Shown in pieces: positions 1 through 64,000 of a DNA stretch of 64,000 nt. Made by a program: the position numbers and the translations under genes. The stretch covers positions 1 through 64,000 of the forward strand of contig CACYPF010000011.1 of assembly GCA_902776195.1 (NCBI GenBank). The letters run 5' to 3'. The first letter of the stretch is position 1, and each line of letters opens with the position of its first letter. The stretch is from an uncultured Prevotellaceae bacterium (GTDB taxonomy: Bacteria > Bacteroidota > Bacteroidia > Bacteroidales > Bacteroidaceae). The notes under the pieces are model-generated. The model was not told the DNA's origin, did no database searches, and was given only the letters and a program-made list of their open reading frames with translations.

Positions 1-1
1 G

Positions 2-58
2 GAGGGAGAATCATACAGCAATCTCCCCAAGGCTTTTGAGGTCATTGAAGACAAGTAA
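2..58 (+). CDS. 3' end of an unidentified CDS (partial)
   Basis: Frame 2 is open from the window edge to a TAA at 56-58 and would encode 18 C-terminal residues ending in VIEDK. It is too short to recognise. It sits next to a tRNA-like integration scar, so it could be the tail of a mobile-element gene, but nothing in the residues shows this. It could also be a chance open frame. Confidence 0.2.
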   Translation, partial: EGESYSNLPKAFEVIEDK

Positions 59-188
59 CAATTTAAAGAGAAATAAGCAAATGAACCAAGTTCCCGTCTA
101 TGATAGCCGCAAAATAGCCGCAAAGTGAAAAGGGCAAATCCTTGAAAGGCCGATAAATAAAGGCGTTTTGGGAGATTTCAGCGTTTGT

Positions 189-230
189 TTCCGGTTCTGA
201 AGGTCTTGGGTTTGAATCCCAACGGGATCA
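189..230 (+). other. 3' half of a tRNA-Arg(CCG)-like gene, probable att site
   Basis: Read from the 3' end, this stretch fits a tRNA: an anticodon loop TTCCGGT (anticodon CCG), the 3' anticodon strand TCTGA, a variable loop AGGTC, a T arm TTGGG/TTTGAAT/CCCAA, the acceptor 3' strand CGGGATC and discriminator A, followed by CGA rather than CCA. Bases 5' of the anticodon loop do not pair (no TCAGA), and no D arm or 5' acceptor strand is present. This is what remains after a tyrosine recombinase exchanges strands in an anticodon loop. The functional tRNA would lie outside the window. Inference from structure only. Confidence 0.55.
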
Positions 231-328
231 CGAAGTTAAAAGGAGAATTAAATATGAAACTCGTTTTCAAATATTTAAGGCTCCTTTTTACTTTGTAGGA
301 TGGCAGGCGCCAGCCTACAGGGATATGC

Positions 329-347
329 AATCCCAACGGGATCACGA
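329..347 (+). repeat. Second copy of the tRNA 3' end (19 bp)
   Basis: Nineteen bases covering the 3' side of the T arm and the acceptor strand are repeated exactly from 215-233, 114 bp downstream. The upstream bases differ, so only the terminal part was copied. A tandem partial att site suggests a second integration or an excision scar. Confidence 0.5.
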
Positions 348-476
348 AAGATTGAAAGGTTTCAAAGAAAGAAGCTTGCTTTTTAACTCTTTGGAGCCTT
401 TTTTCATGCCGATTAAAGCCCGTTTTCAAGTCAATTGGAGGCTCCATTTGATTTGCGATGCCTCGGTGGAAAATCT

Positions 477-1208
477 TTATGAGGAAACGACAACAACTTC
501 AAGTTGCTTGACAAGGTGTTCAAAAACCCAATCCCCACACTTTAATACTTGGTGTGGGGATTGGGTATACAGCAGAACGCCCTGTTCATCCCATTTTTCC
601 GACGGAATTAAAAATTTTTTAATTGCTTCGGACAATTGGAGTTCTCCACTCTCATCTATCTGTTTTAGATGATAAGTAATGTCTGGAATAGAAACATTAA
701 ACAGTTCAGACATCCGTTTCTGAGAAAGCCAGAATGTGTCCTGACTGAAAAGCACGTTCACATTCACTTTTCCTGTGCTCGAACGGTATATCAAGACATT
801 ACCCTCGACGCTTGTAGCCAGCTCCTGAGAGTTCATCTTACTGGTGAAATATTCCTTTGCAGCTTTTACAATAGGTTTCCGCTGATCTGCGTTCAATGCA
901 ATCGCTATGCAGGCCGTACGAGACAGTTTGAATGACTTTACCTGTCTTGTCGTTCCCGAGCCCAGTTTAGCCATCTCCTCTATCTCCACCATGTGTTCCT
1001 TTAGGTCTAAGCCCTTCTCTTGCTGTAGGAAGGTGGCAACCTTGTCCATCAACCGTTCGAAGTTCCAGTACTTCTGGTAACCCATGAGTCGCGCTAACTT
1101 ACGCGAGTTCCACCACTCACGACCTTCACCATCCGTCTCTTTGATAGCCTCAAAGGGCGACAACATTTCTTCTGGTGAGAACATCTCTATTTCGTTTGTA
1201 TTGTCCAT
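477..1208 (-). CDS. DinD-like/RhuM-like fusion protein, C-terminus truncated
   Basis: The 243-aa protein has two recognisable parts. Residues 19-125 match the DinD family: a Bro-N-like start with EWWNSRKLARLMGY, then LSRTACIAIALNADQRKP. Residues 137-192 match the N-terminal domain of virulence RhuM proteins, with DTFWLSQKRMSELF and a helix-turn-helix-like stretch. RhuM similarity stops near residue 213. The last 30 residues are translated from a terminator hairpin, so the RhuM domain looks cut short. It is the last gene of the minus-strand operon, 27 nt after the YobI NTPase gene. Such proteins are common beside restriction genes; their biochemical role is not established. ATG at 1208. Confidence 0.7.
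   Translation of the reverse strand: MDNTNEIEMFSPEEMLSPFEAIKETDGEGREWWNSRKLARLMGYQKYWNFERLMDKVATFLQQEKGLDLKEHMVEIEEMAKLGSGTTRQVKSFKLSRTACIAIALNADQRKPIVKAAKEYFTSKMNSQELATSVEGNVLIYRSSTGKVNVNVLFSQDTFWLSQKRMSELFNVSIPDITYHLKQIDESGELQLSEAIKKFLIPSEKWDEQGVLLYTQSPHQVLKCGDWVFEHLVKQLEVVVVSS
521..565 (-). terminator. Rho-independent terminator of the restriction operon
   Basis: A perfect 14-bp inverted repeat (527-540 with 552-565, CCCAATCCCCACAC arm) with an 11-nt loop is followed on the minus strand by GTTTTT. It lies inside the last codons of the DinD-RhuM frame and would end transcription coming from the hsd and YobI genes. Confidence 0.75.
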
Positions 1209-1235
1209 ATCGTTTGCGAAATTAATATAAACTAT

Positions 1236-4200
1236 TTAATTTCTTTTCGGATTGACTCTTATTCCGTCTTTTTCTGGAGTCGTTGAAGAAATAAAGCCTA
1301 AATCTTTTAGTATAGATAACAGGGCAACATTCCCGGCACTATTTTCAAGAATAGGACGTTTTCTCCTTTCTGCAATTTCCACATAAATTCCTCCTAAAGA
1401 GTTTAATAGCGCAGAAATTCCATCATTATTATATTTGTAATTTGAAAGCATTTGACTCGCAATGGCAACTTTGTTGTTTTCATTTTCTGCCATAGTTAAT
1501 AATTCACTAAAAACATCTTGGCCTATCAATATATCATTAGCCGACAACAAGATTTCAATTATTTTGTCTGCAATGATCTTAGTTCCTGTTATGACTTTAG
1601 GAGATAATATTCCTACTATTCTTCTTTTTTCTTGCAACGAGAACTTTTCCGAGTTTAGCAGAGTCAGAGCATCATTGACACCTATATTGTAAATATATCC
1701 CATATTGTTTAAGAATTCATTATGATAATGAATCAGGTAATCAGGATAGATTGCCATTTCTTGCATTATAACAATATTAGCTTCAGAAAAAGCAATTTTA
1801 TCGTCAGCCAAAAGAACCAAAAGACGTTCTCGGTCCAGTTGTCCTAACTTCTCAAAGCCGTCGAACTTGTTATTGAATGCTTTACTTATCGAACGATATG
1901 CTTTTAAACTCAATTTTGATGATCCTAATAATTCATTAAACAAAGTTCCTTTTGATTCTATGTCATCTGAACATTCATCTTCTAATTCTGCGTAATAATA
2001 TTCAATATAGCTTAGCAATTCATCTGTAACTCCTCCATTCTTATTGAAATAACAATCAATATTTTCCCAAGTTGGAGCTATTATTTTAGACTTAATAGCA
2101 ATGTTCCAACTATTCTCATTAACATTAGTAAAGTCATCCAATAGATTTATTTGACTATTCAAATAGGGAATTTTCTGTTCAGGCTTCAAATTCTCATAAT
2201 TTAGGATAAATAGTAAATTATCTACAGATTCGTCTTTACTGGTTGTTGAGAAACAAGCAAATGCATCAACAAAAGCATGTTTTATACATTTCTCAAATTC
2301 AGGATGATGTGTATCTGTAATTCTGGTTAAATTCAAATTATCTGGATTCACATCATTTCCATTGTTTAAGAAGTTAGCGATAAGACATAAATTCTCTTTG
2401 TTAATATCATAATGCCATTGCTTGATGACCTCGGTAAGAAGGTCTTTATTAGCATTATCAAGATTTGAGAAAAGACATGCTTTTATTAGTTCCTTGCATT
2501 TTGACAAGCCTATATTATCCACCCTTGACGACAAAAACGAATAGTTTTCATTAAGCCAAAGTGACTGTATTTCGGTTACCTCATCACAGTATTTTAGCCA
2601 CCCCTCTCGTAGAAGTTGTTGTTCTTCAGTATTGCTATGAGCCTCTATCATCTGCCAGGACTGATCCGTGTTCCATTTGATAAATTCAGAAAAAACTTTT
2701 TCCTTCTGTTTACCCAACTGATAATATTGAGCTAAGAAACCTAAAGGAGCATCCACTTTTTCTAATCTTCCCATCATTTGTGAAAACATATCACGCTCTT
2801 TGGCATTATTCTTAGGAGCTAAATAATCCAATAAGTCATTATTTAGTATTGCGTCATGTTCAAACATATATGGTTTCAACTCTTTGACAAAGTTGTTTAT
2901 CTTGTCTATATGATAAGTGTATTCTTTCTTAATTTGACGTTTCATGGATAAGAGTAAATCACGGTCAGCCAAAGATACCATTCCTGGATAGAAATATGAT
3001 ATGTAATCGTAATAATCTTCGTCAATATATCCTTGACGGATAAAGACATCCATCAATGGGGCTAGGTTGAAACCTCTATATAATTCGCTATCACCCAGAT
3101 TATATGCTTTCAAAAGATGAGATAATTTTTGTGACTGTATTTTAAGTTCCTCTTTATGAAGTTCTTTTTCTTCTTTTTGAATTACTTTACCAGCAGTTTT
3201 GATTGCCTCAATTCTTTCTTTAAATTTAATTTTCTTATCAATAGAATCAAAACTCACATTTGCAGATTGATTATATGCCGATCCATAAGAAAAATATTGA
3301 TAACGTATGGATGATAACTTGCTTAACTTATCAAATAAGTTCTCATTTTGAGAAATCTGTCTAAGTGTATAGTATTGATTGTCTATCTGAATAGATGACA
3401 TAGATACATAGACTGCCTCTCGCAATTCCTGCAAGAACAAATATCGCAAGTCGGATTCTTTTAGATGTTCATTTTCTTCTATCCTTTTTTTCTTTTCTTC
3501 CAACTGCTTTGTTTTCGTATCTAAAACTTTTAAAGCTTCTGCCACAAATAACCGCTTAGAACTAAGACATTTATATACAGAACCGTCTCTTCGATGTAAC
3601 TGAGCAAAGTCTTTAGGGAAATAGTTTTTGTAAACTATCATTGCCAACAACTTTGTCAAATTGAGATTCTTTTTATTAGGATCATACAGTTTCTTGCGAT
3701 ATTGACTATATTCATTGGCAATATTAGTCAAAATCCTCATATCCTGAATAAAGAAGGCTATCTCTGACAAGTCATCATCAGGGATTTCGTCATCTTCAAA
3801 TCCTCTGGCATGCAAAGCTGCTTTTAATTTTGCTTTTGAATTCGAAGGATTGATAACGGGTATTACTGTTGTTATATAATCAAAGAATTTTGTTCTTGCT
3901 TCATCCACAAAAACATCATCTTTGATGGCATAAAGGAAAACAATATGGCGTCCAACAATCTTAGACTCATTCACCAACTGGTTCAGTTCTCTTAATTTCA
4001 GGTATATCTTTTCAGTTTCAAATCTGTCAAGATCTTCTATTACAACAACATCATAAGGCGTAACCTGAAAGAAATACAATATTTCATCGAGATGCTTGTT
4101 GAAGATAGAATTTTCTTCTTCGATTTCTATTTGTGCATCCTTCAGGTTAAGTTTATTAAGTTTCGAATTAGAATAGGATTTTATGATATACCTGAAAATA

Positions 4201-4745
4201 TGGTATGAGGCCCATAATAAATAAAGAGAGGCAAAAAAAACTATCAAGGCCTTAAACTTCACTAAATGAAAATAGCGAAAGAAGACCTCTATAAGATTTG
4301 GAAAGAAAACTGATATAAAAGCAAGAATAAACAAAACTCCACATATCGAATAGAACCGTAAATATTCCTTCTCTATATGTACAATCCTCTTAAATCTTGA
4401 ATTTGGGACAGTACTCGCCTTCTCCCTATAAATGATTTGTTGGAGTATGCTATATTCAATCTTTCTGTTTAATGCCTCAATGTCTTTGTCACTATTATTT
4501 GATGTTTCCCCATCCTCTTCTGCTTGTAGTGTTGCTAAGGAGATAGGGAGGTAATGGAATTCTTTATGTTCTTCCATTAAAGTTTGGATAATAGAACTTT
4601 TACCTGAACCAAACGGACCAGTCAGTGCTATATTTCTAATATCCTCATTTTCCAAAGCATGATTAAGCACCTCAGCCAGTTCATCCACTGTCTGATGCGA
4701 AGGATCACCCTCCTTTAATTTAATCGGTAATAATGACTGTAACAT
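1236..4745 (-). CDS. YobI/KAP-like membrane-associated P-loop NTPase
   Basis: This 1,169-aa protein has a Walker A motif GPFGSGKSS at residues 43-51, two predicted transmembrane helices at about 131-150 and 164-186, and a Walker B stretch YDVVVIEDLDRF at 231-242. Insertion of membrane helices between the Walker motifs is the signature of KAP/YobI-type NTPases. The remaining 900 residues are helical, rich in charged residues, and have no domain I recognise. The gene starts 9 nt after the hsdR stop, so it is probably cotranscribed with the restriction system. This points to a defence role, perhaps as a membrane-acting effector, but that is inference from context. AT-rich coding sequence compared with the core genes. 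Confidence 0.75.
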   Translation of the reverse strand: MLQSLLPIKLKEGDPSHQTVDELAEVLNHALENEDIRNIALTGPFGSGKSSIIQTLMEEHKEFHYLPISLATLQAEEDGETSNNSDKDIEALNRKIEYSILQQIIYREKASTVPNSRFKRIVHIEKEYLRFYSICGVLFILAFISVFFPNLIEVFFRYFHLVKFKALIVFFASLYLLWASYHIFRYIIKSYSNSKLNKLNLKDAQIEIEEENSIFNKHLDEILYFFQVTPYDVVVIEDLDRFETEKIYLKLRELNQLVNESKIVGRHIVFLYAIKDDVFVDEARTKFFDYITTVIPVINPSNSKAKLKAALHARGFEDDEIPDDDLSEIAFFIQDMRILTNIANEYSQYRKKLYDPNKKNLNLTKLLAMIVYKNYFPKDFAQLHRRDGSVYKCLSSKRLFVAEALKVLDTKTKQLEEKKKRIEENEHLKESDLRYLFLQELREAVYVSMSSIQIDNQYYTLRQISQNENLFDKLSKLSSIRYQYFSYGSAYNQSANVSFDSIDKKIKFKERIEAIKTAGKVIQKEEKELHKEELKIQSQKLSHLLKAYNLGDSELYRGFNLAPLMDVFIRQGYIDEDYYDYISYFYPGMVSLADRDLLLSMKRQIKKEYTYHIDKINNFVKELKPYMFEHDAILNNDLLDYLAPKNNAKERDMFSQMMGRLEKVDAPLGFLAQYYQLGKQKEKVFSEFIKWNTDQSWQMIEAHSNTEEQQLLREGWLKYCDEVTEIQSLWLNENYSFLSSRVDNIGLSKCKELIKACLFSNLDNANKDLLTEVIKQWHYDINKENLCLIANFLNNGNDVNPDNLNLTRITDTHHPEFEKCIKHAFVDAFACFSTTSKDESVDNLLFILNYENLKPEQKIPYLNSQINLLDDFTNVNENSWNIAIKSKIIAPTWENIDCYFNKNGGVTDELLSYIEYYYAELEDECSDDIESKGTLFNELLGSSKLSLKAYRSISKAFNNKFDGFEKLGQLDRERLLVLLADDKIAFSEANIVIMQEMAIYPDYLIHYHNEFLNNMGYIYNIGVNDALTLLNSEKFSLQEKRRIVGILSPKVITGTKIIADKIIEILLSANDILIGQDVFSELLTMAENENNKVAIASQMLSNYKYNNDGISALLNSLGGIYVEIAERRKRPILENSAGNVALLSILKDLGFISSTTPEKDGIRVNPKRN

Positions 4746-4754
4746 CTTTATATT

Positions 4755-7700
4755 CTATTTACCTGTTTCTACAGCACCTTCTGCTGCCATATGAAGAGAC
4801 ATATCATCCTCGTAAGGAATATTTTGCCCTGCCATTTCCAAATCAGTAATGCACATTCCTGTTGCATAGCAGTACATGGTGAGGATGATATTGATAGCAC
4901 CATTGATTTCCTGTTCCGATGCCGTTGGCGAAATATGTGACTCAGCATTGCGCCATTCCTTCACCATTTGCAGATATTGGTACAAACGTTGGTGGACATC
5001 GTTTTGATTGAATTTCAATTGCCACAAAGGTTTTACTGCATAGATAACATTAGCCCACGTCACATCCTCGCCTTCATGCTGCGGCTTCACCTCTTCACCT
5101 TTATACAAGTAATAGAGCTTTTTCAGATATGCTTCAAACTTAGTAACGAGTAGGTTAAACGCCACATGTTTATCCACTATCGTAGCATCCTGTTTAAAGA
5201 GATTTATGAAAGCACGATGAATAAACACACCAACCCCATCAAGGGTTCCCAAAGATTCCTTATCTATCACGTACATCAGTGCATTAACGATTTCCGGTTG
5301 CGGACGCATATTCTGACTTACCCCCACTAAAGTGAAGGCAATTATCTCTTCAATTTTTGCCTTTATCTCATTGATGTGGGGTTCTGCACTGCCAGATGTT
5401 GTTTGTGGATTCTCCAGATTCTCAAACTGGTCGTCAATATTTTCATCGTACTTCTCTTCCACATCTTCTATTGTCACATCATCGTGCAGGTAGGCATATA
5501 GAATCTTCTTCCGACTATCTGCACTCAGAATAAACTCTTTCAGCAGATAACTCCACTTGGTCATCATGAAAGGAGGCGCAACGGGTTTCCCCTCTACCAT
5601 CTCGATAAACGTGATGGTTTTATCCTTATCAATAGACTTGCGTAACTCAGTGAAGCGCTCAAAGTCATTCAGATTGTCCTCTGTGACATTCGATGTCACA
5701 ATGGCTTTCAGTTTATCGAAGTCCACACCTGTTGCTTCGTGCAGGATACGCATCTGGTCAAACAATTCCTTCAACTGATATTCGTTGATGTAGTCTTGCA
5801 ATGTCTTACCAGGCTCTGGACGAAGGTCACCACGCTGAATATCATGCAGTATGAGAATTGCTGTACGCTGGTCTTTTTGCGTCAGAGAAGCAAAAGTCTT
5901 ATGCAATTCCCTCAGAGCGGCTTTTGTCATTTCACTACCAGGTCCCTCGTTATAGAGTTGCTTGATAAACTTCTCGAACTTTGAGTTGATGTATTCAGCA
6001 TCTATTTTGCCAGTACTGATTTCTGTAATAAATACATTCTCAGGATAGTCAAAATCTCTATCAGGAGTACGAGGTCCTGGAGGGTTATTAAATAGTTCTT
6101 TGTAGCGAATCACCAATATCTGATAGGTCTGCTCATCAAACTCCATCTTTACCGTTGTGACACTGTTTTCGTGTTTGAAGTAATATTCGCTTTGCTCCCA
6201 TTCAAATCCCTGGAACTTTGCAGCCTCAATCAGTCGTGTCATCTGCACAAAGTCCTGTGCGAACATTCTGCAGTCAACAGGTGATGGTGGCAGCTTCTCG
6301 AAGTTCATGATGTTATTCGACTGGAAGATGTCACGAATATGACGGAACAGGTCGTTGATGAAGTTCAGATTCTGCTCCAGTTTATCAACGAATACTCCCA
6401 AAGGTCTATCTACATACAATTTCAGGGCATCTTCAATGTTCTTCTCCATGGTGTATGGGAACGAATAGTAATAGATATTACCCCAAGGCTTGTCTATCTT
6501 ATTAAAGATACGATTCGTACGCGAGAATCCTTGAATAATATCCACGTATGCCATCAGTTTGTCAACATACAGTGTATTAACCCATTTTGAGTCATAACCA
6601 GTCAACATCTGGGTTACCACAATGAGCAAGTCTATCTGTTGCAAGCGGTCATGTTCTATATTCGTATAAGGTTTCTTGTGAGCAAGACGCTTTGCCACAT
6701 CCTTTTTATATTTTCCATAATTGGGCAACGCAAAGTTCGTCTGATATTTTGCATTATAGTCAGACAGCATCTCCAACAAAGCGTCTTCCTTTGCTATACC
6801 CTCATCTGTATTGTCTATATTATTATCGAACACTGCTACCACATTCAAGTAACTATACTGCTCCTTGAATATTTTATAGTAAGCCATTGCCTCAGGAATA
6901 TTCTGTGTTGCAAGCATGGCGTGGAACTTATAGTTCTTGCTCAGCACAGCAAACTTCCTCGAAATGTGCTGTGCCACCTTTTGATGGTGTTCAGGTTGCT
7001 GATAAATATCCTTTTTCCCTCTAGGCAGATAATACTCAATTCCATGCTTCATGCTCCCATCTTCCATATAGAACGACGGCATCTGCAGTTTATTCATGAA
7101 GAGATCATACACCTTCATTTTCTCAGCATCCCCTTCAATCTCATCAAGTGAGTGAACATCCAGTTTATAGAATGCTGCCTTTTCTCTCAGCTCCTGTTCG
7201 TCGCTATAAGTTATTTCTTTATATACATCAAATCCGAGCACATTTTTATCTGGTATAGCATGAGCGATGGTATATTTGTGCAGCATGCTGCCAAACAGCG
7301 TTTCGGTCTTGATATCGTTGTGTGAGTTCTCATCGAACACGGGAGTACCAGTAAATCCAAAAAGCAAAGCCTTGGGGAAAGTGTGCTGAATATTGAGAAG
7401 CATCTTACCAAACACACTTCTATGGCATTCATCCACAATGAATACCAGTCGCTTCTTGCCTATCTTCTCTATGGTAGCATCTGATACCAACGGATTGTCC
7501 TTGATGTTCGACATCTTCTGAATAGAAGTCACAATCAACTTATCATCGCTATCAGTACTCTCCAGTTTATTGGCCAATATCAAAGTATTCTGGGTGTCCT
7601 GTATGGTATCGTCCTCCCCAGCAAATCCTCGATACTCGTCCAAAGACTGTATGCTCAGCTCTATGCGGTCCACCAAGAATACTACTTTGTCAGCATCACC

Positions 7701-8669
7701 ACTGTTGGCTATCAACTGTGCTGTCTTAAAACTGGTCATGGTCTTACCAGAACCTGTCGTGTGCCAGATATATCCGCCCTTCTTGCCTTTCTCGTCCCAA
7801 TTTGTCTTCTGGGTTACGTCCCAAATGGCAATAACAGCCTGATATTGATAGGAGCGAAGCACCTTCAGCGTCTGGTCTTTATCATCAGCTATCGTGTAAT
7901 AGCCTATCAGCTGGTGAGCCATAGGAATGTTAAGCAACTCTGTTGCTACCCGATGCCAGTCGAATATCTCGTCATTATTGAAGTCTGCCCAATGGAACTG
8001 AAACTCTTCAGAAAAGCCCTCTTCCTTGCCAGGATTAGCAAAATATAGCGTCTTTTCAGGTGTCATAGCCACAAACACCTGTACCATTGAGAATATGCCT
8101 TGACTGAACACACCTTCATGCATATAGCGCTTAATCTGCCCTACTGCATTTGAAACAAAATCGTGCGAACGCTTCAGTTCCACATGAATCAGCGGCATTC
8201 CATTTATCAGCAGCATCACATCCCCTCGTCTGTCACCTGCCAGCGGATGTGCAGTCTTGAAGTGAGGCTGACGAACTATCTGGTAACGACTTTGTCCGGC
8301 ACATATCTCTTTAGCATCAAACAGCTTCAGATATACCTCTTTGCCATAGTTGTGAGTATCCTTCTTGTTGTCACGCTTGATGCTCACCAGTTTGGCGTTG
8401 ATACGGCTATTGATTTCGTATGGAGTATGCCAACTGTTCACCTGATCAATGATTTGCTGCATCTCAGTAGGAGTCAGTGGGGCATTTCCGAGTTTCTCCT
8501 GTTCACGATTATTCTCATAGATTATCTGTGCCCAGTTCTCCAGCAGTTCCTCTTCTGTTGGATGATTGAATATCTCAGGCTCCCATCCGTGCTGCTTCAA
8601 CACTTCACAGAGAGCCACTTCGAAATCAAGTTCCTTATCAAAGGTTTGTATATTCTCTTTGCTGTTCAT
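4755..8669 (-). CDS. hsdR: Type I restriction enzyme, endonuclease/translocase subunit HsdR
   Basis: HsdR cleaves and translocates unmethylated DNA in complex with HsdM and HsdS. The N-terminal PD-(D/E)xK nuclease shows D150, then E164-L-K166, and a downstream QIKRY. The SF2 helicase motor shows Walker A TTGSGKT (304-310), DECH (413-416) and FGFTGTP further on. The 1,304-aa length is above the usual 1,000-1,100, with a long helical C-terminus likely used for HsdM docking. I start at the ATG at 8669; an upstream TTG at 8693 would overlap hsdS and adds residues unlike the family. It follows hsdS by 16 nt. All catalytic motifs look intact. Confidence 0.93.
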   Translation of the reverse strand: MNSKENIQTFDKELDFEVALCEVLKQHGWEPEIFNHPTEEELLENWAQIIYENNREQEKLGNAPLTPTEMQQIIDQVNSWHTPYEINSRINAKLVSIKRDNKKDTHNYGKEVYLKLFDAKEICAGQSRYQIVRQPHFKTAHPLAGDRRGDVMLLINGMPLIHVELKRSHDFVSNAVGQIKRYMHEGVFSQGIFSMVQVFVAMTPEKTLYFANPGKEEGFSEEFQFHWADFNNDEIFDWHRVATELLNIPMAHQLIGYYTIADDKDQTLKVLRSYQYQAVIAIWDVTQKTNWDEKGKKGGYIWHTTGSGKTMTSFKTAQLIANSGDADKVVFLVDRIELSIQSLDEYRGFAGEDDTIQDTQNTLILANKLESTDSDDKLIVTSIQKMSNIKDNPLVSDATIEKIGKKRLVFIVDECHRSVFGKMLLNIQHTFPKALLFGFTGTPVFDENSHNDIKTETLFGSMLHKYTIAHAIPDKNVLGFDVYKEITYSDEQELREKAAFYKLDVHSLDEIEGDAEKMKVYDLFMNKLQMPSFYMEDGSMKHGIEYYLPRGKKDIYQQPEHHQKVAQHISRKFAVLSKNYKFHAMLATQNIPEAMAYYKIFKEQYSYLNVVAVFDNNIDNTDEGIAKEDALLEMLSDYNAKYQTNFALPNYGKYKKDVAKRLAHKKPYTNIEHDRLQQIDLLIVVTQMLTGYDSKWVNTLYVDKLMAYVDIIQGFSRTNRIFNKIDKPWGNIYYYSFPYTMEKNIEDALKLYVDRPLGVFVDKLEQNLNFINDLFRHIRDIFQSNNIMNFEKLPPSPVDCRMFAQDFVQMTRLIEAAKFQGFEWEQSEYYFKHENSVTTVKMEFDEQTYQILVIRYKELFNNPPGPRTPDRDFDYPENVFITEISTGKIDAEYINSKFEKFIKQLYNEGPGSEMTKAALRELHKTFASLTQKDQRTAILILHDIQRGDLRPEPGKTLQDYINEYQLKELFDQMRILHEATGVDFDKLKAIVTSNVTEDNLNDFERFTELRKSIDKDKTITFIEMVEGKPVAPPFMMTKWSYLLKEFILSADSRKKILYAYLHDDVTIEDVEEKYDENIDDQFENLENPQTTSGSAEPHINEIKAKIEEIIAFTLVGVSQNMRPQPEIVNALMYVIDKESLGTLDGVGVFIHRAFINLFKQDATIVDKHVAFNLLVTKFEAYLKKLYYLYKGEEVKPQHEGEDVTWANVIYAVKPLWQLKFNQNDVHQRLYQYLQMVKEWRNAESHISPTASEQEINGAINIILTMYCYATGMCITDLEMAGQNIPYEDDMSLHMAAEGAVETGK

Positions 8670-8685
8670 CTTGTGGATTATTAAA

Positions 8686-9903
8686 TTAAACAAACATTTT
8701 ATCCAGACATGCTGCCTTTATCTGTTTCAGTTTCTCCAGACGCTTTTCCTGCAGGGAGATTTGCTTATCGAGACTTGTGAAGAATGAGGCAATTTGCTGC
8801 TGCTCCTGTATATCTTTCGGATAAGATATCGGCATTTGCACAAATACATCGTCTGTTATAGAAAGCCTATCAAACCGAGCACCTGAATTTCCGTTATCTT
8901 TCATAAATTTATGCCAAAGAGTAGTTTTAAAGAACACACTCAAATAGTCTTTACTCATTCCATATACACGAAAGACATAATATAATGGAGACATCACACC
9001 TGCATACCCCAATTGATTCCTGTTAATTGGACCTACAGGTGCACTAGCTGAAATTCTTGGATTATAAACAAAATCATCATTTTCTACAATATAGTAACCT
9101 CTGATGTTATCACCATTAGAAACATCATGGTCAAAAAAATCCAATTGGTTGATAATACCATATTCTGCAGAATTAGTGAGTGTTATCCTATACTCTAAAT
9201 TCTGATTCTTTTTTATGACTTTTTTGCTGAAGCTACGTAAAGGCTCACATCCCCACTCTCCTTCAAATCCTTTGAATCTGACACGAGGAGTTGTTTCACC
9301 TGCCTGTGGAAACATAGAAACAAGACAAGCCTGCTTCATCTGTTTGAGCGATTCTATCTTCTTTGTGGTAGATTGAAGCATCGTATCAAGTGACTTAAAA
9401 TAATCTGCAATGACTATTTGTTCATTTACAGATCCAATATAAATAGACATTTTTAGGAAAGATTCAGGCTTTAAGGTCCTCAATTTTAGCACTGTACCTT
9501 CCATGTACTTTGATATTTCCTTGATAAAATTCTTTCTTCTAACAATACAATCTAAAAAGTTTGCATTCTGATCTGTATAAAAAATCTTATAGATAGGTGA
9601 AACAACGCCATTACATAAACTATTCTTATGAATAGCACCATGTATGACATTTGCGGGATTATATATTATGTCGTTTAATAAGGTGACCAAATATTTCTTA
9701 TTGGTTTTGTCTTTAATGAGAAAATCTCTTTTATTTGATTTTCTGTTCTCAGGTTTAATAATCCCTTCTTCAATAGTAAAAGACAACTGAGGAAGATCTG
9801 GTGTTATAGTACTTATTACGTGGCGTTCCTGAAAAATCTGATTTAATTCAAACTTTTCCCACTCCCCCTCAAATCCTTTAAGTCTTATTTGTGGTTTTGC
9901 CAT
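8686..9903 (-). CDS. hsdS: Type I restriction enzyme specificity subunit HsdS
   Basis: The 405-aa HsdS sets the DNA target of the type I complex. The protein is a clear internal duplication. Each half begins with a RxKGFEGEW stretch (residues 6-15 and about 207-215), continues into a variable target recognition domain, and ends in a helical spacer with LKQ(M/I)K(Q/A)ACL. This gives two half-sites of an asymmetric bipartite target that cannot be predicted here. No second hsdS copy or invertase is seen, so there is no sign of shuffling inside the window. The gene ends 16 nt before hsdR and starts 7 nt after hsdM. Confidence 0.92.
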   Translation of the reverse strand: MAKPQIRLKGFEGEWEKFELNQIFQERHVISTITPDLPQLSFTIEEGIIKPENRKSNKRDFLIKDKTNKKYLVTLLNDIIYNPANVIHGAIHKNSLCNGVVSPIYKIFYTDQNANFLDCIVRRKNFIKEISKYMEGTVLKLRTLKPESFLKMSIYIGSVNEQIVIADYFKSLDTMLQSTTKKIESLKQMKQACLVSMFPQAGETTPRVRFKGFEGEWGCEPLRSFSKKVIKKNQNLEYRITLTNSAEYGIINQLDFFDHDVSNGDNIRGYYIVENDDFVYNPRISASAPVGPINRNQLGYAGVMSPLYYVFRVYGMSKDYLSVFFKTTLWHKFMKDNGNSGARFDRLSITDDVFVQMPISYPKDIQEQQQIASFFTSLDKQISLQEKRLEKLKQIKAACLDKMFV

Positions 9904-9910
9904 AGCCTGA

Positions 9911-12493
9911 TTACTTTAAAGAGTTCTTAAATTCATTAAGGCCACGAATAGCATACTCATCACCTGTCAGGTCGGAAATGAGGTTGGAGAGTTCGTCTTG
10001 TGCTGTCACAAGTTCTGCATTCAGGTCATTATATGATACTGCATACTTCGACGATAGAGCCTCTACCTGTTTGATCAGTGTTTCAATGACCTCTGAAGCA
10101 GTAGCAATAATACCACTCTGCACAGGAGTAACCCACTTCTCATGCAAGAAGTGCTTCACCTCTTCATCTGTCAGATTCTGAATAGCATGGACTGTATCTG
10201 CTTCCAGCTTTATCTTAGCAGCCTTGATGGCTTTGTTAACCTTTGTCTGCTCATCCCACAGAGCAACCATCTTCTTCAGCTTTGCCTTGGTGTCAGCCTC
10301 TATCTCATCACCCTTGGCCTTGGCGTCTTTCTTAATCTTAGCCTTGTCCATCTTGGTGTTATCGTCAGCATCCAGATACTCCTGGCTTTCATCTTCTGAG
10401 AAGCTGTCGCGAATCTCATCAACCTCACTATTGATGTCTTCAACACGCTGCTGCATATGGGCAATGTTTGCCAAATCGTCAGCAAACATCTCTTGCTGAA
10501 TCATCTCAAAGGGAATGATACGACCTTTCAGCCCATCAGGGACTTCTATCTCTTCATCACCCTTCTTCACCAGCTTGGTTGCCTCTTCAACAGTACGGGC
10601 AGCATCAAAGCCTTCTGACTGGAGCGTCTCAACGTCGTTGACAATCACCTGCCAGTTATCGCTCAATGCCTGATAGGCTGCATAACGGTCTATCAAAGGG
10701 ATGTCTTTCAGACGACGGAAAATGTCGTCTGTAATTTCGTCCTGCTCCTTCATCTCGTTCACGCTCATCACGTTGGTGATAAGCCAACGATGCAGTTCAT
10801 CCTCAAAATCTTCAAAGGCATTTATCATCTGTGCCGTGAAGGCCTTTACGTCTGCATTCTCTTTCACAGAGGCAGCAACATCTTCTACAGCCAAACGAGA
10901 ATAAGGAATATCTCCTTCTGACTTGAACAGCTGCTGATGGAGCGAAGGTAGCACATCCCAATATGGTTGCATGGTAGCGATATCGCTATTGGGGATGCCA
11001 CCATTCATCGTAGCGTAGATGTCATACTGCTCTGGAGTTTCTGAAGAATCAACATAGCGAGGAATATTCAGGTTGTAACCATTCTCACGAATTTCATCAC
11101 GACTTACAGTGCGAGAGAAGCCTGGAACAGTCTTACGATCTCGCCAAGTGTCAGATATACGTTTGATATCAGAAGCACGCAGTTTATTCTGCTTGCCTTC
11201 TTTAACAAACCCTTTCGAAGCATCGATAATCAAAACATCATCATTATCCCTATGTTGCTTCAACACCATAATAATTGTTGGAATATTTGTGCCAAAAAAA
11301 ATATTTTCTGGCAGACCGATGATAGCATCTATTTGGTTTTTTTCTATTAAACGTGCTCTTATTTGTCCCTCGCTACTATCTTCAGGAATACCACGGAACA
11401 GCACACCATGAGGCAAAACAATGGTCATGATACCATCTGACTTCAAATGGTACAGTTCGTGCAAAAGGAATGCATAGTCGGCCTTGCTTTTGGGAGCTAC
11501 ACCATATTCCTTGAAACGCGCATCATATTCTGCATCCTCAGGATTCCAATACTGAGAGTATGGGGGATTTGAAACAACAGCATCCACACGAAGCGCCTTG
11601 CCTGCATCAACGCCAGTCTTGCTGATAGGCCAGTCTTCACCAAGAGAGTCAGCACAGCGAGTATCGATGTTGCTTGGACTGATGCCTCGCATGACGAGAT
11701 TCATTCTAGTCAGGTTGTAAGTATTCTCCTTCAGTTCCTGAGCATAGTATTTCACATGATTCTTATCCTCTATATGACGTCCAACACTCTTACCAATGGT
11801 GAGCAACAACGAACCAGAACCACTGGTAGGGTCGTAAATCTCAATATTGTCCTTGGACTTATGATGTTCAGCAACAATCTCAGACATCAGGATAGCAACC
11901 TCGTGAGGGGTATAGAACTCGCCAGCCTTCTTACCTGCATTGGCAGCAAAGTTGCCAATCAGATATTCATAGACATAACCCAGCACATCATAGTCCTGTT
12001 TGCTGTCAGTAGGAATATCCTTGATATCCTTGATAATGCCTTTCAGGGCTTTGGTCTGAGCAGAAGGATTCTCGCCCAGCTTGCTCAATCCAGCCTGCAG
12101 AGTGATGAAAATCTTCTCATACACTCCTTTGAACTTGTCGCTAATCAACGAATCGAATTTGTTCAGGGCTGCACTCAAGTCCGAGACACTAAAGCTGACA
12201 TCCGGTTTCAACCATGTAGAAAAGAGATACTTATATTCGATAAAGTAACCGATATGGTCTTTGCAGTCTCCAATCAACTTCTCCATATCCGGATTACTAT
12301 AATCCTCCACGAGATAAGGCAGATAGTCATCTGTCCACTCATGTTCAGTTTTCAGGTAGTTCACCTCATTATCTGACAGGAACTTATAGAAGATAAGTCC
12401 CAGGATATAGTCTTTATATTCGTTGGCATCAATCTTTGAACGCATCTTGTTCGCAGAAGCCCAAATCTTGTTTGCTAACTGTTGTTTGTTCAT
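9911..12493 (-). CDS. hsdM: Type I restriction enzyme N6-adenine methylase subunit HsdM (long form)
   Basis: HsdM transfers a methyl group from SAM to adenine N6 in the target. An N-terminal helical HsdM_N domain (about 1-140) is followed by GEFYTPHEVA (191-200), the SAM-binding DPTSGSGSLL (221-230) and the catalytic NPPY (309-312). At 860 aa it is roughly 300 residues longer than classic HsdM. The extra C-terminal part, from about 560, is highly charged and coiled-coil-like (lysine/glutamate rich near 700-770) and may replace or extend the HsdS contact region. It lies 11 nt after a small gene and 7 nt before hsdS. Confidence 0.92.
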   Translation of the reverse strand: MNKQQLANKIWASANKMRSKIDANEYKDYILGLIFYKFLSDNEVNYLKTEHEWTDDYLPYLVEDYSNPDMEKLIGDCKDHIGYFIEYKYLFSTWLKPDVSFSVSDLSAALNKFDSLISDKFKGVYEKIFITLQAGLSKLGENPSAQTKALKGIIKDIKDIPTDSKQDYDVLGYVYEYLIGNFAANAGKKAGEFYTPHEVAILMSEIVAEHHKSKDNIEIYDPTSGSGSLLLTIGKSVGRHIEDKNHVKYYAQELKENTYNLTRMNLVMRGISPSNIDTRCADSLGEDWPISKTGVDAGKALRVDAVVSNPPYSQYWNPEDAEYDARFKEYGVAPKSKADYAFLLHELYHLKSDGIMTIVLPHGVLFRGIPEDSSEGQIRARLIEKNQIDAIIGLPENIFFGTNIPTIIMVLKQHRDNDDVLIIDASKGFVKEGKQNKLRASDIKRISDTWRDRKTVPGFSRTVSRDEIRENGYNLNIPRYVDSSETPEQYDIYATMNGGIPNSDIATMQPYWDVLPSLHQQLFKSEGDIPYSRLAVEDVAASVKENADVKAFTAQMINAFEDFEDELHRWLITNVMSVNEMKEQDEITDDIFRRLKDIPLIDRYAAYQALSDNWQVIVNDVETLQSEGFDAARTVEEATKLVKKGDEEIEVPDGLKGRIIPFEMIQQEMFADDLANIAHMQQRVEDINSEVDEIRDSFSEDESQEYLDADDNTKMDKAKIKKDAKAKGDEIEADTKAKLKKMVALWDEQTKVNKAIKAAKIKLEADTVHAIQNLTDEEVKHFLHEKWVTPVQSGIIATASEVIETLIKQVEALSSKYAVSYNDLNAELVTAQDELSNLISDLTGDEYAIRGLNEFKNSLK

Positions 12494-12504
12494 ATATTGT
12501 ATCT

Positions 12505-12762
12505 TTATTTTATTACAAATAGTTTATTCAAATCCTCATTCAGAACAACATGGTCTCTGAACGAAATACTTTCACCATCATAGACGGCAGAGACATCAAC
12601 ACCTCTGTCAACAAGTGTATCAATCAAAGCAGCATCATGAGCAGCACGAGCAGAAGGCCAGCATCGTTTACCTACCAGAGCGTTAAATTGCTCAACCAAA
12701 GCCTCTGTACTCAGTGACTTCACACCGTTCTTGACTTTCTGATATTTGTATGTTCTTGCCAT
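12505..12762 (-). CDS. Small hypothetical protein leading the hsd operon
   Basis: An 85-aa protein, basic at the N-terminus (residues 1-14) and acidic toward the end, with no motif I can name. The ATG at 12762 is 29 nt downstream of a good -7 box, and its stop is 11 nt before hsdM, so it is the first gene of the restriction operon. The length and position suggest an accessory or regulatory partner of the type I system, but nothing in the residues shows this. Codon use is like its neighbours, and the frame is clean, so it is probably a real gene. Confidence 0.65.
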   Translation of the reverse strand: MARTYKYQKVKNGVKSLSTEALVEQFNALVGKRCWPSARAAHDAALIDTLVDRGVDVSAVYDGESISFRDHVVLNEDLNKLFVIK

Positions 12763-12790
12763 ATCTACATTATTTTATTGTTTTCGTCTG

Positions 12791-12798
12791 CAAAGGTA
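12791..12798 (-). promoter_or_regulatory. -7 box of the hsd operon promoter
   Basis: The minus strand reads TACCTTTG, a match to the Bacteroidota TAnnTTTG -7 element, 29 nt before the ATG of the small leading gene. It falls just past the stop codon of the DUF1016 gene, so the -33 region would lie within that gene. Confidence 0.6.
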
Positions 12799-12802
12799 AT
12801 GT

Positions 12803-13852
12803 CTAAGTATGCAGGTTTTCTGCATCGTTCAAATTATTTTCATCTTCTGATTCGCTTAGTGATTCTTGAATCTCATGAAGTTTTCTCTGTAGTAGGGCTT
12901 TATCTGGTAAACATAGCTGATACTCGGCTACCATTGTTGGGGACAAGCTACGACTCAAAGCATATTCTACGACTGCATCATCCTTGTCTTTGCAGAGCAG
13001 AACACCTATGCTGGGATTCTCTTTGGGTTTCTTTACATCCCTATCTAATGCCTCCAAATAGAAGTTTAACTGCCCCAAGTGCTCTGGTTTGAATTTTTCC
13101 ATCTTCAACTCAAAGGCAACAAGACATTGTAATTCACGATGATAGAATAGCAAATCTATCCGGAAATCGCTGTTTCCTACCTGTAGGCGATATTCCTCAT
13201 CAATGAAAAGGAAGTCTTTCCCAAACTCCAAAACAAAGTCTTTCATTCGGGCAATCAGGGCTTTCTTCATCGTATTTTCATGTTCATAGTCCTTCCCGCC
13301 AATGAACTCTAATACATATTGATCTCTGAAGATTTGTTCTGCCTGAGGTGCTATTTCTCTCACCAGTGGTGAGATTTTTGGGGTTCCAATCTTTGAACGT
13401 TCATATAGAGATGTATCAATTTGTCTATTCAGTTCTCGCTTTGAAAGATGTTCTTTCTGGCAAAGTGTTAGATAAAAAAATCGCTCATCAGAAGACTTTG
13501 TTCGACTCATTATAATGAGATTGTTGGTCCAACTAATTTGTCTCACCAGTGGTGAGAGTTTTTCGTCAGCATCCTTATATGTCTCATAAAACTGCTTCAT
13601 GCGCCAAAGGTTTTTATCAGAAAATCCCTTGACTTCAGGACTATTCTTCTCAATATAGTCTGCTAATTGCTTAACCACACCATCACCCCATTCTGAAATT
13701 GAAATCTTGTCGGATATATACTTACCAACTCTCCAATATAAATCTATCAGAGAAGCATTAGCCAATCGAACCACTTCGCTGCGAGTATGCTGAATCATGG
13801 TTACGATTTCAGCAAATTGGTCCTTTCTATCTTGTACTATTATGTTATTCAT
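12803..13852 (-). CDS. DUF1016/YhcG-type PDDEXK nuclease-domain protein
   Basis: A 349-aa protein with the DUF1016 N-terminal helical domain (about 10-140, including LANASLIDLYWRVGKYIS) and a C-terminal PD-(D/E)xK fold: DFRIDLLFYH supplies the aspartate and LVAFELK the ExK pair, followed by GQLNFYLEALD. The usual length is 330-370 aa, so it looks complete. YhcG-like proteins are frequent inside or beside type I restriction loci; their activity is poorly defined. The start codon overlaps the WYL regulator's stop by 8 nt, which implies coupling to that gene. Confidence 0.88.
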   Translation of the reverse strand: MNNIIVQDRKDQFAEIVTMIQHTRSEVVRLANASLIDLYWRVGKYISDKISISEWGDGVVKQLADYIEKNSPEVKGFSDKNLWRMKQFYETYKDADEKLSPLVRQISWTNNLIIMSRTKSSDERFFYLTLCQKEHLSKRELNRQIDTSLYERSKIGTPKISPLVREIAPQAEQIFRDQYVLEFIGGKDYEHENTMKKALIARMKDFVLEFGKDFLFIDEEYRLQVGNSDFRIDLLFYHRELQCLVAFELKMEKFKPEHLGQLNFYLEALDRDVKKPKENPSIGVLLCKDKDDAVVEYALSRSLSPTMVAEYQLCLPDKALLQRKLHEIQESLSESEDENNLNDAENLHT

Positions 13853-14846
13853 CTTTTTTACAATACTGTTGATTCATTGCTTGAATTTTCTTCGCTATTC
13901 GGTCTCTGAAGGTTGATGGAGCAATAACTTCCATATCATCACCAAAAGAGAGTATCAGGGATTCCAATTCATTGTTTATCTTCACATTTATGGAGATAAT
14001 AGCATATCCTTTGCCCTCTTCAATAATTCGTTGTGACAAATGAAGGGGCTTAGTGCGAATATAGTTGAATCGTTTGCCTGTTACCTTAATAATTATGTCT
14101 TCTGCATCTTCATCTGGAACGGTAACGCCTATCACATCATCGAAATACTCAGAGAAATCAACCTCTGCTTCTTTATAAGGCAGGGCAACCTCTTCAAAGC
14201 TGTCAATTCTGTCAAGAGCATAGTGAGCATATGACTTATAGCCTATTGCCTGAGCGATGAGATACCAGCGATCATTGAATTGTTTCAGATGATAGGGATA
14301 GACGTTAACCGTCTGCGTATCTTTTCCATAAGGTGTATATCTGAGTTTCAACACTCTTTTGGTGAGAATAGCCTGCAATAGTTCTGAGAAATACGAAATG
14401 CCTTTCAAATCTGGGTTCGACTGGAATGATACGACTGGCGTGTTGTCTTCACTAAACAAGCCTCCCTCTATTTGCATAAGAAAAGCTCGTGCCCAATCAT
14501 AAAGAGGCTCTCCTTCAAAATCTCTCAAAACATAGATGGCATCCTGAATCTTGTGCCGTTCTTTATCATTCATGCGGACAAGATGGATGGAGAAATCGGT
14601 ATTAATATACCTATAAATACGCTGGCGGCCTTTACGGAGTTTTTCGTTTAACCTGATGCCATAATCTGTTTCCATGTTAACTATATCGTTCTGAATAGTA
14701 CGCTTTGAGACCTCAGGTTTATCAAGTCTGCGTAAAGCCTCGTTACACTCATCGACAAGGTCATCGATAGTGTAATCTCTGTAGGGATTCCTAAAGCACT
14801 CGTTCAAAACCCGATAGCGTTCTATCACTTGTTTGTCAACAGGCAT
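13845..14846 (-). CDS. WYL-domain transcriptional regulator
   Basis: The 333-aa protein has an N-terminal winged HTH (about 1-75, with VSKRTIQNDIVNMETDYG as recognition region) and a WYL domain (about 130-235), seen in RWYLIAQAIGYKSYAHYALDRI. A WCX-like C-terminal part follows. WYL proteins sense a ligand, often nucleic acid, and regulate defence loci. It starts 4 nt after the XRE gene and overlaps the DUF1016 gene, so the three form one operon facing the hsd operon. A role as regulator of the restriction genes is inferred from position. Confidence 0.85.
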   Translation of the reverse strand: MPVDKQVIERYRVLNECFRNPYRDYTIDDLVDECNEALRRLDKPEVSKRTIQNDIVNMETDYGIRLNEKLRKGRQRIYRYINTDFSIHLVRMNDKERHKIQDAIYVLRDFEGEPLYDWARAFLMQIEGGLFSEDNTPVVSFQSNPDLKGISYFSELLQAILTKRVLKLRYTPYGKDTQTVNVYPYHLKQFNDRWYLIAQAIGYKSYAHYALDRIDSFEEVALPYKEAEVDFSEYFDDVIGVTVPDEDAEDIIIKVTGKRFNYIRTKPLHLSQRIIEEGKGYAIISINVKINNELESLILSFGDDMEVIAPSTFRDRIAKKIQAMNQQYCKKDE

Positions 14847-14850
14847 ATCC

Positions 14851-15081
14851 TCAATTCTTTATCTTTGACAATAGGAACTGCTCGTATTCTCGAACTAACA
14901 GCTCTTTTATATCAACCTCCAGCAAGTCGGCTATCTTAAGCAGACTTGCAACATCGGGCTGAGAAGAGTTAGTACACCACTTGCTTACTGTAGATGGGTT
15001 AACACCCATCTGCATTGAGAGCCATCGCGCAGTACGCTTTTTCTCTACCAATACGACTTTCAGTCGGTTTATATCTTCCAT
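14851..15081 (-). CDS. XRE-family helix-turn-helix regulator
   Basis: A 76-aa single-domain Cro/CI-type DNA-binding protein. The HTH is seen in TARWLSMQMGVNPSTVSKWC (about 17-36). I start at the ATG at 15081 because a -7 box lies only 19-26 nt upstream. The longer frame to 15141 begins with TTG and would read through the promoter. First gene of the XRE-WYL-DUF1016 operon, so it may autoregulate it. Confidence 0.85.
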   Translation of the reverse strand: MEDINRLKVVLVEKKRTARWLSMQMGVNPSTVSKWCTNSSQPDVASLLKIADLLEVDIKELLVREYEQFLLSKIKN

Positions 15082-15099
15082 ACTTATAGCTTTATTCCA

Positions 15100-15107
15100 C
15101 AAAGGTA
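15100..15107 (-). promoter_or_regulatory. -7 box of the XRE-WYL-DUF1016 operon
   Basis: The minus strand reads TACCTTTG 18 nt before the ATG at 15081. It supports the short start of the XRE gene, since a start at 15141 would lie upstream of the promoter. Confidence 0.6.
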
Positions 15108-15141
15108 GTGATTTATTTTCAATTGTTTTCTGTTTTACCAA

Positions 15142-15298
15142 AACAATCTGCCAATTTTTGTCGTATTTGGCTATTTTTAACGACTTTACCTCTATATTTA
15201 TAGCCTTTTAGTTAGTCCCCGAAATGTTAAAATTTCAACTTTTTCTAATATTTCCTTGAAAAGTTATTTTTTTTAAGGTTTCAAAGAGAAAAGCTTGC
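15142..15298. other. AT-rich intergenic stretch
   Basis: No gene is supported here. It should contain the -33 region of the XRE promoter. Near its right end, 15279-15300 (GGTTTCAAAGAGAAAAGCTTGC) closely resembles 358-380 at the island's left edge, so a short dispersed sequence may be present. Confidence 0.4.
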
Positions 15299-15820
15299 TA
15301 ATATCTGCTATAGGGGTACTCCGATATCTCCCGTAGGTCATGCGGGATATTGCCATGGGGGGATAGGAGATATTCCCAAGGGGCTTGGGAGATATCGTCA
15401 TGCCCCACGGAGCCCGTACCTCCGCCCCTCAGAGCTTAGGGCTTCGACCTTTGAAGCCTAGGGCTTCGCAACCCACATGCAGTATTTTGGTAAACACAGA
15501 GATAATTTCGCAAAAACATATAACCATATAACATGACAGACCGCAACCCCCGATAAACAGAGGCTTTAAAGCATGTTATATGTTTGCTGAACATATAACA
15601 TACATATAACATGCTTCTCACACAAAAGTTATATGTATGTTACATGTATGTTACATGTTTGAGCAACATGTAACATGGCTCAATCCCTTTGTATATAGGC
15701 ATTTGAGCCACATTATGTTATATGGTTATATGTTTTTGCGAAATTCATAAGAATCAGTTACCGACTGAAGGGCAGTTCGTTACCGACTGAAGCCCCCTTT
15801 TCATACCGACTGAAGCCCTT
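15299..15820. repeat. Palindrome-rich intergenic element, copy A
   Basis: About 520 bp without a gene, with a partner at 56,542-57,069. It has three modules. First, a GC-rich stretch (15,299-15,500) of short inverted repeats that begins CTCCGATATCTCCC and ends near CAACCCACATGC. Second, a 242-bp unit bounded by perfect 31-nt terminal inverted repeats (15504-15534 and 15715-15745). Inside it are two 12-bp hairpins with 5-nt loops: 15573-15601 and 15590 arm, then 15648-15676. Third, three direct repeats of TACCGACTGAAG with a 22-23 bp period (15758-15815). No transposase or target duplication was seen. Confidence 0.8.
15504..15745. repeat. Inverted-repeat core of copy A
   Basis: Perfect 31-nt terminal inverted repeats enclose about 180 bp. 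The two internal hairpins have arms ATGTTATATGTT/AACATATAACAT and ATGTTACATGTT/AACATGTAACAT. They differ by paired changes that keep every base pair. A further 14-nt inverted repeat (AAGCATGTTATATG with CATATAACATGCTT) brackets the first hairpin. The core is nearly identical to 56829-57069, while the flanking module has diverged. Confidence 0.85.
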
Positions 15821-15834
15821 AATTGGGTCATTCC

Positions 15835-15909
15835 GATACTCTTATTCAACAATACGAGTATCTTATTAAACAATACGACTGGCAGATTTTTCATTCCGCC
15901 AGTCGTATT
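15835..15909. repeat. Two adjacent inverted repeats
   Basis: GATACTC (15835-15841) pairs with GAGTATC (15856-15862). AATACGACTGGC (15872-15883) pairs with GCCAGTCGTATT (15898-15909). Both contain AATACGA-type words, so they may be related sites. They could be a structured RNA or protein-binding sites; neither has a clear U tract on either strand. Confidence 0.6.
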
Positions 15910-16167
15910 ACCAAATAACATTATCGTGTTTGACGATAAGTGAACTACATAATATTAGCCTATTTTGCCTCATCAGTTATCAAATATCGTATCTTCAAGT
16001 GCTTTATCCGTCACGTTTGGATAACCAAATGGCAGAAGTTTATTTCAAAACCAACAAAGACATCCACCCTAATTTCTCTAATTTTCTTGAGAATCAGAGA
16101 TCTATGCGCCCCTTCTATTCTTTTTTATTTCTTCATACACGACAATATCTGAAAGTTTGCACCCTCA
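15910..16167. other. Intergenic stretch without a supported gene
   Basis: An 87-codon plus-strand frame crosses this region but needs a TTG start, has no ribosome-binding or promoter signal, and runs antisense into the next gene. I see no domain in it. It may be a decayed gene or plain spacer. Confidence 0.4.
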
Positions 16168-16755
16168 TTAATCTATTGGTCTCTTCAATTTGATTATGAT
16201 AGGAGTAGTTTCTTCACAATCAGTTTTGTCCTTTTCTGTTCGAATGATATCACCAATTGCAAAATAGTAATATAGTGGTGGCTCAAAATGAGCATCTTTC
16301 CCATTAGCGACCTTCATAAACAATTTGTTCAAGTCCTTGCATCCGAAACGGTCATTCAAGTCTTGAATGTTTTTGCGAGTGACAGGAATGAGAGCATTCT
16401 CATAGCAAGTCACGTCGATAAACCAAGAATTCTGCTCATCGTGGAAATGAATCCTTTCTACGGGACGTGTGGCGCACATAAATTCCGTAAAGGCTTCCAT
16501 GTCCATACCAAAACAGTCTCGATGGGCTGTCATCCATTCGTCAACATAATGATCCGTCAAACAATCAAAATACTGATCGTTGAATAGGCGGACCACGACT
16601 TTTCTTTTACATTGAAGAATCTCGTCTGCTTCCTCTCGGCTCAGCAAAAGGTCTAACTGCTTGATGGGTTCACATTGTGGAGCATTATACCTTGCTATGA
16701 ATTCATCCATAGCAAGGAAATACTCTCCATCTGACATCCTTTTGAACTTGCTCAT
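16168..16755 (-). CDS. ASCH-like paralogue, single domain, degenerate motif
   Basis: A 195-aa protein clearly homologous over its full length to the N-terminal parts of the genes at 16774-17628 and 22805-23818. Shared features are MSKF..M(S/T)D.EYF, LDLL.(R/S)REEA, the HFHD stretch and YYYFAIGDI. The ASCH-type GxKxxExR signature is broken here: the corresponding residues read QCKRKVVVR, losing the glycine and glutamate. It has no C-terminal DUF4357/RAMA-like domain. The ATG at 16755 matches the paralogues' starts; the frame extends upstream only through a TTG. It follows the longer paralogue by 18 nt and is probably cotranscribed. ASCH domains are thought to bind RNA or modified bases; function here is unknown. 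Confidence 0.65.
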   Translation of the reverse strand: MSKFKRMSDGEYFLAMDEFIARYNAPQCEPIKQLDLLLSREEADEILQCKRKVVVRLFNDQYFDCLTDHYVDEWMTAHRDCFGMDMEAFTEFMCATRPVERIHFHDEQNSWFIDVTCYENALIPVTRKNIQDLNDRFGCKDLNKLFMKVANGKDAHFEPPLYYYFAIGDIIRTEKDKTDCEETTPIIIKLKRPID

Positions 16756-16773
16756 AGCCAAAGTCTATGCTAT

Positions 16774-17628
16774 TTACTTTTTGTATTTTTCTTCATATAG
16801 GACCTTCAGCAAATGAAGCTGGTACAGCCAATATGGACTGGGCTGCAATGGTTTTCGGGTGTGCAGAAGTCTTTGAGTAAGAGGAGTAAGTTTATATATC
16901 TTATCCATGTATTTTACTTCGCGGTCGCTGACCACCTCAACCTGTACTTCTGGATTGTTCTTGAATATCAGCTTTGCCCCAGGCAGAATGCCCAAGTCTT
17001 TAAAATTCAGAGGTGGGCGTCTGCCGTTCTTTTCCTCTTTCTCTCCTGCTTTGTCTTGTGGCTTTTCTATTGTCTTAGGTACTTTGACAACCTTTTTGGG
17101 CTTTGTTTTCAAATCCGTATCCAATATATCTCCAATGGCAAAACAATAGAACAACGGGCGCTCTTCTGCATCTTCTTTTTCAAGTTCTTCCAATAGTTCA
17201 TCGAACTCATGGCAGTCATAACGCTTCTGCAAGTCTTCAACATTGCTCCGCGTTATGCCAATTAAAGCGTTCTCTATACATGTCACATCCAAGAACCATG
17301 ACTTGTTATAATCATGGAAATGGATTCTATGAACGGGTCGTATAGCGCACATGAATTCATTAAACGCCTCCATATCCATGCCTTCGGTATCTCGGTGTTC
17401 CGTCATCCATGCATCAACATTCTTGTCTGTAAGTCTGTTGAAGTAATAATCTGAGCATTGACGAATTTCCACTTTCTTTTCTCCGCTAAGTATCTCTTCA
17501 GCAAACTCCCTGCGCATAATCAAGTCTAGCACCTCTATTGGCTTGCACTTGGGGGCTTTGTACTTCTCCATAAACTCATCCTCCGCAGCAAAATATTCCA
17601 CGTCGGTCATAGAATCAAATTTACTCAT
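16774..17628 (-). CDS. ASCH-like domain protein with C-terminal DUF4357/RAMA-like domain
   Basis: A 284-aa protein. Residues about 33-170 form the ASCH-like region, with [23 protein letters not shown] containing GxKxxExR, then [13 protein letters not shown] and [11 protein letters not shown] lysine- and glutamate-rich linker (about 172-205) leads to a DUF4357/RAMA-like domain (about 207-284) with [28 protein letters not shown] and SPYWLYQ. RAMA domains are predicted to recognise modified DNA. The combination suggests a reader protein with two base-sensing modules, which is inference. It heads an operon with the short paralogue and has its own promoter with a shared palindromic element. Confidence 0.7.
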
Positions 17629-17675
17629 CGCTTCAATGTTTTATACTTATACTTCTATTTTAATAAATCGTGCTG

Positions 17676-17717
17676 CAAAATTAAAACGAGGTTGTTTCAA
17701 AACATGGAACAACCTCG
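17676..17717 (-). promoter_or_regulatory. Promoter with shared palindromic element, overlapping a Fic terminator
   Basis: The minus strand reads TTTGAAACAAC, seven bases, then the -7 box TAATTTTG (17676-17683). The same arrangement occurs at 21274-21309 and 23845-23882. Here the element is the 3' arm of a 10-bp inverted repeat (CGAGGTTGTT, 17687-17696, with AACAACCTCG, 17708-17717) followed by TTTTAATTTT. One sequence may therefore both terminate the Fic transcript and act as operator for the ASCH-RAMA gene. Confidence 0.6.
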
Positions 17718-17730
17718 GGAGAAATGATCA

Positions 17731-18186
17731 TTATTCAGAAAATCCAATATCCTTACTCATTGCCTCTATCAATTCCAGTTTGATGGATTCGCTATAATCT
17801 TCGTCATTGACAATGCACCGCATCACTTCCGTCAGCAAATCACGGTCAATATGCCCAGCAGCCACATGATAGCCGATAGCCTCCATTTCCTCCATGAAGT
17901 TTTTTACCAGGTACATATAGCCATTCCTCAAGAAGAAAGACAATGTCAACGTAATAGAGATGCGTTTATTGCAATCAGCAAAATAGTGTCCTCTGCACAA
18001 ACTATACATCAGATAAGCAGCCTTGTCAGCAATCTCGGGATAATACAAGTCGTCCTGCACAAAGTCGAGAGTTGACCTGATGCCACCTTCATCGCGCACA
18101 CCAGCCATTCCGCCTCCGCTCTTTTCTACCGTTTTGTTGTAAATGGCGAGGGCTTCGTCATAATCGATATATGTGATGTTTGCCAT
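17731..18186 (-). CDS. Doc-type Fic domain protein (toxin)
   Basis: The 151-aa protein has the Fic motif HYFADCNKR at residues 67-75, in the Doc form (HxFx[D/N]xNKR) that lacks the second glycine-arginine of AMP-transferring Fic enzymes. Doc proteins phosphorylate EF-Tu and stop translation. Conserved GGIRSTLDF and the LxxxLxxxHxFxDxNKR helix are present, so it looks catalytically intact. It starts 12 nt after a DNA-binding-like gene, as toxin-antitoxin pairs do. No Phd-like antitoxin is visible; the upstream protein is the only candidate. Confidence 0.85.
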   Translation of the reverse strand: MANITYIDYDEALAIYNKTVEKSGGGMAGVRDEGGIRSTLDFVQDDLYYPEIADKAAYLMYSLCRGHYFADCNKRISITLTLSFFLRNGYMYLVKNFMEEMEAIGYHVAAGHIDRDLLTEVMRCIVNDEDYSESIKLELIEAMSKDIGFSE

Positions 18187-18198
18187 ACCTTTTCCTCC

Positions 18199-19200
18199 CT
18201 ATTGCTTTAGACGATCGAGTACAGCCTTGTTCTCATCCAGCAGATGGTCGAAATCGACAGACTGGCTACCAATGAATTTCTCATACTCCTCTGGCGACAC
18301 GGCTTTTAGGTATTCGGCTATGTTGTCGTGATATACATCACGGAGAGCAAAATCGCGTGAAGCCATCTTGGTTCTGGCATCCTCTAAGATCGGCTTTACA
18401 AAAGGCATTGCTGCCAAATCTTTAACGAACTGTCCGACTTCTTCAACAGTCACAGTCCCCACTTCTTTAGCCTTTGCTCTAATGGTTTCTGCAACTTGGT
18501 TCTCAAATGCAGACACAGCCACCAACACCTCTGCATAGAGTGTCCTGCGCAAGTTGTCTTTTTCGCTCAGTTCAAGCAGTTTCTTGTATTCCTTGGCCTT
18601 CTCACAGAAGACAGCCTTGTATATCATATCTATGATGGTGGGATACTTATATATCTTGTGCCCATCAACATAATCCCTGATGGCATCAGTTAATTTCCTA
18701 TGATAATTCTCTTCTTGGATGGCAGATGTAACATAATTCCTATCCCTGCGGTTGATATACTTCGTTCCGCCTCCTGATTTTTCATTGATTACGGAGATAA
18801 CAATGTCCAGCATTAAACTACGAACCAGCTTTGCCTTCTCACTTGTGGTGAGCAACATGCCGATGTTGAGAAACGAGCGAAAGTCGAAGATTCCAAGGCG
18901 AACAGTTTTGATACCGAAATCGATTTCGGTATCAAAGTGTAACTTAAACTCCTTCAGTTCTTTACCAGTCAAAACCTTATATCCGTTTCTATGTAACTCA
19001 TTTTCGTTTGCAGATAAGCAATTTTCTATGGTGCGGATATCCACCTCATAGAAATCTGCAGCCATCTGCTTTGTTACATATAATACGCCATTAAACTCCA
19101 GAGGCTTAATCTCCAAGGCTTCACGGATGCGAGGCAGAGCCACCGGATTGTTCAGTATATTCTGCCTACTAATTTCTGATGTCGTTAAATCCTTTGCCAT
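18199..19200 (-). CDS. DNA-binding-like partner of the Doc-type Fic protein
   Basis: A 333-aa protein. Residues about 33-85 (FNGVLYVTKQMAADFYEVDIRTIENCL, shown in part) resemble the RhuM/KilA-N-like recognition region found in phage antirepressor-type proteins. The middle, around 125-215, is basic with KSGGGTKYINRRDRNYV and a helical region. The C-terminus is helical and acidic. Its stop is 12 nt before the Fic gene, so it probably acts as antitoxin or regulator; that is inferred from position. Its start is 47 nt after the GIY-YIG gene with no clear promoter between, so one long transcript from 20.8 kb is possible. Confidence 0.6.
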   Translation of the reverse strand: MAKDLTTSEISRQNILNNPVALPRIREALEIKPLEFNGVLYVTKQMAADFYEVDIRTIENCLSANENELHRNGYKVLTGKELKEFKLHFDTEIDFGIKTVRLGIFDFRSFLNIGMLLTTSEKAKLVRSLMLDIVISVINEKSGGGTKYINRRDRNYVTSAIQEENYHRKLTDAIRDYVDGHKIYKYPTIIDMIYKAVFCEKAKEYKKLLELSEKDNLRRTLYAEVLVAVSAFENQVAETIRAKAKEVGTVTVEEVGQFVKDLAAMPFVKPILEDARTKMASRDFALRDVYHDNIAEYLKAVSPEEYEKFIGSQSVDFDHLLDENKAVLDRLKQ

Positions 19201-19247
19201 AAAGCAATTTTTACATTTACAATAACTCTTAAAGAGATTATCTTCTT

Positions 19248-19928
19248 TTACTTTTTATGAGGTTTTACCAATTTTTGCCACATACTGTATAATGTTTCTT
19301 TGTCACCCTTATATGTAAAGGACTGATAGCCATTGTGCTCATTTGTCTGGCCATTCCTTGGATGTTCTTTCTTCATGTAATTCGACAACGACATTTCTTC
19401 ACCAGCAACTAAAATGCCATTACCTTTCACTGTAAAAGTCTTCCCATCTACAATACATTTTATCTGGTCACCATCAAGAATTCCTAAGAAGTCCAAACGG
19501 CAATTAGGAATCTTCAATTCTTTTATTTCATTGTCCTCATATTTATACCTTTTGCCTTGATAGCACATTTCAGAACCGGGGAATTCACTAAGCATTTGCT
19601 TATATATTTCAACTATTTCCGCTTCTTCTGCCCTAATCCATTCCTTGCTGCTACTTTCTTCTGTCTCTAAAATGAGGCTCTTTTCTTTAAAGATACCCTC
19701 AAGTCGTTTTTCTATCTCTTTATAGGATTTTGAAAACATCACGATAATGTCATAAAGAGCATAAACCGGAGGAACAGAGTTGTTCTGCACTCTTTTTCTT
19801 TGAAAAGGATTAATTGTGATACCATACTTATAAATATGCTCACGTTCATACAGCTCATTTGTGAGCAAATACACTATTCCCACATGATCTCTTGTTGTTC
19901 TATTCTTCCTATTCATAACAAACAGCAT
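19248..19928 (-). CDS. GIY-YIG family protein with C-terminal DUF4357/RAMA-like domain
   Basis: The 226-aa protein opens with a GIY-YIG/T5orf172-like fold (about 15-115): GIVYLLTN and YKYGIT are the two halves of the signature, and an arginine-rich NPFQRKR follows. A conserved glutamate candidate lies in EKRLEGIF. The C-terminal part (about 145-226) reads like the DUF4357/RAMA family: FLGILDGDQIKCIVDG, GNGILVAGEEMSLSNYM and GYQSFTYKG. Its ATG overlaps the upstream stop as TGATG, so translation of the pair is coupled. A DNA-cleaving protein that reads modified bases is plausible but untested. Confidence 0.75.
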   Translation of the reverse strand: MLFVMNRKNRTTRDHVGIVYLLTNELYEREHIYKYGITINPFQRKRVQNNSVPPVYALYDIIVMFSKSYKEIEKRLEGIFKEKSLILETEESSSKEWIRAEEAEIVEIYKQMLSEFPGSEMCYQGKRYKYEDNEIKELKIPNCRLDFLGILDGDQIKCIVDGKTFTVKGNGILVAGEEMSLSNYMKKEHPRNGQTNEHNGYQSFTYKGDKETLYSMWQKLVKPHKK

Positions 19929-20776
19929 CAATTTTTACGTAACGAAGTAAGTTTTTGCCCATTGTAATACCAATATTCATTGCCATTGACTGTCTTCAAA
20001 TCCATTCCAGCAAATTCGTTGAGATATTTTTTTGCCAAAGGAGACGTGCGGGCTATTTCACCACGACAATCAAACTTGTTGTCCCCAACGTAAATGGCTG
20101 TCACAGGTACACCATTCTTATCGACAACTTCTTCTCCTTTACCGTTCTTTAGTACAACTTCTGCATTTTCCACTTCAGCAAAAACTAAATCCAAATCCAA
20201 GTTTTTCTTCCTTGTCCCTGTTTCCATCTCTTTCTCAGATTCCTCTGCATCACTATCTAGATTGATATTGTTGAATCGGCAAAGCTTAATGATTTGCTGA
20301 ACACGTTCCTCATCCTCTTCATCAGCAATAAGATCATGGTCAATGGATTGTATAGCGTACTTAATTTTCTTTCTCTGAACATTGTAGACGAATTCTTCTC
20401 CAGCAGGTATACTAAACTTATCTTCCCTGCGTTCACGATTCATTTGTTTGCTATTGTCTATTTCATATAAATCTTGGCATAGACGATTTCTTATTTTCAA
20501 ATCTGTTTTAATCCTGTATGGAAAGATAAACAGATCAAAGATTCTTGAGGGGAATGGAATACCTGTTCTGGATTCGCCCTTAATCCGAGACATTGCTTTC
20601 TGTCTGACTATGTCGGGATTAGAAAGAAGTGTTTCTAGTTCTCCCTCCCATTGTGTCTCACCAATTTTTATCCATTCATTTGCATCCAATGATATGATCT
20701 TGTCACTATAATATTTATCTTCGCACTGCTCAGGTCCAAAGACATACACAATTGTGAATTTTGTAATCTTACTCAT
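19928..20776 (-). CDS. GIY-YIG-like protein with C-terminal DUF4357/RAMA-like domain
   Basis: A 282-aa protein. The N-terminal half resembles a GIY-YIG fold in IVYVFGP and WIKIGET (about 8-42), with TGIPFPSRIFDLFIFPY and EEFVYNVQ further on. The signature is looser than in the next gene, so catalysis is uncertain. The C-terminus (about 200-282) is DUF4357/RAMA-like, with PLAKKYLNEF, VNGNEYWYYNGQKL and an acidic linker before it. The first gene of a coupled pair: its TGA overlaps the ATG of the second GIY-YIG gene. A TAnnTTTG -7 box lies 29 nt upstream. Confidence 0.7.
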   Translation of the reverse strand: MSKITKFTIVYVFGPEQCEDKYYSDKIISLDANEWIKIGETQWEGELETLLSNPDIVRQKAMSRIKGESRTGIPFPSRIFDLFIFPYRIKTDLKIRNRLCQDLYEIDNSKQMNRERREDKFSIPAGEEFVYNVQRKKIKYAIQSIDHDLIADEEDEERVQQIIKLCRFNNINLDSDAEESEKEMETGTRKKNLDLDLVFAEVENAEVVLKNGKGEEVVDKNGVPVTAIYVGDNKFDCRGEIARTSPLAKKYLNEFAGMDLKTVNGNEYWYYNGQKLTSLRKN

Positions 20777-20804
20777 ATTAGTACTGTATTAAATATTTCT
20801 TCTG

Positions 20805-20812
20805 CAAAAATA
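20805..20812 (-). promoter_or_regulatory. -7 box of the GIY-YIG pair
   Basis: The minus strand reads TATTTTTG 28 nt before the ATG at 20776, fitting TAnnTTTG. It lacks the palindromic element found at the ASCH-type promoters. Confidence 0.5.
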
Positions 20813-20970
20813 CAAAAAAATATTTGAGTTATCAGTAAATCTAACCGAAAAAATTCAATTCTTTATCGCTTATATTTAGACAATAAATACTATATTCGTA
20901 CATTAGCATCACAGAATTCTATGAGACCTTGTTTTTGTCTCCATTTCAAGGGTGTATTCACTTCGATATT

Positions 20971-21036
20971 TCAAAAGAGAAAACCGCCGAATGATTTGCT
21001 AACCCGAAGTCACTGTGCAACTCTTTCATCCGGCGG
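20971..21036 (-). terminator. Terminator-like hairpin of the orphan unit
   Basis: CCGCCGGATGA (minus strand, 21036-21026) pairs with TCATTCGGCGG (20994-20984) with one G-U pair and a 31-nt loop, followed by TTTTCTCTTTT. Confidence 0.5.
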
Positions 21037-21273
21037 CTGAGAAGACGACTTGATATTTTCTGCACCTCGCTGCACCAATCGCAGCAGCCTCAGAATACGC
21101 CCCCTTGATGATGCCAAGAAGGCTAAGCTTGAAGTTATCGCGCCATCCCGCGCCATCTTGACATCTTGAAGGCAGTGCCAACATATTGGTTGCCTTCGCC
21201 TTGCCAAGCACTACCGCCGTTTCGGATATGTCGAAACTGCTACCCTGCAAGCGCACATCTTTTGATGACACTG
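20971..21273 (-). ncRNA. Orphan transcription unit, possible non-coding RNA
   Basis: This unit of about 300 nt has a promoter copying those of the ASCH-type genes (21274-21309) and a terminator-like hairpin at the other end. A 94-codon frame crosses it but begins inside the promoter palindrome, and a second frame also overlaps, so a protein is doubtful. A short protein starting at an internal ATG (for example in the GKAKATNM region) or a decayed gene remains possible. GC content is higher than in its neighbours, which may mean a different origin. Confidence 0.35.
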
Positions 21274-21309
21274 CAAAATTAGTCGCAAGTTGTTTCAAAT
21301 CGTGAAACA
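21274..21309 (-). promoter_or_regulatory. Promoter with shared palindromic element (orphan unit)
   Basis: The minus strand carries TGTTTCA-N5-TGAAACAAC followed after seven bases by the -7 box TAATTTTG (21274-21281). The layout equals that at 17676 and 23845, while the seven spacer bases differ, which argues for a functional site. Confidence 0.55.
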
Positions 21310-21321
21310 TGCTGCAGACAA

Positions 21322-21651
21322 TTACAACTCATCGTATTTTTTTGCATTACCGTAGGCTTTATTTACAGGGTATTTCTCTGCATTTTTCTGTAGCTTGTCT
21401 AAAACGATTTGTTTGACGTCGAGGTTGAATTTGTCTGCTATCAGAATGGCATAGTTGAATACATCAGCCAACTCCTCCTTCACTTTTTCGACATTAACTT
21501 CTGAGGCATCCTTCCAAAGAAAGGCTTCATTAAGTTCTGCAGCCTCAATAGAAAGAGCCAGTGCGAGATCTTTTTCATTATGGAATTGATCCCAGTCACG
21601 CTCTTGCGTGAATTGTACTATAACTTTCCGAAGTTCTTCAAGGTCACTCAT
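21322..21651 (-). CDS. MazG-like nucleotide pyrophosphohydrolase
   Basis: A 109-aa protein of the all-alpha NTP pyrophosphatase family (RS21-C6/dCTPase-like), hydrolysing (d)NTPs to monophosphates. The metal-binding pattern is visible as IEAAELNEAF (ExxE, about 34-43) and EELADVFNYAI (ExxxD, about 60-70). The length is typical for the single-domain type. In a defence-type island it could alter nucleotide pools during phage growth, though housekeeping of modified nucleotides is equally possible. It has its own promoter about 86 nt upstream. Confidence 0.88.
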   Translation of the reverse strand: MSDLEELRKVIVQFTQERDWDQFHNEKDLALALSIEAAELNEAFLWKDASEVNVEKVKEELADVFNYAILIADKFNLDVKQIVLDKLQKNAEKYPVNKAYGNAKKYDEL

Positions 21652-21737
21652 TGCTTATTGTATTTTGAGTTATACATTTCAGGTGCAGTTTTATTAGCCA
21701 AAAACATAATTCTAACATCTTTTTCTAATCATCGATG

Positions 21738-21745
21738 CAAAGGTA
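21738..21745 (-). promoter_or_regulatory. -7 box upstream of the MazG-like gene
   Basis: The minus strand reads TACCTTTG, leaving an untranslated leader of roughly 80 nt before the ATG at 21651. No conserved leader structure was recognised. Confidence 0.5.
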
Positions 21746-21946
21746 AGTTTTTAAATTCATACAAAGACTGGCAAGCGGGGGATATCGATGCCCCTCATAT
21801 CAGCAGAATTACCTGCCGTTGCTCCGTTCCAAACATCATGCGCTCTACTCACCAGTCTATTCAAAAAGGGTGGCACAAGCGACAGATTTGAACTACTACC
21901 CATACCTTTCGGCTACCACATTTACCATGCATCAGCGAAATTGTTT

Positions 21947-22753
21947 TCATAAGTTATCAATATCGCTGAAGTCATCATAGATAACTTCTACGAAATCTTC
22001 GTTTGACAAGTTAAGTTGATTCTGAAAATACGAGGAGAACATAACATGCTTTGCATTCTTTCTCCATTCTTCTTTTTCCCACTTTTCCACCCATGTGGTA
22101 TCATCATTTAAGTATTGGAAAGAACGGGCATATTCCTTAAGATCATCTGCCAAATAATTCATCTTATCGAAAATTTCAATTGTCGGCCCCTGGTCAGAGC
22201 AGATAATCACCTCTTTGCAACCAAACATCTTTGCTTGCTGATATATCCTCATCCGATAATCGCGCAGCCACTCTCGCCATTTTCCTGATGAATGAAATGC
22301 GTATTCCCACGTTGTCCACCTTTCAATTACGCATACATCGAGATTTACATTCTCTTTGAAAATCCTAATATAAGTGTTATCATTTCTATCCTCTATTTCG
22401 TATAACTCGAATGAGTCTTCAATATCTTCAAGTATTGAGTCTGCAGCACTTGCAAAGGTTACCTGGCGCAATTTTTCTTCACCTACAGATTCCAGTATCT
22501 GACGTGCCTGATAATCAGAGGCTATCATCTGTAGGTAGTCCTTGGAACTATTCACTTCATACTTCCCAAGTTCGATTAATTCATAACCTTCGGCTTCTCT
22601 TACAACATTCTTTGTATTATCATACTCATATTCATTTCTGTATACAAGTCTGACATTCCTATTCATTCTTTTTGCAACTTCTTGTGCTGTCGCAAAAGGA
22701 TCGTGGACTGGCAAGTTATGCCTTAACCCAATTTCTACTACATCCCATCCCAT
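21947..22753 (-). CDS. Unrecognised protein
   Basis: A 268-aa soluble, acidic protein that I do not recognise. It opens MGWDVVEIGLRHNLP and has an aromatic-rich centre with ERWTTWEYAFHSSGKWREWLRDYRM (in part) and a tryptophan-rich stretch near 225. There is no signal peptide or membrane segment. Its ATG is 51 nt after the ASCH-type gene's stop, and a -7 box overlaps that stop. The gene lies between the ASCH paralogue and the MazG-like gene on the same strand. The aromatic pattern suggests a protein-interaction or immunity-type role, but no function can be assigned. Confidence 0.6.
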   Translation of the reverse strand: MGWDVVEIGLRHNLPVHDPFATAQEVAKRMNRNVRLVYRNEYEYDNTKNVVREAEGYELIELGKYEVNSSKDYLQMIASDYQARQILESVGEEKLRQVTFASAADSILEDIEDSFELYEIEDRNDNTYIRIFKENVNLDVCVIERWTTWEYAFHSSGKWREWLRDYRMRIYQQAKMFGCKEVIICSDQGPTIEIFDKMNYLADDLKEYARSFQYLNDDTTWVEKWEKEEWRKNAKHVMFSSYFQNQLNLSNEDFVEVIYDDFSDIDNL

Positions 22754-22799
22754 TGTTTTGGTCCATTATATTAATTCATAAAGTGCTCTTATATAGTCT

Positions 22800-22807
22800 C
22801 AAAATTA
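22800..22807 (-). promoter_or_regulatory. -7 box overlapping the ASCH-gene stop codon
   Basis: The minus strand reads TAATTTTG, whose first three bases are the TAA of the upstream gene. It could drive the unrecognised gene separately, with a leader of about 40 nt. It lacks the palindromic element. Confidence 0.4.
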
Positions 22808-23818
22808 CAGATTGTTTTTATTATTATGTCTCTCGATAAACTTATCACAATCTCCAGCAGGATCCATGAATTGCACAAGTCGTTTAACACACTCGCTGCC
22901 CTTGAATGTGTTATCTTCATCAAATTCACACGAAATGGAATATCCGTTGCTGAATTCATATCCTCTGCATGAGATTCCCATATATTTAAATCGACATTTT
23001 AGTTTTGGAACAAGAATAATTACAGGTTCATCATCTTCAAACAAGTCGAAATCTGTTCTGTTGTCCACAATCTCCGTTTCATCATCGACATCCGGAAAAA
23101 CGTGAATATCGAACAAATTGATGAATTTGTCATCACATGCCCAAAGCATGTCATGGAAGTTGGAGAGAACTTCATCTTCCAAATTGGTAGTATTACCTTT
23201 CTCTTCAAAAATGCGCTCTGCTTCTCTATATGCCTCAGTCGTTGTATATGTCTTGTCTTCATTAACGGTTTTAAATCCATCCGGCAAACTCATAGGCCTC
23301 AAATCGGTATCTAAGACATCACCTATCACAAAGTAATAGAACAGTGGACGTTCGTCAGTATGCTGATTCTCACACTCGTCAAGGATTTCGTCAAACTCAT
23401 GGCAGTCAAAACGCTGTTGCAAGTTCTCCACATTTTGTCTGGTGACTGCTATCAGCGCATTCTCCGTACATTCCACATCGAGATACCACGATTTGTTGTA
23501 ATCATGGAAGTGAATCTTCAATACAGGTCTTGTAGCACACATGAACTCATTGAAAGCCTCCATATCCATACCTGGCTCGTCACGATGTTCTGTCATCCAC
23601 TTATCCACCTTTTTGTCAGTAAGGCGATTGATATAGTGATCAGAACCATTGCGAACCTCGACTTTCTTTTCACCACTAAGAATGGCTTCTGCAAACTCTC
23701 TGCGCATAATTAAGTCCAAGACCTCAATAGGTTCGCACGCAGGAGCCTTGTATTTCTCCATAAACTCATTCTGTGCAGTAAAGTACTGCTCATCTGTCAT
23801 CTCACTGTACTTACTCAT
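22805..23818 (-). CDS. ASCH-like domain protein with a unique C-terminal region
   Basis: A 337-aa protein. Residues about 1-165 match the two paralogues at 16-17.6 kb, with [22 protein letters not shown] (intact GxKxxExR), [13 protein letters not shown] and [14 protein letters not shown]. The C-terminal 170 residues differ: an acidic stretch followed by [15 protein letters not shown] and a short beta-rich end, with no DUF4357/RAMA-like signature. I start at the ATG at 23818 by alignment with the paralogues; the upstream extension would translate the promoter. It follows the WYL regulator gene but has its own palindromic promoter. Confidence 0.7.
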
Positions 23819-23844
23819 CATCAACATTTTTAGTTTTACGACTG

Positions 23845-23882
23845 CAAAGATAGACCATAGTTGTTTCAAATCGTGAAACAAC
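23845..23882 (-). promoter_or_regulatory. Promoter with perfect palindromic element
   Basis: A perfect 9-bp inverted repeat GTTGTTTCA-N5-TGAAACAAC (23860-23882) lies seven bases upstream of the -7 box TATCTTTG (23845-23852), covering the expected -33 region. That position suits a repressor or activator site. The adjacent WYL regulator is a candidate binder. Confidence 0.6.
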
Positions 23883-23899
23883 AACAAAGAAAATACGTT

Positions 23900-24853
23900 T
23901 TACTCGTAAAATCCTTTAGCATCTATCCCATAAAGTCGGGCCGATTCTGCGTGCATCTCAAAGATTTCTAACGCAAGCCATTCTGGGGAAAGCACCTTGA
24001 TATGGCAGCCATGACTGAGCAGACAATTACAGAAATCCATTGTAGGACGTAAAGTCAACTCAAAGTCCGTGTAATCATCCCCTCGTGCGATTTCTCTTTG
24101 GCTATGATGCAAAGGGAGATCTTCCAAATAGAACCGCTCTTGTCCGAATGCCCTGATAACAACTCGTTCTACCATCGTATCGTCATGCACCACGACACCA
24201 AAGCATTCTTCAAAATAGGCTTCTGCGTCAAAGTCGGGGTCTATGGTGAATTTAATATCCGTCAGAGAAAGGCTACGGATTCTGTCAAAGGCAAAAACGC
24301 CAAAGAAATCATCAGTAACATTGTCTGATGGGGCTGTCTTCTGATAATGCCCTAATACATACCAACGCCTATTGAATAGTTTGATACAATATGGCTCGAA
24401 ATCCAAATCTTTGGATTTGTCTGCTCCATAACGTTGATAGGCAACCTTTATCCTGACACTTCGCCTCATCGCTTCGATGACTGTTGACAAGTACTCATGC
24501 CCAGAAGAGACAGGTTCCAAGAGTATTCTGTCTTTCAAAGCCAGGCTTTCGCTAACGGTGCTGCTCACGGAAAGCGTAGAAAGCATCCAATTTTGCATAC
24601 TATTCTCTTGTAACACATGTCTATTCCCAATGGAATATTTGTAACCATTATTCCTGTCGCAATCAATATACAAGCCAAAGATTTCCTCAATGGCAATACG
24701 ATGGCGATGGAAGGTTGTTCGTGACAATGGGATTCCCTCGCTCATTTCTGTCTGTAGCCACTTCTCGTTAATCCCTGCGAGCGTAATGCTTCTGGCTTGA
24801 TAGATGGTGTTCACCAGCCAGATGTATTCTTTGAACTTTGTATATGTATTCAT
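23900..24853 (-). CDS. WYL-domain transcriptional regulator
   Basis: The 317-aa protein has an N-terminal winged HTH (about 20-80; LSRTTFHRHRIAIEEIFG is the recognition region) and a WYL domain (about 140-215; RWYVLGHYQ and FAFDRIRSL). A C-terminal WCX-like extension follows. It is distinct from the WYL protein at 13.8 kb. I take the ATG at 24853 because the longer frame starts with TTG within the promoter. As first gene of the second island half it probably controls the neighbouring ASCH-type promoters. Confidence 0.85.
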   Translation of the reverse strand: MNTYTKFKEYIWLVNTIYQARSITLAGINEKWLQTEMSEGIPLSRTTFHRHRIAIEEIFGLYIDCDRNNGYKYSIGNRHVLQENSMQNWMLSTLSVSSTVSESLALKDRILLEPVSSGHEYLSTVIEAMRRSVRIKVAYQRYGADKSKDLDFEPYCIKLFNRRWYVLGHYQKTAPSDNVTDDFFGVFAFDRIRSLSLTDIKFTIDPDFDAEAYFEECFGVVVHDDTMVERVVIRAFGQERFYLEDLPLHHSQREIARGDDYTDFELTLRPTMDFCNCLLSHGCHIKVLSPEWLALEIFEMHAESARLYGIDAKGFYE

Positions 24854-24873
24854 AGGCAGTAGCAATTTTGCCA

Positions 24874-24881
24874 CAAATATA
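24874..24881 (-). promoter_or_regulatory. -7 box of the WYL regulator gene
   Basis: The minus strand reads TATATTTG 20 nt before the ATG at 24853. Confidence 0.5.
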
Positions 24882-25014
24882 CACAAAAATATCGAAGACT
24901 ATCCATCTATGCAGGAAAAACAAATAAAAAACAGAAAATAAACCAGATTATTTTGTCATGCCCTCAACTTTTCGTACTTTCGCTTGTAATTGTAAAAGAA
25001 AAACGTGATTTTCT

Positions 25015-25045
25015 TTTGCATTTTGCTCGCTTATTCGTATCTTTG
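25015..25045 (+). promoter_or_regulatory. pepT promoter
   Basis: TTTG (25015-25018) and TATCTTTG (25038-25045) fit the Bacteroidota -33/-7 pair with near-standard spacing. The leader before the ATG is about 30 nt. Confidence 0.6.
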
Positions 25046-25081
25046 CATTTAATTAGATGCTAGTAAATAATTAAAGACGAA

Positions 25082-26305
25082 ATGGATATTACTGAACGAT
25101 TCCTAAATTACACGAAGTTTGATACACAGTCAGCAGAGGAGAGCGACAGTGTACCGAGTACCAGTAAACAACTTATTTTTGCGGAATACCTGAAGAAAGA
25201 GCTCGAACGCGAGGGGCTTGATGATGTGGAACTCGATGAGAAGGGTTATCTCTATGCCACTCTAAAAGCCAATGTCAAAGGCGACATCCCTACCATCGGG
25301 TTTATCTCCCATTATGATACATCACCCGACTGTAGCGGTGCTGACATCAAGCCACAGATCGTGCATCACTATGACGGTTCTGACATCCTGCTCAGTGAGG
25401 GTATTATAAGCAGTCCGAAGAAGTTTCCCGAGCTGTTGCAGCATATAGGAGAAGACCTGATAGTGACTGACGGGCACACCCTTCTGGGAGCGGATGACAA
25501 GGCAGGTATTGCTGAGATCATCCAGGCAATGGTCTATCTGCAGGAGCATCCAGAGATCAAGCACGGAAAGATCCGTATCGCCTTCAACCCTGATGAGGAG
25601 ATTGGTATGGGAGCCCATCATTTCGATGTAGAGAAATTCGGTTGCGAGTGGGCATATACCATGGATGGTGGTGATGTCGGTGAGTTGGAGTTTGAGAATT
25701 TCAACGCTGCCTCAGCGAAAATCATCATCAAGGGAGTGAGTGTGCATCCCGGTTATGCCAAGGGTAAGATGGTGAATGCCAACAGCCTTGCCGCTGAGTT
25801 TGCCAAGATGCTGCCAGAGGATGAGACACCCGAGACGACCGAGGGTTACCAAGGATTCTACCATCTGACAAATATCCAGTCGAATACCGAGTTGGCAAAA
25901 CTCAGTTATATCATCCGTGACCACGACAGAGAGACGTTTGAAGACCGTAAGCGCTTCATCCAGCTCTGTGCCGAGAAGATGAATGCAAAATACGGAGAAG
26001 GGACTGTTGTTGCCGAGGTGAAAGACCAGTATTATAATATGAAAGAGAAGATCGACCCTGAGATGCATGTCATCGACCTCGTGCTGAAAGCCATGCAGGA
26101 GGTGGGAGTCGCTCCGAAGGTAAAGCCCATCCGTGGCGGTACGGACGGTGCCCAGCTCTCTTTCAAGGGGCTCCCCTGCCCCAATATCTTCGCAGGTGGT
26201 GTCAATTTCCATGGTCCCTATGAGTTTGTATCCATCCAGTCGATGGAGAAAGCCATGGCAGTGATTGTGAAGATCTGCGAGTTGACTGCGGGGTATAATG
26301 ATTAG
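25082..26305 (+). CDS. pepT: Peptidase T (tripeptidase)
   Basis: A 407-aa cytoplasmic M20B zinc aminopeptidase that removes the N-terminal residue from tripeptides. Visible motifs are SHYDTSPD (first His/Asp), [11 protein letters not shown] (bridging Asp), PDEEIGMGA (catalytic/metal Glu), [10 protein letters not shown] and, near the end, NFHGPYEFV with the last His. The length is that of E. coli PepT (408). First core gene right of the island, with its own promoter. It is followed 22 nt later by the antiporter gene. Confidence 0.96.
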
Positions 26306-26327
26306 TGGTTAGTTAAGGAGGGAGATT

Positions 26328-28586
26328 ATGGCAGAGCTACCTGATTTAATTAATGACCTTGCGTTGATATTGATATCAGCAGGTATTGTTACTCTTATTT
26401 TCAAGAAGCTGAAACAGCCATTGGTATTAGGCTATATCGTGGCAGGTTTCCTCGTGAGTCCCCACATGCCATATACCGCCTCTGTCGTTGACGGAGAGAA
26501 TATCCACCTATGGGCGGACATCGGTGTGATGTTCCTGTTATTCTCGTTAGGACTTGATTTCTCATTCAAGAAGATCCTGAAGATGGGGGCCTCCCCGATT
26601 ATCTCCACGGTAACCATTATCTTCTTCATGTCCGTGATTGGTGTCCTGGTAGGGCAGCTCTTCGGATGGAGCAAGATGGACTGTATCTTCCTTGGTGGTA
26701 TGCTCGCCATGAGTTCCACCACTATTATCTATAAGGCATTCGACGATTTAGGGTTACGCCAGCAACAATTTGCCGGTTTGGTGATGAGTGTGCTCATACT
26801 GGAGGACATCCTTGCCATTGTGATGATGGTGATGCTGAGTGCCATTGCCAGTGGCAACAACCCCGATGGCGGTCAGATGCTTGGGTCTGTTATGAAGATA
26901 GGCTTCTTCCTTGTCCTCTGGTTGGTAGTCGGTATTTTCGCCATCCCGGAGTTCTTACGGAAAGTACGTGGACTGATTAATCCTGAGGTATTACTCATCG
27001 TATCCTTAGGACTATGCTGTGCGATGGCAGTCTTCTCGACGAAAGTCGGTTTCTCATCGGCTTTCGGAGCCTTCATCATGGGCAGTATCCTTGCCGAGAC
27101 CATTGAGGCAGAGCGTATTGAGAAACTGGTAGAACCCGTGAAGAACCTGTTTGGTGCTATCTTCTTCGTGTCAGTAGGTATGCTGGTCGACCCGAATATC
27201 CTGGTGGAATATGCCATTCCCATCATCACTCTGGTCCTTGCCATCCTATTAGGACAGAGCATTTTCGGTTCTATAGCCTTTATGTTAGGTGGAGAGAGTC
27301 TGAAGTCAGCCATGCGATGCGGTTTCTCCATGGCACAGATCGGTGAGTTCTCATTCATCATCGCCTCGTTAGGATTATCGTTAGGAGTGATCAGCGACTT
27401 CCTCTATCCAGTGGTTGTTGCCGTCTCTGTCATCACCACCTTCCTGACCCCCTATATGATTCGTTTTGCCACCCCCGTCTATAACAGTCTGGAGCGAAGA
27501 CTCCCCACCCGTCTCATCCAGTTATTAAACCACCTGTCGATGAGTCATCCCTCCACCAAGGAGCACAGCAAATGGAAGAAGTTGTTGACACAGATGACCA
27601 TCAACACCATGATTTACTCCATCCTCACCACTGCAGTCATCACCGTGATGTTCACCTTCGTGTTGCCCATCACCCGTAAGATGCTGCCAGGATGGGAGCT
27701 CCACTGGTATGCCAATGCCATTACGGGTATTCTGACCATTCTGTTCATCTCCCCCTTCCTCCGTGCCATCGTGATGAAGAAGAACCATAGTGATGAATGG
27801 AAAGCGTTATGGGCAGAGAGTAACGTCAACCGTCTCCCGCTGTTGTTTACCATTGTGGTACGAGTCATTATTGCCGTATCCTTTATTTTCTATATCTGCA
27901 ACTACCTGAGCAGGTTCTCCAGTGCGGTTATGATCACCATTGGTCTGCTTGTTGTCAGCCTGATTATCATCTCCCGTACTATCAAACAAAGGAGTATCCG
28001 ACTGGAGCGGTTGTTTATCCTCAACCTCCGTTCCCGTGACATAGCAGCCCAGGTACATGGAAAGAAGCGTCCCCTCTATGAGGGCAGGTTGCTGGACCGT
28101 GACGTGCATATAGCCGTCTTTGACGTCCCTATGGACTCGATGTGGATGGGCTGTTCGCTGAAACAACTGAAACTCGGACAGAAATACGGGGTACATATCA
28201 CGAGTATTCTCCGTGCCAACCACCGTCTGAACATCCCTGACGGCGAATATGTTATCTACCCTGGTGACAAGTTGGAGATTATCGGTAGTGACGACCAGTT
28301 GAATAAGTTCAAGCAGGCTGTAGAGAAAGAGGTGTTCGGAGAAGACCTCCATCTGGAAGACCGTGAGATGAAGCTCCGTCAGATGATTATCGGTGAAGGA
28401 AGTCAGTTTATCGGTAAGACCCTGATAGAGAGTGGTATCCGTGATATCTACAGTTGTATGGTTGTCGGACTGGAGGAAGGAAAGGAGAACCTCTCACCCG
28501 TCCGTCCTAACAGGAAATTCCAGGAAGGAGACATCATCTGGGTAGTCGGTGAGGAAGAAGCCCTTCAGACACTACTTAACACTTGA
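26328..28586 (+). CDS. CPA2-family cation:proton antiporter with two RCK_C domains
   Basis: A 752-aa membrane protein. Residues 1-390 carry about 12 helices of the Na/H exchanger (KefB/CPA2) fold, with FSLGLDFSFKK, MSSTTIIYK and GAFIMGSILAET. Residues about 430-560 add further membrane helices. Two TrkA_C/RCK_C domains follow (about 595-675 and 680-752; IYPGDKLEIIGSDDQL and EGDIIWVVGEEEAL). The extra helices between transporter and RCK_C parts are unusual compared with KefB, which has an RCK_N domain there. It likely exchanges K+ or Na+ for H+. Converges on lptD with a 3-nt gap. Confidence 0.9.
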   Translation: MAELPDLINDLALILISAGIVTLIFKKLKQPLVLGYIVAGFLVSPHMPYTASVVDGENIHLWADIGVMFLLFSLGLDFSFKKILKMGASPIISTVTIIFFMSVIGVLVGQLFGWSKMDCIFLGGMLAMSSTTIIYKAFDDLGLRQQQFAGLVMSVLILEDILAIVMMVMLSAIASGNNPDGGQMLGSVMKIGFFLVLWLVVGIFAIPEFLRKVRGLINPEVLLIVSLGLCCAMAVFSTKVGFSSAFGAFIMGSILAETIEAERIEKLVEPVKNLFGAIFFVSVGMLVDPNILVEYAIPIITLVLAILLGQSIFGSIAFMLGGESLKSAMRCGFSMAQIGEFSFIIASLGLSLGVISDFLYPVVVAVSVITTFLTPYMIRFATPVYNSLERRLPTRLIQLLNHLSMSHPSTKEHSKWKKLLTQMTINTMIYSILTTAVITVMFTFVLPITRKMLPGWELHWYANAITGILTILFISPFLRAIVMKKNHSDEWKALWAESNVNRLPLLFTIVVRVIIAVSFIFYICNYLSRFSSAVMITIGLLVVSLIIISRTIKQRSIRLERLFILNLRSRDIAAQVHGKKRPLYEGRLLDRDVHIAVFDVPMDSMWMGCSLKQLKLGQKYGVHITSILRANHRLNIPDGEYVIYPGDKLEIIGSDDQLNKFKQAVEKEVFGEDLHLEDREMKLRQMIIGEGSQFIGKTLIESGIRDIYSCMVVGLEEGKENLSPVRPNRKFQEGDIIWVVGEEEALQTLLNT

Positions 28587-28589
28587 CGA

Positions 28590-31406
28590 TCAATACCACT
28601 GTACGGCATTTGAATAGCTGCTGCGCTTATCATATTTCAAAGCATCGGTAAGCGTAGCGGCATTGCATCGGAAGGAGAAGTTATAAGAGGTGTAAGGTGC
28701 CAACACGACGGAGCACGACATGTTGAAGCAATGGAGGTCACGTGAGAGTGATGCCGTTGTCATGGAAATCTTATGGTTCTCAAAGTCATAACCAGAGGAG
28801 AACGAGATATTCCAGCCGTCCGAGATTCTGACATTACCACTGACGTTAAGATTCTGTGTAAACTTATACGGATAGCGCATCGTGTCGTAATTGAAGTCAC
28901 CACTCGTATTCTCCCGCATCGTCACACCATAACCGAAACTCAGGGACCAGGGCACGTTGAATGCCATATAACCGTCCTCATCAGTCTCTGTCTTACCGGC
29001 ATTCTCTTTCCTGGCACCATGTTTTCCCGCCTCCATCTTATCATCGACATTCGTCTCAGCACCAGAGTCATACTCATCCTTATCATCCTTCCCGTCGTCT
29101 TTCTTCACCTTTTCTCCCCTAAGCCATTTGAAGAAATTAGCCACTTTCTTGTTGTCGAGGGTGTACGAAAGGTTTTGCGACATACCTTGGAATCGTCCAA
29201 AACGTCCTTTACTATACTCTGTACGGGTACCTATATATGGGCGTGCCCCCACTGAATCCGCCTCATAGGCATAGGTAGCAAACACCGCATTCAGATTGAG
29301 GGTATAACTTTTCGAAAGCTTGAGTCGTAAGCGTGTAGACAAGTCACTCCATGGACGTTCTTTTGCTGCGAGATTATATGACATGGATGCTCCCAGCTCA
29401 TCGATGATACTGATCTTCTTAAATCCAGTAGAGTCATCATCGCTGCGTACTTTCATCTCGATATTATTCTTAATATCCATCAAGATACTACCCGTCTTTC
29501 CTTGTCCAGGTACACCGTATAATGTTCCAGAATATGGAGAGTAAGTCACGGTTGACACATTACCATCAGCATCCGTTTTCTGATAAGTGTCGTAATAGCC
29601 ATAGCGCGACGTACTGAAGTCTGGTGCGTAATTAAAACTGACAGTGGGAGTAAAGACGTGGCGGATAGCCTGTATCTTATCACCGAATATCTTACGACTG
29701 GGCACATACATACCATAAAGAGTGGTTGACATCGACAAATTCATATTCCAGTCATACACATTATGGAAACCAGTCACCGTGTCAACGACCTCCTTCTGTT
29801 CCTCCTCATCCCATGACCGGTTGTATTTCTGCGTGTACATACGGTCAGTAAAGTTAAACGATGCTGTCAGATTCAGATAGTCAAACAATGTGAAATTACC
29901 TGAGATAGGAATAGTGTGCTTCATACCGTTGCGCCAGTCCTTTGTCAGACTGGAGCGCAGGATCTTGTCTTCCTTCGTATTGATAGAGTTGCTCAACTGT
30001 CCCGTATATGACATGGAGATTTTCTCATACCACCGTTCTTTTCCTGCCGCATGCTTACGCTTAAAAGGATAGAAGCGGGCAATAGAGACATTCAGGTCAG
30101 GCAATGTCAAGCCAATGGTAGAGTCACGCATATTCTGGTTGAGGTTCACCGTAGAGCTCAATGACATGCCAATACTGGAGAAAGTGGTACTCCAACTGAC
30201 AGAACTGGTACGTGTTGACTGGGTCATTGCCTGCGGGTTATACATAGACGAAAGGTTGTTGCGCTCATAGCTTGTCGTGGCAAAGTTGACACTTGCCGAC
30301 AAAGTAGAGTACGGATTCGCCTTCGCGTCTTGACGGTGGCTCCACTGAATCTTGAAACTCGTTGTCTTAGAATAGTCTGGCATGTTTTTATCACCCGACA
30401 CCGAGTTCTGGTAACTGGCATAGAAAGAACCACTGTACCTATAGCGCTTACGATAGTTTGTAGCAGCAGAGAGCCCCCATGAGCCCTTGGTATATATCTC
30501 ACCAAGCAGTTTCAAGTCCCACTTATCACTTACCGCGAAATAATATCCGCCATCACGCAGATAGAATCCACGGGATGTCTCATCACCATAGGTCGGCATG
30601 ATAAAACCGGAAGAGTAGCTCTTCGTGAAGGGGAAGAAGCCATAAGGGATGGCAAAAGGAAGGGGTACGTCAGCCACTACCAAGTAGGCAGGACCGAATA
30701 CCACGTCCTTGCCGGGACGTACCTTAGCCCTTGACAGGGCGATATAGAAGTCGGGATGGGGCTCGTCACAGGTGGTATAGCGTCCATGTTGCAGGAACAG
30801 CTCTCCCTTCTCATTACGTTTAGAGAGCTCTGACACCATAAAAGCATCATCCTGCTGAGTATATACATTTTGTATGAGACCCTTCTTTGTCTTGAAGTTG
30901 AATGCCATCGTATCACTCTCATAAGTGTCACTCCCCATTTTAAAGACAGGTGTTCCAAACTTCTGTCCTGTGGTGTCACGAGAACCTGTGGCATGAACCA
31001 GACTGGAGTCCATCTGCATATAAATCCGGTCACTCTGCAGATCCATGTCCTGATACTTCACCTGGGCATTACCAAACAGACGGGCAATACCGGAACCACC
31101 CTCATAAGTCATCGAGTCGTCCGCCTGATAACTCACTGGTGCATCAATACCATTCTTACGCTCCCTGTTCAGACTGTCGGCACGTAAGGAGTCATCTATC
31201 GCCTTGTTATGCTTCCAGATAGCCTTCTGAAGAGAATCCATGCTCAGGGTATCATCCTGCACGCTGAGGGTAGTATCTTTGGACACGGTGTCAACACGCA
31301 CACTATCCTTGCCCTTCTCATCTTGAGGGAAGTGCCAACGAGGTATCTCCGCCATCACAAAAGTGAGGACGAAGAGACATACGATGATGAGCGTATTTTT
31401 TCTCAC
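28590..31406 (-). CDS. lptD: LPS-assembly outer-membrane protein LptD-like
   Basis: A 938-aa protein: hydrophobic signal (residues 3-20), a proline- and serine-rich acidic stretch (to about 90), an OstA-like jellyroll (about 95-230; ARLFGNAQVKYQDMDLQSDRI in part) and a long beta-barrel region. A charged, lysine/aspartate-rich insertion occurs near residues 770-810. LptD inserts lipopolysaccharide in the outer leaflet. This is the Bacteroidota form. The start is GTG at 31406, only five bases past a -7 box, so either the transcript is almost leaderless or a later start is used. Confidence 0.85.
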   Translation of the reverse strand: MRKNTLIIVCLFVLTFVMAEIPRWHFPQDEKGKDSVRVDTVSKDTTLSVQDDTLSMDSLQKAIWKHNKAIDDSLRADSLNRERKNGIDAPVSYQADDSMTYEGGSGIARLFGNAQVKYQDMDLQSDRIYMQMDSSLVHATGSRDTTGQKFGTPVFKMGSDTYESDTMAFNFKTKKGLIQNVYTQQDDAFMVSELSKRNEKGELFLQHGRYTTCDEPHPDFYIALSRAKVRPGKDVVFGPAYLVVADVPLPFAIPYGFFPFTKSYSSGFIMPTYGDETSRGFYLRDGGYYFAVSDKWDLKLLGEIYTKGSWGLSAATNYRKRYRYSGSFYASYQNSVSGDKNMPDYSKTTSFKIQWSHRQDAKANPYSTLSASVNFATTSYERNNLSSMYNPQAMTQSTRTSSVSWSTTFSSIGMSLSSTVNLNQNMRDSTIGLTLPDLNVSIARFYPFKRKHAAGKERWYEKISMSYTGQLSNSINTKEDKILRSSLTKDWRNGMKHTIPISGNFTLFDYLNLTASFNFTDRMYTQKYNRSWDEEEQKEVVDTVTGFHNVYDWNMNLSMSTTLYGMYVPSRKIFGDKIQAIRHVFTPTVSFNYAPDFSTSRYGYYDTYQKTDADGNVSTVTYSPYSGTLYGVPGQGKTGSILMDIKNNIEMKVRSDDDSTGFKKISIIDELGASMSYNLAAKERPWSDLSTRLRLKLSKSYTLNLNAVFATYAYEADSVGARPYIGTRTEYSKGRFGRFQGMSQNLSYTLDNKKVANFFKWLRGEKVKKDDGKDDKDEYDSGAETNVDDKMEAGKHGARKENAGKTETDEDGYMAFNVPWSLSFGYGVTMRENTSGDFNYDTMRYPYKFTQNLNVSGNVRISDGWNISFSSGYDFENHKISMTTASLSRDLHCFNMSCSVVLAPYTSYNFSFRCNAATLTDALKYDKRSSYSNAVQWY

Positions 31407-31411
31407 GGCTG

Positions 31412-31419
31412 CAAAGGTA
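31412..31419 (-). promoter_or_regulatory. -7 box immediately before lptD
   Basis: The minus strand reads TACCTTTG, ending five bases before the GTG start. The stretch 31423-31456 next to it holds AGTGAAGAGTGAA-like short tandem repeats. Confidence 0.5.
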
Positions 31420-31487
31420 CGAAAAAAAGTGAAGAGTGAAAAGTGAAGAGTGAAGAATTTACTTGCCGCCTTGACATTTTTAACGTG

Positions 31488-31982
31488 TTATTCAAACATT
31501 TCAGCCCAATGCAAAAATATTTTAACACCTTCCGCACCAAATTTCTCCAGCGACTGTGCTGTCTCCAATACCGTTCGTACGTGGTCGGGACTGGACTTGG
31601 AATAAAACTTATCGGCGTAACAGACAATCTGTTCCTCTAATGTCTCAGGCTCATAACCGGGAAGACCTGTGCCAGTATGACGCTCTGCCACACGGGCATG
31701 ACGGGGTAAGCCCTCCTGCCGAAGGAGGTCACCCCCTATCGGACCATGCTTGATATAGGGCTCCTTTCCGTAACAGAAGATTGAAGGGGCGTTACAACGG
31801 AAGATGCCGATATCATGAAGCATGGCAGCCTCCTCCACAAACTGACGGTCAACAGCCAGTTCCTTGTGCTTGTCGACAATGAGTAAAGCACGGTCGGCAA
31901 CTTGCCGACTGTGCTTCAAGAGGAGTCGCCGGAGCTCATTATCCTCCGGGTAGTATTTGTCAAGGACAGACTGATAGTCCAT
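31488..31982 (-). CDS. HD-domain protein (putative phosphohydrolase)
   Basis: A 164-aa HD-superfamily protein: LLKHSRQVADRAL, then AAMLHDIGIF (HD pair), HGPIGGDLLRQEG and RHTGTGLPGYE give the metal-binding histidines and aspartate, so catalysis looks possible. The ATG at 31982 overlaps the upstream stop as TAATG, so it is translationally coupled to the oxaloacetate-decarboxylase-like gene. The length and YADKFYSKS stretch match small HD hydrolases of Bacteroidota annotated as HDIG-type. The substrate is unknown. Confidence 0.85.
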   Translation of the reverse strand: MDYQSVLDKYYPEDNELRRLLLKHSRQVADRALLIVDKHKELAVDRQFVEEAAMLHDIGIFRCNAPSIFCYGKEPYIKHGPIGGDLLRQEGLPRHARVAERHTGTGLPGYEPETLEEQIVCYADKFYSKSSPDHVRTVLETAQSLEKFGAEGVKIFLHWAEMFE

Positions 31983-33754
31983 TATTCCGCTCTTTCTATC
32001 CATGCGAGGTTATCGCCACGACGAACCTTGGCACCCTGTTTGGCAGCCACCTCTACCAGTTTACCACCCAGTGCTGCAGGGATAGGAACGATCTCGCCCC
32101 ATGGCGCCTGGATGTAACAGAAGGTGTCGCCCTCCTTGTATTGCTGTCCGACAAACGGTTCGAGACAAGGCTCACAAGCACCCTCGCCAGAGAACTCATA
32201 ATAGACCTGTCCTGCGATAGGAGCGGTCAGCGCATCAGCCTTGGCATGCTTGAAGGCGGCAAGTTCCTCAGGTGATATCTTAGTACCCAGTTTCGCATCC
32301 TTCGCCTTCTGGAGGTCTGCGAGGAAGTTCTTCTTCGCCTGTCCGCTCTTGTAGTTACGATACTGCTCAGGGTGCATGGCAAGTTCGAAGAGTTCTTCGT
32401 CATCCTGACCATACTCCCATCCATTCTCGTCCATCTCCTTACGGAAATCATCGAGCGCATTAGGCAGTAAGGTATGCGGATCGACATCCGTGAACTCACG
32501 TCCCTGTTTCTTGGCAAGTTCGATAAGCTCCTGGTCAATCGTACCGGGAATCTTACCACTCTTTCCAAGTATCATACCCCACATGGAGTCATCCATCATC
32601 ACGAAGCGTCCCTTGCCCTGTTCGATGGTAAGCAAGTTCATGAGTGCGATATTCTTCACATACTGTGAGAAAGGTGTCACCAATGGGGGATAGCCCACAC
32701 GAGGCCATACATACTCCACTTCCTGGAAGAGTTTCACCAGCATATCATCGGTCGTCAACTCCGGCTCTCCCTTCTTCGCACGGCTCTTGTTGATGACACT
32801 ATGGATACCACCGAGGTCAGCCATCATAGAACCCATCATACCACCAGGCAGTCCGCAGCCCAATAATAAGCTGGACATGTGTTTGTTGGCTGGATTGATG
32901 AAGTAGCCAAGCCAGTCATCAATGAACTCCTGAGTCAGGGTACGAGCCTGCATATAGGCATTCATATTGATATCCTCCACCTCGAAGCCCTCGTTCTTCA
33001 GCATCGACTGGACGGAGATGATGTCCGGATGTACCTTACCCCATGACAGTGGTTCTATAGCGGTATCGATGATGTCTGCCCCATTGTTGCAGACCTCCAG
33101 GATAGAAGCCATTGACAGACCAGGGCCTGAGTGTCCGTGATACTGGATGATGATGTCCGGATGCTTCGTCTTGATACTCTTCGTCAGGGCACCTAACAAG
33201 GCTGGCTGACCGATACCAGCCATATCCTTCAGACAGATTTCCTCTGCTCCTGCCGCTATCACCTCATCGGCAATCTTCGTATAATACTCTACGGTATGCA
33301 CAGGAGAGGTGGTGATACACAGGGTGGCCTGTGGTATCATACCAGCCTCTTTTGCCCATCTGATACTGGGGATGATATTACGGGTGTCGTTCAGACCACA
33401 GAAGATACGGGGAATATCCACGCCCTGTGCCTTCTTCACCTTATACATTAACTGACGGACATCGTCAGGAACAGGATACATACGCAAGGCATTCAAGCCA
33501 CGGTCGAGCATGTGGGTCTGGATACCCACCTCATTGAAAGGTTTGCAGAAAGCACGTACTGCTGCATTAGGATTCTCACCCGCCAACAGGTTCACTTGCT
33601 CAAAAGCACCTCCATTGGTTTCCACACGGGCAAAGCATCCCATATCAATAATCACCGGGGCAATACGCTCCAACTGATCCTTACGGGGCTGGAACTTACC
33701 ACTTGACTGCCACATGTCACGATAAACGAGACTGAACTTGATTTTCTTTTTCAT
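31982..33754 (-). CDS. Oxaloacetate decarboxylase/pyruvate carboxylase alpha-like carboxyltransferase
   Basis: A 590-aa protein of the HMG-CoA-lyase-like TIM-barrel carboxyltransferases. The barrel keeps YRDMWQSS, the LKDMAG lysine and YHGHSG metal histidines. A PYC_OADA-type conserved domain follows (about 300-470). The C-terminal biotin/lipoyl-like domain (about 507-590) lacks the expected AMKM: the matching place reads IQAPWGEI, so no biotinyl lysine is present. It may work with a separate carrier or do a related reaction. ATG at 33754 (MKKKIKFSLVYRD); the longer frame crosses the promoter. Coupled to the HD gene. Confidence 0.8.
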   Translation of the reverse strand: MKKKIKFSLVYRDMWQSSGKFQPRKDQLERIAPVIIDMGCFARVETNGGAFEQVNLLAGENPNAAVRAFCKPFNEVGIQTHMLDRGLNALRMYPVPDDVRQLMYKVKKAQGVDIPRIFCGLNDTRNIIPSIRWAKEAGMIPQATLCITTSPVHTVEYYTKIADEVIAAGAEEICLKDMAGIGQPALLGALTKSIKTKHPDIIIQYHGHSGPGLSMASILEVCNNGADIIDTAIEPLSWGKVHPDIISVQSMLKNEGFEVEDINMNAYMQARTLTQEFIDDWLGYFINPANKHMSSLLLGCGLPGGMMGSMMADLGGIHSVINKSRAKKGEPELTTDDMLVKLFQEVEYVWPRVGYPPLVTPFSQYVKNIALMNLLTIEQGKGRFVMMDDSMWGMILGKSGKIPGTIDQELIELAKKQGREFTDVDPHTLLPNALDDFRKEMDENGWEYGQDDEELFELAMHPEQYRNYKSGQAKKNFLADLQKAKDAKLGTKISPEELAAFKHAKADALTAPIAGQVYYEFSGEGACEPCLEPFVGQQYKEGDTFCYIQAPWGEIVPIPAALGGKLVEVAAKQGAKVRRGDNLAWIERAE

Positions 33755-33788
33755 CGATGAACAGAATCTATTGTTGTTAAAGTTTCTG

Positions 33789-33847
33789 CAAAGGTACAAA
33801 ATAATTGATAATTGACCGCTGAGAATGAAGAATTATTTATAACTTTG
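33789..33847. promoter_or_regulatory. Divergent promoters of the carboxyltransferase and lipoprotein genes
   Basis: On the minus strand, TACCTTTG (33789-33796) precedes the ATG at 33754 by 34 nt. On the plus strand, TAACTTTG (33840-33847) precedes the ATG at 33867 by 19 nt. Both fit TAnnTTTG. Confidence 0.55.
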
Positions 33848-33866
33848 CGGAAAATTTAGATTTGTT

Positions 33867-34622
33867 ATGAAGAAATTCCTATCCTTTTTGATATTATTAG
33901 CATTCATCGTGGGCTGTGGACAGAAACAACCGCCCAGGGAGGAACCCATAGAACCTATTAACACGCTAAAGAACCTGCCAGGAGACTCTACGTTGTATGG
34001 ATTAGCCTGCGACGGATGTACTGACTCCATTCTGGTATTGCTTCCCTTCACAGGGGGAGACCCTGACACGTTTGACATCATCAATGCCCATCATGACCAT
34101 CACATCTATGGCCGTCCACATATCGGTGACGAACTTGCCGTCATCCTCAATCCGGAAGACAAGCAAGAGGCTGTGATGGTGGTGAATATCGAACGACTGA
34201 GAGGGAAATGGTGCTATCAGGTGATGCCCACGTTCCGGAATATCGACAAGATGCCGGAGCGTATCCAAAAGAGAATGCTGCAACGTATCCCTGACTCTGT
34301 GAAACAAACGCTCATGACTCCCCGTGAGTATGGTTTCCAACTGAAAAGGGGATACACCGCACAGAGCTTTGGAGGCATGAGACACACAACGACAGACAAT
34401 ATGAGTCCTGTGGAATATCCGAAAGTCAGGAGGTACAGGGAATGGCGACTGTTTAACGGCAGGCTTATCCTTATCACTGACTCTGTCCGTCTTGCAGACG
34501 GGAAGAAAGGACTTCCGGAGCGAGACACCGTTGATATCATCCAGCTAAGACGTGACACCCTCGTGCTGAAATTCAGTGACCACGAACAGGGCTATTACCG
34601 TAAGAATGAAGACAATCAATAA
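33867..34622 (+). CDS. Putative lipoprotein of unknown function
   Basis: A 251-aa secreted protein with a lipobox signal: MKKFLSFLILLAFIVGCGQ, cysteine at residue 17. After a short proline-rich linker the body contains a small domain with GDSTLYGLACDGCTDS and INAHHDHHIYG that I do not recognise; the two cysteines of CDGC could form a disulfide. It ends in a beta-rich part. It lies 12 nt before the GH43 gene on the same strand, so the two are probably cotranscribed and both envelope-located. No function can be assigned. Confidence 0.75.
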   Translation: MKKFLSFLILLAFIVGCGQKQPPREEPIEPINTLKNLPGDSTLYGLACDGCTDSILVLLPFTGGDPDTFDIINAHHDHHIYGRPHIGDELAVILNPEDKQEAVMVVNIERLRGKWCYQVMPTFRNIDKMPERIQKRMLQRIPDSVKQTLMTPREYGFQLKRGYTAQSFGGMRHTTTDNMSPVEYPKVRRYREWRLFNGRLILITDSVRLADGKKGLPERDTVDIIQLRRDTLVLKFSDHEQGYYRKNEDNQ

Positions 34623-34634
34623 ATAAACCCACTT

Positions 34635-36284
34635 ATGAAACTAAAAACCATTTATCAGTCTACTGCCACCCTCGTCGCAGGAATACTGCTGACGGCCTGT
34701 GGAGGCAGTACCTCCATCCCGGAGAAACAACAAGTACTCACCACGGTAGGTAATCCTTATCTCCCCTTGTGGGAACATATCCCTGACGGAGAGCCTTATG
34801 TGTTTGAGGATCCAGACCAACCAGGTAAATATCGTGTATATATATATGGTTCGCACGATAGCCGCATTACAGACTACTGCGGAAGGGAACAGGTGGTGTG
34901 GTCGGCATCCGTCGACAGCCTCAACAACTGGCGTTATGACGGTGTGATACTTGCTGTCAGCAAGAATGCCAAAGGGGAGTTCATCAATGAAGACAGTCTG
35001 GCGGACGTGCTCTTCGCTCCTGATGTGACATTAGTAACCGATAAGAATGGGAGAAAGACTTATTACCTCTACCCCAATGACCAGCATGGAGGACGTAACG
35101 GACTGATTGCCAAGAGTGATCGCCCTGACGGACCTTTTGAGGTTTGCAACTGGAACAAGGAGAATCCGAATATCACTGATGGTGTGTTGCAGTTTGACCC
35201 TGGTGTATTCGTGGATGACGACGGTAAAGTCTATGGCTATTGGGGCTTTGGACACTCGATGGCTGCGGAGCTTGACCCAGCCACTATGGCTACTGTCAAA
35301 CCCGGAACAAAGGTGGTGGACGGTATGATATCCGGGTTTAAGGAGCCCGGTAAGTTCCGTTTCTTCGAGGCTTCCTCCATCCGTAAAGTCAAGGATAAGT
35401 ATGTGTTTATTTACAGTCGTTTCACGGAGGAAGGTGAATTTGGACTGCCTACCACCAACTACACTCTCGCCTATGCCTATAGCGACAAGCCGTTAGGACC
35501 TTGGACCTATGGAGGTACCATTATCGATGGTCGTGCCCGTGAGAAGGACGAGCAGGGCAATGTCATCGCCTCCGCCAATGTCTCTGGTAACACCCATGGC
35601 AGTATCTGTGAGATCAACGGACAGTGGTATGTGTTCTATCACCGTCAGTCTGGGCTCAATGAGTTTGCCCGTCAGGCAATGGTGGCTCCCATCACCGTGA
35701 AAGTGGAGGAAGGTGCCGGCGGTAAGGTGGAGATCAGTGAGGGTGAATACACCTCCGAGGGTTTCGCTTTGAACGGTCTGGACCCCTTCGAGCGTCACTC
35801 CGCAGGTATCTGCTGCTGGTACACAGGACCGAAGGTTGCCGTTCATGAATGGCCTAACAACACGTTCTACGGTTCGTATGTCGCTGTCAGCTACGGTACT
35901 GATGACAAGTTTGAGAAACCCTATGACCTGAAGAACAACACCAATTTCGTGGTGAATAACACTGACGGTTCTATCGTAGGATACAAGTACTTTAACTTCG
36001 ATGCTGTTCAAGGCAGGAAGGATGTGAAACTCTCGATGCGACTTATCCCAGAGGGTATTGACGGAACCATCACTATCATGCTGGATCGTCCATGGACCTC
36101 TCAAGGTGGAAAGGAGATTGGTTCCATCACCTTGAAGAAGGATATGCCCAAGACATCCACCGAGATCAAAACAGAACTGCCAGCCCTTTCGGAACTGGCA
36201 GGTAAGCATGCGATATTCTTTGTTTTCAAATCAGAAACGAAAGAGAAGTCGCTGTGTACACTTCAAGATTTCGCTTTTGAGTAA
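34635..36284 (+). CDS. Glycoside hydrolase family 43 lipoprotein
   Basis: A 549-aa lipoprotein (lipobox GILLTAC) with a five-bladed GH43 beta-propeller at about 40-360. Candidates for the catalytic triad are the Asp in HIPDGEPYVF (base), the Asp in LQFDPGVFVDDDGKVYGYWG (modulator, shown in part) and the Glu in FFEASSIRK (acid). The C-terminal 180 residues are beta-rich, of carbohydrate-binding type. GH43 enzymes cleave arabinose- or xylose-containing plant polysaccharides. No susC/susD pair is nearby, so it is not part of a visible utilisation locus. The exact substrate cannot be read from the sequence. Confidence 0.85.
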   Translation: MKLKTIYQSTATLVAGILLTACGGSTSIPEKQQVLTTVGNPYLPLWEHIPDGEPYVFEDPDQPGKYRVYIYGSHDSRITDYCGREQVVWSASVDSLNNWRYDGVILAVSKNAKGEFINEDSLADVLFAPDVTLVTDKNGRKTYYLYPNDQHGGRNGLIAKSDRPDGPFEVCNWNKENPNITDGVLQFDPGVFVDDDGKVYGYWGFGHSMAAELDPATMATVKPGTKVVDGMISGFKEPGKFRFFEASSIRKVKDKYVFIYSRFTEEGEFGLPTTNYTLAYAYSDKPLGPWTYGGTIIDGRAREKDEQGNVIASANVSGNTHGSICEINGQWYVFYHRQSGLNEFARQAMVAPITVKVEEGAGGKVEISEGEYTSEGFALNGLDPFERHSAGICCWYTGPKVAVHEWPNNTFYGSYVAVSYGTDDKFEKPYDLKNNTNFVVNNTDGSIVGYKYFNFDAVQGRKDVKLSMRLIPEGIDGTITIMLDRPWTSQGGKEIGSITLKKDMPKTSTEIKTELPALSELAGKHAIFFVFKSETKEKSLCTLQDFAFE

Positions 36285-36302
36285 TTCCGAGATACTGGAA
36301 TC

Positions 36303-36764
36303 TTAAATAATCTGATGGCTGAGCAGACGTTGTTCAGCCATTTTTTCGTATTTCGTCCCTGGCTGTCCGTAATTAGCATACGGATAGATGGAGATACCGC
36401 CACGCGGAGTAAACAAGCCGATGACCTCGATATACTTGGGTTGCATCAGTTTCACCAAGTCTTTCATGATGGTGTTCACACAGTCCTCATGGAAATCCCC
36501 GTGGTTACGGAAGGAGAAGAGATAGAGTTTCAGGCTCTTTGACTCCACCATTCGTTTGTCAGGGATATAAAGGATCTTGATTTCCGCGAAGTCTGGTTGT
36601 CCGGTAATCGGACAGAGAGACGTGAACTCCGGACAGTTGAACTGCACCCAGTAGTCGTTGCCGGGGTGTTTGTTCTCAAAAGACTCCAGTACCTCTGGTG
36701 CATAGTCCATCCGATACTCGGTCTTCTTACCAAGTTGTTGTAAGTGATCCTGTTCCCTATTCAT
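36303..36764 (-). CDS. queF: 7-cyano-7-deazaguanine (preQ0) reductase QueF
   Basis: A 153-aa unimodular QueF that reduces preQ0 to preQ1 with NADPH in queuosine synthesis. [13 protein letters not shown] holds the covalent cysteine and aspartate. [20 protein letters not shown] (first 19 residues) is the QueF signature with the Glu and His. Length matches the short family. Its ATG overlaps the upstream transporter's TGA as ATGA, so the two are coupled and share the riboswitch-bearing leader. Confidence 0.95.
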
Positions 36765-37453
36765 ATTTTCTTAATTTTAAAGATATTATATGAAATATCG
36801 TAGTCATAGACATCCTCATGGTCATGCTCTTTGGTATATTTCACCACCCGTTTGGTAAAAGGCAATGCCACAATCTCGTATAATGTCTTCAGCACCACCT
36901 GCGTGATGACCAGCGAGGGCATCTCTTCCCAAGGAAGGATAAAAGAGAAAGCCAAAGGGAAGAAGATGAGAGAGTCTGTCAACTCACCAAATACCGTACT
37001 CAGGATAGCTCGGGCAGAGAAGTGCTTACCCTCCGACGACAGTTTCATGCGACTCATCACATAGGCATTGATGAATGAACCGGCAAGGAAGGCAATGAAC
37101 GAAGCTGCCGCAATACGCGGAGCCAGTCCGAAGATACTGTGAAACGCCTCATTGCGATCCCAGTAGGGAGCTCCTGGTATCACATCTGCCAATGCAGCCA
37201 TTGCCACAAAGAAGAAGTTCATGGAGAAGCCCATCCAGATAAGCAGTCGGGCACGACGGTAACCCCATACCTCACACACTACATCATTAATCATGTAGCT
37301 GACGGGGAACACCAGCAGTCCACCTGTGAAATTAGCAATACCAAACGAGATTTGCTTTGTCTCCAATACGTTTGCCGTAATCAGGCAAACGCAGAACAGT
37401 GCACTGAAAAGCATAAAAAGCACACTGACTTTCTGATTGTCTTTTTTTTCCAT
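36761..37453 (-). CDS. yhhQ: Queuosine precursor transporter (YhhQ/DUF165)
   Basis: A 230-aa integral membrane protein with about six helices and the family's [22 protein letters not shown]-type core (positions about 54-75) and SSIFPLAF-like later region. YhhQ proteins import preQ0/preQ1. The ATG at 37453 (MEKKDNQKV) is chosen because the longer TTG-started frame would read through the riboswitch-like leader. Gene order transporter-queF gives uptake plus reduction, and the leader provides likely ligand feedback. Confidence 0.9.
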
Positions 37454-37460
37454 TATTATT

Positions 37461-37511
37461 CTTGTTTTGTTAAAGGGGGTCCGCCTCCGTTGAGGTTTCG
37501 CAAGTACCCCT
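37461..37511 (-). promoter_or_regulatory. Candidate preQ1-I riboswitch with an extra hairpin
   Basis: Read on the minus strand: GGGG (P1), loop UACUUGC, a small hairpin CCUC-AACG-GAGG inside the next loop, CCCC (P1'), an A-rich UUUAACAAAA, then CAAG. CUUG of the loop can pair with the terminal CAAG to form the P2 pseudoknot, and the cytidine after it sits where preQ1-I RNAs bind ligand. The tail UUAACAAAACAAG resembles the Thermoanaerobacter preQ1-I aptamer. It ends eight nt before the yhhQ ATG, so ligand binding would hide the ribosome site. Start of RNA is consistent with the -7 box at 37529. Confidence 0.65.
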
Positions 37512-37528
37512 GTTTTTGAAATCGGCTG

Positions 37529-37586
37529 CAAAGGTACGAAAAAAAAGATAATTGGCTATCGAAATTTGAGATTTTTTGTATCTTTG
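37529..37586. promoter_or_regulatory. Divergent promoters of yhhQ and the thioredoxin gene
   Basis: TACCTTTG on the minus strand (37529-37536) serves the riboswitch leader. TATCTTTG on the plus strand (37579-37586) lies 22 nt before the ATG at 37609. Confidence 0.6.
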
Positions 37587-37608
37587 CAGGCAAATAACTG
37601 ATAACGAC

Positions 37609-38448
37609 ATGAAGAAACTGATCATTTCCGCACTGATTGCTGTCGCCACGACTGCTCAGGCACAAACGACAATTGACCCCTACCAACCCATGATGGATGC
37701 CTTCGACAAACAGGCTGAGAAAATCATGAATGAGTTCAAGGCTATCCAGAAGAAAGACCCTAAGGGAGAACTTCCGGAAAGCAAGGAAAAGGCAAGGATA
37801 TTATCTGAGCGTCTCGACTCACTGGGTGACGCACAACTCGAATTTGTCAAGGAGATCATCCGTGACAATAAGGAGAATGACCTGCCCGTCAACTATATCA
37901 AGGAAGCGATGTACCAATTCAGCTATGAGGAACTGAAAGAGGCACTCGACCCGAAGGCTTCCTACTACCGCAACTCAGAACTTGATGCCGCCAAACAACT
38001 GCTGGCGGGTTATGAGAAACGTCGTCCCGGTATCCAGTTCCATGAATTGACGATGAATGATGTGAGCGACAAGGAAGTAAAACTCAGCCAGTGGGTGGGC
38101 AAAGGCGACTATGTGCTCGTCGACTTCTGGGCATCCTGGTGCGGACCCTGCCGCAGGGAGATGCCTTATGTCATTGCCGCTTATGAGCAATACCAGGGCA
38201 AAGGTTTCAACGTGGTGGGTGTTTCCTTCGACCAGAAGAAGAGCGCATGGGTGGGCGCTATCCAGCAGATGGGTATGAAATGGCCGCAGATGAGTGACCT
38301 GAAAGGATGGAAATGTGCGGCTGCCGACCTCTATGGTATTTCCAGCATCCCTTCTAATGTACTGGTCGACCCCACCGGCAAGATTGTCGCCATGGACCTG
38401 CGAGGCAAGAATCTCCTCGACAAGCTAAAGGAAATATACGGTGAATAA
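37609..38448 (+). CDS. TlpA/ResA-like thiol-disulfide oxidoreductase
   Basis: A 279-aa exported protein: signal peptide (residues 1-18, cut after AQA), a helical middle region (about 20-140) and a C-terminal thioredoxin domain (about 145-279) with FWASWCGPCRREMPYV, carrying the CxxC pair, and a cis-proline in SSIPSNVLVD. Periplasmic thiol reduction, for example in cytochrome or cell-envelope maturation, is the family role. It has its own promoter and ends in a perfect bidirectional terminator shared with asnB. The ATG at 37609 is required by the signal peptide. Confidence 0.88.
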   Translation: MKKLIISALIAVATTAQAQTTIDPYQPMMDAFDKQAEKIMNEFKAIQKKDPKGELPESKEKARILSERLDSLGDAQLEFVKEIIRDNKENDLPVNYIKEAMYQFSYEELKEALDPKASYYRNSELDAAKQLLAGYEKRRPGIQFHELTMNDVSDKEVKLSQWVGKGDYVLVDFWASWCGPCRREMPYVIAAYEQYQGKGFNVVGVSFDQKKSAWVGAIQQMGMKWPQMSDLKGWKCAAADLYGISSIPSNVLVDPTGKIVAMDLRGKNLLDKLKEIYGE

Positions 38449-38451
38449 GTC

Positions 38452-38490
38452 AAATAAAGCCTTTAAACGATGCGTTTAAAGGCTTTATTT
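38452..38490. terminator. Bidirectional terminator
   Basis: A perfect inverted repeat (AAATAAAGCCTTTAAACG with its complement, three-base loop) lies 3 nt after the thioredoxin stop. A/T tracts on both sides would terminate both it and the convergent asnB operon. Confidence 0.8.
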
Positions 38491-38517
38491 ATGGTGAATG
38501 GAGGCTTTATTCCATCG

Positions 38518-40182
38518 TTAATAAGCCTGTTCGTGAACCCCTTTGACGGCACGTCCGCTGGGGTCGTTCATATTCTTGAAAGCCTCATCCCATTCCAAAG
38601 CGATAGCGGTAGAGCATGCCACGCTTGCCTCACTGGGGACACTACGGGCGGCACTGTCGGAGGGGAAATGCTCCGCAAAGATACTACGGTAATAATACTC
38701 CTCCTTGTTCTTTGGCGGATTGATGGGAAACCGCTCTGCGGCATGCGCCATCTGCTCGTCACTCACTGCCTCACTGGTCATCTTCTTGAGGGTGTCAATC
38801 CACGAATACCCTACCCCGTCACTGAACTGTTCTTTCTGTCGCCAGACAATCTCCTCGGGTAACATGTCCGAGAACGCCTCACGGACAATGTGCTTCTCCA
38901 TCGTTTTCCCCGGACACATCTTTGCCTGCGGGTTGGTACGCATGGCGACATCCAGGAACTCCTTATCGAGGAACGGCACACGCCCCTCCACGCCCCATGC
39001 CGACAGACTCTTGTTTGCACGCAGACAGTCATACAGATGCAGTTTGGAGAGTTTGCGGACGGTCTCCTCATGGAATGCCTTAGCATCAGGTGCCTTATGG
39101 AAATAGAGGTAGCCTCCGAATATCTCATCAGCACCTTCGCCAGAGAGTACCATTTTGATACCCATCGACTTGATGACACGGGCAAGGAGGTACATCGGTG
39201 TAGAGGCACGCACCGTGGTGACATCATACGTCTCGATGAAATAGATAACATCACGCAAGGCATCAAGACCTTCCTGTATGGTATAGTTGATTTCATGATG
39301 CACCGTACCGATATGATCAGCGACGAGTTTTGCCTTTGCCAAGTCGGGAGCCCCCTTCAGTCCCACTGCGAAGGAATGCAGACGGGGCCAGTATGCCTTC
39401 GTCTGGGAGTTGTCCTCAATACGCATCTCGGAATAACGCTCCGCAACGGCGGAGATGACAGAGGAGTCGAGACCGCCACTGAGCAGTACGCCGTATGGGA
39501 CATCAGACATCAACTGCCGCTTGACGGCTGCCCGCAATGCCTGACGGATATCCTCAGAGCTTGCCCCGTTATCCTTCACGGCATCATACGACATCCAGTC
39601 ACGGTGGTAATAACGATGCATCTGTCCTTCCCCACTCCAATAATAGTGTCCAGGCAGGAAAGGCTCATAACGCTGACATTGCCTTTCCAAAGCCTTTAAC
39701 TCGGAGGCGACATATACCGTCCCATCATCGTCATAACCGATATAAAGAGGAATGACACCGATAGGGTCACGGGCAATGAGGAAGGCATCCTTCTCCTCGT
39801 CATAGAGCACAAAGGCAAAGATGCCACTGATGTCCTCCAGAAAATCAATGCCTTTCTCACGATACAGGGCGAGAATCACCTCACAGTCGCTCCCCGTCTG
39901 GAAGTCATACTTTCCGGCAAACTGCCGTCTGATGTCCTGATGGTTGTATATCTCCCCATTGACGGCAAGAACCTGTCTCCTGTCCGGAGAGAACAATGGC
40001 TGTCCTCCTGACTCAGGATCGACGATGCTCAACCGCTCATGGGCAAGGATAGCCGAGTCCCCACAATAGATACCACTCCAGTCTGGTCCGCGGTGACGTA
40101 TTTTCTGACTCATGCGTAATGCCTTCTGACGCAACTGCTGCGTCTGCTCCTTTACATTCAATATCGCTACGATTCCACACAT
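38518..40182 (-). CDS. asnB: Asparagine synthase B (glutamine-hydrolysing)
   Basis: A 554-aa enzyme making asparagine from aspartate, ATP and glutamine. MCGIVAIL gives the Ntn nucleophile Cys2. The glutaminase domain spans about 1-190; the synthetase domain has the ATP-pyrophosphatase loop LLSGGLDSSVISA. Length agrees with E. coli AsnB (554). It is the last gene of the glnK-amtB operon, 12 nt after the purF-like gene, linking it to glutamine supply. Ends at the bidirectional terminator. Confidence 0.96.
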   Translation of the reverse strand: MCGIVAILNVKEQTQQLRQKALRMSQKIRHRGPDWSGIYCGDSAILAHERLSIVDPESGGQPLFSPDRRQVLAVNGEIYNHQDIRRQFAGKYDFQTGSDCEVILALYREKGIDFLEDISGIFAFVLYDEEKDAFLIARDPIGVIPLYIGYDDDGTVYVASELKALERQCQRYEPFLPGHYYWSGEGQMHRYYHRDWMSYDAVKDNGASSEDIRQALRAAVKRQLMSDVPYGVLLSGGLDSSVISAVAERYSEMRIEDNSQTKAYWPRLHSFAVGLKGAPDLAKAKLVADHIGTVHHEINYTIQEGLDALRDVIYFIETYDVTTVRASTPMYLLARVIKSMGIKMVLSGEGADEIFGGYLYFHKAPDAKAFHEETVRKLSKLHLYDCLRANKSLSAWGVEGRVPFLDKEFLDVAMRTNPQAKMCPGKTMEKHIVREAFSDMLPEEIVWRQKEQFSDGVGYSWIDTLKKMTSEAVSDEQMAHAAERFPINPPKNKEEYYYRSIFAEHFPSDSAARSVPSEASVACSTAIALEWDEAFKNMNDPSGRAVKGVHEQAY

Positions 40183-40194
40183 AATATACTTCTT

Positions 40195-41934
40195 TTATAG
40201 TTGTAACTTCAATACTTGTTCCACATAATTCACAAAGGCACGGTTGACCATCCGCACACCTCCCACCGTGGGATAGTCACCTGTGAAATACCAGTCTCCC
40301 GGATGATGAGGACAGGCACAGTGCAGTCCATCTATTGACTGGAACACCAGTTCCACGGGAGTCTTCATCCCCTCCGGTCGAAGCATCTCCACCATCTTCC
40401 GGTTGATTTCCTCTATGGTGAAGGGACGGTAGATATCCTTGACATGATTGGCTGTTGAAGGATCAGTCTTACAGGCACGGTAAGTGTCTGCTATCAACTG
40501 CTGCAACCCCCTGTCCTTAATCAGTTCGATGGCGGCACGGAAGACACAGAGTTCCTCCAGTCTCGACATATCAATACCATAATAGTCAGGATAACGGATC
40601 TGGGGTGAGCTGCTCACCATCACGATTTTCTTAGGATGCAGGCGGTCCAGGATCTTAAAGATACTCTCCCGCAGGGTAGTACCCCTCACGATACTGTCGT
40701 CGATAATCACCAGGTTATCCTCGTATGGCACCAGACAGCCATAGCTGATGTCATAAACATGGGCGGCAAGGTCGTTACGCTCCGCACCTTCCGTAATGAA
40801 GGTGCGTAACTTGATGTCTTTCCATACCACCTTCTCGATACGAACCTCATGGTTCAGATGGCGGAAGCCATCAGTGATACCGTAAAAAGCCACCTCGGCA
40901 GTATTGGGGATATACGAGAATACCGTATTTGCCACATCCCCGTCAATCGTCTGCATGATGCGTTGCACCAACTGCTCTCCCAACCGTTTCCGCTCCTGAT
41001 AGATGTCACTGTCAGACCCTCTGCTGAAATAGATACGCTCAAAAGAGCAGGCGCTATACTTCTGGAGAGGAAGTATCTGTTCCAGACACTGCTCTCCACT
41101 CTTACGGATTAGCAATGACTGTCCTGGCTGTAACTCATGGATATCCTCTACGGACAGGTCGAAGACGGTCTGTATCACAGGACGCTCACTGGCAATCACC
41201 ACCACCTCATCGTCCTGATAATAGAAAGCAGGTCTGATACCCCAGGGGTCTCTCATGGCAAACATCTCCCCACTGCCTGTCATTCCGCACATCACATAAC
41301 CGCCATCGAAATGAGACAGGGTCTTGGCAAGCACGTTCTCCATCCGGATATGGTCCTCGATATACCGTGTGACGGCAGTGCCTTCCAGTTGTTTCTCCCT
41401 CGCCTCGGCATAGAGCCGTTCCGCCTCCCGGTCGAGACGGTGCCCCATCAGTTCCAGCATGATATAGGAGTCGCTATAAATACGGGGTGACTGTCCCTGA
41501 CTGGTCAGATAGTCAAAGACCTCCTCGATGTTCGTCATATTAAAGTTACCACAGAGACACAGATTCTTTGCCCGCCAGTTATTACGGCGTAGGAAAGGAT
41601 GCACGAAAGTTAGTCCGCTTTTCCCTGTCGTGGAATAACGCAGATGTCCCATATACAACTGTCCGGCAAAGGAGTCATCCGTCCGTTTGAATATCTCCGT
41701 GATGGCATCCTTTCCCTCTGCCCGCTCACGGAACATATATTCCGTACCGGCCGGAGCATCCAGATTGACACAGGCGATTCCAGCCCCTTCCTGTCCACGG
41801 TTATGCTGTTTCTCCATCAGGAGATAGAGTTTGTTGAGTCCATACCGCCACGTTCCGTATTTCCGCTGGTAGTAGGACAGGGGCTTCAACAGGCGGATCA
41901 TCGCCACCCCACACTCATGCTTCAGTTCTTCCAT
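40195..41934 (-). CDS. PurF-like glutamine amidotransferase/phosphoribosyltransferase
   Basis: The 579-aa protein has the class II glutaminase start MEELKHECGVAM (Cys8 after propeptide removal) and a PRPP-binding loop VIIDDSIVRGTT. PurF makes phosphoribosylamine, the first step of purine synthesis. At 579 residues it is about 100 longer than usual PurF, with an inserted KYGTWRYGLNKLY near the start. It may be a second PurF paralogue rather than the main enzyme; the genome outside the window would decide. Its first 20 bases overlap pyrG, showing operon coupling. Confidence 0.85.
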   Translation of the reverse strand: MEELKHECGVAMIRLLKPLSYYQRKYGTWRYGLNKLYLLMEKQHNRGQEGAGIACVNLDAPAGTEYMFRERAEGKDAITEIFKRTDDSFAGQLYMGHLRYSTTGKSGLTFVHPFLRRNNWRAKNLCLCGNFNMTNIEEVFDYLTSQGQSPRIYSDSYIMLELMGHRLDREAERLYAEAREKQLEGTAVTRYIEDHIRMENVLAKTLSHFDGGYVMCGMTGSGEMFAMRDPWGIRPAFYYQDDEVVVIASERPVIQTVFDLSVEDIHELQPGQSLLIRKSGEQCLEQILPLQKYSACSFERIYFSRGSDSDIYQERKRLGEQLVQRIMQTIDGDVANTVFSYIPNTAEVAFYGITDGFRHLNHEVRIEKVVWKDIKLRTFITEGAERNDLAAHVYDISYGCLVPYEDNLVIIDDSIVRGTTLRESIFKILDRLHPKKIVMVSSSPQIRYPDYYGIDMSRLEELCVFRAAIELIKDRGLQQLIADTYRACKTDPSTANHVKDIYRPFTIEEINRKMVEMLRPEGMKTPVELVFQSIDGLHCACPHHPGDWYFTGDYPTVGGVRMVNRAFVNYVEQVLKLQL

Positions 41935-43528
41935 GGCAACACTCTTTTATAAACGACATGAACAGAGGATGTGGGTGAAGCACCGTAGAGGAGTATTCCG
42001 GATGAAACTGAGTACCGATATACCAGCGCAAGGTGGGGATCTCGACAATCTCCACCAAATCAGCAGCGGGGTTGATACCTACACATTTCATACCTGCAGC
42101 CTCGTATTCCTCCTTATATTCGTTGTTGAACTCATAGCGATGGCGATGACGTTCTTTGATAAGCGTCTCCTGACCATACGCTTCGGCAACCTTACTGTTT
42201 GCCACCAGTTCACAATCGTATGCACCCAGACGCATCGTACCTCCCATCTGGGTAATACTCTTCTGTTCCTCCATCAGGTCGATGACGGGATGAGAAGTCT
42301 GGGAATTCATCTCACAGCTGTCAGCATCCGCATAGCCCAGCACATTCCGTGCGAACTCTATCACCATCATCTGCATGCCCAAGCAGATGCCAAAGGTGGG
42401 GATGTCATGGGTGCGGGTATATTCCGCTGCGATAATCTTCCCCTCGATACCCCTTTGACCGAAGCCCGGACAGATAATGACACCTGCCACCTCCTGTAAC
42501 TGGTCTGCCACGTTCTCCTTGGTGATCTGCTCACTATTGATAAAATGGAGCTTGACTTTCACGTCATTATAAATACCGGCGAGGGTCAGACTCTCCCGGA
42601 TACTCTTATACGCATCCTGCAAATCGTATTTGCCCACCAGTCCGATATGCACCTCACGGGTGGCGGAACGCTGTTTCCGTATGAAGTCGTGCCACGACTT
42701 CATAGCCGGTCTTTCTCCCACAGGGATACCTATCTTCCGCATGATGGCAGCATCCAGCCCCTGCTGCTGCATACTGACCGGCACCTCATAGATGCTGGGC
42801 ATATCCTCACTCTGCACCACACACTCCAAATCGACATTACAGAACGAGGCGACTTTCATACGAAGATGGTCATCAAGATGACGCTCGGTACGCAGGACAA
42901 GGATATCAGGCTGGATCCCCATGCCCTGCAACTCCTTGACAGAATGCTGAGTGGGTTTGGTCTTTAACTCATCGGCGGCTTTCAGGTAAGGAACGTAGGT
43001 GAGATGGACACACACCGCATTACGTCCCAGTTGCCAGCGGAGCTGACGGATAGCCTCCATGAAAGGGGCACTCTCGATATCACCGATGGTACCTCCCACT
43101 TCGGTGATGACGAAGTCAAGAGCCTCTTCCCTCTCATCTTCCCGTAACATACGACGCTTGATCTCATCAGTGATATGGGGCACTACCTGGATGGTCTTAC
43201 CCAGATAATCCCCTTGCCGCTCCCGGTCAATGACCGTTTTGTAAATACGACCCGTAGTAACAGAGTTGTTGCGTGTAGTTTGTATACCCGTGAACCGCTC
43301 ATAATGTCCTAAGTCCAAGTCGGTCTCCATGCCATCCGCCGTCACGTAGCATTCTCCATGCTCGTATGGGTTCAGGGTTCCCGGGTCGATATTGATGTAG
43401 GGGTCGAACTTCTGGATGGTGACCTTATAGCCACGTGCCTGCAGTAGTTTGCCGATACTGGCGGAGACGATTCCCTTACCGAGTGACGAAACGACACCGC
43501 CTGTTACGAAGATATACTTTGTTTCCAT
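41915..43528 (-). CDS. pyrG: CTP synthase
   Basis: A 537-aa enzyme converting UTP to CTP with glutamine nitrogen. The N-terminal synthase shows GGVVSSLGKGI (ATP loop). The class I glutaminase has FGICLGMQMM with the nucleophile Cys and QFHPEY with the His-Glu pair. Length is standard (about 540). It lies 45 nt after the outer-membrane gene and overlaps the purF-like start. Placement in an ammonium-assimilation operon fits demand for glutamine amide nitrogen. Confidence 0.97.
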   Translation of the reverse strand: METKYIFVTGGVVSSLGKGIVSASIGKLLQARGYKVTIQKFDPYINIDPGTLNPYEHGECYVTADGMETDLDLGHYERFTGIQTTRNNSVTTGRIYKTVIDRERQGDYLGKTIQVVPHITDEIKRRMLREDEREEALDFVITEVGGTIGDIESAPFMEAIRQLRWQLGRNAVCVHLTYVPYLKAADELKTKPTQHSVKELQGMGIQPDILVLRTERHLDDHLRMKVASFCNVDLECVVQSEDMPSIYEVPVSMQQQGLDAAIMRKIGIPVGERPAMKSWHDFIRKQRSATREVHIGLVGKYDLQDAYKSIRESLTLAGIYNDVKVKLHFINSEQITKENVADQLQEVAGVIICPGFGQRGIEGKIIAAEYTRTHDIPTFGICLGMQMMVIEFARNVLGYADADSCEMNSQTSHPVIDLMEEQKSITQMGGTMRLGAYDCELVANSKVAEAYGQETLIKERHRHRYEFNNEYKEEYEAAGMKCVGINPAADLVEIVEIPTLRWYIGTQFHPEYSSTVLHPHPLFMSFIKECCHGRTEA

Positions 43529-43573
43529 ATATTGATTGTTTTGAAGTTTTGCGTAAAAAGGGAGTCTTTGGAC

Positions 43574-44299
43574 TCACGGCTTAAGCGTGAATCCAAAGAC
43601 GAAATAGGCTTTCTGTGACGAAGGGTTGCCAATAACCTGTGCGAATATCGGGACAGAGAAGGTATCAGTAATCCTGATGTCCTTCGAGGCTTTCAGTGAC
43701 AAACTGGTCACTGCGAATCCTGAAGTGGCATAGTAAGTAGTGGCATAGGGTACCACACCCAACGTTCCAGTCCAGTCGAGAGTCGCCAACTTAAACGGGG
43801 CATTCAACTCAAAATAACTGGAGTAGGCTCTTTTACCTGATTTGTTCTGACCGTCATTGCCTGCGAAGTTGGTATACCAGGCGGCTGAGAGCAGTCCGAA
43901 ATCATAGGAGACGAAGCCCTCAAAGACATGACTGGTGCTGTGGGCATTATAATAGAAGTAACGCTTCTCTGGGGTATTAAACCAATAATCAGTCACTCCA
44001 ATAGTCAGACCGCCTGTACTATAAGAGGCTGTGAGGTCGAACTCCTTTGTGTCCTCCGACTTAAAACCCACATTCCCCCATGCCGAGAGACTGAAACCTT
44101 TGTAAGCGATTCCCAGTGTCGGCTGGATACTGACATTACCGCAGTCCAGTCCACGCCAGATATACTGGCTCACGAAATCGGCGGCTATCGTCACCTCTGC
44201 TTTGATTTCCGGGCTTTGCTCGCCTACCCGTAACTGTTCCTGTGCAAGGGTGGTGGCACTTGCCACCAGTCCCATTGCGAATAAAACAATCTTTCTCAT
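43574..44299 (-). CDS. Outer-membrane protein, Gcw_chp/TorF-like
   Basis: A 241-aa protein with a signal peptide (residues 1-19, cut after TLAQ) and a beta-barrel body of alternating hydrophobic residues ending in phenylalanine-rich FVFGFTLKP. DFVSQYIWRGLDCG followed by QPTLGIAYKGFSLSAWGN is typical of the Gcw_chp (TIGR02001-type) family, whose role is not firmly known. It sits 14 nt after amtB and before pyrG. A porin-like role for nitrogen-related solutes is conceivable from context only. Confidence 0.75.
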   Translation of the reverse strand: MRKIVLFAMGLVASATTLAQEQLRVGEQSPEIKAEVTIAADFVSQYIWRGLDCGNVSIQPTLGIAYKGFSLSAWGNVGFKSEDTKEFDLTASYSTGGLTIGVTDYWFNTPEKRYFYYNAHSTSHVFEGFVSYDFGLLSAAWYTNFAGNDGQNKSGKRAYSSYFELNAPFKLATLDWTGTLGVVPYATTYYATSGFAVTSLSLKASKDIRITDTFSVPIFAQVIGNPSSQKAYFVFGFTLKP

Positions 44300-44313
44300 A
44301 CCTTAAAATATCA

Positions 44314-45567
44314 TTAGTTATAACAACTTTCTCCATGCTCATAGACATCCAGTCCCTCTTCCTCAACACGAGACTCGACACGTAAGCCACGAAGATACTT
44401 AATTCCATAGAAAAGAGCAATACCACAGGCTGCCGCCCAGAGATCAATGATGAGGATTCCGAAGCACTCCGCTCCGAAGAAGCCCCAGCCATGTCCGTAG
44501 AATGCTCCATTGCTGACAGAGAAGAGTCCTGTCATCAAGGTACCGAGAATACCACAGACACCATGTACTGAAGAGGCACCGACGGGGTCGTCGATATGCA
44601 GGACATGGTCGATGAACTCAATAGAGAATACCAATACAATGCCACAGACCAGTCCGATAATCACCGCACCAAGAGGGTTAACGAGGTCACATCCGGCAGT
44701 GATACCCACCAGTCCTGCCAATACGCCGTTGAGGGTCAGTGACAAGGAAGGCTTACCATATTTCAGCCAAGTGATAAACATCGTGGCCGTTCCACCTGCA
44801 GCAGCAGCCAGATTAGTGGTCAGGAACACATGCGATATGGCGATGCGGTTGACCTCCCCGCTGGCAGCAAGCTGTGAACCGGGGTTGAAGCCGAACCATC
44901 CCATCCAAAGGATGAAAACACCCAATGCTGCCAAGGTCAGCGAATGACCGGGGATAGCACGGCTCTTACGGTCTGCATCATACTTCCCGATACGGGGTCC
45001 TAACGCAAGAGCACCGACTAAAGCAAGCACACCACCTACACTATGCACGATGGCAGAACCTGCGAAATCGTGGAACACATCACCGAAGGTCGTCATCATG
45101 AAACTATCAGCGGCACTGTTGCACAACCAACCGCCTCCCCATGTCCAGTGACCTTCAATGGGGTAAATAAACAGTGAGATAAAAGCACTGTAGATGACAT
45201 ACATCGAGAATTTCGTGCGCTCAGCCATGGCACCACTGACGATGGTGGCAGAGGTCGCGCAGAAGACCGTCTCGAAAATCAGGAAGCCCTCCGTCGGCAG
45301 ATCACCTTTATAGAAGGAGAGATCGCCCCAGTTAGGCGCTCCGATGAACCCGGCTCCTTCGGAACCAAACATAAACCCGAAGCCCAAGAAGAAAAACAAC
45401 AGGGAGCCGAACATAAAATCGACAAAGTTCTTCATCAGGATGTTGGCTGTGTTCTTACTACGGGTGAAACCTGCCTCGCACAAAGCGAAACCGGGTTGCA
45501 TCCAGAATACCAGCATTGCTGCTAACAGCATCCATACCGTATCGAGTGATAATCCAATCTCATTCAT
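44314..45567 (-). CDS. amtB: Ammonium transporter AmtB
   Basis: A 417-aa inner-membrane channel with 11 helices. FALCEAGFTRSKN, the FDFAGSAIVHSVGG-like stretch (HDFAGSAIVHSVGG) with the first pore histidine, and GASSVHGVCGILGT with the second are clear. The C-terminal cytosolic tail is short and acidic. It is 33 nt downstream of glnK, the classical pairing in which uridylylated or ligand-bound P-II gates the channel. Confidence 0.97.
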   Translation of the reverse strand: MNEIGLSLDTVWMLLAAMLVFWMQPGFALCEAGFTRSKNTANILMKNFVDFMFGSLLFFFLGFGFMFGSEGAGFIGAPNWGDLSFYKGDLPTEGFLIFETVFCATSATIVSGAMAERTKFSMYVIYSAFISLFIYPIEGHWTWGGGWLCNSAADSFMMTTFGDVFHDFAGSAIVHSVGGVLALVGALALGPRIGKYDADRKSRAIPGHSLTLAALGVFILWMGWFGFNPGSQLAASGEVNRIAISHVFLTTNLAAAAGGTATMFITWLKYGKPSLSLTLNGVLAGLVGITAGCDLVNPLGAVIIGLVCGIVLVFSIEFIDHVLHIDDPVGASSVHGVCGILGTLMTGLFSVSNGAFYGHGWGFFGAECFGILIIDLWAAACGIALFYGIKYLRGLRVESRVEEEGLDVYEHGESCYN

Positions 45568-45600
45568 AATCGTTATATTTTGTGTTTGTGTTGTGTTATC

Positions 45601-45948
45601 CTATTTCTTATCTCTTAATACCGTATCGCCATGCTCGCCAGTACGGATAGACCAGGTGTCTATCATGTCACTGACGAAGATGCGTCCGTCACCAATCTCA
45701 CCCGTATGGGCGACCCTCAAGATTACCTGAATAGTGGGATCCAGTATCACGTCACGGCAGACGATGGTAAGCGCCACACGCTCTATGACATCCGTACTAT
45801 ACTGAACACCACGATAAATACGTTCCTGACGGCTCTGACCAATACCATGAACATCATGATACTCAAACCAGTCGATGTCCGAACTTAACAATGCCCGTTT
45901 GACATCCTCAAACTTGGTCTTGCGAATAATTGCCTCAATCTTTTTCAT
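45601..45948 (-). CDS. glnK: Nitrogen regulatory protein P-II
   Basis: A 115-aa P-II trimer subunit sensing ATP/ADP and 2-oxoglutarate. The T-loop reads IYRGVQYSTD, with a tyrosine at residue 50 in the place modified by GlnD in proteobacteria. The B-loop is TGEIGDGRIFV. First gene of the amtB-pyrG-purF-asnB operon. Promoter -7 box 64-71 nt upstream. Sequence places it with GlnK rather than GlnB mainly by neighbour. Confidence 0.95.
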   Translation of the reverse strand: MKKIEAIIRKTKFEDVKRALLSSDIDWFEYHDVHGIGQSRQERIYRGVQYSTDVIERVALTIVCRDVILDPTIQVILRVAHTGEIGDGRIFVSDMIDTWSIRTGEHGDTVLRDKK

Positions 45949-46011
45949 ACCTCAAATGCTTTTAAATAATAAATAATGTGTCCGTACGTAACAATTTGTC
46001 ATTTTCTACTG

Positions 46012-46226
46012 CAAAAGTAATTCTTTTTGACAAAGAAACAGCCCGTTTTCTTTTAGTTTGTTCCTAAAAAACACCGTAAACTATCAATTTGAAAGCAGGA
46101 ATGTGATTACAATTTCTTTTTGAAAGAAAATAGTTTGTTTTTGTTGCAAATTGAAAGTTAAAAAGAAAAATATCATTAAAAACGTCATAAAATCAAACGA
46201 TATTCTTTCTTTTTGCACTATCTTTG
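46012..46226. promoter_or_regulatory. Divergent control region of the glnK and gltB operons
   Basis: TACTTTTG (minus, 46012-46019) serves glnK, with a leader of about 60 nt. TATCTTTG (plus, 46219-46226) lies 41 nt before the gltB ATG. The 200 bp between is very AT-rich with repeated GAAAGAAA-like and TAGTTTGTT words, possibly activator sites for nitrogen control. No palindrome shared by the two promoters was found by eye. Confidence 0.6.
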
Positions 46227-46267
46227 CACCAGAAAACAAAACAAAAGAAAGACTAAACGAGGATAAT

Positions 46268-49200
46268 ATGACAGAACGTAAACTTCAAAACGAAAAAAGA
46301 GGACTTTATCAAAACCAATATGAGCATGATGCTTGCGGAGTGGGGATGATAGTGAATATCCACGGCAACAAAAGCCATGAGCTGGTTGACCAGGCACTGC
46401 GCGTATTAGAGAACATGCGCCATCGTGGTGCAGAAGTCGGCAAGGACGGCGACGGTGCCGGTATCATGGTGCAGATTCCCCACGAGTTCATCCTTCTTCA
46501 GGGCATTCCTGTCCCTGAGAAGGGGAAGTACGGCACTGGTCTGGTATTCCTTCCCAAAGAGGAGAAAGCGCAGCGTGAGATCCTCAGCATTATGATTGAG
46601 GAAATAGAGCGTGAGGGACTGCAACTGATGCATCTGCGCAACGTCCCTACTAATCCCGACTGCCTGGGTGACTCTGCATTAAGTACAGAGCCCGCCATCA
46701 AACAGGTATTCATCACCGGTGTGAGTGACGACAAGGTGAGCACCTTTGCACGCACCTTATATATCATACGTAAGAAGATCGAGCGCCGTGTCTCACACCA
46801 GGATTTTTACATCTGTTCGTTGAGCAACACAAACATGATATACAAGGGAATGTTGTCGTCCATGCAGGTACGAGAATATTTTCCTGACCTTACCAACCCT
46901 TATTTCACAAGCGGACTGGCGCTGGTGCACTCACGTTTCAGCACAAACACATTCCCCACGTGGTCTCTGGCCCAGCCCTTCCGCTTGCTCGCCCATAACG
47001 GTGAGATCAACACCATCCGTGGAAACCGGGGATGGATGCAGGCGAGGGAGAGTGTCCTCAGCAGTGAGGCATTAGGTGATGTCAAGTTGATTTCCCCTAT
47101 CGTACAGTCGGGCATGTCCGACTCTGCAAGTCTGGACAACGTATTGGAGTTCTTCGTCATGTCCGGACTGTCACTGCCTCATGCCATGAGTGTGTTGGTA
47201 CCAGAGAGCTTTAATGACAAGAATCCTATTTCTGAGGATCTGAAGGCTTTCTTTGAGTACCACTCCATATTGATGGAACCATGGGACGGTCCCGCCGCCC
47301 TACTCTTCAGTGACGGACGGTTTGCAGGTGGCATGCTGGACCGTAACGGACTGCGTCCGGCTCGTTACACCATCACAAAGAATGACACCATCGTAGTGGC
47401 AAGTGAGGTGGGTGTGATGGATTTTGACCCGACAGAGATAGCGGAGAAGGGACGTCTGCAACCTGGTAAGATCCTGCTGATTGACACTCAGGAGGGAAAG
47501 ATATACTATGATGGTGAGATCAAGCAGCAGCTCGCCAGCGAGCATCCCTACCGTCAATGGCTGAGTACCAACCGCATCCAGCTGGAGAAGCTGAAGTCCG
47601 GCCGCCATGTGGAGAACGCTGTCAGCAACCTGCTACAGAAAGAAATCATGTTCGGTTACGGGGAGGAGGATGTTTCCAACACCATCGTCCCAATGGCTGT
47701 CAACGGTCAGGAGCCTACCGCCTCCATGGGTAACGACACCCCACTGGCTGTACTCTCCAGTCAGCCACAGGTGTTCTTCAACTATTTCCGCCAGCAGTTC
47801 GCCCAAGTGACGAACCCCGCCATTGACTCCATCCGTGAGGAGCTGGTCATGAGTCTGACGGAATACATCGGACGGGTGGGCTCAGGAATCCTGACTCCTG
47901 ACGAGACCAACTGTAAGATGGTACGATTGCCACATCCTATCTTGAACAATACCCAGCTGGATTTGCTCTGTAATATCCGGTATAAGGGATTCAACACCAT
48001 CAAACTACCCATCCTCTTCGATGGCAGGAAAGGAGCCGACGGACTGCACGATGCCCTTGAGACACTCTGTCACCAGGCGGAGAAATCCGTAGATGAGGGA
48101 TACAACTATATTATCCTGTCCGACAAGGACGTGGACAAACAGCATGTGGCGATTCCTTCTCTGCTGGCTGTCTCTGCCGTCCACCACTACCTGATCAGTG
48201 TCGGCAAGCGTGTACAGACCGCCCTGATTGTGGAGAGTGGTGAAATCCGCGAGACGATGCATGCCGCACTCCTGTTGGGCTATGGTGCTTCGGCACTCTG
48301 TCCTTACATGGCATTTGCCATCCTTGACGACCTCGTGAAACGCCATAAGATACAGGAGGACTACGCTACTGCGGAGGCGAACTATATCAAGGCTGTGAAG
48401 AAAGGGCTCTTCAAAATCATGGCGAAGATGGGTATCTCCACGATCCGCAGCTACCGTGGTGCCAAGATCTTTGAGAGTATCGGACTGAGCGAGAGTCTGT
48501 TGAAAACCTATTTCGGCACGGAGGTAAGCACGATAGGAGGTATCGGACTGGAGAAAATCGCCGACGATGCGGTGTCCTTCCATCAAAAAGCATACGATAC
48601 CCCGACCACCTTCCTGCCCAATCTGGGTCAGTTCCACTGGCGTAAGGACGGTATCAAACATGCATGGAACCCTGAGACGATAGCGACCTTGCAACTCGCC
48701 ACCCGTACTGGTGACTATGAGAAATTCAAGGAATACACACGTCTGGTTGACATGAAGGAATCACCCGTCTTCATCCGTGACTTCCTCGGATGGAAAAAGA
48801 ATCCCATCAGCATTGACGAGGTAGAACCTGTCGAGGATATCGTCAAGCATTTTGTGGCAGGTGCCATGAGTTTTGGCGCGTTAAGCAAAGAGGCACACGA
48901 GGCAATCTGCCTCGCCATGAACAAACTCGGCGCTCGCTCTAATACGGGTGAGGGCGGAGAGGACTCTGAGCGTTTCCACTCGACAGTAGACGGTATAAGC
49001 CTCAACAGTAAAACCAAGCAGGTGGCAAGCGGACGCTTCGGTGTGACCACCGAATACCTCGTGAACGCTGAGGAAATACAGATCAAGGTGGCTCAGGGTG
49101 CCAAGCCCGGTGAGGGTGGACAGTTGCCCGGCTTCAAGGTCAATGAGGTGATTGCCAAGACACGTCACTCTATCCCGGGCATCAGTCTGATATCCCCTCC

Positions 49201-50743
49201 ACCCCATCACGATATCTACAGCATCGAGGACCTCGCCCAGTTGATTTTCGACCTGAAGAATGTCAACCCGAAGGCAGCCATCTCCGTCAAGCTGGTGGCA
49301 GAGAGTGGTGTGGGAACCATTGCCGCCGGTGTGGCAAAGGCGAAAGCCGACCTCATCATCATCTCCGGTGCCGAGGGTGGCACTGGTGCCAGTCCTGCCT
49401 CCAGCATGCGCTTCGCAGGTATCTCACCGGAGATAGGACTGAGCGAGACCCAGCAGACCCTCGTCAAGAACGGACTGCGCTCACAGGTAAGACTACAGGT
49501 GGACGGACAGATCAAGACGGGACGTGACATCGTACTCATGGCACTGCTGGGTGCAGAGGAGTATGGCTTCGGTACTGCCGCCCTCATTGTCCTGGGCTGT
49601 GTGATGATGCGCAAATGCAACCTCAACACCTGTCCGATGGGTGTCGCCACACAGAACCCTGAGCTCCGTAAGCATTTCATGGGGCGTTACGAATACCTCG
49701 TCAACTTCTTCACCTTCCTTGGTCAAGAGGTACGGGAGTATCTTGCAGAGATGGGCTATAAGCATCTGAATGACATCGTTGGTCATACGGAACTGATAGA
49801 GACACGCACATCTGTCCTTGACTTCGAGCGACTCCTGAACAAGGAGGAGGGAACACTCCATTTCACGGGTGACATCCATCATCCATCTGTTCCGTTGGGC
49901 ATGCAGGGTACTATCATCGATGAACAGATGATTGCCTCCGCAAAGAATGCCATTGACCATCAGGAAGAGGTGAATCTGGACTATACCATCAAGAACACCA
50001 ACCGTGCCGTCGGTACCATGTTGTCGGGAGTCATTGCCCAGAAATACGGAGGACAAGGACTGCCAGAAGGTACTATCAACGTCAAGTTCAAAGGTTCCGC
50101 AGGACAGTCTTTCGGTGCTTTCCTGACACATGGCATTTCCTTCAAGCTGGAGGGTGAGACCAACGACTATTTCGCCAAGGGACTCAGCGGCGGGCGTATT
50201 GCCATCCTGCCACCTTCACGCACCAACTTCGCGGCGGAGGAGAACATCATTGCCGGCAATACCGGACTCTATGGCGCCACATCGGGTGAGATCTATATCA
50301 ACGGAAAGGTGGGCGAACGCTTCGGTGTCCGCAACTCTGGAGCCATCGCCGTCCTGGAAGGGGCTGGTGACCATTGCTGCGAGTATATGACCGGCGGACG
50401 TGTCGTGGTACTCGGTGAGACTGGTCGCAACTTCGCAGCCGGTATGTCGGGAGGCGTTGCCTATGTGTGGGACAAGAATCACCATTTCGACTATTTCTGC
50501 AATATGGACATGGTGGAGATCAATCTCGTGGAGGACAGTGTCAGCCGTAAGGAGTTGCACGAACTGATCCGACAGCATTATTTATATACTGGTTCTACCC
50601 TCGCCCGCACAATGTTAGATGACTGGCAACGTTATATAGAAGACTTTATCCAAGTCGTGCCGATCGAGTATAAGCGAGTACTGCAGGAGGAGCAGATGAA
50701 CAAACTGAGACAGAAAATCGCTGATATGCAGCGGGAGTATTAA
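46268..50743 (+). CDS. gltB: Glutamate synthase large subunit
   Basis: A 1,491-aa amidotransferase converting 2-oxoglutarate plus glutamine to two glutamates. The Ntn nucleophile Cys is at residue 23 (EHDACGVGM) after a removable propeptide. The central and FMN domains follow, with CVMMRKCNLNTCPMG as the 3Fe-4S cluster site. The C-terminal GXGXG beta-helix ends the protein. The ATG at 46268 gives the expected propeptide; the frame upstream reads through the promoter. First gene of a plus-strand operon with gltD, dapF, dapL and glnN. Confidence 0.96.
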   Translation: MTERKLQNEKRGLYQNQYEHDACGVGMIVNIHGNKSHELVDQALRVLENMRHRGAEVGKDGDGAGIMVQIPHEFILLQGIPVPEKGKYGTGLVFLPKEEKAQREILSIMIEEIEREGLQLMHLRNVPTNPDCLGDSALSTEPAIKQVFITGVSDDKVSTFARTLYIIRKKIERRVSHQDFYICSLSNTNMIYKGMLSSMQVREYFPDLTNPYFTSGLALVHSRFSTNTFPTWSLAQPFRLLAHNGEINTIRGNRGWMQARESVLSSEALGDVKLISPIVQSGMSDSASLDNVLEFFVMSGLSLPHAMSVLVPESFNDKNPISEDLKAFFEYHSILMEPWDGPAALLFSDGRFAGGMLDRNGLRPARYTITKNDTIVVASEVGVMDFDPTEIAEKGRLQPGKILLIDTQEGKIYYDGEIKQQLASEHPYRQWLSTNRIQLEKLKSGRHVENAVSNLLQKEIMFGYGEEDVSNTIVPMAVNGQEPTASMGNDTPLAVLSSQPQVFFNYFRQQFAQVTNPAIDSIREELVMSLTEYIGRVGSGILTPDETNCKMVRLPHPILNNTQLDLLCNIRYKGFNTIKLPILFDGRKGADGLHDALETLCHQAEKSVDEGYNYIILSDKDVDKQHVAIPSLLAVSAVHHYLISVGKRVQTALIVESGEIRETMHAALLLGYGASALCPYMAFAILDDLVKRHKIQEDYATAEANYIKAVKKGLFKIMAKMGISTIRSYRGAKIFESIGLSESLLKTYFGTEVSTIGGIGLEKIADDAVSFHQKAYDTPTTFLPNLGQFHWRKDGIKHAWNPETIATLQLATRTGDYEKFKEYTRLVDMKESPVFIRDFLGWKKNPISIDEVEPVEDIVKHFVAGAMSFGALSKEAHEAICLAMNKLGARSNTGEGGEDSERFHSTVDGISLNSKTKQVASGRFGVTTEYLVNAEEIQIKVAQGAKPGEGGQLPGFKVNEVIAKTRHSIPGISLISPPPHHDIYSIEDLAQLIFDLKNVNPKAAISVKLVAESGVGTIAAGVAKAKADLIIISGAEGGTGASPASSMRFAGISPEIGLSETQQTLVKNGLRSQVRLQVDGQIKTGRDIVLMALLGAEEYGFGTAALIVLGCVMMRKCNLNTCPMGVATQNPELRKHFMGRYEYLVNFFTFLGQEVREYLAEMGYKHLNDIVGHTELIETRTSVLDFERLLNKEEGTLHFTGDIHHPSVPLGMQGTIIDEQMIASAKNAIDHQEEVNLDYTIKNTNRAVGTMLSGVIAQKYGGQGLPEGTINVKFKGSAGQSFGAFLTHGISFKLEGETNDYFAKGLSGGRIAILPPSRTNFAAEENIIAGNTGLYGATSGEIYINGKVGERFGVRNSGAIAVLEGAGDHCCEYMTGGRVVVLGETGRNFAAGMSGGVAYVWDKNHHFDYFCNMDMVEINLVEDSVSRKELHELIRQHYLYTGSTLARTMLDDWQRYIEDFIQVVPIEYKRVLQEEQMNKLRQKIADMQREY

Positions 50744-50757
50744 AAATTGAAATTATT

Positions 50758-52068
50758 ATGGGAAATCCGAAAGCATTTTTAGAGATACATCGTCAGGAAG
50801 CAGGATACCGTCCTATTCACGATAGAATCCACGACTTTGGAGAAGTGGAACAGACGCTCAATACCCGTGAGCGCAAACTACAGGCAAGCCGTTGTATGGA
50901 CTGTGGCGTGCCCTTCTGTCACTGGGCATGTCCCTTAGGCAACAAACCACCTGAGTGGAATGATGCCCTGTATAAGGGTGACTGGGAACTCGCCTATCAG
51001 TTGCTGAACGCCACAAACCCGTTCCCTGAGTTCACAGGACGCATCTGTCCCGCTCTCTGCGAGAAGGCTTGTGTGCTGAATCTCATCGAGCATGAGCCGA
51101 CCACGAACCGGGAGGATGAGTGTGCCATCACCGAGGCAGCCTTCCGCGAAGGCTATATCACTCTGCATCATCCTGTGCGGAATGGTAAAAAAGTTGCCGT
51201 CATCGGAAGCGGTCCCGCCGGACTTGCCGCAGCCAACGAGCTGAACATGATGGGCTACCAAGTGACAGTCTATGAGAAGAACGAGGCTGCGGGAGGACTG
51301 CTACGCTATGGCATTCCTAACTTCAAACTCAACAAGGCGATCATTGACCGCCGACTCCATCTGTTAGAGGAGGAAGGGATTGAGTTCCGCTATGGCGAGG
51401 CTGTCGACTATGCTACTGTGGCACAACAGCAAACGGGACCGTTCGATGCCATTGTCATTGCCACAGGTACCCCCACAGCCCGCGATCTGAAAGTTCCAGG
51501 CAGGGAACTGAAAGGAGTACATTTTGCCCTTGAGCTCCTCGCACAGCAGAACAGGGTTCTTGCGGGAATGGACTTTTCAAAGGAGGAACGTATTACGGCG
51601 AAGGGAAAGGACGTGCTCGTCATCGGTGGTGGTGACACTGGCTCTGACTGCATCGGTACAGCACACCGGCAGGGCTGTAAGAGTGTGACACAGATTGAGA
51701 TCATGCCTAAACCTGTTGAGGGACCTGTTGACCCCAATAATCCTTGGCCTAACTTCCCACGTACCCTGAAGACCACCAGTAGTCACGAGGAGGGATGTGT
51801 ACGCCGCTGGAACATCAACACCTTGGAGTTCATCGGTAAGGATGGGAGACTCACTGGTGTGAAGGTACAGGAGAAAGGGAAAGAGCCTGAGATCATCAAG
51901 GCTGAGCTGGTGCTCCTTGCCATGGGATTCCTCCGTCAAGAGCATCCGCAATATCCTGAGAACGTATTCGTATGTGGTGACGCTGCCAATGGTGCCTCTC
52001 TCGTAGTCCGCGCCATGGCAAGTGGTAAGAATATAGCAAAACAAATAGACCAATACCTCAACAAATGA
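50758..52068 (+). CDS. gltD: Glutamate synthase small subunit
   Basis: A 436-aa FAD/NADPH-binding beta subunit. Two 4Fe-4S cysteine clusters are at [16 protein letters not shown] and [12 protein letters not shown]. The FAD site is [11 protein letters not shown] and the NAD(P)H site [11 protein letters not shown]. It is some 30 residues shorter than many GltD proteins but nothing essential is missing. It starts 14 nt after gltB, and its TGA overlaps the dapF start as ATGA. Confidence 0.95.
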
Positions 52069-52874
52069 CAAAGATCAGATTCACCAAGATGCATGGTGCC
52101 GGTAACGACTATATCTATGTCGATACCACCCAGTATCCGATAGCCCATCCTTCGGAGGCAGCCATCCAATGGAGCGACCGCCACAAGGGTATCGGTTCCG
52201 ACGGTCTGGTACTCATTGGTAAAAGTCCTGTCGCTGAGGCAGACTTCTCCATGCGTATCTTCAATGCGGACGGTTCCGAGGCGATGATGTGCGGTAATGC
52301 GTCACGCTGCATAGGCAAATACCTCTACGAAAGAGGTTTGACGACAAAGACCCGGATCCAAATGCTGACCTTGTCGGGGATTAAGACACTCAACCTTCTC
52401 GTCACTGGCGGGAGGGTACAGAGCGTCACGGTGGACATGGGACAGCCTGTCTTGGAGGACGAGCGATTCTTCAGACCTTCACTTGGAATCAAAGAGGGAG
52501 TCTTCGTATCGATGGGTAATCCGCACTATGTCATTTTCACTGAGGACGTGGACAGTGTGACAGAGAAAGGAAAGGCTATGGAGCATCACCCTGCCTTTCC
52601 CCAGCGTTGCAATATCGAGTTTGCCCACGTCATGGAGGATGGCAGCATCCGCACCCGTGTCTGGGAAAGGGGAAGCGGTATTACCCAGGCATGCGGCACG
52701 GGAGCCTGCGCCACGGCTGTCGCCGCCTGTCTGACCCACCGTGCAGGACGCGAGAGTGACATTGTGATGGACGGTGGTACGCTCCACATCGAGTGGTGCG
52801 AGACAGACAACCACGTTTACATGACAGGTCCTGCCACTTTCGTCTTCGACGGAGAGATTATAATAACAGAATAA
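52065..52874 (+). CDS. dapF: Diaminopimelate epimerase
   Basis: A 269-aa enzyme interconverting LL- and meso-diaminopimelate for lysine and peptidoglycan. The two catalytic cysteines are in CGNASRC and [22 protein letters not shown] is the usual opening. It is coupled to gltD by a 4-nt overlap and 17 nt ahead of dapL, so the last two steps of the aminotransferase lysine route are made together with glutamate synthase, the amino donor source. Confidence 0.96.
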
Positions 52875-52891
52875 CAAAACACAACATAACT

Positions 52892-54124
52892 ATGGCTTTA
52901 GTAAACGAGCATTTTCTAAAACTCCCCAACAACTACCTGTTTGCAGACATCGCCAAGAAGGTGAATGCTTTCAAGGTAACACATCCCAAGGCAGACATCA
53001 TCTCACTGGGTATCGGGGATGTCACCCGACCTCTCTGCCCTGCTGTCGTGGAGGCGATGCATAAGGCAGTGGACGAGATGGGAACGGCGGAGGGATTCAG
53101 AGGATATGGTCCTGAACAGGGATATGAGTTCCTTCGGGAAGCCATTCTGAAAAACGACTTCCTGCCCCGTGGCATCCATCTGGACATCGACGAGATATTT
53201 ATCAATGACGGAGCGAAGTCTGACACTGGCAACATCCAGGAGCTGATCCGCTGGGACAACAGTATTGGTGTGACCGACCCCATCTACCCGGTCTATATCG
53301 ACTCGAACGTGATGATCGGACGTGCCGGTGTCCTTGAGAACGGACGGTGGTCGAATGTCGTCTATATGCCCTGTACGGCGGAGAACGGATTTATACCTAC
53401 CATCCCCGAGGACTACCATGTGGATGTCATCTACCTCTGCTATCCCAACAACCCGACTGGTACGGTCATCTCCAAGCAAGAGCTGCGCCGATGGGTCAAC
53501 TATGCGTTGAAAAACGACACGTTGATATTCTATGACGCTGCCTACCAGGCTTATATCACAGACCCTGACATCCCCCACTCCATCTATGAGATACGGGGCG
53601 CAAGGAAGTGCGCCATCGAGTTTCACTCATATTCCAAGACGGCAGGATTCACGGGAGTGCGCTGTGGCTATACTATCGTACCGAAGGAACTGACTGCCGC
53701 CACCCTCGAAGGAAAGAGGATTCCGCTGAACCCGCTATGGAACCGCAGACAGTGCACCAAGTTCAATGGCACCAACTATATCTCGCAGCGTGCCGCAGAG
53801 GCTATCTACACTCCTGACGGTCGCCAGCAGGTACAGCAGACGATAGACTATTACATGCACAATGCTCACCAGATGCTTGCCACCCTCCGAAAGCTCGGCT
53901 TTGAGGTCTATGGCGGAGAGAATGCCCCCTATATCTGGATGCGTACCCCCGATGCCGTTTCCTCGTGGCAGTTCTTCGAGCAGCTGCTGTATGGTGCTAA
54001 TGTGGTATGCACCCCGGGGGTCGGCTTTGGTCCCAGTGGCGAGGGTTATGTGCGCTTTACCGCCTTTGGCAGTCATGAGCATACCGGGGAGGCATTGGAC
54101 AGAATAGAGAAATGGACAAGATAA
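52892..54124 (+). CDS. dapL: LL-diaminopimelate aminotransferase
   Basis: A 410-aa fold-type I PLP enzyme converting tetrahydrodipicolinate directly to LL-DAP with glutamate. SYSKTAGFTGVRCGY holds the Schiff-base lysine, and YPNNPTG and IWMRTPD are typical. The long N-terminal NYLFADIAKKVNAF marks DapL rather than AspC. The ATG at 52892 is used since the frame upstream overlaps dapF. Length matches the family. Confidence 0.95.
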   Translation: MALVNEHFLKLPNNYLFADIAKKVNAFKVTHPKADIISLGIGDVTRPLCPAVVEAMHKAVDEMGTAEGFRGYGPEQGYEFLREAILKNDFLPRGIHLDIDEIFINDGAKSDTGNIQELIRWDNSIGVTDPIYPVYIDSNVMIGRAGVLENGRWSNVVYMPCTAENGFIPTIPEDYHVDVIYLCYPNNPTGTVISKQELRRWVNYALKNDTLIFYDAAYQAYITDPDIPHSIYEIRGARKCAIEFHSYSKTAGFTGVRCGYTIVPKELTAATLEGKRIPLNPLWNRRQCTKFNGTNYISQRAAEAIYTPDGRQQVQQTIDYYMHNAHQMLATLRKLGFEVYGGENAPYIWMRTPDAVSSWQFFEQLLYGANVVCTPGVGFGPSGEGYVRFTAFGSHEHTGEALDRIEKWTR

Positions 54125-54147
54125 ATTATTCACAACACAAACACAAA

Positions 54148-56370
54148 ATGAATATGGAAACATTAAGATTTCAGGTTGTCGGTGAGGCATTCAAGAAGAA
54201 GCCACTTGACGTAAAAAATCCAGTAGAGAGACCTTCTGAGTATTTTGGAAAGAAGGTTTTCAACCGTGAGAAGATGTACAAGTATCTTCCCAAGGCTGTG
54301 TATGAGAAAATGATTGATGTGATGGACAATGGCGCACGTCTCGACCGTGAGATTGCTGATGCGGTGGCTGCCGGCATGAAACAATGGGCAACGGAGAACG
54401 GTGTCACTCACTATACGCACTGGTTCCAGCCCCTGACGGAGGGTACTGCCGAGAAGCACGACTCGTTCATTGAGCATGACGGCAAGGGTGGTATGGTGGA
54501 GGAGTTCACGGGTAAACTGCTCGTTCAGCAGGAGCCTGATGCCTCGTCATTCCCCAGTGGCGGTATCCGTTCGACTTTCGAGGCACGTGGCTACTCTGCA
54601 TGGGACCCCACCTCACCGGTGTTCATCATCGACGATACGCTGTGTATCCCTACGGTCTTCATCAGCTACAGCGGTGAGGCGCTCGACTACAAGGCACCAT
54701 TGCTGCGTGCTCTTCATGCAGTGAATGTCGCCGCTACGGATGTCTGTCATTATTTCGACCCGGAGGTGAAGAAGGTCACCAGCAACCTCGGATGGGAACA
54801 GGAGTATTTCCTGGTGGACGAAGGTCTCTATGCCGCACGTCCTGACCTGCTGCTGACGGGACGCACCCTGATGGGACACGACTCGGCAAAGAACCAGCAG
54901 ATGGACGACCATTATTTCGGAAGCATCCCTGAGCGTGTCGCCGCCTTCATGAAGGAACTGGAGATTGTCGCCCTTGAACTGGGCATCCCCTGTAAGACCC
55001 GCCATAATGAGGTGGCTCCCAACCAGTTTGAGCTGGCTCCTATCTTCGAGGAGACGAACCTTGCCGTCGATCATAACATGCTGCTGATGTCGATGATGAA
55101 GCGGGTGGCACGTAAGCATGGGTTCCGTGTGCTGCTCCACGAGAAACCTTTCGATGGCATCAACGGCAGCGGTAAGCATAACAACTGGAGCCTGTCGACG
55201 GATAATGGGGTACTGCTGCATGCGCCCGGCAAGACTCCTGAGCAGAACCTGCGCTTCGCCACATTCATCGTTGAGACACTGATGGGTGTATACCGCCATA
55301 ACGGACTGTTGAAAGCAAGCATCATGTCTGCTACCAACGCCCACCGTCTGGGTGCCAACGAGGCTCCTCCCGCCATCATCTCCTCGTTCTTGGGCAAGCA
55401 GGTGTCGGAACTGCTCGACCACATTGAGAAGGCTGACGTGAAAGACATCCTCGCCATGGCTGGCAAGCAGGGTATGAAGATGGATATCCCGGAGATCCCG
55501 GAACTGTTTATCGACAACACCGACCGTAACCGCACGTCACCTTTCGCCTTCACGGGTAACCGCTTTGAGTTCCGTGCCGTCGGCAGTGAGGCTAACTGCG
55601 CATCGGCGATGATAGCCCTGAACAGTGCTGTCGCTGAGGCACTCGTCAACTTCAAGAAACGGGTGGACGAACGTATTCCAGAATATGAGAAGAAACTGGC
55701 TGGTACCGAGCATAGCGCTGTCTTCCATGCGATCATCGACGTGCTACGTGAGGATATCAAGACTTGCAAGCCCATCCGCTTCGACGGTAATGGCTATAGC
55801 GACAAGTGGGTCGTAGAGGCTACCAAGCGTGGACTGGATGTGGAGAAGTCTTGCCCGAAGATTTTCGAGCGTTACCTTGACGCTGAGAGTATCCAGATGT
55901 TCGAGAGTCTGGGTGTGATGACCCAGAAGGAGCTGGAGGCGCGTAATGAGGTGAAATGGGAGACCTACACGAAGAAAATACAGATTGAGGCTCGTGTACT
56001 GGGTGACCTCTCCATGAACCATATCATCCCTGTCGCCACCCGCTACCAGAGCCAGCTTCTGAAAAATGTGGAGAACATGGCAGAGGTGTTCCCCGTGGAC
56101 AAGGCGGAGAAGCTGTCAGCTCGTAACCTGAAACTGATTGAGGAGATTGCCGAGCGCACCTCGTCTATCGAGCGTCAGGTGGAGGAACTGGTCAATGCCC
56201 GTAAACTGGCGAACAAGATTGTGGATGAGCATGAGAAGGCGATTGCCTACCACGATAAGGTGGAGCCGAAACTCGACGACATCCGTTATCAGATTGACAA
56301 ACTGGAACTGATCGTTGACGACGCTCTGTGGCCGCTGCCTAAGTACCGTGAACTGCTGTTCATCCGATAA
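54148..56370 (+). CDS. glnN: Type III glutamine synthetase
   Basis: A 740-aa dodecameric ATP-dependent enzyme making glutamine from glutamate and ammonium. The GSIII features are visible: an N-terminal RFQVVGEAFKKKP region, FPSGGIRSTFEARGY, CKTRHNEVAPNQFELAP, LLHEKPFDGINGSGKHNNWS (20 residues) and a helical C-terminus ending DALWPLPKYRELLF. It is 23 nt after dapL in the same operon. Two in-frame ATGs are close together (54148, 54154); the first is chosen. Ends ahead of a terminator-like hairpin. Confidence 0.97.
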   Translation: MNMETLRFQVVGEAFKKKPLDVKNPVERPSEYFGKKVFNREKMYKYLPKAVYEKMIDVMDNGARLDREIADAVAAGMKQWATENGVTHYTHWFQPLTEGTAEKHDSFIEHDGKGGMVEEFTGKLLVQQEPDASSFPSGGIRSTFEARGYSAWDPTSPVFIIDDTLCIPTVFISYSGEALDYKAPLLRALHAVNVAATDVCHYFDPEVKKVTSNLGWEQEYFLVDEGLYAARPDLLLTGRTLMGHDSAKNQQMDDHYFGSIPERVAAFMKELEIVALELGIPCKTRHNEVAPNQFELAPIFEETNLAVDHNMLLMSMMKRVARKHGFRVLLHEKPFDGINGSGKHNNWSLSTDNGVLLHAPGKTPEQNLRFATFIVETLMGVYRHNGLLKASIMSATNAHRLGANEAPPAIISSFLGKQVSELLDHIEKADVKDILAMAGKQGMKMDIPEIPELFIDNTDRNRTSPFAFTGNRFEFRAVGSEANCASAMIALNSAVAEALVNFKKRVDERIPEYEKKLAGTEHSAVFHAIIDVLREDIKTCKPIRFDGNGYSDKWVVEATKRGLDVEKSCPKIFERYLDAESIQMFESLGVMTQKELEARNEVKWETYTKKIQIEARVLGDLSMNHIIPVATRYQSQLLKNVENMAEVFPVDKAEKLSARNLKLIEEIAERTSSIERQVEELVNARKLANKIVDEHEKAIAYHDKVEPKLDDIRYQIDKLELIVDDALWPLPKYRELLFIR

Positions 56371-56496
56371 AGAGAGATTCAGGCAACTACTTCTTTTTTT
56401 GGTTGTTTGAAGTTTGCGAAAGGCGGGAGCAGAACCAAGACCGCTTGTGTTCTGCCGAGCCGAAGACAAACTCGAACGTGAGTTCAAGTTTGCGAG

Positions 56497-56530
56497 GGAC
56501 CTTGACGCTGGGACAGCGCCAGGTCCTTTT
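56497..56530 (+). terminator. Probable terminator of the gltB-glnN operon
   Basis: GGACCT pairs with AGGTCC and, inside it, CGCTG with CAGCG, followed by TTTTAAAATTT. It lies 127 nt after the glnN stop, so the operon has a long 3' tail, or a nearer signal was missed. Confidence 0.5.
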
Positions 56531-56541
56531 AAAATTTCTTC

Positions 56542-57069
56542 GGAATCAGTTACCGACTGAAGGGTGGTTTGTTACCGACTGAAGCCCCTTTTCATACCGA
56601 TTGAAGCCCATAATTGTACCAATTGAAGCCTTCATTTGATAAAGATATAGTTTATCCCTCGTTCCGATATCTGTTATGGGGGTACTCCGATGCCTCCTAT
56701 GGGTCACGCAAGGCATTCCTTTGGGGGTAAAGGAACTATCCCCGTGGGGCTTAGGGATAATCCCTAAGCCCCACGGAGCCTAGAGCTTCACAACCCACAT
56801 GCTGTGTCTCTGTGCTGAATAAAAAAAGAATTTCGCAAAAACATATAACCATATAACATGACAGACCGCAAACCCCGATAAACAGAGGCTTTAAAGCATG
56901 TTATATGTTTGCTGAACATATAACATACATATAACATGCTTCTAACCCAAATGTTATATGTATGTTACATGTATGTTACATGTTTGAGCAACATGTAACA
57001 TGGCTCCATCCCTTTGTACAAGGGCATTGGATCCACATCATGTTATATGGTTATATGTTTTTGCGAAAT
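56542..57069. repeat. Palindrome-rich intergenic element, copy B
   Basis: Partner of 15,299-15,820. It begins with four direct repeats of TACCGA(C/T)TGAAG-type with 22-bp period (56550-56628). These are followed by a GC-rich module with a perfect 17-bp palindrome (56742-56758 with 56760-56776, one-base centre), then the inverted-repeat core. Relative to copy A the direct repeats lie on the other side of the core. The core is nearly identical between copies, the GC-rich module is only partly alike. No gene is supported in it. Confidence 0.8.
56829..57069. repeat. Inverted-repeat core of copy B
   Basis: Perfect 31-nt terminal inverted repeats (56830-56860 and 57039-57069) and two internal 12-bp hairpins with 5-nt loops (56898-56926 and 56973-57001). 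Both hairpins keep the same sequences as in copy A. Part of it lies just downstream of the antiporter stop at 57118 and could act in its 3' region. Confidence 0.85.
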
Positions 57070-57117
57070 ACGTAAGTGTTCTTCAAATTTCTGATACTCT
57101 TTTTAAATACTCTATGC

Positions 57118-58047
57118 TCACACATTACTCAACAGCCAACCAACATAGACGAGATAGCCGACGACCAACAGGAGTCCCTCCCAACGCTCTACGGTATACT
57201 TCGTACGGGAGAACAGCCAGACGAGGACGACGGAGCCGAGCATCAACGAGAAGTCGATCATCGTGATACCTTGTATCTGCATGGGACTGATGGTGGCGGT
57301 GAGTCCTAATATCATCAGGATATTAAAGACATTGGAGCCGATGACATTGCCGATGGCGATGGCAGACTGTCCCTTGCGTGCCGCTACGACACTGGTGGCA
57401 AGCTCTGGCAGTGAGGTACCTCCTGCTACGATGGTCAGACCGACAACACCTTCGCTGATACCCAGGGAATAGGCGACACGTGAGGCGGAATCGACAAAGA
57501 TATTACTGCCTATCACCAATAGGGCGAGTCCCAGAAATACGAAGAACGCACTCATCCAGGGATTAATCGTCTTGACTTCCGTTGCTGGTTCTGCCTTCCT
57601 ACCCTTTGCCTGCGACAGAGTATAGTACATGAAGGCGGCAAAACCCGCCAACAGGATGACACCGTCGATACGTCCGAGGAAAGAGTCGAGTGCCAGCAGG
57701 GGTAATAAGACTGAGGCAAAGACGGCAAAAGGTATGTCTTTACGAACAGTATTCTTGCTGATGGTCATCGGTGCCACCATGGCGGCACATCCCACTATCA
57801 GCATGGCATTCATGGTATTGGAACCCACCACGTTACCGATAGCCATACCCGAAGTGCCCTTGAGTGCGGACACCAGACTGACGAAGAGTTCTGGAGCGGA
57901 GGTGCCTGCGGCAACGATAGTCAAACCAATGATAATCTCCGGTACATTCATACGACGAGCCAAAGCGGAGGCTCCCTCTGTCAGGCGATCAGCCCCATAG
58001 AGTACCATCGCCACACCTGCTATGATCAGAACAATATCTATTAACAT
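57118..58047 (-). CDS. Calcium/sodium antiporter, CaCA family
   Basis: A 309-aa inner-membrane protein of YrbG type with ten helices in two inverted repeats. The alpha-1 motif is AAGTSAPELFVSLVSA plus GNVVGSNTMN, and the alpha-2 motif is AGGTSLPELATSVVAA plus GNVIGSNVFN. These carry the acidic ion-binding residues. The exchange is Ca2+ out for Na+ in by family knowledge. It begins 25 nt upstream of the S4 gene's stop, on the same strand. Confidence 0.93.
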   Translation of the reverse strand: MLIDIVLIIAGVAMVLYGADRLTEGASALARRMNVPEIIIGLTIVAAGTSAPELFVSLVSALKGTSGMAIGNVVGSNTMNAMLIVGCAAMVAPMTISKNTVRKDIPFAVFASVLLPLLALDSFLGRIDGVILLAGFAAFMYYTLSQAKGRKAEPATEVKTINPWMSAFFVFLGLALLVIGSNIFVDSASRVAYSLGISEGVVGLTIVAGGTSLPELATSVVAARKGQSAIAIGNVIGSNVFNILMILGLTATISPMQIQGITMIDFSLMLGSVVLVWLFSRTKYTVERWEGLLLVVGYLVYVGWLLSNV

Positions 58048-58072
58048 AATCTCCTTGTATTATAGCCGCCTC

Positions 58073-58504
58073 TTAATCAAGGGACTCAAAATCTTCTGAA
58101 TCAAAATCAAAATCATCATAACCTTCCAAGGAAGGACCTATGAACTCGTCCAGAGCACGACGCTCTTTCTTAGTAGGACGACCCGTGCCACGGGCGCGGT
58201 CGATGAAACCACTGATGCGGTTCATCTCCAGCAACTCATACTGGTCAGCGGGCGTAACATTCTCGTAAATCTCCGGAAGGAGCTTCGCCCCCACCCGTTG
58301 CTCTATCGTCTTCAGTATCTTGAAGGAATAAGTGACAGGCGGCTTGCGTACACTGACGACCTCACCCACCTTCACCATGCGTGACGGCTTGACGTTCATG
58401 CCGTTCATTGTCACCCGTCCGTTCTTGATGGCATCAACAGCGATACTGCGGGTCTTGAAAATACGTGCCGCCCACAGCCATTTGTCAACTCTTGCTTCCT
58501 CCAT
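58073..58504 (-). CDS. S4-domain RNA-binding protein (Hsp15/HslR-like)
   Basis: A 143-aa basic protein with an N-terminal S4 domain (about 3-65): VDKWLWAARIFKTRSIAVDA, shown at 20 residues, then NGRVTMNGMNVKPSRMVKVGE. Hsp15 family members bind stalled 50S subunits with attached tRNA. The C-terminus is acidic (DDFDFDSEDFESLD). Its start overlaps the pth stop by 20 nt; pth acts on peptidyl-tRNA, so functional coupling in ribosome rescue is plausible. Confidence 0.88.
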   Translation of the reverse strand: MEEARVDKWLWAARIFKTRSIAVDAIKNGRVTMNGMNVKPSRMVKVGEVVSVRKPPVTYSFKILKTIEQRVGAKLLPEIYENVTPADQYELLEMNRISGFIDRARGTGRPTKKERRALDEFIGPSLEGYDDFDFDSEDFESLD

Positions 58505-59072
58505 TCTTACCTAATTTATTATATTGGTTCATGGTGACATCAATGCCAGCCAATACAAAACTCTTGATAATATCCACACCAAGGTCTATAGCAGGCTGCA
58601 GCACCTTCAGCTCTTCCTCACTGTAACGCCCCAGGACATAGTCTATCTGCATACCCTGCGGATAATCGCTGCCGATACCCATCCGCAGACGGGCATACTG
58701 CTGTCCGATGAGCTGCTGGATATGTCCCAAGCCGTTATGTCCCCCATTGGAGCCGTTCGCCTTCAACCGGAACTGTCCTAAAGGAATTGCCACATCATCG
58801 CTGATGACCAACAGGCGGCTCTGATCAATATTCTCCTTGTTGAGCCAATAACGGACAGCATTACCGCTGAGGTTCATGAATGTAGAAGGTTTGAGGAGAA
58901 ACACCTTACGACCTTTCAGACTCGTCTCGCCGATGAAACCGTAACGCTTATCCTCAAAAACGATATTGGACGCCTTTGCGAAAGCGTCCAATACCATAAA
59001 TCCCGTATTGTGGCGGGTCATGTCGTACTCGTCGCCGACATTGCCCAAGCCTACAATCAGATATTTGTCCAT
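58485..59072 (-). CDS. pth: Peptidyl-tRNA hydrolase
   Basis: A 195-aa enzyme that frees tRNA from peptidyl-tRNA dropped by ribosomes. NVGDEYDMTRHNTGF carries the catalytic His, with the conserved Asn in VGLGN and FMNLSG, and the NGGHNGL motif. Length is standard. It follows rplY by 11 nt, the common rplY-pth order in bacteria. Confidence 0.97.
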   Translation of the reverse strand: MDKYLIVGLGNVGDEYDMTRHNTGFMVLDAFAKASNIVFEDKRYGFIGETSLKGRKVFLLKPSTFMNLSGNAVRYWLNKENIDQSRLLVISDDVAIPLGQFRLKANGSNGGHNGLGHIQQLIGQQYARLRMGIGSDYPQGMQIDYVLGRYSEEELKVLQPAIDLGVDIIKSFVLAGIDVTMNQYNKLGKNGGSKS

Positions 59073-59083
59073 ACTGCCAAGAC

Positions 59084-59680
59084 TTAAGCCTCCTCAGCAG
59101 TTGCAGCCGAACGAGAAGCACGTGTTGCTCTAACAGAACATACGATAACCTCTTTCGGAGTAGCGATCTCAAGACCCTCGAAGTTCAGTGAGCCAACCTT
59201 GATGCTCTTGCCGAGCTCCAAAGAGGTAACGTCAATCTCGAGAATCTCAGGAATATTCTTATAAGGAGCAGTAACGTTGATCTTACGGATCTGCAACTGG
59301 AGCTTACCACCATCACGTACACCCTGAGCATGACCAGTCAGTTTCACAGGAATACCGACAGTGATGTTCTTGGTCTCGTTGATCTCGTAGAAGTCAGCAT
59401 GCAACAGTGCGTCTGTTGTGGGATGGAACTGCAGCTCCTTGATGATAGCCTTGTGCTCCTTGCCGTCAACAGTGATATTGACAACATACACGTGAGGAGA
59501 GTAAATCACCTTACGCATCTCTGCCATAGGAACAGCGAATGAGAATGCCTCAGGCAGATTCTTGTCATCCTTAGACTCACCATACAAATTACAGGGAACA
59601 AGACCCTCCTTGCGAAGCAGCTTAGAGGCTTTCTTGCCTGTCTCGGTGCGCTTCTGACCGTTTACACTAATTTCTCTCAT
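59084..59680 (-). CDS. rplY: 50S ribosomal protein L25/general stress protein Ctc
   Basis: A 198-aa two-domain L25 (CTC type): N-terminal 5S rRNA-binding domain (about 1-95; GKKASKLLRKEGLVPCNLYG, 20 residues) and a C-terminal beta domain (about 100-185). The tail ASRSAATAEEA is low complexity. Promoter -7 box at 59756-59763. Start ATG at 59680 follows the usual MREISVNGQKRTETGK. Confidence 0.96.
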   Translation of the reverse strand: MREISVNGQKRTETGKKASKLLRKEGLVPCNLYGESKDDKNLPEAFSFAVPMAEMRKVIYSPHVYVVNITVDGKEHKAIIKELQFHPTTDALLHADFYEINETKNITVGIPVKLTGHAQGVRDGGKLQLQIRKINVTAPYKNIPEILEIDVTSLELGKSIKVGSLNFEGLEIATPKEVIVCSVRATRASRSAATAEEA

Positions 59681-59755
59681 AGTTAATTGTGTTACTCTAA
59701 ATTAAGTTATACATTTTGCTTAATTCACCATCACACGATGCGAAAAGCGGGTGCA

Positions 59756-59853
59756 AAGGTAATAATTTTAATTGATAATTGCTAATTGATGATTGAAAAT
59801 TTTCAAAAATATCACAATTTTCTTGCATGATAGGGGAAATCTTCGTATTTTTG
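59756..59853. promoter_or_regulatory. Divergent promoters of rplY and nusB
   Basis: On the minus strand TACCTTTG (59756-59763) precedes rplY by 75 nt. On the plus strand TATTTTTG (59846-59853) precedes nusB by 38 nt. A long AT-rich spacer lies between. Confidence 0.55.
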
Positions 59854-59891
59854 CACTTGATAAGAGTATCAAACAAGCTATTCTATAGAAT

Positions 59892-60830
59892 ATGATTAAT
59901 CGTGAATTAATAAGAATCAAGGTAGTCCAGTTAACCTACGCGTACTATCAAAACGGCAACAAAAACATTGAGGCGGCAGAGAAAGAGCTTCTCTTCAGTC
60001 TGTCAAAAGCGTATGACCTCTACAATTACCTGTTAGCACTGATTGTGGCAATCACCAAAGAGTCACGGCGCTATCTGGAGGTCGCCCAATCAAAAGCACG
60101 ACGCGAGGGAACTGCGATGCCTTCACAGAAATTCGCCTACAACCGTTTTGCCATTCAACTGGAAGAGAACAAAATGCTGAACGATTTCATGGAGACGAAG
60201 AAACTGAATTGGGATGACGAGCCAGAATTTTTGAAGAAGGTATATCACATGATTGTAGACAGTCAGGTCTATCAGGATTATATGGATGCTGAAGAGGACA
60301 ATTACGAGGCTGACAGAGAGTTGTGGCGGAAGATATACCGTACCATCATACAGGACAATGAAGATCTGGATGCATTGTTGGAAGAACAGAGTATCTACTG
60401 GAATGACGACAAAGAGGTGGTAGACACCTTCGTTCTGAAGACCATCAAGCGATTTGAAGAAAAGAACCACTCCAAACAAGAGTTATTACCCGAATACGGC
60501 AGTGACGAGGATAAGGACTATGCCCGGAAGCTGTTCCGTGCCACTATCATGAATGCTGATGAATACCAGAGACATATGAGTGAGGCATCACGAAACTGGG
60601 ACTTCTCCCGTCTTGCCTATATGGATATTGTCATCATGCAGATTGCCATCGCAGAGATGATGACCTTCCCCAGCATTCCCATCTCCGTCACCATCAATGA
60701 GTTTGTGGAGATTGCCAAGATCTACTCCACACCACGCAGCGGTGGCTATATAAACGGTATGCTGGACGCTATTGCCCACCATATGATTCAGACGGGACGA
60801 CTGCTGAAACACATGGATGAGAAAGAATAA
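59892..60830 (+). CDS. nusB: Transcription antitermination protein NusB
   Basis: A 312-aa protein; the NusB domain is the C-terminal part (about 175-300) with FRATIMNADEYQ, MDIVIMQIAIAEMMTFPSIP and STPRSGGYINGMLDAIA. The N-terminal 170 residues are helical and typical of the Bacteroidota long form (E. coli NusB has 139). NusB joins the antitermination complex on rRNA operons. It starts the nusB-yajC-ybbR-coaE series. Confidence 0.93.
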   Translation: MINRELIRIKVVQLTYAYYQNGNKNIEAAEKELLFSLSKAYDLYNYLLALIVAITKESRRYLEVAQSKARREGTAMPSQKFAYNRFAIQLEENKMLNDFMETKKLNWDDEPEFLKKVYHMIVDSQVYQDYMDAEEDNYEADRELWRKIYRTIIQDNEDLDALLEEQSIYWNDDKEVVDTFVLKTIKRFEEKNHSKQELLPEYGSDEDKDYARKLFRATIMNADEYQRHMSEASRNWDFSRLAYMDIVIMQIAIAEMMTFPSIPISVTINEFVEIAKIYSTPRSGGYINGMLDAIAHHMIQTGRLLKHMDEKE

Positions 60831-60862
60831 TCCCCCGTAATATCGGAAATAATTAAAACAAT

Positions 60863-61186
60863 ATGACACAAGTTTTTCTCGCTGCACAAGCCGCACAGGG
60901 CGGTGGCAGCATGACCAGTTTTATCATTATGATGGTAGCCATCTTTGCCATCATGTATTTCTTTATGATTAAACCTCAGCAGAAGCGTCAGAAGGAGATT
61001 CAGAATTTCCAGAACTCACTGACTGAGGGAACACCCGTGGTTACTGGCGGTGGAATCTATGGAACTGTCAAGAAGATTGACCTCGCCGCTGGCATCATCG
61101 AGGTGAAGATTGCAGACGGCGTAGTTGTCCGTGTTGACAAAGGTTCCGTCTTCAAAGACATGGCAAGCACACCTGTACAGAAATAA
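60863..61186 (+). CDS. yajC: Preprotein translocase subunit YajC
   Basis: A 107-aa protein with one N-terminal membrane helix (about 16-36; FIIMMVAIFAIMYFFMI) followed by the YajC signature KPQQKRQKEIQNFQNSL and a small beta domain with GGIYGTVKKID. Works with SecDF in the SecYEG holo-complex. It lies 32 nt after nusB. Confidence 0.95.
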   Translation: MTQVFLAAQAAQGGGSMTSFIIMMVAIFAIMYFFMIKPQQKRQKEIQNFQNSLTEGTPVVTGGGIYGTVKKIDLAAGIIEVKIADGVVVRVDKGSVFKDMASTPVQK

Positions 61187-61214
61187 GACGAAAGCTGCAG
61201 GTTGGTGACAGGTG

Positions 61215-62189
61215 ATGGAATCCAAACGAATATCACTATATATCAAACGTTTCTTGTTCAACCGGATGAGCAAGGAGATACTGATATTCATTTTCTTTCT
61301 CATCCTATCAAGTATCTTCTGGCTCATTCTCACTCTCAACGAGACCTATGAGCGGGAGATTAAGGTAACGATAAAGATCAAAGGCATTCCTAAGAATATT
61401 GTACTCACCTCCAATGAGACAGACACCTTACGAGTGGTCGTGAGGGACAAAGGATGGTTGCTGATGAGATATCTGTATGAGAAGAATCGTAACATCAACA
61501 TCGTCTTTAAGAACTACGACCACGGCAATGGATATGGTATCGTACCAGCTTCAGATGTCAAGCGAATGATCAACCAGCAGCTGGAGATGTCAACATCCAT
61601 CAGTTCTGTCAAACCAGACCGTTGGGAGTTCTTCTATAACAACGGAGAGCGGAAACGGGTGCCTGTCAGATGGACCGGTCGGGTGATTCCCGAGCAATTA
61701 TACTTCATTTCACACGTACAGTATTGGCCTGACAGCGTGGACATCTACTCTTCCAGAGAGAAGTTAGACAGCATCAATGTCGTCTATACAGAAATGCTCA
61801 ATTATGTGGGATTCCGTGACACCCTGATAGTGACCTGTAAGACATCACACCCCAAAGATGTCAAGGTAGTGCCTGATCAAGTACGTATCGGATTCTACAC
61901 GGATGTCTTGACAGAGGAGAGTATCGACGGTATCCCCATCAAGGCCATCAATATGCCGGCAGGAAAAGTGCTGCGTACCTTCCCACCCAAAGTCAAGGTG
62001 CGGTTCGTCACAGGCGTTAGTCAGTTCCGTACCCTGCGCCCTGAGGACTTCACGGTAATAGCCGACTATGAGGAGATTTCTCAAAAACCATCCGATAAAT
62101 GCAATATCTACTTGAAGGTGATTCCGCATGGCATCAGCAGAGCGGTATTAGACACCAAGGAAGTAGACTACCTGATAGAAGAGGAATGA
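61215..62189 (+). CDS. YbbR-like domain protein
   Basis: A 324-aa protein with one N-terminal transmembrane helix (about 18-40; ILIFIFFLILSSIFWLI) and an extracytoplasmic body of YbbR-type repeats (for example YEREIKVTIKIKGIPKNIVL, 20 residues). The ATG at 61215 is preferred over the preceding GTG. Its stop overlaps coaE's start as ATGA. In Bacteroidota YbbR proteins sit next to coaE regularly; their role in cyclic-di-AMP control is known in other phyla only. Confidence 0.8.
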   Translation: MESKRISLYIKRFLFNRMSKEILIFIFFLILSSIFWLILTLNETYEREIKVTIKIKGIPKNIVLTSNETDTLRVVVRDKGWLLMRYLYEKNRNINIVFKNYDHGNGYGIVPASDVKRMINQQLEMSTSISSVKPDRWEFFYNNGERKRVPVRWTGRVIPEQLYFISHVQYWPDSVDIYSSREKLDSINVVYTEMLNYVGFRDTLIVTCKTSHPKDVKVVPDQVRIGFYTDVLTEESIDGIPIKAINMPAGKVLRTFPPKVKVRFVTGVSQFRTLRPEDFTVIADYEEISQKPSDKCNIYLKVIPHGISRAVLDTKEVDYLIEEE

Positions 62190-62746
62190 AGATAGGTATC
62201 ACTGGGGGCATCGGTTCTGGCAAGAGTTATGTATGCCAGCATCTGACAGCAAAATATGGCAAGGAGGTATACGACTGTGATGCTGCCGCCAAACGGCTCA
62301 TACGCACCTCACCAACCATCCGGCAGAGACTCACGGATCTCATTGGTACAGACACCTACATTGACGGACAACTCAACAAAGCGGTAGTGGCACAATTTTT
62401 ACTACAGAGTGAAGATCATGCCAAAGCCATTGACTCCATCGTCCACCCTGCCGTCTTCCGTGACTTCGAGGAGAGTGGCATGGCATGGATGGAGAGTGCC
62501 ATCATGTATGAGTCAGGTATCTATCGGCTGGTGGACAAAGTCATTGTCGTAACCGCCCCTTTAGAGATTCGTATCGACAGGGTGATGCGACGTGACCATA
62601 TCACCCGTGAGAAAGTGCTGCAATGGATGCAGCGGCAACTGCCTCAGGAGGAGGTCATCAGCCGTGCAGACTACGAAATCATCAACGATGGCATTAACGA
62701 CATCGACATCCAATTAGAACACATTATTAAAAAAGAAAAGATATGA
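62186..62746 (+). CDS. coaE: Dephospho-CoA kinase
   Basis: A 186-aa P-loop kinase performing the last step of coenzyme A synthesis. GGIGSGKSYV is the Walker A motif near residue 6, with DCDAAAK and the HPAVF lid residues. Length is typical (about 190-200). The ATG at 62186 overlaps the ybbR stop, and its TGA overlaps the next ATG, giving tight coupling. Confidence 0.95.
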   Translation: MKIGITGGIGSGKSYVCQHLTAKYGKEVYDCDAAAKRLIRTSPTIRQRLTDLIGTDTYIDGQLNKAVVAQFLLQSEDHAKAIDSIVHPAVFRDFEESGMAWMESAIMYESGIYRLVDKVIVVTAPLEIRIDRVMRRDHITREKVLQWMQRQLPQEEVISRADYEIINDGINDIDIQLEHIIKKEKI

Positions 62747-63186
62747 AACAGACTATTTTAGCTATCTCGGGAAAACCGGGACTCTACAAACTGGTATCAC
62801 GTGCCAAGAACAGCCTCATCGTAGAGGCACTTGACGGAACGGGCAAGCGCATGCCCGCCTTTGGTTCCGACCGTATTACATCCCTTGCCGACATCGCCAT
62901 GTTCACGGAGACAGAGGATGTCCCCTTGATGAAGGTTCTTGCATCCCTGCGTGACCTGGAGAAAGGGAAGGTTACCAGTCTTAACTACAAGAAGGCTACA
63001 CCTCAGGAACTCCACGACTATTTCACTAAGGTGCTTCCTGAGTGGGATCAGGAGCGTGTCCACAACAGTGATATCAAGAAGCTCCTGCAGTGGTATGACA
63101 TCCTCATCAATGCAGGCATCACAGACTTTGAAGAGGAGATGGCACCCACAGAGGGTGATAACGTTGACGACCGAAAGGAAGAATAA
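62743..63186 (+). CDS. DUF5606-family protein
   Basis: A 147-aa protein starting MKQTILAISGKPGLYKLVS and containing TSLNYKKATPQELHDYF, recognisable as the Bacteroidota DUF5606 family. The N-terminal part reads as a small beta barrel and the C-terminus is acidic. No function is known to me. Translationally coupled to coaE through ATGA, and followed by a strong terminator. Confidence 0.8.
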   Translation: MKQTILAISGKPGLYKLVSRAKNSLIVEALDGTGKRMPAFGSDRITSLADIAMFTETEDVPLMKVLASLRDLEKGKVTSLNYKKATPQELHDYFTKVLPEWDQERVHNSDIKKLLQWYDILINAGITDFEEEMAPTEGDNVDDRKEE

Positions 63187-63189
63187 TCA

Positions 63190-63229
63190 AAGAAAAGGCA
63201 CTTCGTGAATGAAGTGCCTTTCTTTTTTC
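63190..63229. terminator. Bidirectional terminator
   Basis: AAAAGGCACTTC and GAAGTGCCTTTCTTTT form a hairpin with a six-base loop, with A/T tracts on both sides. It serves the nusB-coaE series and the convergent beta-barrel gene, whose stop is at its edge. Confidence 0.75.
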
Positions 63230-64000
63230 TTAGAACCTTGGACGTCCGAAGCCACCGCCCCCACCGGGACGACCGCCAGGACCACCGAAGCCACCACCCC
63301 GGCGACCACCAGGTCCACCCTCATGTCCTCTCGGGCCTCCATTCTTACCACCGAAGATGTTCAGCCGATAGATGACATGCAGCATCGCATAGTTGGTAAT
63401 AGCATTATACTCCGTATCGCTGCGACGCATGGCATCCACCGTACGACTGAATGTAGACTGCTGATGGAGGATGTCATACATCTGAAGCGAGAGTGTCAGC
63501 GCATTCCCTCGCAGGAACGACTGTGACACCTGTGCGTTCCATATCAGCTCATTGGTATTCATCGACGCATCGTTATATCCACGGCGACTATTCATATTCA
63601 TGCTCGTTGACAGTTGCGTACCCCAAGGTGCTGTCAGTTGCAGACTGCCACCGTACGAGAATGTCCAGGTGTCGAGGTTGTTATTACTCTGCAACTCACT
63701 ACGGGCATGCATAAACTCCAGCGAACCGTTCAGCTCTACCTCCAACCAGTCATTACGATAGCTGCCGGCAAGGCGCTCTCCGATTGTCGTCGTACGGGTT
63801 GTCGATTTCTGGGAGTCTTCATTCCTGCTGACACTTACATATCCCACGTTATTATTATATCGGAGCGTTGTAAACGTGTTGACATTGAAGTAACCCGCAG
63901 AGTCGATGGCAGTATTGAACATAAACATACCGAACGTGTTCCAGTTGCCGTTGATATTCTCCGGTCTGATGGTACTTCCACCCGACTGCTCGTTATACGT
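63230..64000 (-). CDS. Outer-membrane beta-barrel protein, C-terminal part (partial)
   Basis: The frame is open to the right edge, so only the last 256 residues are seen; the gene begins outside the window. The text is a TonB-receptor-like barrel of the outer-membrane beta-barrel family: alternating strands, RPENINGNWNTFG and the sequence YAMLHVIYRLNIFGG as last strands. The last 33 residues are glycine/arginine-rich (GGPRGHEGGPGGRRGGGFGG, 20 residues), a low-complexity tail that would face the periplasm or surface. Such tails are known in some Bacteroidota barrel proteins, but its role is unknown. Confidence 0.8.
   Translation of the reverse strand, partial: TYNEQSGGSTIRPENINGNWNTFGMFMFNTAIDSAGYFNVNTFTTLRYNNNVGYVSVSRNEDSQKSTTRTTTIGERLAGSYRNDWLEVELNGSLEFMHARSELQSNNNLDTWTFSYGGSLQLTAPWGTQLSTSMNMNSRRGYNDASMNTNELIWNAQVSQSFLRGNALTLSLQMYDILHQQSTFSRTVDAMRRSDTEYNAITNYAMLHVIYRLNIFGGKNGGPRGHEGGPGGRRGGGFGGPGGRPGGGGGFGRPRF

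Follow-up and report, generated by a model that had tools for sequence, protein, structure and literature searches.

A palindromic operator and a WYL regulator may join candidate defence cassettes in a Prevotellaceae gene cluster

What holds together a run of bacterial genes in which ASCH and GIY-YIG proteins end in the same kind of domain? The run in question lies in a 64,000-nt stretch from an uncultured Prevotellaceae bacterium (assembly GCA_902776195.1, contig CACYPF010000011.1, positions 1 to 64,000; hereafter, the window), where all features described below occupy the (-) strand between 16168 and 24886. It is likely a cluster of candidate defence genes, GIY-YIG-RAMA and ASCH-RAMA proteins among them. 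The original prediction treated ten of the genes as one machine, a proposal that found no support; they appear to be joined instead by a common promoter-operator element and a WYL regulator. On our best reading, the GIY-YIG-RAMA and ASCH-RAMA genes and diverse other cassettes form a WYL-controlled, mix-and-match defence regulon.

The domain observation behind that prediction, ASCH and GIY-YIG modules joined to a common C-terminal domain, was confirmed by fold matches and profiles. The C-termini of an ASCH protein (16774..17628) and a GIY-YIG protein (19928..20776) are predicted to adopt the RAMA fold of the CcrM C-terminus and of MPND, with CcrM as the best solved match, followed by MPND-DNA. 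A second GIY-YIG protein (19248..19931) was tied to the same RAMA-like domain by profiles via a third relative, its C-terminus matching the S57 type at 94%, and the profile of the PADLOC candidate PDC-S57 spans its nuclease and C-terminal domain as well as the C-terminal parts of 16774 and 19928. The profile check of the three C-termini thus returned a RAMA fold for two and a profile link for the third, and no Pfam RAMA match: the window proteins lacked any match to PF18755 at E<=1, and 4 of 73 relatives had one (best 0.0024). Profile-profile comparison with Pfam RAMA gave nothing significant, a weak test in that the collected set held three wrong-frame sequences (L061, L062 and L066); restricted to L059 and L060, the comparison gave a top match of 25% (E 8e-4). 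Searching the PDB by sequence alone with A3 and A4 gave no useful match. In pairwise alignments, the RAMA domain of 16774 was identical to that of the GIY-YIG nuclease of locus L010 at 38/84 positions, to L106 at 16/49, to 19928 at 14/53 and to 19248 at 5/9, so that it appears closest, among those compared, to the domain of an ASCH-adjoining GIY-YIG nuclease, as if passed between neighbours.

The ASCH assignment of 16774 was likewise borne out, its N-terminus having a predicted ASCH/PUA fold. The signature motif of the family, GxKxxExR, is present (R56 invariant and G49, K51 and E54 nearly invariant in a 16-row alignment), and the Pfam ASCH cut-off was missed, at 14.0 and 14.5 bits against the 21.2 needed. 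The cluster has two further ASCH-like proteins: a short paralogue (16168..16761; 53% identity), in which the G, K and E of the motif are replaced (CKRKVVVR), and a protein with a different C-terminal part (22805..23818; Pfam ASCH 0.06) that shares 74% identity with 16774 across residues 1-178, its open reading frame being called from 23887 and the homologue-matching ATG lying at 23818. Solved structures matching the ASCH part include YqfB, an ac4C amidohydrolase, and ZmASCH, the latter described as a ribonuclease in the available text of PMC5615036.

Both GIY-YIG assignments also held. The genes at 19248 (T5orf172 1.4e-8; PDC-S57 2.3e-13) and 19928 (T5orf172-like by family profile) overlap at TGATG, and K37, G39 and E128 are invariant and Y11 and R64 nearly so across a 57-row alignment; some of these positions we take to be catalytic. 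A GIY-YIG-type gene immediately precedes the ASCH gene in six of nine relatives (L004, L005 and L007 to L010), and these genes fall into four sequence types, a pattern that fits a functional link. As judged from these sequences, the cassettes are exchangeable, four types of GIY-YIG gene apparently filling one slot ahead of the same ASCH gene. The L008 GIY-YIG protein seemed, by eye, to end in an ASCH-like stretch, for which profiles gave no support.

The other proposed partners fared differently when recurrence of the gene set was examined: the GIY-YIG/ASCH pairing stood, and a fixed machine of ASCH, GIY-YIG, Doc and MazG was rejected. The Doc-type Fic toxin (17731..18186; 8.1e-54, DOC_P1 4.5e-12) and its ORF6N-like neighbour (18199..19200; 9.4e-140) together match both profiles of the PADLOC candidate PDC-M59 (as M59B and M59A, respectively). 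They form an independent pair that shares the island and lies outside the RAMA set; they recur with ASCH in one of nine loci (L011), and in L044 they stand apart from ASCH behind an operator of their own. The MazG-like pyrophosphohydrolase (21322..21651; PF12643 1.7e-16) was matched in none of the nine ASCH loci, of which L005 and L006 end early at contig ends. A conserved protein (o21947; 21947..22753), for which Pfam and PADLOC gave no family and NCBIfam one chance-level row, has relatives adjoining ASCH or WYL genes in L009, L010 and L011.

What the genes do have in common lies in front of them. A palindromic operator, TGTYYCA-N5-TGRRACA, followed after 9 nt by a Bacteroidota -7 box, heads three gene groups of the window, at 23845..23880 ahead of the ASCH gene at 22805 (TGTTTCA-N5-TGAAACA-N9-TATCTTTG), at 21274..21309 ahead of the GIY-YIG pair and at 17676..17711, 48 nt upstream of the ASCH-RAMA gene, in each case with a score of 20/20. 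This element and its proposed link to WYL are new here, the original prediction having reported neither. The middle site has a leader of about 500 nt: the first ORF on its strand to reach 90 aa is the GIY gene, 498 nt away. An RNA gene in this leader (21274 to 20776) was considered and rejected, as Rfam applied to 12000-26000 returned only two weak microRNA matches, near 15580-15669.

The strict operator pattern occurred at 30 sites in 15 of 201 genomes of the family, while the reversed control pattern had none, and three shuffles of 308 kb yielded no operator above 16/20. Operators scoring 19-20 were found in nine of 12 genome loci (L004-L011, L041-L044), in addition to the three in the window; the bare palindrome, allowing up to three mismatches, was not enriched in the window (6 found, 5.2 expected). 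Spacing was assessed on 20 palindromes from sources other than the loci retrieved by a pattern that itself fixes 9 nt (L097-L114): the best -7 box lay exactly 9 nt away in 16 and tied in two, against a background of 271/5000. Overall, 43 of 47 palindromes were best at 9 nt, and both sites of L005 break the rule. Among 48 operator sites (three being reverse readings of another site), one fell within an ORF of at least 150 aa, as against 77% of random positions, and 25 were no more than 150 nt from a same-strand ORF, as against 6%; 16 had no such ORF within 400 nt. Three other ASCH-carrying genomes of the 201, G065 (L041), G157 (L005) and G176 (L010), had no strict site, their best scores being 17, 18 and 19, and the ASCH genes of L011 and L041 had no 19-20 operator directly ahead.

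The first gene of the cluster encodes a WYL/WCX protein with an N-terminal helix-turn-helix-like part (23900..24886; WYL 2.8e-10, WCX 2.2e-6). Full-length homologues occur in seven of nine ASCH loci; L004 has no WYL gene in reach and L005 a fragment only. In genomes found by the operator alone, a homologue lay near it in 8 of 12, and eight homologues were counted in 266 kb of operator loci against none in 31 control loci (95 kb in all, with each locus some 3 kb long and part of them belonging to other families). Loci whose recognition helix carries D have TGRGACA (11/11), and those whose helix lacks it have TGAAACA (3/4, the exception being L102, A,I with TGAGACA), a covariation with Fisher p = 0.009 for a helix position picked post hoc and with kinship uncorrected. 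Locus L041, with weak sites (17 and 16), was left out of this set, and the WYL tree is poorly resolved (3/13 inner branches starred). The best solved match of the WYL profile (E 1e-4), spanning the WYL-WCX end and not the DNA-binding part, was a WYL protein that we take to be DriD, as we do structures 7u02, 9cu3, 9pfq and 8tp8. Structure 7TZV is named as DriD in the available text of PMC12340889.

From the helix-base covariation and the gene neighbourhood, we infer that the WYL protein would bind the operator; that it does so and switches the genes on jointly during phage attack or DNA damage has, in our estimate, a probability of about one half. Bacteroidota promoters follow the consensus TTTG, about 19 nt, TANNTTTG, and the operator motif precludes a TTTG box 18-21 nt ahead of the -7 box. 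Because the palindrome occupies the expected position of the -33 box, the WYL protein may be an activator like DriD. The trigger, as in DriD and PafBC, would be single-stranded DNA or a nucleotide. The main competitor, which we consider unlikely though a serious contender, makes it a repressor of the BrxR/CapW type, under which the cassettes stay silent until a ligand made during infection binds the WYL domain. BrxR and CapW, repressors of BREX and CBASS, are likewise WYL proteins of defence islands with palindromic sites; palindrome binding and repression of CBASS are described for CapW (PMC9122588, available text), and the BrxR inverted repeats share the 5-bp spacer found here, in an island with two boxes (PMC9122601, available text). 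In these same texts, however, the CapW sites overlap the -10 box and the -10 of the BrxR probe lies upstream of the repeats, whereas the palindrome here precedes the -7 box by a constant distance with no space for TTTG, an arrangement that an activator fits better. By analogy, it would resemble DriD more than CapW or BrxR, since the DriD site overlaps -35 at a fixed distance from -10 (PMC12340889, available text).

The cargo found behind the operator in relatives is varied: ASCH genes, GIY-YIG-RAMA genes, ORF6N/Doc and PDC-S57, and also a Cas12a-Cas1 operon, a GmrSD gene, an AddA-like nuclease, an AbiU-like (AbiU/AIPR) gene and an ADP-ribosylglycohydrolase. In the GmrSD pair of L109, the 574-residue protein was the sole member scanned; the ADP-ribosylglycohydrolase of L110 was identified by eye, PADLOC giving it no family; and neighbours that are short or were unscanned are presumably Cas4, Cas2 and AddB. 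Some cargo in L103, L104, L107, L108 and L111 is unclassified or not evidently defensive. We tentatively suggest, at somewhat less than even odds, that a 36-bp promoter-operator and a single WYL protein act as a plug-in socket, which would enrol whatever gene follows it in one infection-triggered defence regulon. Prevotella-like Bacteroidota would thereby have CRISPR-Cas12a, AddAB-like nucleases, GmrSD, ADP-ribosylglycohydrolases and RAMA readers joined to GIY-YIG or ASCH answer, in varying mixtures, to a common alarm.

Within such a regulon, the RAMA proteins would likely attack invading DNA that carries chemically altered bases. RAMA would dock the GIY-YIG nuclease onto such DNA for cutting in the style of type IV (modification-dependent) restriction, whose layout of a reader joined to a nuclease is present here with RAMA as the putative reader, and the ASCH partner would read or hydrolyse the altered base or nucleotide. 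GIY-YIG-RAMA fusions of the same two-domain layout have been proposed as reader-nucleases in type IV restriction, in the available text without an ASCH partner or regulon (PMC11037411), which also reports that a preference of the MPND RAMA domain for methyl-adenine DNA was not confirmed. PDC-S57 shares the layout of 19248, while in 16774 ASCH replaces the GIY-YIG half. It is improbable, by a slightly wider measure than a WYL repressor, that ASCH and RAMA instead act on RNA or nucleotides in stress metabolism (as an ac4C-type amidohydrolase or RNase) and not on phage DNA, a role compatible with the regulon: the matches to YqfB and ZmASCH and the HD and ADP-ribosylglycohydrolase genes at operator loci speak for it; against it stand several same-operator neighbours that are nucleases and defence genes, whether known or candidate.

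Another, unlinked regulator might bind the shared element, leaving the WYL gene a mere passenger of the island. Close WYL homologues are indeed absent near the operator in L004 and in the fetched stretches of four of the 12 genomes (G066, G117, G159 and G171, with G066 and G159 being short contigs), yet the enrichment of homologues near the operator and the covariation make this quite doubtful. The repeat might also serve a cassette collector as its recombination site, looking like a promoter incidentally. This would account for the separate copy that many cassettes carry and for the shuffling of cargo among loci, and is very improbable given the 9-nt spacing and the nearby start codons.

A WYL-controlled defence regulon would be akin to those of DriD and PafBC, in which one WYL protein likewise serves several promoters of a DNA-damage response; here, the cargo is rich in defence genes. 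What sets it apart from BrxR and CapW is the repeated use of a single element ahead of numerous unrelated cassettes, across several genomes within one Bacteroidota family, and the BrxR family is predominantly proteobacterial according to a section heading of PMC9122601. Among the matches listed in a literature search that covered few subscription papers, there was no ASCH-RAMA fusion, multi-cassette WYL operator of Bacteroidota, PDC-S57 or PDC-M59. If true, the socket would be a counterpart to the SOS response, specific to phages, and would bear on how bacteria time many unlinked defence systems together. Its short operator of exact geometry is a searchable handle that predicts a regulon for each genome and nominates new candidate defence genes, namely o21947, the ASCH family, the small C8 family (L097/L109) and the AIPR gene. 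The ASCH-RAMA and GIY-YIG-RAMA proteins, in turn, are a natural pair on which to examine the reading of modified bases by RAMA domains of bacteria.

Carriage of the system by phages or plasmids was considered and rejected: viral contigs searched with o21947 and with 19928 held no relative, and the ASCH part of 22805 had no match in plasmids. In the whole viral contig collection, the strict operator matched four times, twice within ORFs and twice between genes that are unclassified. Stand-alone ASCH proteins were present in three large viral contigs, in which no operator scored 16 or more, and 13 phage records hold ASCH relatives at 30-42%.

The cluster at 16168-24886 comprises ten co-oriented minus-strand genes, annotated in the window by profile searches and named here by their starts: a WYL regulator at the head (23900), then ASCH-x (22805), o21947 (21947-22753), MazG (21322), two GIY-YIG genes (19928 and 19248), ORF6N (18199), Doc (17731), ASCH-RAMA (16774) and ASCH-short (16168). 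The ASCH query has three matches in the host genome (42 contigs totalling about 2.97 Mb; completeness 93.55%), every one inside this cluster. Within 477-15141 the same stretch encodes a P-loop ATPase of the YobI type (1236-4745), a set of type I restriction genes (4755-12493), a YhcG/DUF1016 nuclease (12803), another WYL protein distant from the first (13845) and, at 14851, an HTH protein. An imperfect 118-nt inverted repeat (75%; 15504-15745), possibly a small mobile element, lies between these restriction genes and the ASCH cluster.

The original prediction identified the ASCH, GIY-YIG and RAMA modules correctly, and the joint recurrence that it set as a check is seen in part among nine relatives (L004-L011 and L041, with labels including Prevotella, Prevotellaceae and Bacteroidaceae). 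A GIY-YIG-type gene immediately precedes ASCH in six of the nine, being of the 19928 type in L004, L005 and L007, of the 19248 type in L009, of the S57 type (a candidate defence family) in L010, and of a fourth type with no detectable RAMA end in L008. The proposal of a single machine that also includes Doc and MazG fails, as Doc/ORF6N occurs in 1/9 and MazG in 0/9, counts for which neighbours may be missed in L005 (3.1 kb) and L006 (where the contig ends at ASCH). The WYL homologue is full-length in 7/9, a fragment only in L005 and absent from the fetched L004 locus, while o21947 is present in 3/9. The latter is conserved (59-73% identity) with no family; it adjoins ASCH/WYL in L009, L010 and L011, and in L042 it stands next to an HD protein, no more than 5 kb from a Cas12a gene and without ASCH or WYL. 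The L008 nuclease (6621-7886) has a C-terminal GxxxxExR stretch that is ASCH-like by eye, without support in profile comparisons.

More interesting than the domain set is a predicted WYL-controlled switch common to the cluster's candidate defence genes, the best explanation, to which we give a probability of about one half. Repeats in the window revealed three copies of TGTTTCA-N5-TGAAACA, those at 21291 and 23862 exact and that at 17693 with one mismatch. The bare palindrome, allowing up to three mismatches, is not enriched in the window (6 observed versus 5.2 expected), its conspicuous copies being two exact and one with a single mismatch. The long pattern TGTYYCA-N5-TGRRACA-N9-TANNTTTG, with 20 positions fixed, reaches the full score of 20 at each of the three window sites and 19-20 in 9 of 12 scanned genome loci (exceptions L005, L041 and L042); three shuffles of the 308 kb yielded nothing higher than 16. 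Among sources not fetched by pattern, the best -7 box is exactly 9 nt away in 16 of 20 palindromes, with two further ties; both L005 sites, on a contig with a coverage of 1.05, break this rule. Among 201 family genomes, 15 hold the strict pattern, with 30 occurrences in total, and none holds a reversed control pattern. Because three ASCH carriers in this sample (G065, G157 and G176) lack the strict site, their best sites scoring only 17, 18 and 19, respectively, our estimate was lowered slightly from 0.52 to 0.5. The arms (about AGAGGTTGTC ... GACAACCTCT) at several ASCH promoters (L004, L007, L009, L010 and window 17676-17711) extend further than those of the set's other operators.

Across 48 sites scoring 19-20, three of which are reverse readings of another site, only one lies inside an ORF of at least 150 aa, compared with 77% at random, and 25 have a same-strand ORF within 150 nt downstream, compared with 6% at random; for 16 of the 48, a same-strand ORF of 90 aa was not found within 400 nt. 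Before ASCH, the operator lies 40-49 nt from the start codon in six relatives (L004, L006-L010) and 48 nt from that of 16774. Longer leaders, similar in stretches by eye, separate the operator from 19928-type GIY-YIG genes in the window (about 500 nt; 20777-21273) and in L043 (about 330 nt; 9422-9750).

In related genomes retrieved by the operator alone (operator-only), the operator precedes varied cargo: Cas12a, Cas1 and two short neighbours that look Cas4- and Cas2-like (L099); a PDC-M03B-like protein followed by a GmrSD protein and a second one similar by eye (L109); an AddA-like UvrD/PDDEXK protein (L102, with a relative in L114) and, second in L102, an AAA-ATPase/PDDEXK_9 protein; an AIPR/AbiU protein 513 nt away (L098); a PDC-S57 nuclease (L106); and, further down, an HD protein together with what looks by eye like an ADP-ribosylglycohydrolase (L110). 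In L044, ORF6N-Doc and an ADP-ribosylglycohydrolase have separate sites, and unclassified or ordinary-looking genes follow several others (L103, L104, L107, L108 and L111). ADP-ribosylglycohydrolases recur in operator loci (Pfam: L041 1303-2112, L044 7105-8346; by eye: L110 4654-5424), as do HD_4 proteins (L007, L042 and L110).

A close homologue of the WYL regulator (48-58% identity) is found in the operator-only regions of 8 of 12 genomes and in 0 of 31 control loci (95 kb; short and partly from other families). Its recognition helix reads TF-x-RH-z-y-AI. Eleven loci have D at y, and every one of them carries TGRGACA operators; the four without D are the window, L099 and L112 (TGAAACA) and L102 (TGAGACA), and L041 was excluded for its weak sites. 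The association gives p = 0.009 (Fisher's exact test) with kinship ignored and for a position picked post hoc. Since the window protein is closest to D-bearing proteins (66% to L007), its change at y looks separate from those in L099 and L112, a point that the tree does not settle.

The operator covers the -33 region at a fixed distance from the -7 box, with no space left for a TTTG box 18-21 nt upstream of the latter. The DriD site similarly overlaps the -35 element, its spacing from -10 being constant, and DriD activates several promoters when ssDNA occupies its WYL domain (PMC12340889). In contrast, CapW sites overlap -10 (PMC9122588), and the -10 of the BrxR probe is situated upstream of the repeats (PMC9122601). 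This arrangement leads us to favor, with modest confidence, activation over repression. GIY-YIG-RAMA fusions have already been mentioned as possible type IV enzymes (PMC11037411); neither an ASCH-RAMA fusion nor a multi-cassette WYL operator in Bacteroidota was found in the literature searched.

ASCH matches occur in 10 of 251 same-family whole genomes, strongly in five (the host, G218, G176, G157 and G065), and in 2 of 393 genomes of an order-level sample, the host being one. Among the 120 homologues listed, with 208 beyond the limit, 18 cover the full-length ASCH-RAMA query, most of the rest are stand-alone proteins of ~174 residues, and some end in a different C-terminal part. The RAMA of 16774 matches that of the L010 nuclease at 38 of 84 positions and is much less like those of both window nucleases. 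In an alignment of homologues the ASCH core is highly conserved, and ASCH-short has the G, K and E of the ASCH motif GxKxxExR all substituted. Paralogues with differing C-terminal parts include ASCH-x (22805-23887) and P0051, whose C-terminal part is ankyrin-like by eye. Three viral contigs of 119-124 kb (L025, L026 and L027) each encode a stand-alone ASCH with 66% identity to that of ASCH-x, together with a row of many small proteins sharing an N-terminus like ARESxVNPxNA.
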